Shown: positions 1-64,000 of the stretch, piece after piece
How positions within the stretch are numbered: the first letter of the stretch is position 1
Layout: every line of letters starts with the position of its first letter
NCBI GenBank assembly: GCA_008933995.1
Contig: WARS01000033.1
Location: 10,988,287 to 11,052,286, forward strand
Direction: 5' to 3'
DNA length: 64,000 nt
Source of the DNA: Datnioides undecimradiatus
Lineage: Eukaryota > Chordata > Actinopteri > Lobotiformes > Datnioididae
Notes under the pieces: generated by a model
What the model saw: only the letters and a program-made list of their open reading frames with translations
Told to the model about the DNA's origin: nothing
The model's database searches: none
Translations under genes and position numbers: made by a program

Positions 1-314
1 GTGCCCTGTGTTTCCATTTGCCTGGTCAGAGTATGTCTGCTTGTTGTTCAAGTCTGCCATTTTTGTCAATGTGTCTGTCTCAGAAGCCAAGAGAGGAAAG
101 ATATTAACGGGATCCATCTGCTGCTGTTTGAACATTTTTAAGCTGCATCTTCTTGCCACTCCTCCTTCCATCTGTCCCTTTCTCTTTTACTTATCTTCAA
201 TTTATCGCTCTTGTCTTCATCAGTTCCTTAGTCTTTAGTCTTCCCTTAGTTTTAGTCTTACTCTTCATCTGCATTCTTCCACTGTGTGGAGTGATGTCAG
301 ACACATCAAATATA

Positions 315-420
315 TAAAAAAGTATATTAGTATTAGTATTATAATTATTTATTATTATTATTATTTAATTTATTTATTATAAGTATTATAATTATATTAT
401 TGTTTTGTTATTATGTATTA
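315..420. repeat. AT-rich low-complexity stretch
   Basis: (ATT)n/(TTA)n-type sequence with almost no G or C, in rapgef6 intron 5. Confidence 0.9.
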
Positions 421-1506
421 TGCTGATACAAAACACATTACAGGTTATATTTACATTTATAAGCTCTGCTAAGCAGAATTTTGACAAAATCTTTCAAGTA
501 TTTCCAGAGTGCTTCTACCTGCCCTTCTGAACTTACAATTCAGTAATGTGCTTTATACGGAGATAGAGATTTCGGCATTGTTTACAAAGAGGTCTTTAAT
601 ATACAGACTAATGATCCACCACAGAGATAGAGATATGACTACTGGGTTTGTGTGCTTGTGTTGCGATGATGACAGAGCTCATAAGACTGAGATTTGTGTC
701 ATATGCCTTCCTGTATTCCCACATGTAACATATACAATAACAGACCTAAAGGTCCATAATACCTGAAAGCCATGAAAAGACTAGGATTATTTTCCTCAGA
801 GGGAAAAATCACAGAGCTGATTGATTGAAGACAATCTCTCACATCGATCAGTCAACAGCTTTAAAATAAAACATAATAGGGAAGATGAACCAAACGATTT
901 TCTGTCACTGCTGAAATGGGACTCAGTGGCCGCTATGGGTTGAAACAGACAGAAGAACAACGTTAGGTGTGGGACTTGTGCCGTAATATACAGAGTAACT
1001 ACTGCATTGTGGGTACTTTAGCTGTAATGAACAATGAAATAACTGCAGGAAGGGTAGTTCTGCTATGAAATAACAAAGAACAGTTGTAAAAGTGGCCAGG
1101 ATTGGTATTGATGTGTCCCTTCTCACGGCAAAAAATGTCATCTTGTCTCAATTTAATGAGCCTCGTGAGACAGACAGCCTGAAGGAAATACATTGGGGGG
1201 GGGGTAGACTTTCATGTCTATCTGTGCATCTTCTTGTCTCAGTGCCTCATCCCATGACTGCCAGCCATTGAGAACTCTCGCCTTTATGTTTTCTGACAGC
1301 TATGTAAACATAACATGACCATATTTCCTGTTTCCTCTGTCGATTAGATATTAATCACACGGATCTGATCCCATCAGCTTGTCACTGACCCAGCTCTGTG
1401 TTTGTTTACAGCCGCCTTAAAGCTCTGACCCTCCAGTCAGCTGTGGTCCTCAGCTGTCAATGGCACGGACTGTTTTTGTTGTGTTTTCAAACTCTTTCTC
1501 ACCCCA

Positions 1507-1550
<44 letters not shown>
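1507..1550. repeat. (CA)n microsatellite
   Basis: About 22 uninterrupted CA units in rapgef6 intron 5. Confidence 0.98.
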
Positions 1551-1557
<7 letters not shown>

Positions 1558-4500
1558 CAAAAACAACCCCACCCTGTCAGTCTGTGAATGTCACTCCTGT
1601 CCATCCTGTGACCAGAGTCATGACGACAGCCACAAATTACACTCCCTCTACTATTCCCATGGCCCTAATTAGCTGATTGGCTGCAATGCAGTGTGACTAG
1701 ACCACAGTCCCTCTGCTCTTGTGTGTTTATGCATTTATCTAGAACTGTGTGTGTGTGCCTGCCTGCCTGTGTGTGCACCTTTATGTGTGTTGCTGACAGG
1801 TTTTCTTGTAGTTTTAAAACCGAAGTGTTATACTGGTTGTCCAGGAATTCCTCCATTTTTCATTCCTGAAGGCAGCATTGATGGTACGCTCTCACTGCAG
1901 AGAAATCATGTGTCACTCATCTAGTGCTATAGTGTCTGTTTTGGAGGATTTGGGAAAAGATCTACCTCTGTTTACTCTGTCTGCTCCTTGGCAATATATT
2001 AAAAACAACCCACGACCAAACCCAAGATGCATCAACATATTGTATGTCAGAAGGATTTTCCCAGGAAAGCCTCATCTGAGAACAAATATAAGCATTTTCA
2101 TTCAGTGGGAATAGGTTGTATGGCAACTGCAATGAAAGGATTTTATTTATCAAGGAATGTTACCGATTGATACCCAGTGATCATCTGCTTGCACCGACTG
2201 TTCACTAAGACATCAACCAGGACTTAATCAGATAAAACGTCATTGTGAAATCAGTCCTGAGCCTCGAAAAGGAAGAACTTGGCACATGTGACTCTCCTGA
2301 CCTGAGACTGCCTTGACTTGACAACAGAGGCTAGATCCTGTGGAAACTGAAGAAGCAGCTGCTTTATGGTCACAGAATTTTGTCAGGCATTAAACAATTG
2401 AGAAATTATTAGCCAATGTATTCATTTTAGCAATTCTTAGAACGTGTAAATGACTCTCTGCAAATCAAAGTCGCTTCTCAGTAAGGTTTTGCTTTTATTG
2501 GCTTTTCTGAAATACATTCATGGGCTTTCTATATATATTCTGAGCACAGTGGGCCCAGTAGTGTCATAAATAACACTTATAACACTTTAGAGAAGTATAA
2601 AAGTATCTTTTTTTGGTCTGTTCTGTCAACAGAGCAAACCTGTCTAAATTTAAACGATGTAGTCACAAACTGCCAAATTCAAACATGACATCGTTACCTG
2701 CCTATGGTGAAACACAGAGTACTTTATGTATAACAGTAGATCAAAGTGACAGGGCCTGAGACCTAAACACAGATCCCTTCACAAAGAAATTAAAATATAC
2801 ATTGATTTAAAGTCCTTATTATTTGCACAACTGTGAACCCTCCACATCTAAATTATTGTTACTTTTCACAGGCATCCTAGAAGTGTGCTTCAATATGTGC
2901 CTTCAGACAGTCAAGTCAAACTGCACAGAGCAGATGAGATGGGCAGCAAGTTAAGACAAAGGAACAGCATTGAGAACCACCTGAATTTTCAAAATAAATC
3001 TCACATCTGCATATCTCAGAGTCTGGATCTATAGTGTAGTTTGGCATGTCCCGCCTTCACATACTGTACTTTGTTATTTACTTCCTTTGGGTCTGATGCT
3101 CTGGATCCACTGACCCACCCTGTCCTGCTGTGCTGCAGCTGGCAGAAGCATTATAGACCATTAAAAGGTGGACAAGACAAGGATATGCTTGGCTATTAAC
3201 GACAATAATAATAATATAATCTCATTTCCTTGTTCTCAGACAAACATGCTAATACATGACATGTCTGAATGTGGAGATGCAGACGGAGAAAAACACCTCA
3301 TGTTCTCCCTCAGGCTCTGATCAGCTGATCCACTTTGTCTCTTTCTAGCATTCGCTCCTCTTCTCCTTCTCCCCTCATCACCACCAACATCTCTTTTTAA
3401 GTTTATTTTAGACCATTTTTACTTCCTCAGTCAGTAACGTTTTTAATTTAGGCTGATTTCATCCCTTGCTCCCCAGGGAACTGAGACAACTGAGCTCTCT
3501 GGCTCTTGCACACTGACACAGTATCTTACAATAATACCTGGACAATCAGCAGCAGCAGTGCTCCCTTTTACTGTAGCAACAGCCCCCGAATGGACCCACA
3601 GGGGCATTTTAGGATGAAGTGCCCTGTTGAAAGGGCACATCACTATTACAACCCTGTTCACTGCAGGAGCTTTCAGTTAAAATTATGTTCTTTTGTCTCT
3701 GGAGCTATTGGGGTGGAGTTTGCTGCCCTGAATGTCACTGACAAGTTGAGCATCATCCTCAAGTCTGCTACAGCTACAGTATGACGATCGTTCACACAGC
3801 GAGGAGGAACTGAAACTTCTTAATATGTTTACTGATGTTTAAGCGAAGACAGTGCACTTCTAACTAATCCATTTCTGCTTTTGCACATCTTCCTTCAGAC
3901 AGCTGCAGTTTTTAGACATCACAGTCAAGCAGCATTAACAACGTGTTGACTTTGTGTCACAGTTGTTGCTTTGTCACTGCTCCGTTCTCCATCTCATTTG
4001 TCAAACTTCTTTAGATGCAGTGGTTACGCAAGGAGCAGAAGGGACTTTTGGTGTCTGAGCTTAGCTGCTTGCAGCTCATTGTTTCCTGGGACTATTTGGT
4101 GAAAAAAGGAATTGAAAAAAAGAATATGACGGGTATGCTGCAAGATTAAAGAAAAAAAATGTTGTAATGCGGTCATGATAATTAACAATTATTCATTCTG
4201 AGCATTTTTGGATACATTTTCAATGCACAGGTCATAAATACAACAACCTCCAGCTGCGTTAATATGCTAACATTATGAACTCCGTCAACTGAAACTAAAT
4301 GATACGGTTAATTGCTGCAATCAAGAGTGAAAAAGGGGTTTCTGCAAGAGATACTTTTCTACTATTGAGCTAGAGGGGAAGCACGAGTTCCTGTAAATCA
4401 GGGGGATTTTTCCCAGTAAAAGAAACCGCCTGAAGCACTAAATATAAATACATTCAAAGTGAATGTGGTTTAATCGTTGTGTAACACCAAGAAGTGACAA

Positions 4501-5814
4501 AGAGTGGGAAACTGACACTAATTCACATATAAAAATCTTGCATGGTATTGACTCAGTTCACAGTGAACAGGGTGATAGCCTGTCTAAGGATGATAAGGTT
4601 TCATCACTGTTCCCCTGACTACAGTCATGACAGTTGTGTAATGCTGTACAGTTGTAGTAAAAAACATTTCAGATCATGGTCTCAGGGTTGCAGGGGATAT
4701 CCTGCAACATCTGAGGGTCCTTTGACCTCACTGTTACAGTTCAAGACAAACAGACAAGTAACAACAACAAGGAGGAGTCACAATGTCAAATCTGCCCGGG
4801 GGTTTATATTCCCTATTCAGTAACAGTGGGACTGATGCTACCTGCTGCTTTTGTGTGTAAACCTTTACTGCTTATCCTGTCTCATCCCACCTGATCCCTC
4901 TAGTCCCTCAGACATGAAGACTCAGGAGAGGGAAGATAGGAGAACAGGAAGGATATTTAGAGGAGACGACAAGCACTGCGACCTTGTGGAGGTGAACAGA
5001 AACACACTATATGCAAAGGGTGAGATGCTAAGCTAAAAACTCAAAGAGGTATTCTTACAAGTTTAAAGGAAACATTAACATTATCTAATCATAAAGATCT
5101 ACAAAGTCTCTGTACTCTAAAACTACGCTGGAAGAGAGAAGTTTTAGACATGACATGACATGACTGTACTGTGACTAATCACAAAAGCTACCACTAGACT
5201 AACAGAAGGATGAGCTCTTACAGATTTTGCAAGCTAAACTGAAAGCTCCATTAATGAGTTCTGCAAAAAGAGAGACACATACTTCTGACTTGCTTTCACT
5301 CATCTGGAAATTTTCTTCTCTGACAGAAAAGCAAACTGAAAAAGAAACAGGTTAAACCGGACTTCACTTTAACACTTTAGAACTTTTAAAGTTGCATTAT
5401 AAAACAGACTTAGCGACCCATAATGCAACACTCACTGCAGGAGGTAATGTTTTTTTGCCTCCTTTTTACAGATTTTTACAGGTGAAAGGTGTAGACAGGA
5501 GACGAGGAAAGCAGGAACATGGTACTCATCAACCATTACACTGCTAAAATACCCAGAAGCTGGTGCTACACGGTTACTCTCAAAATGAATACCTGATGAA
5601 GGGAGTATTCAATTTTCTTGCCTTTGAAAAACACATAGGATGCAACTCATATCAAATCAATTATCACCTGATGTTTGGGCTAATTTGGTAAATAAATGTA
5701 TGTATGTGATATATTTAATTCAACTCAAGTATTCTCTACTGTACAATTCAGTTTTAACGGCAAATGGTTTGGCAACATGATTTAGCAATGAAACTCATTT
5801 GAATATGAATTTGA

Positions 5815-6080
5815 AGACAGAGATACGGCACATACAGAGAGAGAGGGAGGAGGGCACACAGGGGGAGATGGGGAGACAGCTGGAAAGGGGGAGAGATGAA
5901 AGAAAGGGAGAAAAAGGATGAACAAGAGGAGAGTACGGTGGAAAAAAAGGTGACAGACATCAAAAAAAGATGGAAAAAATGGGAATGAAATCAAAGGACA
6001 GAGATGGGAGAGAGGTGGGAGGATAAAAAGGGAGGTGCTTTGGGTAGAAACGAACACACCGAGAGAGAGATGCAGTGTTT
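5815..6080. repeat. purine-rich (plus) / pyrimidine-rich (transcript) block next to rapgef6 exon 5
   Basis: About 265 bp of A/G-rich sequence on the plus strand. In the rapgef6 transcript it is a long U/C-rich stretch that starts within 10-30 bases of the exon 5 donor. It includes a four-G-run motif at 5845-5873. Confidence 0.85.
5845..5873 (+). other. putative G-quadruplex motif
   Basis: Four runs of three or more G (5845-5847, 5852-5854, 5861-5865, 5870-5873) with loops of 4, 6 and 4 bases fit G3+N1-7 on the plus strand, the template strand for rapgef6. Confidence 0.5.
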
Positions 6081-6088
6081 CTACTCAC

Positions 6089-6158
6089 CACAATCATTTC
6101 TGACGGCTCCAATGTGATGCATTCACAGCCTCGTCTGCCCCCCAGCTGCTTGCCAAAA
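6089..6158 (-). CDS. rapgef6: rapgef6 coding exon 5 ([20 protein letters not shown])
   Basis: The acceptor is CTCCCTACAG, the donor GTGAGT. The 70-bp exon translates as [20 protein letters not shown] then MIV, ending in phase 0. It corresponds to the phosphate-binding-cassette region of the CNB fold. The canonical FGE...R(T/A)A signature is replaced by FGK...RRG, consistent with a domain that does not bind cAMP in the classic way. The next exon (expected to begin V-D/E...) is not found between 1 and 6088. Confidence 0.95.
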
Positions 6159-9100
6159 CTGTAGGGAGAGCACACAAACACACAAAATAAGTGTTGAGAC
6201 AGAAATAAACCAAAGGCAAAGGTAAGACAAATCACACACACAGGCAACGGTCAATCACATTACTGATAAACAACAGCATTAACCCAATGGCAGTCTGCTA
6301 TGACCTTTCAACAAACTTTTATCATAAAAAATATTTTCCTACATGTGAGAAACTGGTGTTAGAGCAGTACAGTTGAACCAACAGTTTGTGGTGAATGTGT
6401 AACCACCGGCAGTAAAGAGAGCGCAGATCGATAAGCCTTCATGGTCGACTAAAAACACAATCAATGCTTAACCAACTGTGATCGCCACCAAAAATATAAG
6501 CCTAAGTGAGACAGTTAGGAATTTATACACATTTATATATGTTTTATTTTGTCATGAATGTATTTATCATACAAATTGTAAATGGCTATTTAAGTTTATT
6601 TATATTATATTTATATTGATAATTCAGACACTTTTTGTCTTTTTATTTCACCGCAACAAATCAGCTTTTTGAAATGTGTTTGGAACCCTTCCCAACATGC
6701 TTTGCTCCTGTATCTTCAGAGTGGGGCTTTAAGACGACAGAGAAAATGGTAACAAAAGGATTTTACTGTCACCAAACACGTTCTCAAAGTGAACTGAATC
6801 ATCATGCAGAATCTCCATGTGACGAGAACAGAGCAGACAGAGCCACATGGTATCACCACAGCATCAGCTGCTCTCCTCCTGCTTATCAGAGGACACAACA
6901 GCCCAGCCGGCTGCGGCTAAACCTGTGAGGCCTGCACAACAAAGACTCACATTGTGTACAAGATTTTTAACTGCTAACACGGTGTGTTGATCCTGATCTT
7001 GCTCAGTCAAAAATGATCTATGTGAGTGAGGTGGCCTGACGTTTAGAAGTTCAGTGTGTGAAAATTCACTAAGCATCAGGGGTGCTCACCCTTAAGTTCC
7101 TAAAAATAAGGCCCACTTCTGATTGTTAAACACACTCAGGTTTCAGCCCATACATCAAACTGTGCTGTCAGCTGAGCATGTCTGTCTGCCTATGAGAACA
7201 AATTTGACGCACTGATCGTTTAATACCTTAAAATACAAATTAGATTTCTTTATTCGACTGAGTCTGGAGTAGTTTCCTCACACATCTTGTGCTGCTGCGT
7301 TGCATACGCTAACTATGCATGTCTCTTTTGTTTCTCATGCGCCGTCTACAGTACGTTTGTGTGAGTGTGTGAGAGATGCTCCGTCTGAGCGGCTCAGTCA
7401 CTGTGTGCGGTGATCCCTGAGAACAGACAGGCCCGTGAACATGTCTCCCACCCTTTGGCGTGCTAAAAGTGGCAACTCAGCATTGTTTAAAGGCTGAAGG
7501 AGCGGCTGGTTTTAATTATGGAAGCGTGCTGTGCTGGGAAACAGCCAACTTTCACTCTCACATCTCCTCTCTAGTTACGTTCTCACACTGTCTCCTGCAC
7601 AGTCGCTCCCTCCTCCCTCCTTCTTGTTTCTTCCTTTTCTTCCCGTCATCTCTCCCCCGTTTTATGCTTCTCCTTCCACCCAGTGCCATTTTAAAATATC
7701 CCTTTCACTTTAAGCTCTTTTATTATTGCTCCCTGCTGCTTTCAGCCCTTTCCTACCTCCATCTCTCCCATTCCATTCATTTTCATGTATTAATCTTTTC
7801 CTTCCTGTTGTTCTTCCTTCTCTCCTCTCTTCTTATTTTCTGCTTTGCTGTTTTCATCCTCTCTCTCCTTGTCTCATTCTGCATTCCCTCTCATCCTCTC
7901 CTTCTCTCTCCTTACTGTTGGCCTTTCCTCTCTCTGGGCAAAAAAAGCAAACTTTCATCTCATCACATCCTTAATCACAGTTTCGCTCCAGCGCAAACAG
8001 TATTCTCACAATTTCAGCCTCTTTATTTAGTGCTCAGATGAAAGCCTGTCTTCATAATGTGTTCTGATGATGGAAATAATGATGAAAGTCCTTTTTTCTG
8101 TGTTGAATGAGCATATACTCTATTCTTTAGACAAGCAGTATTTTCTATGAAATAGTAAAGGGAAGTGGTTGTGAAATCAAAGCTTTGGTGCGTCACACCG
8201 ATTTCCTCTGAGGGAGGAGTGATAGCCACGGCGACTGGAGATGGAGAAAGCTAAGACTGTCCAACAACGACTATATTGTTGCTGGAGACCAGCATCACTG
8301 TAGAGGAACACGGGCCAAATTTGCAGTGAGTGGATTGATGTGACACTTCACTGTATCCACACGGTTGGACTCAAGATTTCACGAACGAGGTCACCCCACT
8401 GATACAGCCCTAATGCTTTTTGGCAATAAAATTAAGGCTAAAAGGTTTGTATCAGGGTTTCAACAGAGAACTAAATTATTCACTAAATGTGCAAAATATA
8501 AACACGCATTCTTTTCATGAAGTGCACTGGGCAGGTGAATCCAGGGACAGTAAAAGCCTTTATCCCTTTGTATCAAACTTTCTTATTTTAATATTATTTA
8601 TAGCACTGACTGAGAGCGAAGAGTTTCATTAGCCGGAGTGATTTTTTTAAAACTTCAAGCAGCTGAAACGCAAAAATCATTTGACACAATATGTATACTT
8701 TCAACGTACATATATTGCTATTAATGAAGTGAGCATTTCTGAATCTGCTTCCGGGAAATTCTGCTTTTGCTCGCCTCCCTGCATGGAGGTCAGAGGTCAG
8801 TGTCAGCTGCAGAGAGCATTCCTAGAGCTGCGGCAGGTTTACTGTCATCTGTCAATGACGCGTTAGTGGGGAAGATGCATGAAAACACATGGGCTAGATC
8901 ACCACCAACAACCTCCAGCAGTTAAAATTCCCCAAATTGTTTCCCCAAATTGGACTGTGTGTGCTTTGTTTTTTGAATATGAATTGAATGAATTGAATAA
9001 CCTGTTTGATCAGAAAAACAACAACAACAAAAGCCAGAGTCTTGTGTCACAAAGCCTAGTGAGGGAATGAATGAATAAATACAATGAAATTAGTAGACTA

Positions 9101-9310
9101 GGTCTACACAGCAGCCCCCATCAAAGGATGAACACCCAGGCGTGGTTTTAAGAGTTCCCAGGGAGGAATGCAGTCTGCTGGGCTCAGTGTTCTCTCAGAG
9201 CCCTTAGCCTGGAGGTCAGCCCAGCTCTGACAGATCTCTCCACACTCCACTGAGGCGAGACGCATGGTCCCTGTCAGCGCCGCGCAAAGCCTGCCAAGCC
9301 TGTCTCATCA

Positions 9311-9366
<56 letters not shown>

Positions 9367-11286
9367 AGGGTGGTGAGACAGGTCGTGTGATACAAACAGA
9401 AAAAAATACAGTTTTCTATTATTACAGGAGACGCAGAGCTTGTACAATTTTTGGGCCGCTGAACGTAGCCTAATATATCTGCACTCTCAGCGCGGCTTCG
9501 CACGTTTGCTCCTTCGTCTGAACTGCCGCATTCCCGCAAAAGTAGAACAATCAACAGACTTGAGTCAACTCCGAGTACCTGAGTACAAGTGTGTACCCAC
9601 CAAATCATGCTGCTGCCCTGACTGTACTGAGATCTGACACCTCGCTGTTGTCAGCTGGTGTGAATTTCGAAATGGAAAAAAGACAAACCTCTATAACCGC
9701 ACCAGGGCCACAGGTTTACTTTGACAAACACACAGATAAACATACTGATCATGAATCACGGCTACTCCTGTGAGTGAGTTCTGAATAAGCACAACCAAAC
9801 CCGACCCAACTACACATTGATAACGCCAGACAATCTAAAGAAGATGTGTCTGAAGCACCCCCACTAATCTGAACTATAGTTTAATTCACATCACTAAAAC
9901 AATTATGTCTTGGACCCTTTACTTTTTACATGTTGTTGGGTGAGCTATTGTGTTTCTTTTTTCCAAATAACTAATGTCTCCTTGGAGTGGAAAGCTCTTC
10001 CCACAGAAACACTGAAACAGTGCCTGTGCTGGATTTCAGCAGGTGATGATTTCTCTCCCCTCTTTTCCTGCAGAAACAAGTTGTTGGCAGAAGGGAGAAC
10101 AGGTTCAGCTCCGGTCCAGTGACAGCTGCAGCACCCGGGGCAATAAACCATGACAGCCGGCACAGAAACTATGGCCACACACACACACTCACACAAACAC
10201 ACACCCTCAGCTGGTGTCAGAAGCCTGGAAAACCCAGTGATGTGACCAAGAGCGCAACATATTAATAAAACTGAGTCTATAAAACTATGAAATGACATGA
10301 GAATAGAGCCTATACTTATTTAAAATCATATTTAAGTTGTTCTAGCAATTATACCATTTTTGTGTAATTAAGAATCTGATTTAACTCACACTTCTCTGCA
10401 GACTGAACCACAGAATGATTGCAGTGTAATGTTAGTAAGGTGCACTTTAAGTGCTTTGCTAAAGGACGCACTAGCTGCTGTAAGTGTGAAGGAAACTGAA
10501 GTTCACTTCACCACTTCTAGAATCATCTCTTCATGAAATGTCTGATATTCGTTGTTGTGTTGTGTTGTGTTGTGTGGACGTTTGTTGTTGCAGCTCTGCC
10601 ACTACTGAAAATCACTGGTGAAGCTCTGGATCAGTCTCATGAGCAACTACGTAGCCACCATTTAGACCAAAAACAGGCCTTCACTTCAAAACATCAGGGC
10701 CATGCTGGTGGAGGGCGTGGTACTGATGAGAAATCCAGTATGATCCAGGAAGTCCAGTTTGAGTGAAAAGTGACAAATCAGTGAGTGTGAAGGCTTATCA
10801 GAGGCCGGATCACTGCACAGCAGGTTTATAATAATTTGAAATGTGATTTTTACAAATCTTATACGTCAAAATGGTGGATTATTCTTTCATCTTTTGAGGG
10901 TGCTCACATTACAGAGTAATCCAAATGAATGAGAGGCCCGTGCTTTGTCCTCACAGAGTTAAAGTTGGTCAGAATACAACTTGAATAAAGCCTGCAAATC
11001 ATCCTACAAATGACTGATGACAAACTGCTTGCCTGTCCTAAAGCTCTTTTAGAGAGATTTGTTTTTGGCCAACATTAAGAGCCTCACTCCTTCAGTGACA
11101 AGTTACGTGATGCACAGTTTGTAGACAGCGATGCAGGAGAATGAAATTTGAGCAGTCAATAGAAACTTTGAGAGAGTTTGGGCCAAAATTTAAACCAAAC
11201 AGAGATCTGGGTCCGCTTGGCACCAATGTTTCCATGGCAATGATGACCAACAGTAAAGAAAGAAAACCGCAAACCACAGTCACCGA

Positions 11287-11332
<46 letters not shown>

Positions 11333-13404
11333 TTATTCAACTTCTCAGTTCGGCCGTTCTCCCACTCAGTTTTAGCGTCTGGTTGGCTAACACTGACCGC
11401 TCTGACTCACACACACATTAAAGAAGACTGGAGAGCTGGCCAGCTCTACAGACAGACCACCAACACACACACACACACACATTAAACTGCCAGACTCCAA
11501 GTAATGACGTAGTGGGTCATTCAGAAACATTACAATTCATTTGCAAAACAACAGGGAGATCAGTTAAGCATGTCGAAGCGAAACAGAGCACCACCGACAG
11601 CTGCTTCAGAGTCCACTGCAGAGAGTTTCAGTGTCCCCACAACAGAGATAAGGATTCGTGCTCGACTCTAATCTTTACTGTCTAGTAGCGCAGCAAGTTC
11701 TCAGAAAACCAGAAACAAAGAAAAGTGAGCAGCGCTGTAAATGTTTTACTTTTGGAGATTGTTGATAAATCTTTCCTTCAGTGCTGGGCTTCAGTCGTAT
11801 TTTATCAAGTCCAGTTCACATCAACCAAAGAGATCCAAATCTGTTCAAATCTCATCGAGTTTAGCTCAGTTATAGTTGTCAATAATGACAACTCAAAAGC
11901 TCAGTTTAGATTTGTGATCACATGTGGTTGGGAGTTTTTAATGGTCGCAACTCAACTGTTGTTGACATTAATTAAGCTAATGAGTTTTGAGTTTTGACAA
12001 CCAGGAGCTACAGCCTGACAATGGGATTAGCAGAAACAGATATGAAATGTTTATTATTGACTGATAATGATTGTTCTCACATCACAACACAGAAATCAAC
12101 AGCATACCAACTTCCTGATTTCTCCTGACTTAATGGAGTCATATGGAGTCATTAATGGAGGTTCCGAGCAGCGAGTTAAAGAGCTAAAAATAATTATCTG
12201 ATTGGCAGAAAATCCTTCATTTCTCCTGAGAAGTGTCAAAACTGTGAAGAACTAGAAAAACACAGTTCACTAGCAGTCATAGAGTGATGCAGAGCGCAGT
12301 GTATCCATTTACTAAATTTACAGAATTACAATGAATGATCTTAAACTCTTAATCTACAGCTTGTGATGTTGATGACTGGTGACTGAAGCCCGGGAACATC
12401 TTTCCAATATCTCAAAAAATAACAGGGAGAGATCAAAGGTTCGATAACAAATTTGTTAGAATTTATTATACAGATTTTTTTTCGACCAGGAACTAGATCA
12501 AAAATGTCACTGGCTGTTAAAACCGAACCTTATTCCAGCATGCATAATATCGTAGAGGACGCATGCTGAATAAAGTTTTGTGTAGCACAGAGCATGTGCT
12601 TTTGATAATGTGGTGCAGCCAAGTCAGGATTTGATCCCCATTATTTCCTCTTTCTCTCATTGTTTCTGTCACTCCGCACTGCACATGAAATCATTAATAA
12701 CTTACCAACAGAAACCAGCTAAATCTTGTCTGCAAAAACAGTTTAACCAGGAGCCTAGTTCACTTCAGACTTGTTTAATTTTTTACTGTAACGTAAAAGA
12801 GAAGTCTGCTTCTCTTGTGGCTAATCAGTGCAGATAAAAAGGGACAACAAACAGGAGTGTGTTTTGAGAGCTGTGGGGCCCAGTGGTGGTAAGCTATCCT
12901 GCCACAGTGCCGTGGGGAATTCCTGGCTATCCAGTTGGTTAAATGATGGCAGGCAGGAAATGGAGCATGCTGGGTTTGAAGAATGCACAGAGACAGAGAG
13001 AGGGAGTTTTGAAAAATCTGAAGTGAATTATACGTCAATCACGGCTACTTTACTGCGACTGTCGCTGGACTAAAAGATCCACAAAACTTCAAGATCACTA
13101 ACCAGGAACAGGAATTTTGGGGGTCCGCTTCTTTGGATTCCTTGTTAGTGAAATATTATCCAGCATATTATCCACAATGAGGAGCGAGGCAGTACAATAT
13201 TCCAGTAATCCAGGCAGAGATTCAAGAGTGTTTGGTTTGTACTCCAGAGTGGGAACAAGAGAAAAGTTTCCACAGAAAGCAGAAGTAGGTGACTGTCAAG
13301 CCTTTTAGTTTGTCTTAAACTGAGGGAGGAGTGCACGTTTCCTCCCGCTCTACTCTGTTCTGTCTGTCTGTCTGTCTGTCTGTCTGTCGGCTCCCGGGAG
13401 GTGT

Positions 13405-13442
<38 letters not shown>

Positions 13443-13539
13443 AATGCGGAACCTCTGGCAGAACAGTGGCTGGCCATGTGTTCCTGAGCAGCCTGCCCGC
13501 CTGGAGCCCAGAAGCACATCCAGGCAGGAAATGAGCAGG

Positions 13540-13608
<69 letters not shown>

Positions 13609-13691
13609 AACACAAACACACACTACACCCCCATACTAGCTCCCTCTGTGACCCTTTCCAAGCCCCCATTCCTTCTCTCCCTGTGTATTCC

Positions 13692-13728
<37 letters not shown>

Positions 13729-16700
13729 ACCCTGCAGTCCTTTGCAGGGCATCAACCTTCCCCCACCCAAACCTCAACTCTGTTATCAACTGACCCACAC
13801 TAGAATGAACACACACACACTAGCTGCCCTGAGGTTATTGATAATTGGCAGTCAGTTGGTGCTTTGTGTTGTTACTGTTGTTGGATAAACTGCCTTCACA
13901 TCACACGAGGTGCTTTCATCCCTCTGCTCCTCCAACATGCAGTCGGTGAAAACAACTGCATCAGCTGTTGCTTTAAGGTTTTATCGACTTAATTGCAGTT
14001 TTGCCCATTTAGCCAATGCTTTGTCAGGAGGTAATTAACAGTAACAGGTAGGTGTCTTAGCTAAGCACACTTACTGGCCTGCAGGTAGCAAACAACATTT
14101 TTTTTTAGTGATACAGAGATCCGCAACTACTTTGATCACTGTTAATCACTATAAAGATGATAAATCAAAGGAGCAAACAGAATCAAGCTGACTTTTATTT
14201 CATTCAAATTCAACTTGACTCTGTCTTAAGCCCCTGGTAGTTTGTTAATGACTGCTAATAATTGCCGGGTGAGGGGGCTTATGACAGAGAAAGTTTCAGA
14301 AGCTGCTGTAAACCCATCATTATCAATGACTTTCACTTGGTTCCCCAAACAAATTTGGTAAACTGACTGGTCCCCCTTTGAGATACAACTCACTAAACGA
14401 TGCTTCCTTACCCAGAAATGCAACAGCTGAAGGAACCCTGCTGAATGTATCCTGGTATGTGAGGGTGCACTTCAGCCATCAATCTCAATTTCAGACCAGT
14501 GGTGTTTAGCAAGTGAAGGACATCATTTTTTGATTTAGATTTTACTGATCTGAAGGTTTTCTGGCATGTGTTGCTTCTGTCTGGGTCCAACGACAACAAG
14601 AGAGCAATTTCTGTCAGAGCTTTCTTTATTACGCTCAATTCCTTTGTTTGAACAGGTGCAGCATCTCTGTTTAAAAAGGAATTTATAGGCTGATTTGGCA
14701 CGCTGACTGCGTCTGAGGAAGCGGACCTGACTTTTTCTTATGACGTGGATTTATCAGATCACATCACGAAGAACCTCCACCCAGACCTCAAAGCTCCTTC
14801 CTCACTTGGCAGTGACAGGACAAAGTGTCCAGACGCAGGTCCCACTGTGTCAGCAAGCTGCCTGACGTTTTTTGCATGCAAACCGGTCGTTATGCCAAGG
14901 CCTATTTTAGACATATCTTTGCCATATTACCACGCAGTTAATTTACCAATCAACAGAATGTTTGATGGATTAATCAATCAGGAAACTGATTGTTAGCGCC
15001 TCAAAACTGTCCTAAAATCACCTCTTAGAACTACATCATTTGTCATTTTATTTTCTTGTGAGGTGCTGCTGCCCTTAGACAGAGCAAGGCAAGCTGCTCC
15101 TTTATGCTTAAGTAACAAGGTAAATGGATTAAATTTCATACTGAATGGCATTAACATCATTTCTGACTGACATGACAACAACAAGCACCATAAATGTAGG
15201 ATTTACTGCAGGGATGTTGTGTTGGGTTGCATCAGTCTGGGTACTTACAATAAAAATAATTTAAAAAATGGTTTGCCTACATTTGTGTCAGATGTCCCAC
15301 TGCACTGTGAATCTTGTTGAATTTAACACACAAAGTCAACAAATCGCCAGTTTATTTGGGTGTGAGCCAGCAGGCAGAGTGGGCAAGCGAGCACTCACAC
15401 ATCTACCTCAATTCAATTTTCTCGTCAAGGTTCACTGGGTCACACTGAAGGCACAGAATCACATTTGCCTCATTTTCAGAAAGAGTGAACAGGCTTTAGG
15501 AGGTGAGGCATCGGTTCAGACGAGAAATCTGTTGAACGAAGCTAAACACAGGACTAAATCTCACAGCGATAAACAACCGTGAGTGTGTGTTGGTATAAAT
15601 ACACTTTTCCATTAAAATCTTGTCATATTTTACTTACAGCTCTGAGCCACACCGTGTCCCTTTTCATGTTACAGATGAACACATACACAGACAGAAATGC
15701 AGAAGTGCACGTACACACTCCATCTGACAACAAGACAGGGTAGCTTCACAGGTCACGTCAGACAAATCCAACCTCCTCTTACTACAGATGACAACTTCTT
15801 GTCTAACCAGGCCACAAGGCTGTTCTCTCGTCTTCTGTGCGTGTGTGCGATTGAGGTTGTTACATACCAGCACCTTGCCAGGTACATGTGCTCCTTGACG
15901 AAGACTGATCCAGAGAGCAGGATGTACCAACAGGTAGCGATGCTGTCTGGGCTGGAACAGAGAGAGAGAACACACCGGTGTGAAACACTGCAACGGTCCA
16001 ACACTGCAGTCTGTGTTTCATGACACCTCACAGTCAAATATCAGCTTTGTACCTTTGGTATAAATCTACTCTTTGCAATTTTGTGCAAATTAGCAGCAAG
16101 AAGAAAAGCATATTTTTAAGTGTTAATTAAAGAGAAATGTGCAGTTTTAACAAGTTCAGTGATATCTTTCTGATGAGTCCTGTTTGCTGTCAAAGTAGAT
16201 TTTATGTGGCATGTGTTAAAGTTCAATGATTTGGAGAGCTAAAGTCAAGCTGGGACTGTTCTGTTTATCATGGCTATCCATACATTTGTGACTGAACTGC
16301 TAAAAAAACAATTTAATATATTATTAGTTGACATTTTATCCAACGCTTTGAAAAATGTGGGACTTCTGTAAAAAGAATTGGACACAGAGATCTGAAAGTA
16401 AATATAAAGTGCACATCCGAGCTTTGAATCCCAAGTGCTGCATTTTGCATTAGCGTGAATATATTCTTAGAGCGTCAAGCACTATAGAGCCATGATATAA
16501 TGTGCCATCACTGCAAGGTGGAGCGAATCCATTACAGGCAGGAAGGACTGGAATAAACACTGCTGAAAGAGCCGCAAAGTCTGGTCTGCCATCCAGTATA
16601 GCTGCAACACAATTTCAACACATGGCCTCTGTGATTGTCCATGCCATTTCATGTACACATTTCATCTATTAACCCCAACATTTGCTTTATAATAAGATGG

Positions 16701-19700
16701 GAGCTCATGTCAGCAGAAAGCCATCATCCCTCCAGGACAGACAGTATCTGTGGTTGGTTATGAGTAGGGATACAGACGATGGGAGCAGAGACTGAGTAAT
16801 GTGGAGCATTTCGAGGAGGAGATCAGAGGTGCACCATAGTGGGAAGAGTGACAACTTATGGAAAGATTGTAATGTTTTTGCAACTTATTACCTGAAAAAA
16901 AGACAAGGCAGTTTCTGTGTCATACTAACAATGCAAACAATTTCTAGGTGCATTGAAATAATATGGGTAGAGCGTATTCACTTTCACATCTAGCTGTACC
17001 CTTGTGACAAGGTCACAAACTTTGGACAAAACACAGGGTTACATATCTACAAGGTGACACAGCATGACAGCTACAACAGCTACACAGAGGTTTTCATTGA
17101 AGAACTTAATCACCATCTGATTAATGATGTCATCACAAAAGGGTTTTCTCCATCAGACTTTTTTTAACTTTTAAAACACAGACCTCCATTTACATCATGA
17201 TTATACTTAGTCTATTTAAATTATGGTGCAGTGCATAAAACTGATGCCATCTTTCATCCATGGTAAGTCAGTGACAAATTACTTACATCCAGCTTGGAGC
17301 TGCAGGATTGACCACAGGTTGTGTAAAGGAAATTAAGATTTAAAATATGGGTGTTAAGATAAAATCTGTGAACTGTGCTGATTAAATTCTTCATATAAAA
17401 TGAATGAAATCGAATAATAATGCCGTATTCCTATGGTGTACTCACTTTTGTGCAGGTGAATGTTCAAAGTTGTGAATGCATTTGTTCACATTGTTCTTTG
17501 GGCTGATTTGTTTTCTTCATTATGTCATTTTGGAAAACTAAAGCATAACCATGTTAATTTTAGATGAGAGTGACATAATGCAATCAACCCACTGCATCTC
17601 AGGTGTAAGTCTGGTGTTGATCTGAATGCAAGCTGCCTGATGTGATTAGGAACAGCTTTTTATTTCCCAGTTATTTTCTTCTTTTGTTGAGTAGTTTTTT
17701 AAATCAAGTTCTGAAACTCAAACTCAGAAATTTCATAAAAGACGATACTTGGTCTACACACTGAAGCTGAAAATAAATGGAAAAAATACAATTTCTTTAA
17801 TTGGTTTGGGGGAAAATGATGGCAATATGCGCAAAAAAGATTTTTTGTGGAATTGTACAATAAATACAGTACAATATAATTAACCCTCTATATGGTTTAA
17901 ACACTTTTGCTGCGGTTCTGCAAAAAAGAGGCAATAATGTTGACTGTAAGAAGCAAATGGAGGAACTCCAAAAAGTGATCTCACCATGGTGCAGAGCGAA
18001 AGACAAGAAAAAGCAAACTGTAAGCTGGTTAAACTTACTCAAGGTAAACATGAAGTCATGTTGAACTCCTCAAAAATGTGGATCTGCAGATTTTTGCGTT
18101 TGAAGATACATTTGGCGATTGGGAATGTTAAGGAAACTTTATAAATTAACCAACTAATTGAAAAATAACTGACAAATTACACACAAAATTATTATTAGCT
18201 GCAGTCCCACTACTTCAAGATTATTGAACGTTGTAGAGGGACGATCAACATAATCATGTTGGAAATAAGAAAGAACCTATTTGGTTCTTGTTGTATTGTT
18301 GGGGTTTAACTGAGGCCAACGTGATTAACTTCTAATACGGTTTCATAGGAGAGACCTTGATTGCTTTCATCCGTTGTCTGTAGTGTGTGTGTTTGTGTGT
18401 GTTTTGTGTGCATAACAGCTGACTAATTGGACATGGCAGGCGCTTTGCTCTGGGTTAAGGTACTTAAGACTAGCCCCTGGTAGAGAGACACGGGATCGTA
18501 TTGGTGAGAGAGAGTTTGTGTGTTTATGTGATGGCAAATTAAACTCCTGAGTGTCTAATGTGATTCTAGCGAGCATGACAATACATCACCAGCATGTGAA
18601 GCTTCTCTCTTATCCTTTCATCCATCTCTGTCCTCCCTCTGCCTCTCACACTTCCTCCACATCCTCACCTCATCCCTCTTTTACATCACTTCAAATTCTT
18701 CATTTCTCCCCCTCCATTGTTTTGTCTCTCCTCACTCTCGACATTGCAATCCGTTCCTCCTCCTTCCTTATTAGCATATTCCCCTCCTGTTTTCCCCGCA
18801 GTCCTCTCCTCTCATGTCCTCTCTTTAAATATGCCTTCTTACATCTCTGCTGCCACTTCCACGCTTCTCATCTCATCATCCACCTTCTCCTTCTAATCAG
18901 ACTTCCTCTCTCTGCAAATCGACACTGCGTATGATGCCGAATGACTTATGTTTACCATCTGACTCATCCATCTCGGTGTCCATTCACCAACACATCCTGA
19001 CAGACAGGCCATCAGCCAGTCAATCAGCATTACTAGTGCTAGATCTTTGATCACACAATGGTAATTTAACCCTTAAAAACCAAAAGACTTGAGCTCTAAC
19101 TGGGTTTGAAGCATTATTTTAATGCATCTTTAACACAAATGTTTCCTTGTATTAATTTTTTCTTGCATAGTTTTGAACTCTGAAACTTAGGAATATGTCT
19201 ATACTAAACAAGGCGCTGCTTGAACTGATCATAAGTAGATGACAACTGTTTAACTCAGATTGAGGATATCTGTTTCATGCCTTTTCAAAGAATATCATCT
19301 TATTATCAAAGAAAATCTCATTAAAAGATGAAAACCAACAATAGACTGAAAACAGCTGTATCAGAGGTTGATACATCTTATTTTTGCGTGGCATAGAGCT
19401 CCAAAGACCAAGATTAGTCCAGATAGTTTAAAATATGTACACATTCCATTAAAGGCAATGAGAAATGCTGAACAATGCCGTTTCCAGCTGTTGATTCTAA
19501 ATAACTATTATATTTTGTCATTAAATCAGTGAGTACATCTGAGGCCTGTTTTAGAAGATTTAGTTCTTAGTGCCACTGAAGGGGCCCATTTCATCTCTTT
19601 CCATCAATCTTGTTGGACAGTTCTGAGAAATAGTGCTTTTTTTTCTTTTTAATAGGATTCGGTGGCAACAATAAAGCAGAATATCACAGCCTTATAGTTT

Positions 19701-22700
19701 AACACTGCATTAAAGACCAAGTTTAAGACAAAACAATCCACACATGACATTAAGCTTGGGAAATAGGAGTTATAAGAAGATAAATGGGAACTATAAAAGG
19801 TGGAGAACAGTTTTTATGAGTCACATTACAGAAACAGTAAAATCAAAACAATAAAATCCCCACTTTGTGGCAGCAATCTGGCTGGACATGCAAATCCCAC
19901 CTTTTCAGATTACATCTAAATGCCTGATGTGTCTAGTAGCACTGATTAAGGTAACAGTAGTTGCGTTAGGAGAGACTCGCACTTTTGCTCCAACTGCAAC
20001 TCACTGTTGTTTTTCCAGCCTATGAAGTGCAAATGTTAAAGATTCTGTGATTGTGAAGTACAACACTGTAGAAAAATATGGCGAAGCTTTCACTGGGTAA
20101 ATACTTGGGTATACATAACTCATAAAACTCATATTTGAATAAATGAAGCTTTTCTCAGCAGCATTCATATTTGAATAAAAAAAGTGCAGCATAACATAGC
20201 AGAGTGCTTCCTGCTTAGCATAGGAACTTGTACTTACTAGAACAGGATGCGGTTTGCTTCATGTCTCTCATACCTGGCCGAGGTACACATCGACCTGAGA
20301 CAGAAAGGCAGAGATGTTAACTTTTCCTCTCCAAAAACATTGCTAATACATTTTGAGCTCTCACAATCCATCATGCATCCATCCTTAAAAAAATATTTTT
20401 TTTCTAAAGGCGCCGAGCTCTCCCGTTTTAGACACCATCATTACTGTCTGTCAGCTCAGAGTGTTAAAGTGACACACTACTCAATTTCTGGCTGCAGCCC
20501 AACCTACATTTTCATTTTCTTTGGTCTGAGTTGGAGCAGAATTTTGATGCATCTTTGGTCGATTGGACCCAAATCTGAGAAAACCAGGGTTTGTAAACAC
20601 GAGTCAAATGGCTTCAAATGCAAAGTAGATTGATAATTGAACAGAGCTTTGATAGCACACTATGAAGTTTGGATCATTTATTTACAAAGCATGATAAACT
20701 GCTGTCTATCAGATGTATGTCGATGTCTCTTTGTGTCCCTAAAACCCCCTGTGAAACCATTTCTTATAAATGGTTCAGATCATTACCTCTGACCATACGA
20801 AGAGGGCTCACTGCCACGATTTAATGTGAACACTCTTGTTGAAATGCCATTGTCGTCACCTGCTTAACGGAGTCAAACTAACAAACAAAACATTCCAGAC
20901 TTAAGGCGGAACATTTCAAACATGTATGGTATGAACGTATAAATGTCAGCCTCAGTGTCCTCTGAATAATGAAGTCAGAGTGGAAAACCAACCAGGGCCA
21001 TGGGGTATTTGCAAAAAATATTCAAAGCACTTTCAAACCTGTTTGGGCAGGGTGTGCCACATATAACGCGTCATGTAGAAAGGCTGCCTAAAGGCTACTC
21101 TGAAGTTAGATTGGTGAACTGACACTGCGAGTGGCACCTTGTTTAACAGCAGCAAATCAAAACTAAAAGATACATCAGGAGTCAGGAGTAAAACTGAATT
21201 TCGGTTTTAGTGAAATGAAAGTGACTCACCTTAGCTGATGTTCCCTCAGGTGAGAGAGGACGTCCATGTGGTAGAGGTGGCAGTAGATGGTGTGCAGATC
21301 CTGCAGGACAGAAATACAATCAAGTTAATATTAATGAACACCATGCAGCCATCCAACAAGATCTCAGGCCTCCGCACACAAAAGATCAACACGCTTACAC
21401 ATGGTGCTCTGTGGTGACCTGTGCCACTGGCAAGAAGAAGCAACATTCCTTGCCATCTCAAACAATAAATATTTTGTTTAGTATGTGAAATCTGCAAATT
21501 GTTAAAAGTGTATTTAGTACTGCGACAGTGAAACCAGTGAAAGTTTATTGTTTGGAGTGTGCAGGATGTCTCAGCACAGTATAAATCACACGGAGTGCAG
21601 TACTTTGACAGGGGCCACTTGGACTATGCCAAACGCTGCCTATCAAATTGACACCCTCAAACCAGACAGGCAGGCATACCACTTATGTATGCACATGACA
21701 GCAGTGAGACAAGCACAGATATATCCACCCACGGCCTTAAAATAGTACACTATCAGGGCCAGCTGTCAAAACATTAAGAGGCTACAGAGTGTTTGTGTGA
21801 AGGGAACAGCTTCATATAAGCATCTGTAGGATCAAACAAACACAGTGGCTACTGAGGCCACAGGGCAACTAGTTTTAACAGGTGGACCGCACAGCTGACT
21901 GGTTGTGGACACACACATGCTGACACACACAAAGACACACAGACACTGGCCAGTTCATTGCAAAGATCAACACGTGTTTTTTTTCCCTAAGGAAATATGC
22001 TCTGTTTTCTATTCCAGTCTAACTGACGGTATACAGTAAACATTCAATGCTTTCAAGTACTATTCTCCTTATTAATGTGTGATATTTTATGTTTTAACAG
22101 GCCACAGTAAATCCTCAGGTTAAAGTAACACTTTGACATTTGGGGAACCTTCCTTTCTTGACAAACACTAGATGAGGGCATTGACACCACCTTCATGTCT
22201 GACTGATAATAATGTAAGGCTAGCACTAGAAGATGGCTAACTCAGCTTAGCACAAAGGAGGCTAGCCTGACTATGTCCAAAGCAAACAAACATCCTTCTG
22301 CTAGCACTAGCTTAGTACATCTACATCAATGTACCATTTCACAGGGCAGAACCAGTAAGTTCCCTAAGTCTCCTTTGGTTACCTGGCAACTGGTCCTGGC
22401 CTTTGGACAGAGGTTAGCTTCCGTGCTTCCAATTTAGCTTATGCTAAGCTACGTTGTTATTCACGATTAGGCTGCTAAGATCATAGTGATATCAATGCCA
22501 AGAAAGTGAATAAGCATAACATTTCCAAAATGCCAGACCTTAAACTAAAGTTTAAACCTAAATCAACACATTTGACTCTCCAACATGTTTGTATCATCTG
22601 TTGTAGCCACTGTAGTTTAATCATCGTGCAATCATATTTCCTATACCAGTGAACTGACCTGAAACAGGAAAAAAAAGGCTGCCCCTCACAATCATCCCCC

Positions 22701-25378
22701 TTTTAGGACAAGGCCAACCCACAGCTGCAGTTTAGCAAGAGGGCACAAAAAATTGGGACAGCTGCGCTTCCCTAATCTGAAAGTAATAAATCAGAAAATC
22801 CCCAGAGCACAAATTCATATTTGTAGTGTGTTGCCTTTGTTGGAACACCATTTCCTCACTACCAGTTTTGTTTACACAGTGCTTAAGCAGAATGAGGATT
22901 TGTTTGAAATCATTGTCAAAAGTTTCATACAAATACTGACAGCCAGACATAACGTTTACGTGTATTTTGAGGTCGTGTAACTCACATTTATCAAAGATAA
23001 ACACAAATGTAGAGAAATTAAGTGAGTAATTAGGACTGATTCATTTTAACATGCAACAACAGCTGTGTTTTCTTTTATAAATCAGACATTTTAATACAGT
23101 TTCGTTAAGGTTGTAAGCGGTGTCAGAGATATTCTAACATTTAATTATAACATGAATAAATAAAAGTAAACCAGTGAAGTATCACAGCACAATAATAGCA
23201 AAACAATAGAATCAATAGAGCACAGAGAGAAAGCAAAAGAGAAAGAGACATGCCTTTGTGAAAGCATACAGTAGTTTCTGGTGTGTGAGTGTGTGTGTAC
23301 TAGTAAACTGAGTCAAGCAGTGGGAGCCAGCGGAAGCAGAGATGTACACTTGGGACAGGGGAGCCTTTAATGCAATGAACCAACGCACCTCTGATGTGTT
23401 GTTGGCTCTGTCTGATACGAGAAGGAAGGAAGGAGGAGAGGGAAAGTACAAATGAAGGGAAAGAGAGAAAGAGGAAGATGTAGAAAGGGGGGAGTGTGCA
23501 AGCACTCAGACAAAGGAAAATACCATGAGAGAAAGACAGCAACCAGAGAAGGAGACAGGGATTAAACATGAGAGACATAAAGCTGAAAAACTAAATCAGA
23601 TGACCACCAGTTGACCTGGTGCGTCCCTGCACCAGTCATTCAACTTAGTTCAACATCGTCACCGGTAATTTACGTACAGCACATCTTCATTTATGATTTG
23701 TTTATCCTACGTTTGTTTACAACAAGATATGCCCAACCTAAATCCTAAAACTGATGCTGCAGTTGGTATAGAAGTTGCAGTTTCCATTGCATCTATATTT
23801 GACCAGCGTCAGTGACAGTGAGCCCTGCAAACCCTGCCACTAAAGTTCCTGAGTTAGTGGAAAGTAGCAGAGACTGTTTTAGCACCTGGAAATGTCTCAT
23901 TGGAACTGCATTTTGTCTTTGGTTCCTCTGGACAAATTATTCCATAGTTCCTAAAAAGGTTCTTGGTCCCCTGGGAAACATCTTGTGATGGACTATCCAG
24001 AATAAAGTTATAACCTGAAAAAGATAAACTGCTCCTGTCACTAGAGTTAAAACGCAGGGTGTTTTAATTCACTGAGTCTTTCATACATTCAGTCTTTTGA
24101 CTCGATATATCTGATTACTGTAAAGAGGAACCTGCTTAGTTCCCCCTAAGATGAAAGTACAAGCTCCTCAAGACACTGATGACTGGGCAATCCGCCTCAG
24201 TCATTTAAATAAGAGTTAAATGCTGAAGGACAGAGAGCTTGACCTGGCCACCCGCTTCACAGCGAGAGCGGTAACCTCCATTTACTGATCCTGAGGCAGA
24301 AGCAGCGAGCAGAGAGCGGCCGTGGAAAAGCCTGGCTCGCTGTGGTGAACTATATTGGAACTATATTGACTTTAAATCGCAGTTTAACTGGGTTAGTGAG
24401 CGCAACAAACTGCTGCAGTAAGCACTTCTGTCATGCTGCTGAGCATGCATGTGTGTGTACGCATGTGTATGTACAGTAAGTGTGTGTATGTCAGGACATA
24501 CGCGCCTGAGGCAACAGGCTATCACAGGGGATCAGATTAGGCGAGACAGCCCCCCCCCTTTCAAATACACACCTCCACCCTGGGTTCCATTAAATACTCT
24601 GCCTGATTCAAAGAGACACAGTGGTACCAACCACATTATTTCACTGACACTATTTATAATGTGGCCCCTGTGGCACGTTGGAGGCAATAATACAGAAATG
24701 TCCCACATGACTACCTAAGACACAGATCTATTATGCAACAAACCTCTGCTGAACAGTGAACAGTTCACTTGATGTTTGACCTTCAATGCGCACAAAAATA
24801 GCAAAGTATGTTTTCACATTCGCCGGCTGAGAACATTTCTCTGTGTGCACCTTTAAGTAATATCACAACTAGATAAAACACTAAGCTGACAAGAGGCTGG
24901 AACTTGCAAATATTAGCTAAAACAACCATTAGTTAATTATCAGAATTGTGGTCAATTACCCCTAACCGGGCCTCGACGTCAGCTGTTGACCACAATTGTT
25001 TCTGGCTTTTACTTTGACTTGTTGGTGACTCTGTCTGAACCAAAACGTGACACATACATTCTACTACTGGTCTTTAAAGGGAGGCACTGCAGCAGAAATA
25101 GGAATACACCCACTGAAAATACATATAACATTTAGCAAACATAAGGATTTCTTTAGTGGCACAGTCCTTAAACAACATACGTGTTACTGCCACTACTACT
25201 ACACACATCCACGAAGCCAACTGTCCCCCTTTTCATGTATTGATTAGTGTAAAGCAGGTCATCAATAGGCCCAGACAGACAGATAGCAGGATGTCCGAGG
25301 AGGGGATCTCTGCCTTGTCGTTTCAATCGGTGGTCTCCCAGAGAGAGGATGGTAATGTGATCGCTCTGCCGCCCATGC

Positions 25379-25416
<38 letters not shown>

Positions 25417-26577
25417 CTCACTGTGCCTTAAACATGTATATACACTGCTTGGAATGAACTGAGGGTGTGGTGGCTGTGGTCTAGTTTTTGGTGGCCTACA
25501 CTGGGGAAACGATCCCCATATTTTTATGGAGTAGTGGCAGTCCACATATCTATTCCGCAGTGGTGCCTCCACTCCCAGCCCACATAGAAAACCGAACCCA
25601 AATGTAATTAAAATTTGACCGACACACAATCTTGTTTTTGTTGTGCAATGCAAACGGGATTCAAGTTTAGAAGCTGTTTTCCCAGACAGTAATTCCAAGT
25701 GATTTCCAATGCGCCCGTTCCAACAAGAGTTGCTTTGTTTTAACACACAAACACACCAGCAGACACAACAAGAATCTACTAAAAATCATCTCTTTTCACC
25801 TGTCAGGGGAATAAATCTGACATATGTCGACATATCTTTACAGTTTACATCTAGGTTTACATGTGTCAACTGTCAAAGCCATGAGCTTCATGTCATTAAA
25901 CTCAAGCACACGTGCTGCGCATTGTTGTCTCATTGTTCTCCCTCAGGACAGCACAGGACAGAGGCGTAACCCTCCTCAGTGACTTCTGAACTTTGGCCCG
26001 TACTCCCCAGAGGCTCGTGCGGTGGCTTGATGACCCCATCTGTGATTAGGACGTCACAAACTCAGGAGAGACATCCATTAAGTCACCACCAGCTGAGGCT
26101 GGAGCATTTCATTTAAATCAATATGATCTTGTCGAAATCAAACAGCCGGAAAACGTACTTTTTGACAATGAGATGCAATTCAAATCAATTCTTAAATTAC
26201 ACATTTTGATCCTGGTTGTGACTGAGGTACCGAAATAGCTGAATGTTTCCCAGAATCTGTGCTCAATTATGACATATTTTTATATATTATAGTAATATTA
26301 CTCATGAGTGCTATGTTAGTCAGAGCATCAAAACAAAGACACCAAGTTACATTTGTCAGTACTCAGATTTTCTCACTGCAGTTGCACATGAGCAGAATCA
26401 AACTAAATCAAGAGAAAAAGGCTGTTACTCTAAACAGCTGAAGGTGCGGTGTTTGCACTGAATGCAGAAATATCTAAAAATCGAGTCTAATCTCATCCTC
26501 GGAGGTGTGGCTGTCAGACGACTAGTAAGACAAATGGAGCTGATCAGTGATGCTCTGTGCCTGCTGTGCTTGTCCCG

Positions 26578-26609
<32 letters not shown>

Positions 26610-29600
26610 ACGGACAGCATGTGTGTGACCCAGGTAGCTACAGTGCTGCTGCTGCCACCTCCTGGCAGAAACGTCACTCTGATTATAATGGATTATAGTC
26701 AAACCTGTTGGACTACCAGCCACTGTATATCTACCTTATGACACTTTTCACTAAAGTATTCATCTATTCTACTCTACTCCATTCTACTCCATTCTACTCT
26801 GTTCTGTTCTATTCTATTCCATTCTGTTCTACTGTATTCTATTCTATTCCATTCTGTTCTACTGTATTCTATTCTATTCCATTCTGTTCTATTCTATCAA
26901 GTATATCTTACTATCTTAATTCAGTGAAGCTATTTTAAGCACATCTAACAGTAACAGTAGATGAGTGTGTGTGAGTGTTTGTTTCTCGCACCCACAGCGC
27001 TGACAGGATACTGACAGTTTTGACACGTGGTCTGTTTAAGCATGCCTGTTACTCACACATAAACAAGCTGTGGCAGCACAGAACCGTGACCAGCCGCACA
27101 AAACGCAAGTTGTTGCAGAACAAAGGTTGTCGTCCCACCCACAACATTTCTCCCTTTCCCATCAAGGGGCGGCTTTATTAACATGGAATTCATGATACTC
27201 CTACATGAGTAAGAATGAACAGGCTACAGCTACTATTTGCAAAAACCTTGACATTTCAACTGGGAAGGTTCAGAATTGTAGTGATTATCATCTAACTTGG
27301 TTGTGGTTTGAGCTGGTTTTATGTACCAGGTAATCCCCCTAAGGCCATTAAAATCCTCCCAAACACTTTGTGGAATGTAAGGAAAGCATGGGTGTCAGTT
27401 ACAGTACATACTGGTAGGAGTGTCATTGGTTTCATTTGCTTGTTTGAACTTGGGCCATCATCTTGTGCTGACAAAAAAAATATATTCAATTTCGTTCAAC
27501 AAATGTTCACGAAAACTAGAAAAGTCGATTTTAACAGGAACAAGCAGCTCTGAACCTGCCTTTGTAAAGAGTTCAACACCCCTCGGCCCACACCTGCCTT
27601 CACCAGAATGTACAGTATGCCGCTCGATTCTGTCACTGACACAGAGAGGATATTGTGGACAGATAATACAACAAGTCCATTCAAGCCAGGAGAACAAACA
27701 GCTTGCCTAACATCCTGCCTGCATAGCCAGCCTTTAACATTTACATTACATAGACTACTGACGTCCCGAGCTTCTGTGTCAACACTGTGCCGGGATATAG
27801 CAGAACAAGGCTAAAAGCTATGAGCTAAAATGCTTTAGTGTATGGTATATTCAGAGCGCTTGGATATTAACAGCTAGAAAGTCTTTGAAAAAAATTCTAT
27901 CTATTCTAATAATGGATCAAAGAGGATGAATATTAAAGATAAGAACTTGGCCATTTAGCTTGTATACGTTAAAACATTTTTGACTGGGTCTATATACATA
28001 AATAACACACTATGCTGCATGCCTGAAACAAAGACTTCAGATGTCTCCACAGGAAACAACTGAAGTTACAGCATCTCCGGAAACTTGCCTATATTCACAC
28101 CATACCTGTAATACTCAGGGCATTTCAAAACAGGACACCACTACCCTTTGAATCGCCCTGCTCTCTGTTTCAGCTTCAGAAATGGACACGGCGACTGCAA
28201 ATAGTCCTCAGCAGAGATGTCAGATTGTCAGAGGTTGGGTGAGTTGGGAATTCAGCATGAGCGCTGTCGCCTGTACCATAAACCTGAGTGAGGCAGTGGG
28301 TCAGTGGAAATGAATGCAGAGCTGCAGTGCGTTTCATTTAAAACAGAGTGGTGATGAGCAGTTGAAGGGCCTGTGCTCCACCAGAAAACTGACGATACCT
28401 TTATTATACTGACAACACATTTCGGCAACAAATGAACAGCTGTGTATTTTTCCTTCATTGTTATTATCTCCCACTACCTAGTTAGCTGTAGTGGTGATGC
28501 TGATGCAATGGTTTTTTTAGAAAATGAGAATCCGGAGCACTTTCTTTTAAGCTTTGATTAAATCACTATAGACCTAATTTTATTGTTTAAAGTAACGAAT
28601 TTCAAATAAACAAGTGTGCTGATGACTTCTGTCGTGCCTCATGCTTGGAAGCTACTGCAGAAAGCGACACATCTATTCTGGAATACATCGAGTTGGAGTC
28701 AAATGAAGTAATGCAGGGGCTGAGGAGTGGTCATTTCTCATAGCTGCACAATCTCTGTACCAGACGTTTAAAGGCTCAAGTGGAAGCTTAACATCTAGCA
28801 CGATATAGCATTAATATTCCTAAAGCCTTAATGGTTTAAACCTACGCGGGCCTACAAGGTCAACTATGATCCCATGGTATCATAACTCCAGACAGGATCA
28901 TTATCCATACAACACAGAAGCTCACTGACAATCCCCTGCTCCACTGCACAGCTCGGCCTTATCACTGTCAGCATCAGTGTGAGGTTTCAAGCACACTTGC
29001 AGCACTTAAATCTTAAATCCCCTCTTTTTGCTCACAGCTCAGCCTCTTTTCCACTCAACAAAGAAATCACTTTCAGAAACAACCCCGGGTCACAGAGAGG
29101 GGCTTGAAACTACACACACAGAAAGATTCAAAGAACCCTTTTTGAGCTTTCATCACAACATGATCCTGCAGAATTAAGCACATTTTAATCATTCAGCAGG
29201 TCAGTCAGAGCTGGGAGAGACACCAGCCAATGTGTGACAGGCAGAAAAGAAAAAAAAAAAAACTGAAACTGAACTGAAAACAAATACAGTGAACATCCTG
29301 GATCCTAAGAGTTTCCGCACTGAAAAACGCAGGAGCTGGGTTCATAAAAAAAGCCCAGTGACGACAGTCGTGGTGCTGGTGGTGGAGAGGGTTATGGAAA
29401 CAGCGGGAAGGAGGGAGGAAGACAGAGAAAGAGGCGGCGTCAGTCACAACCAGAAAAGGCGACTTGACTTGACTGAGCTGGCTACATTCGCAGCATATGT
29501 TTGGGAAATCACCAGCAAAACATGTGGAGCTGCAGAAAATAACCGCCCTAAACACGGCTAAACAGAAGATGAATGGCCCAAATTGAAGTGAATAGAGGGT

Positions 29601-32600
29601 ATGAACACTTGATGAATCACTACCTCCCTCCTGGGAAGATTGCCAACTGTGCAGCATGGCAAATTTCTACCACTTTGCCCAAGAAAAAAAAAAAATAGTT
29701 CAGCGTGTCACTTTGCAAGCGCCGTACAGTAATTTCTGACTTTGTATTGGGAAGGTCTGCTCCTCCTTTACTCCTACTAGAAAAGACAGCGAGCAGCGAG
29801 ACTGGCCCAGAAAGCAACACACCAGCTGCCCTCTCTCCACCAGCCAAACCAAACAGCCACACACATACGCACGAAAAACACTGCCACACACAGAAATGGA
29901 AAATCTGAGCCTTTATGTAATCTTAGCTGCAGTTTTCTGCTGAAATGAATGAAGGAGGCAGAGGATGTTTTTGTTTCTTTGTCTGCAATGAACTTTCTGG
30001 TGGGGCGGGAAAACATGCACATTTACTTTTTGAAGCCGTCTTTGTTGTTGTTTTTGCATTGCACGATATTTCGCAGGTGGCTGGGCTGTTTGGGGATTTT
30101 TTATGCACATTGGCTGGCTAAAGACGTCAAGTGGATGGAAGTCAATGTTACCGATGCATCTGAAGGCTGCAGTGCAACAACAAAAGTCTATTTTTAAAAT
30201 GTTTTATTGCTAAAAATAAAAATCAATATCACGGCTTGAAAAAGCCCATCAATATCAGCCTTACCACTGGCCTTTGACATGTGAGGAAATTAGATTTTTT
30301 TGTTATATGACTTTCTATTATGTTCCATTAAAAACGATACAAGTCGAGCCTGGAATAAGTGGAAATTTGAACGTTTCATCTTGACTAATTACCGTGTACT
30401 TCTTGCCCAAACGAGCTGTTGGGTTTCACAAATTTCAAAGACATCTTAAACACCCTTAAAAATAACTTCGTAAGTGTTTTGCACTCCCTCTCCCTCTCAT
30501 TACCCACTCACTTATAACTCATCTATCATTTCCATTGCTTGAGTACAGTCTGCACCTTTGATTCAAGCTCCCATTTACTCAGCTGTTAACATTATTCCAT
30601 AGTTAATCTTAATTATTCCGGCCATAAGTTTGAGAGTTCAACACTTTGCTCCTCGGCTTTTCATCTCCTGTGGTTTTAAACTCATTTGTCTTTAATGCGT
30701 CTGCCTCTCTAACCTCTCCCGCATTACCCTTCACCATTTCGCCTGGCCTGAGCAGCGGAGGACGGAGCAGCCGGAGAAGTTTCTGTCTGTGCAAAGCAGC
30801 AGATGTTACAGATTGAACGCACAGTGCTGAGCTGAGCTAAGTTACTGCCAGACAGAGTTCAGCTGACAGGCAAGTTTGAGGGTGGGCTGCTAACTTTAGG
30901 CCTGCACACAAACAAAGTGTGCAAACAGAAACAAGAAGAAGCATGTAAAAAAAATGGTTTTCTACAGGAGCCAAATTAAAGCGGCTGATGCATGCACCCA
31001 CTTGGCCTACGCTGAGCTGTCGTCTGCATGGCCTTATAGCCACAGGCGGGCTGTCAGATAGCCAAGATATGGAACAGATAGCTGATCTCTTTCACCAATC
31101 TGTTCAGACAGGCAGCTCTGCACTGCTTCTCACACTCTCACTGCAGCGCCATAAATCCAGAGCAGAACTGAGCAGCGTAGCTCTGCTCAACTGTTTTGAA
31201 GCGTGTTCGGGACACGGTATGAGACAGCGAAGACAAAAAGCACCAAGTGCCTCGCAGCTGGGTTCACTAGCTTTATCCAGCCTGTGGGACTCGAAGAATT
31301 AATTCCACTTTTGTTTGGTTTGGTTTCATGCAAGCCTCAGATGTTTCTGAAGCCCCCGGGGTCATGTACAAACCAGGTGAACCTGGAATGCACGGTTTCT
31401 CTGGTGGAGCAGAACAAACATCAGCGAAATTTAACCACTTGTAACACTAAAGAAATGGGACTCATATGTATGCTTCATTATTCTTGGTAAGATGAAAAAG
31501 CAGCACTGTTTAAGGGTTTCCGGTTAGGCCTAAAAGCCACCATTTGTGCAGGGAGTGGGAGTGCAGGGCCTGATGAGGGCTTTAGTGCAGATCGTAATCA
31601 GCTAAGCCATAGCCTACATACTGTACAGTCAATACAGATCTAAAACCTAATGAATAGTTTGCATAGATGCACAAAATAGAGACAGTGTGCAGCATTCATT
31701 TTATAAAAACATGACACTCCTATTCACATCTAGTTGTTTAAGATGCAACCCCAAGACAAAAAAATGACCCTGTGCATGAATATGTGGGCATGTGCTACCA
31801 TCCACATATAGTTTGAATATGTTTGCCTGGGAAATACAATGGTCTGTCATGCTGAATCACAACATCAGAGGCCAACAGACTATGTTATCACCAAAGTTAC
31901 ACAAACACACATCCAGCTACCTTACACTGACACACACACACACACACACACACCAGACTCACACAAATCCCTGCCAGTGAATGGCCTCTTATCTGTGTAG
32001 ATACAACCCAATGTAATTTCCAGTTAACAGTGGACTGACTGAGCGGAAGACTATTTGACTGAGCTCACCAACTGCAGATTAAGCCACAGAGGCTGGCGGA
32101 AAAAACATTTCTCTCACTTACTCAACTCTAGGTACTTGAAACGTTCTCAGACCTTGGACAAATATAGTTTCTGCCTTGAAAACCAGGCAAATGAAAAAGG
32201 CTAATGAAGTCTAGACCATCTCAGTGAAGCACAAATCTAACCGTGGTACATCTAGGCTTGGTGCAGCCACTATCAAGACAAGACAGAAAGAGAATTTTAA
32301 AGCAAACATAAGGGCTATAGACACACAGCGACAGTTTACACGTGTCAAGACACTAGATTTCCACTTTTGGCCACTTGTGACCAACTGTAGGTACTGACGA
32401 TTAGTTGCCCCTTTTACAGAAGTTTGGTTTCCACAATGTCTGTTATATTCTGCCTTAAATGTAGACCAAAAAATATCCAAAACCATATCAATCACTCTAC
32501 AATGATGTAAAAAAGCTGCTCAAATTTGAGTGAGTAACGGATAAAAGTTCAACAACCTTACCCCGAAAACAATAGGTCCTGACAATATGGTCATTCTGTT

Positions 32601-35600
32601 GCACAAAGGTCTTACTCTCTCTGAACAAGCTAACTGTCTACATCTTCAACGTTCTCTTTAAAGGCATTGTGCCTGTGTCTGTGAGGGTTTTGTTTTGGAT
32701 TAGCATTGTGTGGTGGGTCAGGTGGTAAATGTGTCCGCAGCCGGGTTCATCTGCGATCTGAGTTGCTGAGTTATGGAGCAACAATGCTCTTTTCTACGTC
32801 TAAAGTTGTTATCAGATTAGTTATGTTTTATTTGTGAGAAATCCTTTTCCAAGGACAGCGTATAAATTAGTTATTGCTGGATTTCAAATTTGACTTTATC
32901 CACAGGCTCAATCAGAGTCTGCAAGGTGCAAGTAACGGTTGTGTGCTGCAATCTGTTTATATATTAGGTACGGGAAAGAAAAAAAAACACACTTTCGACC
33001 TTCTGTGTTTGTTCTTTCATCTTCTGTCAAATGTTCATGGTTATTAAAATATGGCTACAATAGCTAAAAAATGGTCTACGCCAGGTGTGAAGCCCATGTA
33101 CACAGACCTAAACAGGATCAGCATTTCAGAAACACGTTAGCAGATAATCTGGTAGGTTGCAGTTTACATCCTCACAAACAAAGAAAATTTAATTTGCATG
33201 GTTTGATTAGTCTTGAGTAAGAGCGTATCATCTGGCAAAGCAGGCATAACAATGTACAATATTATGACTGAAGGCAAGTGCATACAAGAATCTGCACTGA
33301 AAAAACACTTAAGCATAAAAGCACATCATCACATGTATCAGAAGTTGCAATGTATAGTCATCATTTTTTTTGTTGATGGCAGATACAGTAAGTGATCACT
33401 GACATCACTAAAACCTAACCTCACTCTAAACGTCTCAAAGGATGGGTGCGTGGAAGTAGTTTCCATACGGAGAGATCAATCTGTCTCCTTCTGTTCCCCT
33501 GACATGCCTACTTAAATGCGCTGCCTGCTCACAGTTGCTGAGTCAATGGACCTCCTATCATGCAGCACAAGCCCACTGATCCTTCTCCTAAACTCACTGA
33601 CAATCGGGCCATTGATGCTGATCTGACACTTACCAATGAATTGGACTGGAGAGGGGACTTGGACCTCCAATTGAGAGCAGACACTTTCCAGGTCATGACC
33701 TCTGCTCTGGTTGTCATGACTTCTAAGAAGAGGGCTTTGAAAGGAATTAATTGTTAAAAGGTGACAGCAGAAGGGAGGGGACTGGCCCTGTTTTGTCATC
33801 TGAATCAATTCAGTCAAAAGTGAGTATACAAATTAGATGTTTTAAGTTGTTTCTACTTTCACTTGCAATTTGCATTGCAACGTTGATGGGAAAAGAGGAA
33901 TATAGCATAGTTGTTACAAAGATAGTAGCAATTTGCTGTTAGAGTCAATGTATGTTTTTGTTAGACTTATATTTAGGATTTAGGATTTTGCTCACACAAA
34001 CATGTATCTAGTATGGATAGTACAACCATTGCAAATGAAAGCTGTGAACAGCATATGAATGCATACATCAACAAAATCATCTGCAAATGCCATTGAACTA
34101 ATTGATCTTAGGTCAGCAGTTTCTTGCAACCATCCTAGAGCTTCCAGTTAAGATGAAAAGAGGAAATCCTGTCAAGAGTACTTTCATATCAAGTTTTTGG
34201 CAATCACATAAGGCGCAAGAAATCAATTAAAGTTTGTAGAGAAGTCTGCAAATCTATTATACATTACATGCTTACATGAATTTATGCCAGGGCTTTGAAC
34301 ACTTTGAAAACTTGTGCATTATAAGGAAAGTGATGTGACGCGGCCCAGTGGCCTGTGGATGCACTTTTGCACAACTTTCTGATAAGAAAGGAATGAGCGG
34401 CTATGATTTGATCTGACAGAAGTGTGTGATAACTGTTGACTCTGTCAAAGGGTAGGCCAGCTCGGTGCAGATCAGAGCAAAATGTACAGTATTTGAACCT
34501 GAACAACAAAGCCAAAGCCAAGAAAATGCATATACTCTAATATAAATGCCTATTATCTCCAATTAAAATACTATACAGACTATAATAAATGTCTGTTAAA
34601 AGTTAAGATATAATTGCCAATGAAATGCATATACTCTCCCACTACCAATGGGTTTCAGTTAACAGTTAATTGCTATATCAACTCCAAGTGGCACAGTCCA
34701 TATTTGCTTAAATGAGGCTGTTTCACCCAGCCCCAGATCTGTAACTGGTCACATACTGATAGTGAAGGCTATGCTATCTAACTGTGCCATACTCATGACA
34801 ATATAAATGAAAGAAAAAGTGTCCATAGTGTAGCTTTAGTGACATTGTGTATGTGAAATGCAATGCCCTTGTCTTAAAATGAGATAAGCAGGTTTTTCAT
34901 TAAATTGTTTAATACAATCGTGCTGTGGGCAGGAAGTTCAGGGATCCCAGCTGTCACATTCCTAGCATTACATAGGTGAGAGCCCTGCATTCTTTTCAAA
35001 CTTGTCAGCAAAGGAGTTGAATGAACAAGGCACCAAGTGATCTACAGAATGGCTGGGTGAGCACGCAAACGACAGCGTAATGTCTGTGGCAAGGAAAACT
35101 TAGTGGGGAGGCTACCAAGAGGCCAACAGAAACACTAAACGAACTACAGGAATTTCTGGCAGGTAGTGGTCATCTCCTCTATTCTGCACATGTCTGGGCT
35201 AGATGGAAACCGTTTCTTACAAAAGGAAACATCTAAACTGTCTGAACTATGCCAAGAGATGCATTCAGTTACCCAAAAATACATAAAAAATATGTTAGTC
35301 TGACAAAACAAAGGTTGTTCAGTCTTAATTCTATAAGATTTGTTGGCACAAACCCAATACAGCTCATCATCCAAGAAACACCATACTGACTGAGAAGCAT
35401 GGTGGTAGTAGCATCATGCTCTGGGGCTGCTTGTCATCAGGTCGTTTAGGGGCTGCTGTTAAGACAGAAGAGCTAATGAATAGCTCACAAAATTGGCACA
35501 AAAGCTGCTGCTCTGAATCAAAATAGTCAAGAGTCCAACACAACAGTGACCCAAAGCACACATCCAAGTGGACTAAGGCACAGCTTATGAAATCAAAGTC

Positions 35601-38600
35601 TAGTAATGGCCCAGTCAGGCCCCAGACCTAAAACCCATCAAAAACATGTGGAATGACCTAAAGAGAGACCAGTGGAGATTGTAATCTTGTAATTTTGACA
35701 GAACTTGAACTTTTTTTGCTATGAAAAGTATGTGTTTTCTGGATTTTTGTATGTTATAAGATCAAATAAAATATGTTACATGTGTGACATTTACAATGTT
35801 TATTTATTATTTTTGTCTTCCAATTTAAAAAAAACCTGCACTGTTGTGTGTTTTAGACTCTCTACACCCAGCGTACTTTAGTAAGCATGTAGACAAGCAG
35901 CAAAATGAGTAAGTCTAAGAATTTCTGATCAAACACGAGTGATAATATGAATCAGAGAATAAGTAACTGAGCATGCAAAGGACTGAGTGAACAATTGACT
36001 GAATGAACCAGTAAGTAAGCAAACCAGTGATTCATGAATTGAGTAAGGGGATTGAGTAAAAGAGTGTGTGAGTCAAAATAATGATAGTTCCAACAATCAA
36101 ACTGCCTGCACTCCCACTGCTGTCTTGTGTTGTTCGCACAAACGACACGCAATTGCATTTGTATGCATTTCATCATCACCTTGCATGAACCTTCTAGTTT
36201 TCACACCTTGTATTACTCACAAGTCTTTGTCAATCAAACCGCTTGTGCCTCAGAGAACTATATCTATGATCACAGACTATTTCATGTACTCCCACTATAG
36301 TTTACCATATGTTTCTCAATCACACTGCTAACTGCTGGGTAAATTCCTCACAGGTTGCATGTACCTTCAGTGGAAAATCGCTGCACAAACTTGCAAACAC
36401 TGCGCACAGTGTGACACAAACACTGACTACCAAAATGAGTGTTTAATAGACTTCACCCAATTTACAAGGAAGTCCCCTGAAACATTACTGAGATATTGCA
36501 TGTTTTATGACTTCACAGCAACATTAACTATTTATCTCTGACCACCAAATTACAATCACTTCATCCTTGAGTCCAAGTTGATGTTTCCCTACTCCCATAA
36601 TTTATGAGGTATTGCCTTCACAAGGCCAAAATGTTTTGTCAGGTCACAGTGATCACAACACATTCCTGACCTTATTATAACGTGTGACTGTTGACTACTG
36701 AACACTAAAACCTGGAGCAAGCACCTTGTATTAACATCAAAACAATGTTTTCCAATTAGAGCCCAAAAGATTTATTGGTACGAACCGATACCTCTTATCT
36801 ATCATGGACATATCGGTGTCAAAGCAGTATTAGCATTCCTGAACTGCATTAAAATATATAGTGTTTTTATTCTGGTAATAATGCAGAAAAAGCTTGTGGT
36901 ACCATACTGTTGTCACAAAAAAGTCATATAAAGATATGGCTTTGAAATAGATTCTTTGAAAAAGATATTTGTTTAAAAAAAACAGCGTAGTCATATCAGT
37001 GCACAGTTCAGATACAGCAGATCTATTTTCATTCCATCATTCAGGATCTAGTTCTGATCTGTTATCTTCGGGTCCACTTTTAGCTGCTACTGCAATAAAT
37101 GAGTGCATCTGTGACTCTGAATACCAGCTAAGCTGCTGCATGCAGTGTGTGAGATACATGTCTTGAGTTGGTAGGAATATATGGATAATCCCGAAAAAAA
37201 GAGATAAAACAAAGATCATACGTGAAGATCAAATATTCCTCTAATGTAACATGCCTTTGGAAAATACACATAAAAGTACATTGTAGCAGCTTATAAATAT
37301 TCTTAAATACCAGTAACTGTTCTGCAGTTTTTGCACTACTTTTGTGTTTTCCCTATAACAGATTTCAGTCTTTTAACGAAACATAACTGAAAGTGTCTAC
37401 ATTTCCATTCCAAACTATATGAATAACTTCAAAAGAGACCCATAATAGTATGTCAAAAGGGCCACAACGCAACACATATCCTAAATATAAAATGAAAACT
37501 GTTAACTTTGCTTTCAACTTTCTTGTGAACATATTAACCAATGATATCATACCCAAAGTAAGACAAAGAAAAAAATTAAAACATCAAAAAATACATACAA
37601 AAGAGTTGGAGAAGAGGTGTTGGGGAGAGAGCTCAGTAGGAAGCAGAGGTCAGACAGTAGTCAGACATCGGTTTCTGTTGTGATGTGGACAGTGACTCAG
37701 TGTTTCCACAGTGTGATCTGTTGGCCTCCCACAGCACTGCTTCTGTCAGCGCTCCAGACTCGATCACTCTCAATAGGAGCAGCTGGCAGCTGGTCAATTT
37801 CAAATGGATGTGTTGAGACAGTTGATGCAGACTTTGAAAATCTCAGCAAGATAAAGCTGCGCAAGAAGTTCTATTTTTGTGATCTGCTAAGGACTGGTGG
37901 ATTCATAAACTCAGAATATTCCTTCTGTGTTTGATGAACAAGATCTCAGTTTGGAATGGAAACAAACTCCAGACCCTGCCAAAGTGGGCAAGGCTTGGCA
38001 GACAGCACAGATTACTGGTATCCATTACCCACTCTTCCCTTCACTTCAGTGTTGGAAGAACATTCAGTTGAGTTATCTGACTACAGTTTACTGGAAAAAT
38101 GCGAGTCTTATACCCCTAAAACTTTTAAGACTTTATCCTTGAAAACCTAGCAATGTTTCATCAACACTGATGTGTGGTTTGATCAGATCTTCCTCACAAT
38201 GGTAAACCATGACAACAACCAGCTCCCTTCAAACTGCAACTGTAACTGAAAATAGTTTTAATCGTCCATTAAGTACGCATCCTGACCCATTTCCAGCTGA
38301 GCACTTACTAGTTCACTCCAGTGAGAAAAGAGCATACAAAAACACTAATACAGAAATGTGTCGTGAAATAACCAGAACTGTTGGTCAGTTAACTGTGTGG
38401 TCATTTCACTCACTGTATGCTGGATTTGTTTTCACAGCCCACTGATGCAACCTACCCAAATTTGTTATATCATGTGCAAGAATGAACAATGAAGAAGAAG
38501 GATAAAGAGTTGGGTCATCCTCTGGAGCAGAACTTCCCCTTTCTCAGGCTGTAGACACCAGAATTCTGGGCCCTGACGGAGGCATCGTAACTTGCTGGTA

Positions 38601-41600
38601 TGGATCAGGAACAGGTCACGGCTGCTAATGATGAGAATAACAGTAACTGAGTAACTGAGCCCAGAATCCCTTGGTGAGACTACATTTCTACAGTCCCAAG
38701 CTAAAAATGTAAAAGAATATATATACAAGGTCTTGAAGGATGTGTAGCAGGTGTGTCTCTTTGCATGGCCCTCTACCTGTGCACTCTGCCAAGAACTACA
38801 AAGCAGCTTCCAAAAAAATCATGAAAATCACATGAAAGGCAGAGCTGCAAAACATGAAGACTCGAAACTAGTGGAGAGCATTTCTTGACACACTGACTTG
38901 CTAAGTCAGGAGTTATGGCTTCATCAGAGTAATGCTCTTTTGAAAGACCTTGGCTGCACTGAATAATACACCAGTTACAACCAGATGTAACTTTCATAAT
39001 AATACCCATTTGAATTCATCTACTTCTTGAAATACGAGCAAACAAGAAGACAATTTAATTTAGAGGCATAAAACAGCCTTGTTACATCGTCTATTTGTAC
39101 TTCTTGGTACATCAGCGCTCTAAGAGACAGTGTGAGGACGTCCAGTCTCTAATATGTGCTGATTGCTGAAATGGGCAAATGCTGATAAACACACACAAGT
39201 ATTTTTAATCTTTCAGTCTTCAAAGTCCTGACTCATCTCAACAGACTGCATAAGTCACTGTCAATAGCTGCGACCTCTGGAGAGAGCTTGTGCACTAACC
39301 TTGCCCTCATTCTTGACATTTTCTGTCTTCACGGGCAAAACAAAGGGGCGAGTACAAGTTTAAAATAAGAAAGCACATCAGTTCTTTTTCCATGATGAGT
39401 TCCCTCGTGTATCAGCACTGCTTGGCTACCGTGAGGAATGCTGCTGCTGTTGACTACAGCCCGGTCTCTGAGGGATTTACAGGGCAGGATGTTTGGAACC
39501 TACATATTGCCTGCCGTACCACATAGGGAACATGTTTTATTACTGTGACAACAACAAGCATTCAAAATCCTGAAGGTCAAAAATGCATGAACAAGCAGCC
39601 ACATGAGAAACACATGGAAAGAGCTTCTTTGCATTTTTGTAACCTGTTGTTTGGTGGCTTGTAGAAATAGGTGGGTATGGAATAGGCTTGTTTTGCTGTA
39701 TAAACCCTAGATGGTGGCTGAAACTGACATCAAGCCTTATCTGGGGTAAGCAGCACAGTGAGGAGCTCAGTGCTTTAACAGAAAGGCAGGTCCCTTTATT
39801 GTACAGATGGGAAAAGTGGCTAAAACCTATCAATGAAGATTTCCATCATTTGTATCAGTTATGTTACTGTGAAAGTGAGACCTCCGTTGGCCTGATGGCA
39901 ACACAAAAACAGTAATTTTCTTCTAAATAAAGCGCTTCCACTTCTATCGCTCATATTCCTACACAAGAATCGCAGCCTAATTCAGGGAGAGGTTTAGGGA
40001 AATGTTTATTAATCTATCCTGATTGTTCATACTCCAGATTTTAAATAAATGCTATTCTGATATGAAATATGTCTGCTTTTCTGCTTATCATCCTGTCTAA
40101 ATTATTAATGGGGTCCGAACAAGGCCAGGGAATCTTGTAAGCTAAAGATTATACAGAAGTACTGTTTAAAAAGTGTATTAAAAAAGATGCAGAGTTATTC
40201 ATCCTTCCCAAAGTAAAAGTGACAATCACTATTCACATTGATTAAAACATTGACTAAAACGTATTTCTACTGATAAAATTTTGACTAAAGCAAAATAAAA
40301 GGATTTAAGTTTGACATGGAACAATTTTCAGAAACTGACTAAGACTAAAACTACAATTTCTGGTCAAAACAAACACTGTTTAGCATGGAGAGATATTATA
40401 TTCTGCTTACTGCAAAGGCTGTATATCCTTACACAAAGCATGAGGCCAGTGTAACACCATCTATGGATAATAGACAACATATGGCTGATAGAAAGATGGA
40501 GTTGTAAATGTGCTGCAAGTCAAATTTACTTTGACGTGAACAGGAAATCACGCCAGGTTCTGTCCGTTCCTTAAACTGTGCCTTAATGAATTTGGGTGGG
40601 ATTGAGATCATTTTCGCAGAACGTGATATGAGGCGATTTGAAAATACAGCCTGTGGGGTTTTCCCGCTTAGAGGCACAGCTAATCTACAGAAAAGACTTC
40701 CATATCTGCTGACATCAGACAGGTCTCTGTGGGGTCAACAGACGGGGATTTTTGTGACATTGCAGTGCTCTGCAGATGGTTGGTGTCTAACCTCGTACTC
40801 ACAGCTGTCAGTTTCGCCACATATATAGCATCGAAGTAGGATCAAAAACTTCTCTGTGATTCCCTAAACTGAAAATATTCAAATGGTAACTTTCAACACA
40901 CACAACACATACTTGGCTCGTAAAAAGTATTTGCCATTAGGGTAAAAGCTATAGTATCAGATTTGTAAGCAGAAGATGTGGTACATTAAGCTGTCAACAG
41001 GAAACATATAGAAGATCTTTCCAAAAAAATGGGTGTAGGGTTATTTTCTGGCATGTTAGGAGCTGAAATAATTAGTTGATCATGAGAACATTATCAAGAA
41101 AACTATTTTGATAATCAATGAAGTTAATTAATAAAAAGTTCAGTTTGGACAACTAATTGGAGAAAGGATGTTCCCATGGACACTTTTCATTGCTTTCTGG
41201 CATTTCTGACCGAACAATAAAATGAAAACTGTCTGGTGATGATTATGTTGCACTTTCTGCCGCCAGTCTTTTCTCATGCTACTTAATTCAAGGGGAATAC
41301 CTTTATTATCTGCTGCCTACAGACTTCTGGAAGGCAGGCATTCCCTTACAGAAAGTGCTTTAACAGATGGACAATCTGACACTACATTGCAAAATGCACC
41401 AATTTGGAGGTGTAATGTCATTTTTACAAAGAAAATTCCATAAATATATAATTATGGTTTTTATTCGCGCACTGAAGTCCACTTCAAGCACAGACACACA
41501 CACACACAGTGCTGGCAGTATGTGCCGCTTTCCTTTTCTGACACACATTCCAGACCAGTTTTGCAAGGTCCTAAAACTGCTTTAATGGGAGCACTGTGGC

Positions 41601-44600
41601 AACAGGTTGTTATACAGGCTGCTTCCTAGCCTACTTCTGCTCAGTGGAAATGAGATCCAAAATAGTAAAGAGCCAATTTTCTGGTATCACGCCCTTTTGG
41701 TACTAGAAACAAACTAATCAACAACAGCTTTGATACTGAGAAATCAGAAATGAAGCTGTCACAGCCTTTATGGAAAACCACTGTAAATTAGTCGCAAATT
41801 AGAAACTAATATATTAAAAAAATGCAAATACTTCTAGAGTTTGTGTCACAGTGAACAGAAATTGATGTGTTACTATGTTTTAAAGAGCGTCCTCAACATC
41901 CTATTGTTCCAGTTTTTGCAGTAAACAGATTTAACTTCAGAATTCAAAAGACCCAGACACAACAGTGCAATCTTCAACCAAGAAACCAGCTTACAATCTC
42001 ATTAAGTCAGGCTAAAACAATAAAGTTTCCATAAAAGGATAATCTACATCTCTTTAGACTTCCTTATTTGATATGACTGCTTGCCTTGTGAAGAAAGCCA
42101 ATGATCAACTGATACTTAAAATGTCAAGGTTACCCTTCATTGCTTGACTAAGCTATGCAAGGTGAGTCCACCTGTAGACTTGTTCTGCATTCCACACAAA
42201 CTAAACAGGTCAGAGCTGATGATATCTGCCTGTTCACGCCTGCTGTCATGCAGGGAATGTAGCTACACTTCCCACATCTCACACACACAGCAGCACACAG
42301 CCCACTGTTTGCACATGCACGCGCAGGCAAACATGCGCGCACACTGGGAACCCTGGGCTGCTGTGCTGTGAGGTTGGCGGTACCCACAGGAAAAGCTGAC
42401 GTGTTTACATTCAAACAATACGCAGCAGGACAAAGCCGGGCTGTTGCTGTGCAAATGAGGGACTTCAAAACAGGGTTTAAAAAAACCACTTGGCGCTACA
42501 AGTGGTTCTGTCTTACTGACAAGCTCATGATTAAATAAGTTAAGTAAACAATGCTGATTACAGTGTCGTTAAGACAGTAAACACAAGTTAGATTGCCTTT
42601 TAGGATTACAATGGATTAAACAACTAAACACATCTGGCCTTATGTCAGAGGGCTGTTTAACTTCATTTTGGTGGATTTTAAAAGTGAGTCTGAATTAACA
42701 GAATTTTTCATTATTTATCAATTTTTAGTATAATTAAATTATTGGTTTATTTACAAATCCTTAATAAAAATATCCAAATCTCAAATTACTAGAGCCAAAG
42801 TATAATTGCTTATATTGTCTAAGAAACATAAAAGCTTCCCCTTCTGACAGTGGTGAAGCTGATTTATTTCTCAAACAATGAACTGATTAAATAGCCATGT
42901 CGATCTCACCTTAGGATCTACTTATAGTATAGCAATGTTAGTCTTTCAGTGCTGAAACAGTTTCCCCTTAAAGAATTCTGTCCATCATCTATTTCCTCAA
43001 CTCTAACCAGTTTACTCTGCATCAGTTAGTGTTGCTGCTGCATGAGTGGGCTGAACGCAATATTATCTCATATACACAAACATCCCATGTACTGATGGTC
43101 TATCCTGCCAAACAGTGCATTAAAATAAACATAAAAAAGACTTGATCAGGAGAGGCAGGTCATTCTGTTTTCTGTCAGTGTTTCACACACAAACACAAAC
43201 GACGAGTTATTAGTTAAATATGTGACAACGTGTCTTTATAATAGTGTGGTGTAGCCTATGTGCTGTTTCTCAGGCTTCACCAGGGAGCTGCAAAATAAAC
43301 ACATGATAAACACACACACACAGACATGTATATAGTTTTTTTGGTTGGTGTCATACATTGTAACCAGCAACCACAAACCCCAGAGCAGAGACAACCGAGA
43401 ACTTGCTTGAGAAATTTGAATCACTACAGTTTGTTGCCGTGTGTTTGCCCTCCAGTCCACAGGCACTTCAGCTTGTTAGGAGGGGCCTTTATCGGCTCCA
43501 CAAGGAGAGCTTTCAGTGCTCCAGGTCAGGGGAAGGCTGTGTTTATTCACCCATTTAAACACAAACACACACACACACACACGCACGGACACATACATAC
43601 ACGCACACAGGCTTCCCCCTCTCAGTCTGTTTCACACACTGAGTCCTCTGTATCTGTTTAATTTTGGGCTCTCTCTCAACCCTGCAGTTTGTTGGCACAT
43701 TCAAGTTTGTTGATGTTGTTACTGGCGTGTGTGTGCGTGTTTTGAGTGTGTGCTGTCGGTGTGTGTGAGGTGGTGCTGCATTTACATCACACTGGATTAA
43801 CTGAAATTAAACTGGGAGGAAAATCAGCTTGGAGGCATTTGCAGATATGAAATGCAACAACTGCAGCTAACATGGCCACACATGCGGCTGTTGGCTGTCC
43901 GAGGTGATGAAAATTGGTTGGTTGATTGGTTAAAGTAACGTCAGGTTATCACTCATGGTCTTTTTAACAGCCTGAAAGGACTGAAAACATAATTTTCTAT
44001 TTTAACCTACGGTGAGTGATGGGATTCTATATAAACACACAATTTCCTGTGGAGAGTGATGTCATTGTGCCAAAGCGCTACAAACTTTAAAATGCCACGT
44101 TCAGACCGACATCACCAGTGAATAAAACAAAGGCACAGACACCCTCAGGGTCATCTGGCAAAAACGTCTGAACCTGGCTGGAATTTCTGCAAAAACAAAA
44201 TGCAACATCATCTGGCAAAAAACAGTGCAACCAATGCTGTGTTAGCACAAATTCCACAATGAAGAACAATGCTATTTTTACCTCACAATCGTCAAAACGA
44301 AAGATCGTCGTCGTCATCATCATCTTTTATCTCAGTTTTAAAATGCAACTCCAAAATTTCACACATCACAGCCACAAACTGACAAGCTGCCCCAGGTGAG
44401 GTCACTCTAATCAGCGTCAGGGTTGAAGTTTGAAAAAGGAGATGTGAAAGTGGGCTTATGTGAGCAAATCTCCAGACAAACTGTGTGGTTGGGTTGCACT
44501 GTGGGCGATGTAGGCGCCATGTTTTGACAAGAAAGAAGAATGCGTGGGGAAAAATACAGGTGAGAGTCACTATTTCTGCCGCATTGGTTTTAATATTTTC

Positions 44601-47600
44601 TTTTAAACTCCATATCCTGAAAGAGGGTTATTTATTGATGTGCTGTGCTGAGTGGGCAGAGGACTCTTTACAGCCTCTATGCCGTGCTCTGGTCTAACAG
44701 CAAGACACATAAACTCATTGGTGTCATACTAAAACTATGGGCTATGTTTCAGTTTTTCACAGGTAATGCGTGGCAATACGCCAGTGACATCCTGTCTGTA
44801 ACAATCAACACCTGACACTTGCCAATCATGTCACTCATGACATAGTTTCTGAACGAGTATTTATACCCACAAACAAACCTCATCCTCTCCTGTGCTGACT
44901 CATCTTCACATGTGTTCACAGTGCACGTCGCTTTTGGCACGACTGGACAAAGCTTCAGATTAAAAAAGAAAAAAAGAATCTGAAGTGATGAATTTTCTTT
45001 TTTGTAGCTTCACTCAATTTCACTCTTTTACCTCGTAAAATAAGTAGAACCTCTCACTCCCACTTTCTATTTCTCCTGCCAACTCACAAGCTCCATTTGA
45101 AGTTTCCTCTGTATCCAAACTGTCTCTGGTGCTCTCGTCTCATTCTCTCAGCCCAGCTTTTGATTACATATAGATGTATTGCTCTCTCTCTCTGCTGACG
45201 CGCCAGCTTTCTCAACTGAAACATCCATATCTTACCTCTCACCTATCTCTCAGTCATCTTTTCTGATTACCTGCAAGTATCTTTCTCTCTTACTTCCCCT
45301 CATCTCTCTTCCTCAGAGGTGATAGCCTCCTTTGTGTGCAGCAACCATTTGCTCTTTCTTAGTCACCTATCACCTGGATTCTGTCTCCTGTCATGCCTGT
45401 TAACTAACTTTTTCATCAACTTGAATGCACAGGACTTTCTCTCGCTCCTCCAACTTATCTCCAACAGCCTCTTTCTCTTATTTTGCACATATATGCTCTT
45501 GCTTTCATGACATCCCACTCCAGATTACTATTCCAATTTCATTTCTTTCCACTGCTCTGATTACATGTTAGCATAGCAAGTCAGTTATCAGCTGTGTTAT
45601 GTGGCTAAAAGTATGCTACTGTGACAGGAAGTGTCACCACGAATGTTTCAAATCAGCACTTTCCCACAAGTCTGCCAGCTGGGTCTGAAACTAACAAAAC
45701 ATAAACCAAAGGCTCAGAGACTTTTAAAGCAGAAATTCTCACAAAATGCTGCAGCAGACAGACAGACATATTTTTAAGTGTATTTCTAGTGCAACAGAAG
45801 CCGACATTGCACATTTTGTGTGCACTGCTTTCATCATTTTAGGTTTGGAGGGTAAATGTGCCTTCTAAAACCCTTCTAGGTTATCAACCTCAACAAATTT
45901 GTCCACAGGGGAAAATCCAGGCAAAGCAACAAAGCCCGAGCATGACACAATTCTCAAACATGTCGCAACGAACATTAAATATATACTTTTAATCCTGGTG
46001 TAGTCATCCTTGATCCAACTGCTGCCAAGGTACACACAGGCAAAAGAGATAAAATGCATTTCTGGATGCATTTCAATGTCACAGTGAGTCTACAAGCCTC
46101 TGGTATATCAGAGTGTTGACAGCCTACATTCATCCTGCTGATCTGAGATTTTACTCTATTTACAGGATGAAAGATGTTTATTTAGGCTCATTGAAAACTG
46201 CTTTAAATAGTTAAGTCACAGAAAATTTGACTGTCCAGTTGCAAAAAAAACAAGCACATAATATTTACTCGAGCAAATGCTGTTCACTTTTCACAATTTT
46301 TGACCAACACTGATGAAACCACAGAGAAACAACTCATAATAACATACTTTCTTAATACAACCACAGCTAAGATGCCAAAGCCACAATTAACTTCTGCAGA
46401 GTTACTGGAACAATTCATGCATCTCTCCTTAAATGAGACTCAGCGAGGTTGTTGAACCTCCACCACGCTCCAAAGACGAACCCTCAGGCCTTAGTCAAGA
46501 CGACGCTGGTGTCTAACTGGTTTTCTCCTCGGCTGTGTGTGAACATGCATGTTTGCTCACATTTTAGGAGAGAACCTGTCAGATTGAAGTATTCACTCGT
46601 CGAACAAACTAGCTGGTTACTCCCACAATTACCCCAGAAGAGGGTGCAGGGGTCTTAACAACCTTAACTCTTTATATTTATGCTATTTTACAACAGTTAC
46701 AGCAAGAAACCCTCTTAAAGTCGAATGCAAAAATATGTGTGACATGGCTCCATATAGGAGTGGCAGTGAGTAAAAGCAGGGCAACGTGGAAATACATCAA
46801 AGAAAACTTTAATATCCATGGAGTCTTTTTGGAAATCACTGGTATAGAGTGACAGCTCATTTTGTAAATTGTCTGGCTCATATCCATCACTCTGGACTGC
46901 GTGATAACACAAAGTCAATTTGGTACTCTCATCTTCGAACGGCATTCTCAAGAAATACAGAAATAATTCTTGGAGTGTTCGTTTAGATAAAAGCTAAATG
47001 AATATCATGCTGCCATGTTCAATGTCAAGTTATTATTTCTTATTACCAAAGTTTCGTCCTTTTTGGACTTTGTTAACATCACAGTTGGGACATGGTCTTG
47101 TTTGACCTTTAAATAGTCTAAACTCATTTCAAGAACACTAAACTAAACTATTGAGGAGATGAGCTCTTTGTTTATCTCACAGTTGGCACAGCTAGCGGCT
47201 ACTGCTGGCCTTGTTTTATGGAAACTCTCTGTAATGTATACCACGGCTGAGAATACCTGTTTTATAATCACCGGTGTCAGACAGTACAGTGTGTCTTCCG
47301 CCTACTTCTGGAATAGGCAGACTGTACTGTTGTGTGCATCAGTGAAATAAATTGCGGTGGGAGGGTATCTGAGGTGTCCTGCACCAGCAACACAGTGATG
47401 CCCGGAAAAACTGAAGACAGCTCAAGGCAAGCTGGCAAGAAAAGGGAAGGAAGCAGGAGACAAGCGGTCTGATTCGACGGGCTGCAGACATGTTTTGATG
47501 TATAAGCCACTAAGCTAAAGTATGTGTGTATACCATGCACATAAACATACATTTGCAGCTACAAGCACACACACAGAGAGGCCTGACAAAATAAAAACAT

Positions 47601-50600
47601 ATGTATTCATATCAGATCCCACAGTCCTCTGTGACCTACATCTACTTCTTTCAGCAGAGTGAAACACCTCAAACCAAAAGGCTTCGCGTTTCACATTCTA
47701 ACCTCTGAGTTGGTGTTTTACTGTCGGGCTTCTTTTGAAAACTGGAACACAGACGTCATGTAACTTTTTTTTTTTCTGTTTTTGTACAGTAAAGTGTAAA
47801 TACTGCTCAGAAAAATGTCCAAAATAAGAAAATAAGGAACTGCCAAATGCCAAGTTGATGTGGCCCCATCTGAGAGTTTCCTGACAGAGCCTCTCAATTC
47901 CTCATGCAGGAGTGAATGATTAACCGTTGGTGCCATAATGTAAAACTCCAGGACTCAAAAACAGCAAAACGTACATAGTAAAATGATGAAAGTTTGACAA
48001 AACTAAATAAAGTGTCACATTAAGAACGATGAATCTTCCCGCTGCGATATTTCCAGGCGTGTGGCAGCTGTTCTGGGCAAGAATGAATGAGAGCCAAAGG
48101 CGTCCACAGGGAGGAAAACAACCAGCCCCGACATCTCTGTGCTGACTGTGTGCAAATGGCTCCGGGAATTGGTTAAAGAAGACAGGCAACCTGGGCAAAC
48201 ACACATTTAAAAAACAAAAAAAAACAAACAAAAACACCAGCACTGTCCTTTAACGTTAATTTGCTGTGCTGCGTCAGCACGGAGCAAACCACCCTCTTTG
48301 GCTGAAACACACACTGCCTTTTTTGAAACGTGCTTCTTTGCACACACTCCAAGAATACAGCAACGACCACACACTGGTCTACATCTCCTCCTCTGTTTGG
48401 TTCAGAGTGGCTCCGCTGCTTGCTTAGAAAGCAAGAAGTCACCACTTAAGTCTGTGTTTCTCTTCCTCTCCCTCACTCGCACCTTCCCTGGGGAGCCTGT
48501 GGCTTTGTGATGGTTGGAATTCCCATAAATGTCCGATCTGTACTGGGCGCAGTCATAACCGCCATAAATCACCCTGCGTGATTTGTTGTCTGTCTGCATG
48601 GCACTGAGAAAGGTAGGCAGGGAGGGACGAGCTGGACGGAAAACCCAAGAAACTGGGAAAGGTTGACGAGGCATAAAAGTTGCGGTAGGAGAGATTATCC
48701 ACTGAGCCAAGCATCTGCACAGGAGACAGACGTACCTACAGCACGTCGAGAACCTTCACACCAAAGACATTTAGCTGCTCTCAACCAGGACGACTTTCAA
48801 TCAAGGACGATACATCTGATTTGACCAGAAATCACAACTTCATTTGAGACCTCCTGAATATTACTAGTTCTTCTTTGTAGGGCTGCAACGAACAATTATT
48901 TCCATTATCAAATAATCTGATGATTATTTTCTTGGTCACTGTTCACAAAATTGTTATGAAATGTCTAAAATAATTTCCCAAATACCAAATGCTATGCTTT
49001 TATACATACAGCACACATTCAATGCAACACATTCAAACAGCAATAGCGCCCACAAAAATAGCCGAGTATTCCCCAAAACTCATACTCAGTGCATACAGTT
49101 TTGGTTTTAACGGCCTCGGTGTATACAGCCTGCTGCATAATTGGGGCTGTGCACCATTAAAGACAAAAAGCCTCACCTGACAGTGTGTACAGTGTGTACA
49201 GCAAAGCTTAAGTAGGTCTTCCAGCCACGTTCCACTAGGCACTTGGTAACACATACAGTTAACTACATCGGCGGGTTCATAGCAACATCCTTGAAATCTG
49301 GGAAGGTCCCAAGACATGAACTCCACTCAGTTTGCGAAGCAAGCTCTCACGTTGCCTTTTACCTCCTCACGTATCACAGTCCATCCCTAATAGGCCTGAG
49401 CTGCCCATGTGTCTGGAGGCCAGGCTTCTGCACTGCTGAACAAGTCCAAACTCATTAAAAAAATATATACTGATGTGATAAAACACAATGCAACAAATAT
49501 GAGCATATAAAAACACACACAAGAGATGGACTGCATCCGTGCTCTATCAGGAGCTAAGCAGCTAACAGCTCCCATCTGGCTTTTGGAGGATTTTGAATGG
49601 AGAGTAAAGACACTAAAGAAAACTTCAGGGAGAATTAGCTTCATATTTATAAAAGTACCAAAGGCTGCGAGAGGATTTTGCCATTTGTGAAAGTTTGTGA
49701 GAGAACTTCATTGTGTTGGAAAAATGATGAGTCAGTTTTGATTTAGTAAGCAATTGTTTAGTGTTGGTGTTGTGGTTGTTTAGGGTGTAATTTATCAGTG
49801 GGAGAGGTTTTAATGATTTTGACTGGCTGTGTTATGGTTGGCTATCTCACGCTTGGTAAGAGTTATGTCTCACAACTGTTTATGTCTTAATATTTACGGT
49901 CTGTCAGACTAATCGCCATCCCAGGACGACAAACAGCTACAGACCACAATGTGGCTTAAATACAGCGTTGCTCCTTTTTCACTGTGACTGAAAATAAAGG
50001 GACATTAGTGCAGTGGCTTCTTGTTCAGGTCGGGCTCAGGCTCTGATTTCAGGCGTGTTTTTCAGGTGTAGCACGTGATTTTCCATGTGAAATTTATTTT
50101 TACCATTAAAGGCACTATTTTAGTCCACAGTACTCATGAAAAGAAGCCTTCCATCTCCACCCAAACATTATGAATAACTACACTTCTGAAGCATCTAGCT
50201 TCAGCTCTGAAGCACTCCAGAATAAAAGGGACACCTCCATTGCATTCGGGAGGACAAGACTAAATTTAGGTACTTTGTCAAAGTGCTACATATCACAGTT
50301 TATTACCAAACCACAGATCCACTTCACTGGTACGTCTGTCATATATTTGTGGACTGAACACGGCTGTTATGGCTTGTTCAAGTGTGCACAAAAGCCCTCT
50401 ATGAAGGTGTGAAAGAGGCTTTCTTCGTCCCATGCACCCACAAACAAACAGAGGATCAGAGCCATAAAAAGGGACCTTTTCAAAAGCGTCACGCAAAAGC
50501 TGAAGGCTGGCCAGTTTTTGAACATTTTTGTACTCTTGATAGGGCTTTCAAAAGTGCTTGCACTTTAAAACTATTACCAGCAGCCCAACATGGAAGGGAG

Positions 50601-51562
50601 TAGACAGCATGGGCTATTTTTGGGCAACAAGTGTAACTAAAGCAGTGACAAGCCAGCTGTGTTTCCACAGCTTCATGTAGGGAGGAGGCAGCAGCAGAGG
50701 AGGAGGAGGTGGAGGAGGAGGAGGGATGAGAACGCTGCACTGATTAAATTTTACTGGCCTCCTTCAGGCTGAAGTTTACACAAACTATCTCCTGAGCTCA
50801 GGTATGAGCCCTGTGATGGGAAGCTCTGATCTAACCTTTGTGCTACCATAGTTTTCAAGACTGTGTTGTGTAGGCCCAGGATGCAGTGCAAGGAAAGAGG
50901 GTTTATCCCACATGTCAAGCACAGAAACCCACCAGGTCTTGACTGGAATCATTATCCATACAGAAGCTTCTGTCTTGACCTCAGGCGATAAACCTACACT
51001 GAAATGATATGAATAACATTTTGATTGGGACCACCAACACCTTCCAAGTGACCCGATACAGCCCCTGCACCTCAGTTTGGACAGCAATGATACATTTTGT
51101 ACTGTGAGAATTGACTGGCCTGTGTTTTCCATCTGATATTTCAGTATTGCATGTATAGCACATTGCTTTAGCAAGTCATAAAGCAGGAGTTGCACAACTG
51201 CTGTATTTGACCTGAGAAGGACCTCTAGCAAGCTAATTAGCTTCAATACTGCTTCAGACCGTCAGTTAAACCATATACAATGTGAGCTAATTAGCATGCA
51301 GCTGTAGGGAAAAGTTCATTTACATAGCTAATTGGTCCAAATGTGACTGACTTTCATTAATGTCAGTCGATCTCCACAGACATATAGTAAGTTCGTTTTC
51401 AAACAGCGAGGAGAGGCTACCAACTGTTTAAATTTGGGCTAACATTAGCAAGGCGATGCTAATTAGAGAAACAATAGTTTTGTTTACCTCTGCGGTCCGC
51501 AGCGAGGGCGGTTTCTTCAAAGCCTGTTTGAAAGAAGTTTCCATGGCTCCGGTCATTTTCAT
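6089..51562 (-). CDS. rapgef6: rapgef6, N-terminal part (first five coding exons), 3' exons outside window
   Basis: RAPGEF6 (PDZ-GEF2) is a Rap1/Rap2 guanine-nucleotide exchange factor. Its order is a degenerate cyclic-nucleotide-binding (CNB) fold, a second CNB, RasGEF-N, PDZ, Ras-association, CDC25 and a C-terminal VSAV PDZ ligand. Only the start is present here: exons 51562-51488, 21300-21230, 20294-20238, 15951-15868 and 6158-6089. Together they make exactly 119 codons with all splice phases matching. The translation runs [69 protein letters not shown] and [20 protein letters not shown], then MIV. I prefer rapgef6 to its paralogue rapgef2 on the QALKKPP...RT-EDLHTIY start, the uninterrupted [13 protein letters not shown], and adjacency to fnip1. 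The segment RYERHEAN...FYPDSI is closer to RAPGEF2. Confidence 0.9.
7590..7960. repeat. long polypyrimidine (plus strand) low-complexity tract
   Basis: About 370 bp dominated by C and T on the plus strand (CTCCCTCC, TTCTTCC, CTCTCTCC words). It supports an accidental open frame but no gene. In the rapgef6 transcript it is purine-rich. Confidence 0.85.
9313..9364. repeat. (GT)n microsatellite
   Basis: 26 uninterrupted GT units in rapgef6 intron 4. Confidence 0.98.
11288..11329. repeat. (AC)n microsatellite
   Basis: About 21 uninterrupted AC units in rapgef6 intron 4. A second short CA run (11463-11481) lies 130 bp on. Confidence 0.98.
13359..13388. repeat. (TGTC)n microsatellite
   Basis: About seven CTGT units, followed after 18 bp by a GT repeat. 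Confidence 0.95.
13407..13440. repeat. (GT)n microsatellite, left arm of an inverted pair
   Basis: 17 GT units. The AC tract beginning at 13541 is its reverse complement, 100 bp away. Confidence 0.97.
13541..13622. repeat. (CA)n microsatellite, right arm of an inverted pair
   Basis: 28 pure CA units to about 13596, then an imperfect CA/CAAA tail. Confidence 0.97.
13693..13726. repeat. (AC)n microsatellite
   Basis: About 17 AC units, the third CA/GT tract within 320 bp. Confidence 0.97.
15868..15951 (-). CDS. rapgef6: rapgef6 coding exon 4 ([15 protein letters not shown])
   Basis: The acceptor is CTGTTCCAG, the donor GTATGT. The 84-bp exon translates as [20 protein letters not shown] then [16 protein letters not shown] is the beta-strand and Gly-turn hallmark of CNB folds. 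Phases are 2-2 and the length is a multiple of three, so skipping would be in frame. Confidence 0.95.
18145..18212. mobile_element. terminal fragment of the 'GGGCTGCAAC' MITE, inverted
   Basis: CAACTAATTGAAAAATAACT ... ATTATTATTAGCTGCAGTCCC is a decayed opposite-orientation end of the same MITE family as at 48879-48990. Confidence 0.45.
18600..18920. repeat. pyrimidine-rich low-complexity tract (plus strand)
   Basis: C/T-rich sequence with CATC/CTCC words. It supports only a compositionally biased frame and no gene. Confidence 0.75.
20238..20294 (-). CDS. rapgef6: rapgef6 coding exon 3 ([13 protein letters not shown])
   Basis: The acceptor is TGTCTCAG, the donor GTAAGT. The 57-bp exon translates as [19 protein letters not shown], with the Tyr split TA|C. 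Phases are 2-2 and the length is a multiple of three, so skipping would keep frame. It matches the PDZ-GEF segment RYERxEANxxLFY/C at the start of the first CNB-like fold. Confidence 0.92.
20295..21229 (-). other. rapgef6 intron 2 (935 bp)
   Basis: Bounded by donor GTGAGT and acceptor TGTCTCAG. No further feature is recognised. Confidence 0.9.
21230..21300 (-). CDS. rapgef6: rapgef6 coding exon 2 ([20 protein letters not shown])
   Basis: The acceptor is TGTCCTGCAG, the donor GTGAGT. The 71-bp exon translates as [20 protein letters not shown] then HQLR, with the Arg split AG|G. It matches the highly conserved PDZ-GEF segment DL-TIYSYLHGME-LSNLREHQLR. It starts in phase 0 and ends in phase 2. 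Confidence 0.93.
22119..22553. mobile_element. decayed teleost MITE ('GCTAGC...GTCCAAAG' family)
   Basis: The left end is TTAAAGTAACACTTTGACAT followed by TTGGGGAA. The middle has GGCTAACTCAGCTTAGCACA then GGCTAGCCTGACTATGTCCA and GTTACCTGGCAACTGG. The right end is GCCAAGAAAGTGAATAAGCA then TTTCCAAAATGCCAGA. The outer parts are imperfect inverted repeats of each other (…GACATTTGGGG / …CTGGCATTTTGG). This order matches an abundant non-autonomous fish repeat I know by sequence pattern. It is heavily mutated and carries no coding capacity. Confidence 0.65.
25382..25412. repeat. (TC)n microsatellite
   Basis: About 15 CT units in rapgef6 intron 1. Confidence 0.97.
26579..26606. repeat. (TG)n microsatellite
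   Basis: 14 TG units in rapgef6 intron 1. Confidence 0.97.
26760..26900. repeat. TTCTA pentamer-derived tandem repeat with a 30-bp higher-order unit
   Basis: Built from ATTCT/TTCTA-type pentamers. From about 26806 to 26896 a 30-bp unit (containing CTATTCCATTCTGTTCTACT) is repeated about three times with very few differences. Confidence 0.9.
31931..31952. repeat. (CA)n microsatellite
   Basis: 11 CA units in rapgef6 intron 1. Confidence 0.95.
35000..35790 (+). pseudogene. Tc1-like transposase pseudogene
   Basis: The plus strand carries decayed Tc1/mariner transposase. [12 protein letters not shown] lies at 35395-35430. [15 protein letters not shown] follows in the same frame at 35536-35580. 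The block corresponding to SPDLNPIENMWNDL appears at about 35616-35660 in another frame, so at least one frameshift is present, along with stop codons. The catalytic Asp of the NDPKH motif is kept (35548-35550), but the third catalytic acid (Glu of PIEN) reads Lys (AAA). Upstream DNA from about 35140 (GGAATTTCTGGCAGGTAGTG, CACATGTCTGGGCTAGATGG) also follows the family. Terminal repeats are not recognised, so boundaries are approximate. Dead element. Confidence 0.8.
36760..36860. mobile_element. possible decayed 'ATCGGT' hAT-type MITE
   Basis: GCCCAAAAGATTTATTGGTA ... GAACCGATACC ... ACATATCGGTGTCAAAGC resembles the common 'cgatttatcgg...tatcggtatcgg' MITE. Weak match. Confidence 0.25.
40220..40380. 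mobile_element. decayed MITE of the 'GACTAAAACTA' type
   Basis: Repeated GACTAAAAC / GACTAAGACTAAAACTAC words, with AACAAACACTG at the end, resemble a common fish and vertebrate MITE rich in (GACTAAAACTA). There is no coding capacity. Boundaries are approximate. Confidence 0.45.
41061..41240. mobile_element. decayed MITE of the 'GGGCTGCAAC...AATAATCG' type
   Basis: GCTGAAATAATTAGTTGATC, then ACTATTTTGATAATCAATGA, and the far side CACTTTTCATTGCTTTCTGG + CATTTCTGACCGAACAATAA follow the order of a widespread hAT-like MITE. It is mutated and internally shortened. Confidence 0.5.
43566..43582. repeat. short (CA)n microsatellite
   Basis: About eight CA units, flanked by further imperfect CA/GCAC repeats to 43610. 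Confidence 0.9.
48879..48990. mobile_element. terminal fragment of the 'GGGCTGCAAC' MITE
   Basis: GGGCTGCAACGAACAATTAT then TTCCATTATCAAATAATCTG, GATTATTTTCTTGG and AAATGTCTAAAATAATTTCC match the terminal part of the same MITE family as 41061-41240. Only one end is present. Confidence 0.6.
50690..50728. repeat. (GCA)/(GGA)n trinucleotide tract
   Basis: GCAGCAGCAGAGGAGGAGGA then GGTGGAGGAGGAGGAGGGA, in rapgef6 intron 1 about 0.8 kb from exon 1. Confidence 0.9.
51231..51466. promoter_or_regulatory. cluster of GCTAATT(A/G)G motifs inside rapgef6 intron 1
   Basis: Four homeodomain-type motifs fall within 236 bp, starting 22 bp from the exon 1 donor. They are AGCTAATTAGCT (51231-51242, a perfect palindrome), GCTAATTAGC (51286-51295, palindrome), AGCTAATTGG (51326-51335) and GCTAATTAG (51458-51466). 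This is an inferred candidate enhancer, based on motif density and position only. Confidence 0.3.
51488..51562 (-). CDS. rapgef6: rapgef6 coding exon 1 with start codon
   Basis: Three in-frame ATGs occur: at 51562-51560, 51556-51554 and 51544-51542. An in-frame TGA lies 12 bases upstream of the first, so the start is one of these. From the first, the product is [20 protein letters not shown] then LRTAE. The third ATG has the best context (GCCATGG) and would give [13 protein letters not shown]. The donor is GTAAAC after GCAGAG, phase 0. The exon sits in CpG-rich DNA, as expected of a 5' exon. The match to the family start (…QALRKKPPERTPE|DL in human, from memory) is short but in the right order and phase. 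Confidence 0.82.
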
Positions 51563-51900
51563 AACTTCGGCTCAACTCCACCTCAGGACTTTTACCTCCG
51601 CTTTAGGTAACCTCGCTTTCACGTCTCCTGGTTGCTCTTTGGCTGAGCAGACTCACATCCCCGCGAATCTTGTCCCCGCCGAGCCGAGCATGGATGGAGT
51701 TCACTCCGAAACGGACCGACCGGGAGCTCCTTCTGCTCCAGGAGAGACGCAAAACTTCACTCTGAACTACTGCGGGTCCGAGAAAGAGTCGACGGCGCTA
51801 AACTGTGACAGAAAGTTGTGTCTACTGGACATGTTGTCTTGATTTCTGTACATCTCTGGTAAAGGAAATATCCACCGCGGTAGCTGGCGTCCGTCAGATC
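51563..51900 (-). promoter_or_regulatory. rapgef6 5' UTR and CpG-rich promoter
   Basis: Between about 51480 and 51900 the sequence is unusually rich in CG dinucleotides compared with the flanking AT-rich DNA; for example, about 20 CpGs fall in 51570-51800. It covers rapgef6 exon 1 and the sequence just upstream, typical of a vertebrate CpG-island promoter. The exact start site cannot be read. A short upstream open frame lies at 51691-51653. The plus-strand frame that runs through the same sequence has no family resemblance. Confidence 0.65.
51653..51691 (-). other. upstream open reading frame in rapgef6 5' UTR
   Basis: Minus strand ATG CTC GGC ... ATG TGA encodes the 12-residue peptide MLGSAGTRFAGM, ending 90 bases before the first candidate rapgef6 start. 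It matters only if the transcript start lies upstream of 51691. Confidence 0.35.
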
Positions 51901-53579
51901 CAGGAGTTCAGATTTAGATCCCTCCTCTTCCAGATCTGTGTGGAGAGTTGACGACATCTGTCTGGCCGGAGATGATGTGTTAAAATGCTGTCTGATAAAT
52001 GGCAATTCATGACAATGAACGACATTGCATGGTCAGCAGATGTTTAAGGATTTTTAGATGTTCAAAGATATTTAGAAATGTTGATTTTGAGACACAGAGC
52101 ACACCAGACAATTTGGACTTTGTGTAGTTTTTTTTCTTACAAAGCCATTCAGCTAAAAAAGTTTGAGCATTACGGATCATTATAAAACAATATGTTGCTG
52201 CTGCACTCTGCTATTTCTATAAGAAAGATGTAACCAAAGAACAGAAAAATGGTCTTCTGTTAATTGCTGTAATCAAGAAAACAAATATTTAGATGTTTTA
52301 CACAGGCGACGAGTAGGATGATGAATTTCTAAAGAAAAAACATCAGTAGCACAAAAAATATTTTTGAAGAGCATTTTTTGAAGCTAAAAGAAGCTGATAT
52401 TAGCCATACTATGCTGCCAGGGAGTTCAGTTCTCCTTTTTTTCAACAGTTACATGATTTAGCTGTGATAAAATAAAAAGCTACGCTTTTTGGTTTAAGAG
52501 ACTTGAGTGTACGATGTTCGAAATGAGTCATTGAATGCAGCACAAATCCCCCCTCTGACTTCTGACACTTCTGAAGTCAGCCTGCTACCATGAACGAGCG
52601 CTGCTCAAAATGCGGAATAACCAGATTACTGGTGAATTTGCAAGCAGCGGCTCACTCAAAACATTCGCGTCGTCTGCTTTAGTGAAGAATCATTGCCTGT
52701 TTGTTTTAGAGTTAAAGTTGCACTGTGAAGGGACAATTGATCGGCTGCCTAACGCTTCTCTTAGTTTTATCTAAAGCAGGCTAAACGCAGTTTTTTTATG
52801 TTTTTACCACCGCCACTTGAAATAGCTATTCACGTGGAAGGAGCGGGGCTGTAGGTATGTTCTTACTGACAGGAAACACAGTCACATTTGCTGCCACTGT
52901 ATTTGCTTTCGGCCGGGACACTCCTTCCTTCATTGCATAACTGCGGTGTATGCGTGAGTGTGTGTGTGAGAGCTAGTTTCGTGTTTCCCTCTGCGCTGCA
53001 CAGATGGCGGGGTGGAGTCAGCGGGTTTGAGGGTGGTAAAAGGTGGGTAAAATGTGTGATCCAGATGTTGAGCACGAGAAGTCAACCCACCACCAGTCTA
53101 AACAAAAGTGATATTTTGGATAGAGTTTGCTCCCATGTAAACTTTTTAGTAGTTTTACAAACGGATAAACCATTCATTCTATAAAATTAAGATTTGTACT
53201 TTCTAACTGGGATTCCCCCCAAATTTGAAACCAATTCACACGTGAGCGTCTTGATTCAGACTGTGGGAAAAGAGAAAAGAAACCACAGCTGCTTGTCTGA
53301 GATGTTAAAAAAAACACAAACCTGGAGGGAAAATGACCTTAATGCAATGTCCTTCAAGTAGATACAAACCAGGATATGTGATCACATCTACTGTACTGTA
53401 TCTCTGAATAACACCACTGTGTGTACTTCTCTCCTCATCAATTCCTGGATCTGAATTATAGCTCTTGGATCTCTGGTTTTCAGTTTTGGGAAAGCGATTT
53501 TGTATTCACACATCCAATATTCAACTTTTCCAGAATTTTTTCCCTTTGATTCAGTGACAGAAGACATTCCCAGAGACGC
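51901..53579. other. intergenic spacer between fnip1 3' end and rapgef6 promoter
   Basis: About 1.7 kb with no coding signal on either strand. It contains a short GC-rich patch (52960-53040) and otherwise AT-rich unique-looking sequence. The two genes are in tandem on the minus strand across this gap. Confidence 0.6.
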
Positions 53580-53601
53580 ATAAATTCTTAACATCGGCAT
53601 C

Positions 53602-53607
53602 TTTATT
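53602..53607 (-). promoter_or_regulatory. candidate distal poly(A) signal of fnip1
   Basis: The minus strand reads AATAAA here. A TG/T-rich stretch (TGTCTTCTGTC) lies about 50 bases further downstream in the transcript, as expected of a cleavage region. Candidate cleavage is near 53580-53590. No transcript data support it. Confidence 0.4.
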
Positions 53608-53696
53608 GCACAACGTTCCCATAAAATTGGGAAAAAATAATTTGAGGAGACAATTCTTAAAAGACATTCTGTACAAATACATGGAAATAAACTGAG

Positions 53697-53704
53697 TATG
53701 TACA
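53697..53704 (-). promoter_or_regulatory. Pumilio response element-like site, TGTACATA
   Basis: The minus strand reads TGTACATA, matching TGTANATA. It lies in the distal fnip1 3' UTR, 57 bases (outer span) from a second match at 53746-53753. Motif match only. Confidence 0.3.
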
Positions 53705-53739
53705 GTTTACATGAACACATACCATGGGCAACTAAATAA

Positions 53740-53745
53740 TTTATT
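53740..53745 (-). promoter_or_regulatory. candidate alternative poly(A) signal of fnip1
   Basis: The minus strand reads AATAAA. It lies 138 bases before the distal signal and overlaps a Pumilio-like site region. Either could be used. Confidence 0.25.
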
Positions 53746-53753
53746 TATATACA
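53746..53753 (-). promoter_or_regulatory. Pumilio response element-like site, TGTATATA
   Basis: The minus strand reads TGTATATA, matching TGTANATA, paired with the site at 53697-53704. Motif match only; such 8-mers also arise by chance in AT-rich DNA. Confidence 0.3.
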
Positions 53754-54139
53754 AAGAGGGAAAAGCAGATATAAATTCATACCTTTTAAACATAATGGCT
53801 GGGTTGTAAAAAATGTAGGCTGATACAGTGGAGCATCTTCGATACAGTAACAAGCAGATGTATATCAAATTTTACCAGCAAAATGAGCCTGTGAAGCATT
53901 CATGCTCTCCGTTAAGACTTAGGTCATACACAGGGTGCGATTTGAGTTTATGAAAGAAACAAACACTGTTCTCAGGGTTACAGTGTTGAACACGTGTAAA
54001 GTTGAACATGGTATGAACTAAAAGCCCATCAACAAGCTCTGGTACAGTGCTTGAGGAGACTGTGGCGTTTTTTTCAATCTTTGAGTAAGATTTTTGGAAA
54101 GGGGGGAAAGTTGCTTTCCCTGAAACACTCAGGTGAGTT

Positions 54140-54145
54140 TTTATT
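54140..54145 (-). promoter_or_regulatory. candidate proximal poly(A) signal of fnip1
   Basis: The minus strand reads AATAAA about 1.77 kb after the stop codon. It would give a shorter 3' UTR lacking both Pumilio-type sites. Confidence 0.25.
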
Positions 54146-55917
54146 GAACTGGCTGCTGGCTACATTAAACTTTAATTCTCTGTCCACAAAGGTTATTTTG
54201 TTAGGCTAAAAACATAGTACAATTACAGAGTACTGTAAGGTTGTGCATACACAGTTTAACCATATTTGAAACTCAGGAGATTTTGACTGTGTTTAACAAA
54301 TGATCCAGTCAGTCAGTGGGGAATTTGTAACTCACCCTATTCTATCTGTAGCCAAACAAAGGAACTATACTGTGGATGAATTTCCAATGTTGTAACCTAA
54401 TAGCAACAAAAAAAATAAATAAAATAATGAAATAATTTCCAGTTGGACGCATTGAAGGAATCACTTTACGCCCAGGAGAAAATCCAAAAACAGAAGCTGT
54501 GAAGAAACAAATGCGAATCGCACCCTGGTTATATGGCAAAACAACCAAAATCATTTTTCTGTCAATGCTATTAAAAGATCTAAAGAAAAAAAAAATGATG
54601 CTACTATAGTTTTGTATTTTGTGTGTTTTTGTGAGTATAACTATCATAGAAACATAGTGTTAAGTGATACTTGTTTTCATCACTATAAGGCCTACTGTGT
54701 TCCTCTACTACTCTCTCTGCAGCAAACATCGAAGCCGTAAACATCGTATAAAGGTTGGGGAAGCTATAAAAGTGTGAAAATATTTCAGCATTTTGGTTTG
54801 AAAATATATGCAGATGATGCATGTTTTTGCTTTTCCACAGTAGAAAGGGACCTTTTCTCCTCTGTAATCACGTTCCGAAGCAAAAATATGTTTTTTCTTC
54901 CATTTTCTTGTGTAAGGAATTTTTAACAGCCCTCCCCCTTTCAAAGAACACAGCATAGAGTCTGCACACAGTTGACGCTAACAATCCTCTGATTAAAATA
55001 GCTTAAAAAGTATACCTCACGGTTTTCTATGGGGCGACTGTAAATGTGTATATCATCCAGTGCCCATATGAAGATCTGAGGTAGTGCTGTACCTATGATA
55101 AGAATGTCAAAGCCACTTTTAGCCATTTCAAAACCAGTTTTTGAAACAAAACAAAATAAAAAAAATCAATAGGAGAGCATCGATCATTCCCACATGGCCA
55201 GAGAGTAGGCTTTTAAGTCAGCTGTGCATTGCAATTTGACAAAAAAAGAAACGCTGTCATTGAGATATCTCAGGGAAATTTGGCTTGTAAACAAATGCAT
55301 GAAGATAAACGAAAGAGCATAATTGGCATGAGACTGATACTGTTCTCAATGAAAATTTCCTCAAAGAAATCTTGTCCGTCAAACTTGCAGTCCATCACTG
55401 CGTACGACTGGGTTTAAGATTGTACAGAAAATAAACAGTAGAAGAAATAAAATCCATCGTTATTATGCAGTAGATATCTTAACATTTCATTCTCAATTGG
55501 AAAAATTAATAAAGTCTTTGGCTTTTGTGTCCAAAAATAAAATGAGTCTTGTTTTAAAAGAAACATTCAAACGACAGGAGAAGGTCATATCAGGGATGCT
55601 TCAGTCATCCGCAGCGCCTCGCTCCATCTGTGGGACTGTGGGCTGTAGTTCCCCCATGTGGTGCAACATCAGCATTGCAACAAATTCAGCAGCAGTGGTT
55701 GTGAGGGGAGGTGCTGGCTGTGGTCCGTGAAGACGTGCACTGCTCAGGCTCAGAGCAAAGATTCCATCTAGCCCAGGCACGCAGCTCAGGAAACCATGTA
55801 GATGGTGATCAGCTGCGGAGCATGGACAGTCGCTGTTGGGGCCAAAGTGGCGCTGTCTAGGTCTGACTGGTTTCCTCGGGCAGCCCACTTGCTCTGGACC
55901 TCAGAGCCACCATAGTC

Positions 55918-55996
55918 TCATAGCAGGATCTGGGCCACATAGGGGGAGTGAGTGCTGGCTACTGCAGCCAACAGGGGAAGGTCGCTGGACTCGATT
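55918..55996 (-). CDS. fnip1: fnip1 last coding exon with stop codon
   Basis: The acceptor is GTTTGCAG. One base completes the Gly codon, then [20 protein letters not shown] and AQILL, then TGA (revcomp of 55918-55920). The Leu-Leu carboxy end is invariant in FNIP proteins as I remember them. The 3' UTR follows directly. Confidence 0.95.
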
Positions 55997-58900
55997 CTGC
56001 AAACACACCAGAGCAAAGATCAGAATACGACAAGATCTAAGTGCCCTACTTCAAATGATGAATGAACATACAGAAGTTCTGAAGCCTTCAGCACCAGTTT
56101 TCTTTGGACCAGTTTTTTATCTTTTTTGATGTGATATACTTCTTGCTTGTACATTTTGAGGTCTGACGCCTGCCTGCACCTTTTTGCAGAACTCTTGACT
56201 ACATCATATCAAAGCTAAAATTATGATTTTTTTTCTGGCATTGCACAGGATTTTATACAGAACACTGATTTTCATCTATAATATACAGTGGTAGCTTGAC
56301 TTACGAGTTTAATTCATTCCCTGATGGAGCTCATAACTCAAGTCAGTCATATGTCAAATCATTTTTCCCCAATCAAATGAATTGAAATGCTATTAATCCC
56401 TTCCGCGCCCCCAAAAAAACACTGCAATTTTTTTTTGCTACATCTTTTTAAATAAGAAAAGTGTATTATAAATAACGAATATTGTATAAAAAACAATACT
56501 ATAGAATGTACTGCAATAAACTGGTTTTATTAAGTATAATGTACAGCATTTACTTTGGAGCTCAGACAACTTGAGGATGCTGATGGAGGTGGAGGAGAAA
56601 AGCTGAACTGAATAACTGAATCTTATTCGCTAATTTTTGCGAATAAGATTTCGCCACGCTTTCCTCACTTTCATCTGCAGCTGTCTAGCTATCAAGTGAG
56701 ACACGGGATGCTGGGCGGATGCTACGGCGTTCACTGTGGCGTTCGCTACGCCAACTAGCGGTGGGGTATCTGAAGCTGGCTCGTAACCCGAATTTTAGCT
56801 CGCAACTCAAAGCAAAAAATCGGCCGAGAGACGGCTTGTATCTTGTAAACTCGTTAGTTGGGACGCTCGTAAGTCAAGGTACCACTGTATAGCTATAGAT
56901 ATAGATAGATAGCTTAGCTCCTACTTGTGTGTCTGTAATAGTTTTATTATGATGCTATACAGCAGTTGCTAGTTGAGGATAAAGGTAAACTGCTTACCCT
57001 AAGACCATGCCCAATTCTTTAACATGGACTCTTGTCTGGCCCTTCAAATACTCAGCAAGCATCTTACTCTTGAAGTAGATTTCCTGCAGGCGGTCCTCAA
57101 GGTGCATTATACACTGAAGAGGAGAGAGAAAGGCACATTGTTGGTAAAGCACAAAGAATTAAAGAGGTCAGCACCTTGACTATAAAGAGTTGTGAAACCA
57201 GCTTCTCTAGTAATAGCAGTGGGGCTGACTTACAAAGTTAGGTGAAACATTGAGTTTGTAGAGCTGGTGAGTGGACTGCAATAAGCTGGAAACCAGACTG
57301 GACACCAGGACTTCCTTTCCCAGCTTGTTGACATCTGTGGCTCGTCTCTGACTGCTGGCCACCTGCACCGTCCACTTGTCAGTGTCTGCTATAATGCAGA
57401 CGGCCTCTGCTATGGGCTCATCCAATACTGGATGCTAGAGTACAAAAACAGCCATTTTAAAATACATGCCCAAAGGAAAACTGCTGCTGAAATGGTAAAT
57501 GACTGAATCTAATCAGCAGTAATAAGGTAACTACATGTTTTACAGTGAAACACACACACCGAAAATGTGCATCCCCCAAAGAACAGGTCTAAACCACCGA
57601 GTCCTTTACCTGAACAGCATGGGTTAATTCAGCCATGAGGCTCTGCCTGAGCTTTTCGTCGCTGGGCATCCCATGCAGAACAAAGTCTGGCACGTAGGTG
57701 GGACAATAGCCTCCAAACAGTGATCGGCCAAAATTTGCAATACTTGGCTTTGAGTAGTTCTCCACCAGCTTTGACCTGCAAATCAAACATAAGACAAGAG
57801 ATACTTGCTTTTTCTTTTCAAATCGATCAAAAACAGATCGAGTGTTGCCTGTTATTGTTAAGAGTGGTATTCGTGCCAAGGCAGCTCATGATTTATAAAC
57901 AGGAAGTGTGTCTGTGAATAGCTGGATCTACTCACCCCGGGAAAGGCACCAGCACTTCTTCCTGCCAGTCCTCTGTCTCCTCACTCTCACTGTCCCCGAG
58001 CGCGCTGTCAGAACTCTCATTGCGTGGTATCTCCCAGTCAATGATGGGCACCGCTTTGCGCTTTTGGTCCTCTTTGCTGTTGCTGCTTCCATCCAGGGGG
58101 ACGGGGACTGATAATAGAAGACCCTTGTCCTGCTCAGCAGAACAGCCCCTGCAGCAGCAGGTGTCGGAGGAATCTGTGGACCCACACCTGCACCTCCTCT
58201 GGACATCTGACAAAGTGTCTCCCTTCCTTCTGGACCCTACTTGTCCACTACCTGAACCTAAACAGAGACTCAAACCCTGACTCCTGACTGCACCCTGAAA
58301 ACTGTGACCCCCAGTGTCAGCAGGCCGGGAGACTCCCGAGGGGTCCAACAAGTCTTTGTGCATACTGTCTGTGGCGTTGGCCTCCTGCCGTTTGGCCACA
58401 TCGTCTATAGTCCTTGTCTCCACAGGGTTCTCCAGGCTGAAATACTCGTCAAAGTCGTCCATACAATTCGGATTCCAGTGAGGCATTTTACTAGACACCC
58501 GCTGTAGGGCTGGAGCCACCTTGGTCTGTTTGGTTTGGTCCTCTGATGCACTGGTGTGGCTGGTCTTTGAATCTGCTGCTGTCTGCAGATGCTGGGGTTG
58601 CTGTTGATAAAGTTGCCCTTGATGATGCTGCTGTTGTTGCTGTTGGAGGAGCAGCTGCTGGTAAAGCAGATGTTTGTCCTTAAGGTGTTTCTTGTGCTTT
58701 TTGATTTCCTCCTCGACCTTCTTTCTGCGGCTCTCCGTGTCCGACTCAGGAGACATGGAGTCTCCGATGAGGAAAGTGACTTTTGTTGCTGGCTCATCCT
58801 CCTCTGTTAAAGTCAAAGCCATGGGCCCCATCACTATGTTTCCCAGTACTGGTACTGGCACTGCAGCAGCCACGTTCTTATCTGGGGGCTTCTTCTCTGG

Positions 58901-61900
58901 AGGGAATCCCAAAGGCCGAGGAGCCAGTAGTCTTGTGGGCTGGTTACCATTGCCTGCATCCATCCCAGCCTCTGCCCCAGAGTTTCTATCCTCTGCGGTG
59001 ATGGGAGTTGGGGGTGGAGTCAATGTGCACGCAAGTGTTGTTGGTACAGATGGGACTATAAGCCTCAGATCGCCCTTGGTCTCTGTATCCAGCACACAGA
59101 CCTGCTCCCTGGGGGAGGCTGAGCCGACACGCAGCACCGTCTCCAGTCGGGCTTCTGTGGCCAGCGGGCTGCTAGACTCCCTGCGCAGCTCCCTGGGATC
59201 AGATGCTTCTGTAGTCCTGATAACAGGGTTGTTGACCTGGCTGTGCTCTGTCTGAAGCACACTGCTCCTAGAGCCTTGACTCTCGCTGCTGTCCTCCTCA
59301 TCTTCCTCATCCTCCTCATCCTCATCTTCCTCCTTTGGTGTATCCCCAGCACCGTGCTCCACCTCTGTGTCCGTGTATGTGCTGCTCTGGAGGCTGTTGT
59401 CTGAACGGTAGCTGCTGTCCTCTGCCTCAGTCTGTCGACCATGGGCTCCCTGCGACAAGTAGTCCCCACTAGGTTTGTGGACAGTAACCAGGACATAGTC
59501 TGACTCCTCCACCTCTCCTTTTCTTAGAGAGGTGGTGATGAGAGAGCCAGGCATCACAATGGCCTCATCCTCAGCACTGTCCAGCATGTGGGTCTCCAGC
59601 AACTCAGAGCAGCGGATGAAGTAGGTGAGGACGTAGAGGAGTCTCTGGACCAGCTCCTGTCTGCGGCCAACCACCACTGTTCTTGACAGCCGCACTGGTG
59701 ACCCAATGGACCCGTATAGGTCGCCTGCACACCATGATGGGAAAAACCAAAACAAGACAAAACACAGGCATCACTGAGCCAGTCTTTAAATGCAGTGATT
59801 TGCAACAGGTGTTATTTATAATAATTTGTTAGACATCAACAAAAAACAATTTTCTTTAGTTTGTGAGGTTTCATATTTTATCTCTGGTGGGTGTGAAGTC
59901 CCACAAAATGATTTTTGAGTTTGAATAATAATTAAATATATTCAATTATTCTTTTCAAAACCATCCATCTGAACACTTGTTTTTACAATACCATTCTTGT
60001 TTTGCTCTTCTTTTATCTTTTTTCATATTGGCTTTTTTCAACACTCCAGTGTGCAATTCTCATCTCTGACCACCAGGTGTCCCCACAAACTCAGTTTCTA
60101 TATCAGAATCAGAATCTGCTTCATTAGCCAAGTATGTGTACACATACAAGGAATTTGACTACTGTTTTTTTTTTTTCAATGCTTTCAATGTGCTAACACA
60201 GGAACAGAAGTACAGCTAAGAAAGACAACAGAGCTGAACAAACAAAGATCTGTAAAAGGATTGTTATGCACACAAGTATATGAAAAAACAGGTATTTACT
60301 CAATGAATACACCAATGACCAAGACAGTTCACATTCTACGTTTCCAGTGTCACTTGAGGTGAAAGTGTGTACTACTGAACATATGCTTTAAGGTGTAGCC
60401 ATATATATGAGGTTACATGCTCATGCTATACGTGCACCTAAATCCACTTATACATCAGCAAATTATTTCACAGAAATGCAGCTTATGGATTTCCAACATG
60501 TAGCATGTACCACTGGAGGAAACCATGTTTCCTATCGTCATCAACCAGTGAAGTACATGCACAGTGTCCGGCCGATACCCAAGTCTTAAAATTTTATTGC
60601 AGATGCAGCATTGTTACATCTACATTCGAAACTGCACATTTGTCACACCTGGGATTTCTTCTTTCCTGTGAAATGCTGCAACAGAGATGACTTACAGATA
60701 ACTACAGGAACTACATTGCACATGAGATTATGGGACAAATAGCTACATAAAGATTATGAAAATCTAACACAGGTGTTCTGATGATCAACAAAAGATACTT
60801 CCAACTCACTCTGTGGTGTGTGTTCATGTGTCTGTGTGTGTCTGTGTGTGTGAAACCCTCACCTAGCTGTGCCCAGAGTGGGTTGTACGGGTGCGTCTTT
60901 GCCAGCATGTCGACGCTCTGGGAGGAGTGTTTCTCAAGGAAGATCTTGATTGGAGGCTGCCCATTGGGCATGACGGTGGGCACCCAGGCTAGATGATTGG
61001 TCAGGATAGCTGTCAATAACGCAGGTAGGAATCTGGAATATCAGACATAGGTTGGTCAGAGGAGAACAGGGAAGGATCACAATGTTTAAGAGTGAAACCT
61101 CTTAGCCAGTCTCTCTCTAAAACTACAGTTTCCCTTCTGACCTTGTTTGATTGGGTCAAAGGTTCTCTCTACATGAAAAACTTAAGTCATGTGTTTCTTA
61201 CTGAGCTGGAAATACATACATTGTTGCAACACACTAACACAGATATATGCAGATACACAGATAAATGACAAGCACATGCACGCGCGCGCGCTATGCTGCT
61301 ATGCTTGATTCACTTCTCAGTTCTGACCACAAGCGTCTACTTCCCTTCCTGTCTCATGACTCAACACTGTCATGGCATTCGAGTTCAATCACGTACAAAA
61401 AAGCGACTGCAGTAGTCATCAAAACCATCAGACAGTCATGGGAATACTAACAAGATGCCTCAGAAAAAACATGATGTGATACAGTAAGTTCGGTGGTTGC
61501 CAGGGAGACACAATGCTTCATTCATGAGTCACACACACACACAGTCGTGTGGTGGTCATCCTAACCAGTGCTGGTGGAAATAACGATTTAAACTGAGAAG
61601 TAATACTGATAAAGAAAAGCCAATGGTTGCCTAGGAGATGCAGTTTCTATTCATAGTCAACATTTAGAGATGGTGCAGGGATCTAGAGAACATGAGAAAT
61701 TACTCTGGGCCATGTAGTACGCTATGGTTTTATATACAATTTCTAATACTGTACTTCAGTCATTTTTAAGCAAACAGTGTGGATGACACTGTGAAGTCTA
61801 AAGATGAACTTGCTGCTCATGTTTTCCACTCTAGTCTCTTGATTTTTCAGCCATGGTTGTTACAACTGTTGGTGCTATTCTATTTTTTTGGTTGCTTGTG

Positions 61901-62906
61901 CCAAAAACACATTGAACACAGCTGTCATAAACATTCATTCATTTCATCAGATACTAGTATTCATTAGAGCCTGAATGCTTCTGACATGCAGAACACGTAG
62001 TCTTCATTTCTACTGTGTCACTCAGTAAACAAGAACAACACACATTGAAAAATGTTGCCAAGATCTACTAATGTAATGTAATGTAATGATTATAATTCAG
62101 CTCAGTGGACTGGATGCTAATTTAATCAGCTCTTCTGAATACGTGTGCTATGTTCAATAAAAGCCTTGCTACCAATTCATAAATGTACAATTCATAGTGG
62201 TTTCGCATGTCTTTGTAACAGCAACAATAAGCAGTTAGAGACTGGCAGGGATCTTCTCATTCACGGCTCTCTAAGGCAGACAAATAAATGCCAAGAGGGT
62301 GAAATGCTCACTTTGTGTGTGTGTTCAAGTGTGAGAAAGGGAGATATAGACCATAGAATGTGTGTTTGAGAGACACAAAATGACCAGTGTGAGTGTGATC
62401 GTGTTTCCCTGTTGATACACAACCAGAAAGCAGAAGGAAACAAAACATGTGGAACGTCCATACACGTGGAACATTGTTTAATGTCTAAGTGCTGCTGTGC
62501 ATGTCTCTCCCTCTTTATGCCAGTTTAAATCTGCCTACTGTCTTAATGCTTTCAGCTCAAAGAAGATCCAGAGGGATCTGGTTTCCCCAACAGGTGTGTT
62601 TGCTGTCTCCATAAAACTGCTGAGAACCACTATGCGATATGATAGATGTGTTTGAAAATGTATTCTGATAAAGTCTTGCTCCTCTCTTCAGCTCCTGTGA
62701 TATTTGTAGAATTTCAGAGTCTGGTAGCAGACCAGAAACAAGTACAAGCAACACTCAACTGGTTCTTGGAGGCCTGCTCCATCAGCAGGGACAGTTCCCT
62801 CATGAACTGCCCACAGAGCTGGTTCTTCTCCGATGCTCCAGACATCATAGTGAGCCAGACGGGTTCAGCAACGCGGGGCATGGTGTAGAGGTCGCAGATG
62901 GTCATT
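55918..62906 (-). CDS. fnip1: fnip1, C-terminal part (seven last coding exons), 5' exons outside window
   Basis: Folliculin-interacting protein 1 is a longin/DENN protein. It binds folliculin (a RagC/D GAP on the lysosome), AMPK and HSP90 (as co-chaperone). Seven exons can be joined: 62906-62760, 61032-60863, 59724-57936, 57775-57610, 57434-57234, 57113-56998 and 55996-55918. All junctions keep frame and give about 888 residues ending [11 protein letters not shown]-stop. The choice of FNIP1 over FNIP2 rests on [36 protein letters not shown] and the casein-kinase-2 serine cluster [14 protein letters not shown], which carries the extra S-x-S that FNIP2 lacks. The N-terminal longin part and the start codon lie beyond the right edge. 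The middle region is disordered and poorly conserved with mammals. Conserved core segments (DENN) are in the first two exons, the start of the large exon, and the last four exons. Identification is from remembered family sequences, not a search. Confidence 0.95.
56286..56887. mobile_element. non-autonomous TIR DNA transposon (mariner/pogo-Tigger-like) with TA target duplication
   Basis: The left end begins CAGTGGTAGCTTGACTTACG. The right end, reverse-complemented, begins CAGTGGTACCTTGACTTACG. That is 19 of the first 20 bases matching, and the match extends to 22. The element is flanked by TA on both sides (56284-56285 and 56888-56889), as for Tc1/mariner/pogo transposons. It is 602 bp, with no transposase frame inside, so it needs a partner for movement. 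Inner copies of the 'CTCGTAACTC' theme recur near the right end (about 56780-56810). The superfamily call is by TA duplication and general resemblance to known fish repeats. Confidence 0.8.
56887..56914. repeat. short GATA-type tandem repeat
   Basis: TATAGCTATAGATATAGATAGATAG-type repeat abutting the right end of the transposon. Confidence 0.6.
56998..57113 (-). CDS. fnip1: fnip1 coding exon ([20 protein letters not shown])
   Basis: The acceptor is ACTCTTCAG-like (CTTCAG), the donor GTAAGC. The 116-bp exon translates as [20 protein letters not shown], then [19 protein letters not shown], with the last Gly split GG|A. It is too short and too internal to be found as a free open frame; it was located from the conserved C-terminus of the family. 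Confidence 0.94.
57234..57434 (-). CDS. fnip1: fnip1 coding exon ([20 protein letters not shown])
   Basis: The acceptor is TACTCTAG, the donor GTAAGT. The exon is 201 bp, exactly 67 codons (phase 0-0), so it could be skipped in frame. It translates as [20 protein letters not shown], then [20 protein letters not shown], then [20 protein letters not shown] and LNVSPNF. This is the best conserved FNIP C-terminal segment and matches FNIP1 almost residue for residue. Confidence 0.95.
57610..57775 (-). CDS. fnip1: fnip1 coding exon ([20 protein letters not shown])
   Basis: The acceptor is GATTTGCAG, the donor GTAAAG. The 166-bp exon translates as [11 protein letters not shown], then [20 protein letters not shown], then [20 protein letters not shown] and HAVQ. 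It opens the conserved FNIP C-terminal (dDENN-like) block. The first base completes a Gly codon from the large exon. The intron before it is only 160 bp. Confidence 0.93.
57936..59724 (-). CDS. fnip1: fnip1 large coding exon, disordered region with CK2 sites
   Basis: This 1789-bp exon has 595 codons plus split ends. The acceptor is GTGTGCAG, the donor GTGAGT. Codons 1-83 are conserved ([55 protein letters not shown]). A long disordered stretch follows with an acidic run (about 59289-59337), [25 protein letters not shown], a Lys/Glu helix running into a Gln/His-rich tract (about 58583-58663), [19 protein letters not shown], a Cys-rich segment ([18 protein letters not shown], about 58138-58197) and [14 protein letters not shown] (about 57970-58020). 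The last matches the serine relay phosphorylated by CK2 in human FNIP1, which modulates HSP90 binding. There is no cysteine between codon 39 and codon 210, so the mammalian FEM1B degron cysteines are missing. An in-frame ATG at 59755-59753 lies in the upstream intron and is not a start. Confidence 0.95.
59725..60862 (-). other. fnip1 intron with a LINE/SINE-tail-like repeat
   Basis: This 1138-bp intron (donor GTGAGG, acceptor GTGTGCAG) contains no coding signal. At about 60095-60290 it holds a fragment starting TATCAGAATCAGAATCTGCT, followed by CATTAGCCAAGTATGTGTAC. That resembles the abundant fish 'AGAATCAGCTTTATTGGCCAAGTATG' repeat. The rest is unremarkable AT-rich sequence plus a small TG-rich tract (60829-60853). 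Confidence 0.7.
60095..60290 (+). mobile_element. fragment of a dispersed fish retroelement tail
   Basis: Recognised from the motif TATCAGAATCAGAATCTGCT + CATTAGCCAAGTATGTGTAC + ACATACAAGGAATTTGACT, then a poly-T run. Many fish genomes carry thousands of copies of this motif near the 3' ends of LINE/SINE-type elements. Exact family and boundaries are uncertain. Confidence 0.5.
60863..61032 (-). CDS. fnip1: fnip1 coding exon ([20 protein letters not shown])
   Basis: The acceptor is TATTCCAG, the donor GTGAGG. The 170-bp exon translates as [20 protein letters not shown] followed by [20 protein letters not shown], then [17 protein letters not shown]. This is nearly identical to the vertebrate FNIP1/2 core. 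It starts with the last base of a Gln codon and ends with the first base of a Gly codon (G|GC) completed by the large exon. Confidence 0.93.
61033..62759 (-). other. fnip1 intron, no gene seen
   Basis: This 1727-bp intron has a non-standard donor (GTTGAG) and acceptor TATTCCAG. It contains a short alternating CG tract (about 61276-61290), a short CA tract (about 61532-61543) and a TAATG pentamer run (about 62071-62090). Nothing else is recognised. Confidence 0.75.
61276..61290. repeat. alternating purine-pyrimidine (CG)n tract
   Basis: CACGCGCGCGCGC run, a potential Z-DNA former, in a fnip1 intron. Confidence 0.85.
62760..62906 (-). CDS. fnip1: fnip1 coding exon ([15 protein letters not shown])
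   Basis: The acceptor is ...ATCTCCAG and the exon opens on the third base of an Arg codon, then ATG ACC ATC TGC GAC. The translation includes [20 protein letters not shown] and ends [10 protein letters not shown]. The last Gln codon is split CA|A with the next exon. Length is 147 bp (phase 2 to phase 2). This is the start of the conserved middle (DENN) block. The donor is GTTGAG, which departs from the usual GTRAGT, but the frame and the conserved ASKNQ-FLPAL junction both require it. No earlier exon is visible between 62907 and 64000. Confidence 0.9.
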
Positions 62907-64000
62907 CTGGAGATGAGGTACGGCAAGGGAGGGATGAAAGAGGGAGAGGGCATGGACAGAGCGAATGAAAGAGAATGAGGGGAAAAGAGAGAAAACAGAC
63001 AGAGAGAACAGATACGTTATTGTCTCTCGGGGTAAACAAAAGAGATTTCAGTTCACAGAGCTTCGCTGTCTGCACTGAGGGCATGGGAGACCCTTGGGTG
63101 TGTGTGTGTTTGTAACAGTCCGACAAACTTGCGCGCACTCACACACAACCCTGTCTCTTGCCCAGTACAGTGTGTTTTTGTGTGTATATCTATCTGTGTG
63201 TGGCTCAGTTGGGGCATTTGTCCATTGAGAAGGACTAGAGTTTCCATGGAACGTGGGCTGTGTTGGTGAGCACGTCTCGGCTGGGGGCCAAGCTTTGACA
63301 CAGGCTGAAGGGAATTTCTGCAGTTTGAGGAATGTTGAGAATCAGGCGTTTTCAGTCAGAGTCGATATATGGACTATGGCTGAAGTCTGGGTTTCAATAT
63401 GGGCGAATGTACACATAATCAATAAAAAGGTCACGGTTTTTATTCAAGGATGATGTTTTATCTATTTACTCTTAATTCTTGCAAACATACAAACAAAAAT
63501 CAATATTACAATGGCAATCTAATTGTACACAGCTAAAACAACATTAAAACCAAATTAATGTGAAAGTGTGATAAAGTATACAAAATAACAATCAAATAAA
63601 CATACTAAAATAAACTGTAATGATGTAACCAGCTGCTATCACCTCAGGTGAAATGTAATAAGACTTTGCAGATCATAGTGACAAGGAATAATAACTCTGT
63701 ACTGTTTTCCAAAGCTTGAATTAGTCTTACTGGAAATTGCAGGAGATCTCAAGCCATAAACAAGGTTAATTCTGCAGTTAACTCACTTACAATCTCTTTG
63801 ACCTATGATGAACCCAGTGACAGAGGAGATGCAGACAGGCTGCATGCTGAGAGAAAGCACAGGTGTCATACAGTGAACATGACCTTGACAAGAACTCCAG
63901 TATTCCAGTAATCAAGCTATTTTAGGTAATGCATTTTTTCCAAGGAAGACAGGAAGACCATGTTTGGTCTTTGTTTATGGGGTTAATAAGAAGTTACCAA
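62907..64000 (-). other. fnip1 intron, partial; no further exon visible
   Basis: The sequence upstream of the first recognised exon to the window edge shows no frame resembling FNIP1. It contains a purine-rich stretch (62925-63010) directly next to the acceptor, which is pyrimidine-rich in the transcript, as expected of a polypyrimidine tract. The rest is AT-rich. Confidence 0.7.

What the first reader, a model, noticed from the sequence alone, without database searches (positions are those of the whole stretch)
59336..59608. The FEM1B reductive-stress degron of FNIP1 is absent from this fish fnip1 exon
In human FNIP1 the reductive-stress degron (residues about 562-591; Cys580, Cys582, Cys585, His587, zinc-bound to FEM1B) lies about 63 residues after the conserved FIRCSEL, just past the conserved ESEYVLVT segment. 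This genomic exon is continuous through that place: codons 1-83 are conserved, then [20 protein letters not shown] follows. There is no cysteine at all between codon 39 and codon 210. So the C-x-C-x-x-C-x-H cluster is missing, not moved by an intron. The second Cys-rich stretch (about 58138-58197) aligns with a different, later human Cys-rich segment. If real, this lineage either lacks FEM1B control of FNIP1 or uses another site. The sequence absence is direct; the human positions are from memory of the published degron.
Basis: partly seen in the sequence, partly recalled or inferred. Interest (0 to 1): 0.75.

Follow-up and report, generated by a model that had tools for sequence, protein, structure and literature searches.

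The report
Fish FNIP1 exon lacking FEM1B degron
A fish version of the metabolic regulator FNIP1 keeps a neighbouring control motif but lacks the cysteine tag by which mammalian cells destroy it under reductive stress, so this stress switch may not be shared by all vertebrates.

Summary
The exon (57936-59724, minus strand) is an intact FNIP1 exon: 189 bits against a solved FNIP1 chain, 119 against FNIP2 (chains taken as human from recall). Codons 1-82 match FNIP1 without a gap (64 of 82 identical), including the GABARAP-binding LIR. The next 30 codons, in the same register as the degron, match it at 5 of 30. The four zinc-ligand places read E, S, R and D. The stretch from LIR to TKVTFLIG is 71 residues longer than in FNIP1, so a simple deletion does not explain it. 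No unspliced CxCxxCxH lies on the minus strand.

The later Cys-rich stretch aligns with a different FNIP1 Cys-rich stretch. It holds CCCRGCSA, three of four ligands at the right spacing, but that is barely above chance.

Not shown: that the degron was lost. The degron peptide finds no FNIP2 chain either, so a later gain in tetrapod or mammalian FNIP1 fits the few sequences at least as well. Nor is it shown that a second fnip1 copy or other fishes lack it: the genome search did not complete, and no other fish sequence could be reached.

The parts
57936..59724 (-). large fnip1 exon, 1789 bases, open throughout
   Evidence: ORF 57932-59770; splice sites; FNIP_M end matched by Pfam PF14637; FNIP1 best in PDB
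59483..59509 (-). EESDYVLVT, counterpart of the FNIP1 LIR (Y583/V586), kept
   Evidence: ungapped alignment; LIR residues from PMC11582615 passages; FNIP2-GABARAP chains 7lsw (E 0.0064) and 7lt6 (E 0.58) hit
59387..59476 (-). 30 codons in register with the degron; 5 of 30 identical, no Cys
59399..59422 (-). places of the four zinc ligands CxCxxCxH, here E-D-S-S-Y-R-S-D
59292..59334 (-). acidic tract ([14 protein letters not shown]) coded by an imperfect 15-18 base tandem repeat, in the lengthened stretch after the degron site
58139..58192 (-). second Cys-rich stretch [18 protein letters not shown]; with the next codon it holds CCCRGCSA (58136-58159), 3 of 4 degron ligands
   Evidence: aligned with FNIP1 884 and on; motif scan and shuffles
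60863..61032 (-). preceding fnip1 exon ([19 protein letters not shown]...LWAQLG)
   Evidence: ends read by eye
62760..62914 (-). earlier fnip1 exon ([21 protein letters not shown]...), 5' end not fixed
   Evidence: assigned from recall of FNIP1, not by a search of its own
57610..57775 (-). following fnip1 exon ([16 protein letters not shown]...)
   Evidence: assigned from recall of FNIP1
57234..57434 (-). fnip1 exon [15 protein letters not shown]...
   Evidence: assigned from recall of FNIP1
56998..57113 (-). fnip1 exon [19 protein letters not shown]...
   Evidence: assigned from recall of FNIP1
55918..55996 (-). last fnip1 coding exon with stop codon
   Evidence: Pfam FNIP_C end, 17.9 bits, below its cut-off of 25

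Best explanation
This is the large middle-loop exon of a fish fnip1 gene that looks intact. The stretch just after the LIR, which carries the FEM1B zinc degron in the solved mammalian FNIP1 chains, has a different, longer sequence here, without cysteine at the degron place. Shown: the motif is absent at the orthologous place, absent with all four ligands anywhere in the exon, and there is no sign of a deletion. Inferred: this protein is not recognised by FEM1B through joint zinc binding, so reductive stress does not remove it that way. FLCN-FNIP control in this fish would then rest on routes whose sites are kept, such as the GABARAP-binding LIR and the [12 protein letters not shown] segment, which holds the place of S938. 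It would resemble mammalian FNIP2, which is reported not to be degraded under reductive stress.
For: FNIP1 over FNIP2 by 189 to 119 bits for this exon and 113 to 87 for the stretch with the exon before it. 64 of 82 codons identical up to the degron start, then 5 of 30. All four ligand places substituted. No unspliced CxCxxCxH on the minus strand. LIR tyrosine to TKVTFLIG is 237 residues in fish and 166 in the FNIP1 chain (positions), so the site is diverged and lengthened, not deleted. Codons 84-312 searched alone found no FNIP1 at E up to 10, so the whole stretch has diverged. Downstream exons are open, with GT/AG ends and a stop. [12 protein letters not shown] is kept in the alignment; S938, a site of sugar addition that affects HSP90 binding and degradation (PMC12026037 passage), falls in it by my count. 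FNIP1 but not FNIP2 is degraded in reductive stress (PMC9312812 passage), and no FNIP2 chain is found by the degron peptide.
Against: Function is inferred from sequence alone. FEM1B contacts other parts of FNIP1-FLCN (PMC10943247 passage). The second Cys-rich stretch holds CCCRGCSA, three of four ligands, which could serve in part. A motif split by an intron, or in a spliced alternative exon made of two halves, would escape the scan. One individual and one locus only; a second copy was not excluded.
Confidence: 0.72

Rival explanations
1. The degron is a later gain in lobe-finned or mammalian FNIP1, so the fish never had it; this is the ancestral state rather than a loss.
For: Of the FNIP forms that could be compared, FNIP2 chains are not found by the degron peptide and this fish FNIP1 lacks it, while the mammalian FNIP1 chains have it: one gain against two losses.
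Against: Very few sequences, and FNIP2 was judged by the lack of a hit, not by reading it whole. A review calls the three cysteines invariant (PMC12026037 passage) without saying among which species.
Confidence: 0.45
2. The degron was present in the bony-fish ancestor and was lost in this lineage or in this copy, perhaps with a second fnip1 copy from the teleost duplication keeping it.
For: Teleosts often keep duplicates (recalled). The stretch is lengthened, with an acidic repeat, as in a fast-changing region.
Against: No second copy was seen, but the own-genome protein search did not complete (13 tries), so this is no test. Nothing here places the degron in the ancestor.
Confidence: 0.35
3. 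The degron function has moved to the second Cys-rich stretch, whose CCCRGCSA gives three of the four zinc ligands.
For: CxCxxC spacing is exact, and it is the best BLOSUM62 placing of the 12-residue degron core in the exon; 73 of 5000 whole-exon shuffles give a 3-of-4 match. BLASTP of the degron against the exon finds only this (15.0 bits, E 0.21).
Against: The His is Ala. 514 of 5000 local shuffles give as much, and 62 of 1000 shuffled exons reach the core score. The full 30-residue degron places best elsewhere, at codon 150. The stretch has a counterpart (FCKC...CKTC) in the FNIP1 chain that also has the true degron.
Confidence: 0.06
4. Artefact: assembly error, pseudogene or missed exon.
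For: None found.
Against: No N in the window, open frame, GT/AG splice ends and intact downstream exons; the interval is longer than in the FNIP1 chain, not shorter.
Confidence: 0.04

Closest known systems
Mammalian FNIP1 with the FEM1B reductive-stress degron (PDB 7roy, 8uy3, 8je2, 9j64)
   Same: Orthologous exon; same register through the LIR and into the first residues of the degron; later Cys-rich stretch and [12 protein letters not shown] segment kept
   Different: No CxCxxCxH; 5 of 30 degron residues alike; stretch from LIR to TKVTFLIG 71 residues longer
Mammalian FNIP2 (PDB 6nzd, 6ulg, 8dhb)
   Same: Has the LIR; not found by the degron peptide
   Different: Paralogue; scores 119 against 189 bits for this exon
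Other FEM1B ligands (Arg/C-degron CDK5R1; Pro/C-degron BEX3 and CCDC89)
   Same: Same receptor in mammals (passages)
   Different: C-terminal degrons; this protein ends in ...VAQILL, with neither Arg nor Pro at its end

Membership tests
FNIP1 (folliculin-interacting protein 1) | FNIP middle domain | tested here: met
   PF14637 55.6 bits, cut-off 25, profile end 189-229 of 230
FNIP1 (folliculin-interacting protein 1) | closer to FNIP1 than to FNIP2 | tested here: met
   189.4 against 118.6 bits; 113.2 against 87.1
FNIP1 (folliculin-interacting protein 1) | conserved synteny (RAPGEF6 next to FNIP1, recalled) | tested here: inconclusive
   No Pfam domain of a neighbour at E up to 0.01 on the minus strand, three frames of 11001-55997 and one frame of 1-12000; plus strand not searched
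FEM1B reductive-stress degron | CxCxxCxH after the LIR | tested here: not met
   E101, S103, R106, D108 at the four places
FEM1B reductive-stress degron | CxCxxCxH elsewhere in the exon | tested here: not met
   best is CCCRGCSA, 3 of 4 ligands
FEM1B reductive-stress degron | upstream LFKESEE part (papers' 568-574) that touches FEM1B (PMC10943247 passage) | tested here: not met
   5 of 30 identities over the degron, summed BLOSUM62 score 0
FEM1B reductive-stress degron | zinc-dependent binding when cysteines are reduced | not testable with these tools
   bench test needed
GABARAP-binding LIR of FNIP | Y-x-x-V core with acidic residues before it | tested here: met
   [10 protein letters not shown]76 and V79 at the places of Y583 and V586; binding not tested

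The most novel reading that the evidence does not exclude
The FEM1B-FNIP1 reductive-stress switch is not a general vertebrate device: ray-finned fishes have no zinc degron in FNIP1. It arose in the lobe-finned line, beside an older LIR, and fishes answer reductive stress by another route.
Probability: 0.35. Interest if true: 0.62.

Novelty: new variant of a known kind. Interest (0 to 1): 0.45.

Why it matters
FNIP1 degradation by CUL2-FEM1B is described as a sensor of reductive stress. A fish FNIP1 without the sensor motif limits how far zebrafish or medaka results can be read onto that pathway. In zebrafish, loss of Keap1 raises glutathione and increases lysosomes as loss of Flcn does, and the authors discuss FNIP1 as a reductive-stress sensor (PMC10235939 passages); whether zebrafish Fnip1 has the degron decides whether that link can hold. 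It also offers a natural experiment: two short motifs side by side, one kept and one absent.

Tried and rejected
Assembly deletion: rejected, because the interval is longer than in the FNIP1 chain (positions) and the window has no N. FNIP2 mistaken for FNIP1: rejected by score. Degron on another frame or in an intron: one unspliced CxCxxCxH in six frames of 64 kb, on the plus strand at 18390. On the minus strand within 55.7-64 kb, five 8-mers hold at least 3 of 4 ligands; only CCCRGCSA is in the coding frame of this exon. A motif split by an intron was not tested. Moved degron: considered, weak. Synteny to tell duplicates apart: no neighbour gene recognised. Relatives in viral contigs and genome contigs: 191 and 414 stretches matched a pattern, none confirmed; these collections hold viruses and prokaryotes, so this says little. 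Structure prediction and fold search were not used.

Literature: eight searches. Some lists were cut: 25 of 32 papers shown, 20 of 4,319 (none of those 20 holds the word FNIP1), 10 of 25, 9 of 10. No listing or passage that I saw discusses the FNIP1 degron in fish, but the search was narrow. The two original degron papers are not held (one search used a wrong DOI for the 2020 paper), and they may show species alignments that I could not see. Of the papers that I cite I saw search listings and passages only, none whole. The species of the PDB chains is not printed by the tool; human and mouse are recalled.

Full report
What the exon is. The minus-strand frame 57932-59770 is open for 612 codons. 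With the splice acceptor at 59726-59725 and the donor at 57935-57934 it is an exon of 1789 bases. Against all PDB chains the exon's best match is FNIP1, 8je2_H, at E 1e-54 and 189.4 bits; three FNIP2 sequences follow at about 118 bits. I take these chains as human from recall; the tool prints no species. Pfam finds the end of the FNIP middle domain. A search of 60000-63998, in the frame that holds the exon before it, also prefers FNIP1 (113.2 against 87.1 bits). The exons after it are open, with ordinary splice ends and a stop codon at 55918-55920. I read boundaries by eye and recognised the last exons from memory; Pfam's FNIP_C match to the very last one is below its cut-off (17.9 of 25 bits). 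Three of the introns near it are short, about 120-175 bases by the coordinates, which suits a teleost, but the species was not determined here.

What is missing. The peptide of the published degron is found in 8je2_H at 590-619, in 7roy and 8uy3, and in 9j64; no FNIP2 chain appears at E up to 10. The fish exon aligns with 8je2_H without a gap from 508 to 599 (508-596), so the register runs into the degron. Fish and FNIP1 agree at 64 of 82 places before it and at 5 of 30 within it. The zinc ligands become E101, S103, R106 and D108. Cysteines of the exon are at codons 38, 209 and further on. Codons 84-312 by themselves find no FNIP1 at E up to 10, so the whole stretch, not just the motif, differs. 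The distance from the LIR tyrosine to TKVTFLIG is 237 residues here and 166 in the FNIP1 chain, so there is no net deletion.

What is kept. Immediately before the site, EESDYVLVT corresponds to the LIR, whose Y583 and V586 were mutated to break GABARAP binding (PMC11582615, passages); solved FNIP2-GABARAP chains match the same stretch weakly (E 0.0064 and 0.58). After the site, the [13 protein letters not shown] stretch and the [12 protein letters not shown] segment are kept. By my count on the alignment the latter holds S938, a regulatory site named in a review (PMC12026037, passage). The same review calls the three degron cysteines invariant; that does not extend to this fish gene. The mapping of Y583 shows that the papers' degron numbers, 562-591, run 28 lower than the chain's; that the cause is a shorter isoform is my inference.

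The second Cys-rich stretch. [17 protein letters not shown] aligns with FCKCIETVPQDSCKTC of the FNIP1 chain (from 884; E 1.4e-8 for the chain), so it is an old feature of FNIP1 that there coexists with the degron. In the fish it has a C-x-C-x-x-C spacing followed by Ser-Ala where the degron has Ser-His. Shuffles give as good a motif in 73 of 5000 whole exons but in 514 of 5000 local shuffles, and 62 of 1000 shuffled exons reach the same core score, while the whole 30-residue degron places best at codon 150, not here. I rate a moved degron at 0.06.

Reading. The plain reading is that this fish FNIP1 cannot be held by FEM1B through joint zinc coordination and so resembles FNIP2, which is reported not to be degraded in reductive stress (PMC9312812, passage). 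That is inference: FEM1B makes further contacts with FNIP1-FLCN (PMC10943247, passages). Whether the motif was lost or never gained cannot be settled here. With only the mammalian FNIP1 chains, the FNIP2 chains and this gene, one gain is cheaper than two losses, but an outgroup would overrule this. A teleost duplicate with the motif is not excluded: the genome search did not complete (14 calls, listed under Tried and rejected), and scans of viral and prokaryote collections found no relative.

Verdict. The claim about a lineage, and about function, awaits an alignment that is simple for anyone with vertebrate genomes. Interest is moderate because the result is one locus; it would rise if the motif proves absent from ray-finned fishes, since the reductive-stress role of FNIP1 is invoked in zebrafish work (PMC10235939, passages).

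Noticed in passing
58139-58192 (-): A C-x-C ... C-x-x-C stretch shared by this fish FNIP1 and the solved FNIP1 chain (FCKC-8-CKTC), with no role that I know of; it may bind a metal.
   Followed up: partly
59292-59334 (-): Acidic run [14 protein letters not shown] coded by an imperfect 15-18 base tandem repeat, in the stretch that is longer than in the FNIP1 chain.
   Followed up: no
58592-58660 (-): Gln-rich run ([23 protein letters not shown]) in the fnip1 exon that the alignment leaves partly as gaps.
   Followed up: no
1-55000: No neighbouring gene recognised next to fnip1: no Pfam domain of a neighbour on the minus strand (one frame only for 1-11000), no tRNA, no Rfam match at gathering score. 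Plus strand not searched for proteins.
   Followed up: partly
18390-18413 (+): The only unspliced CxCxxCxH in six frames of the window (CLCVFCVH), with stop codons close by on both sides; taken as chance.
   Followed up: partly
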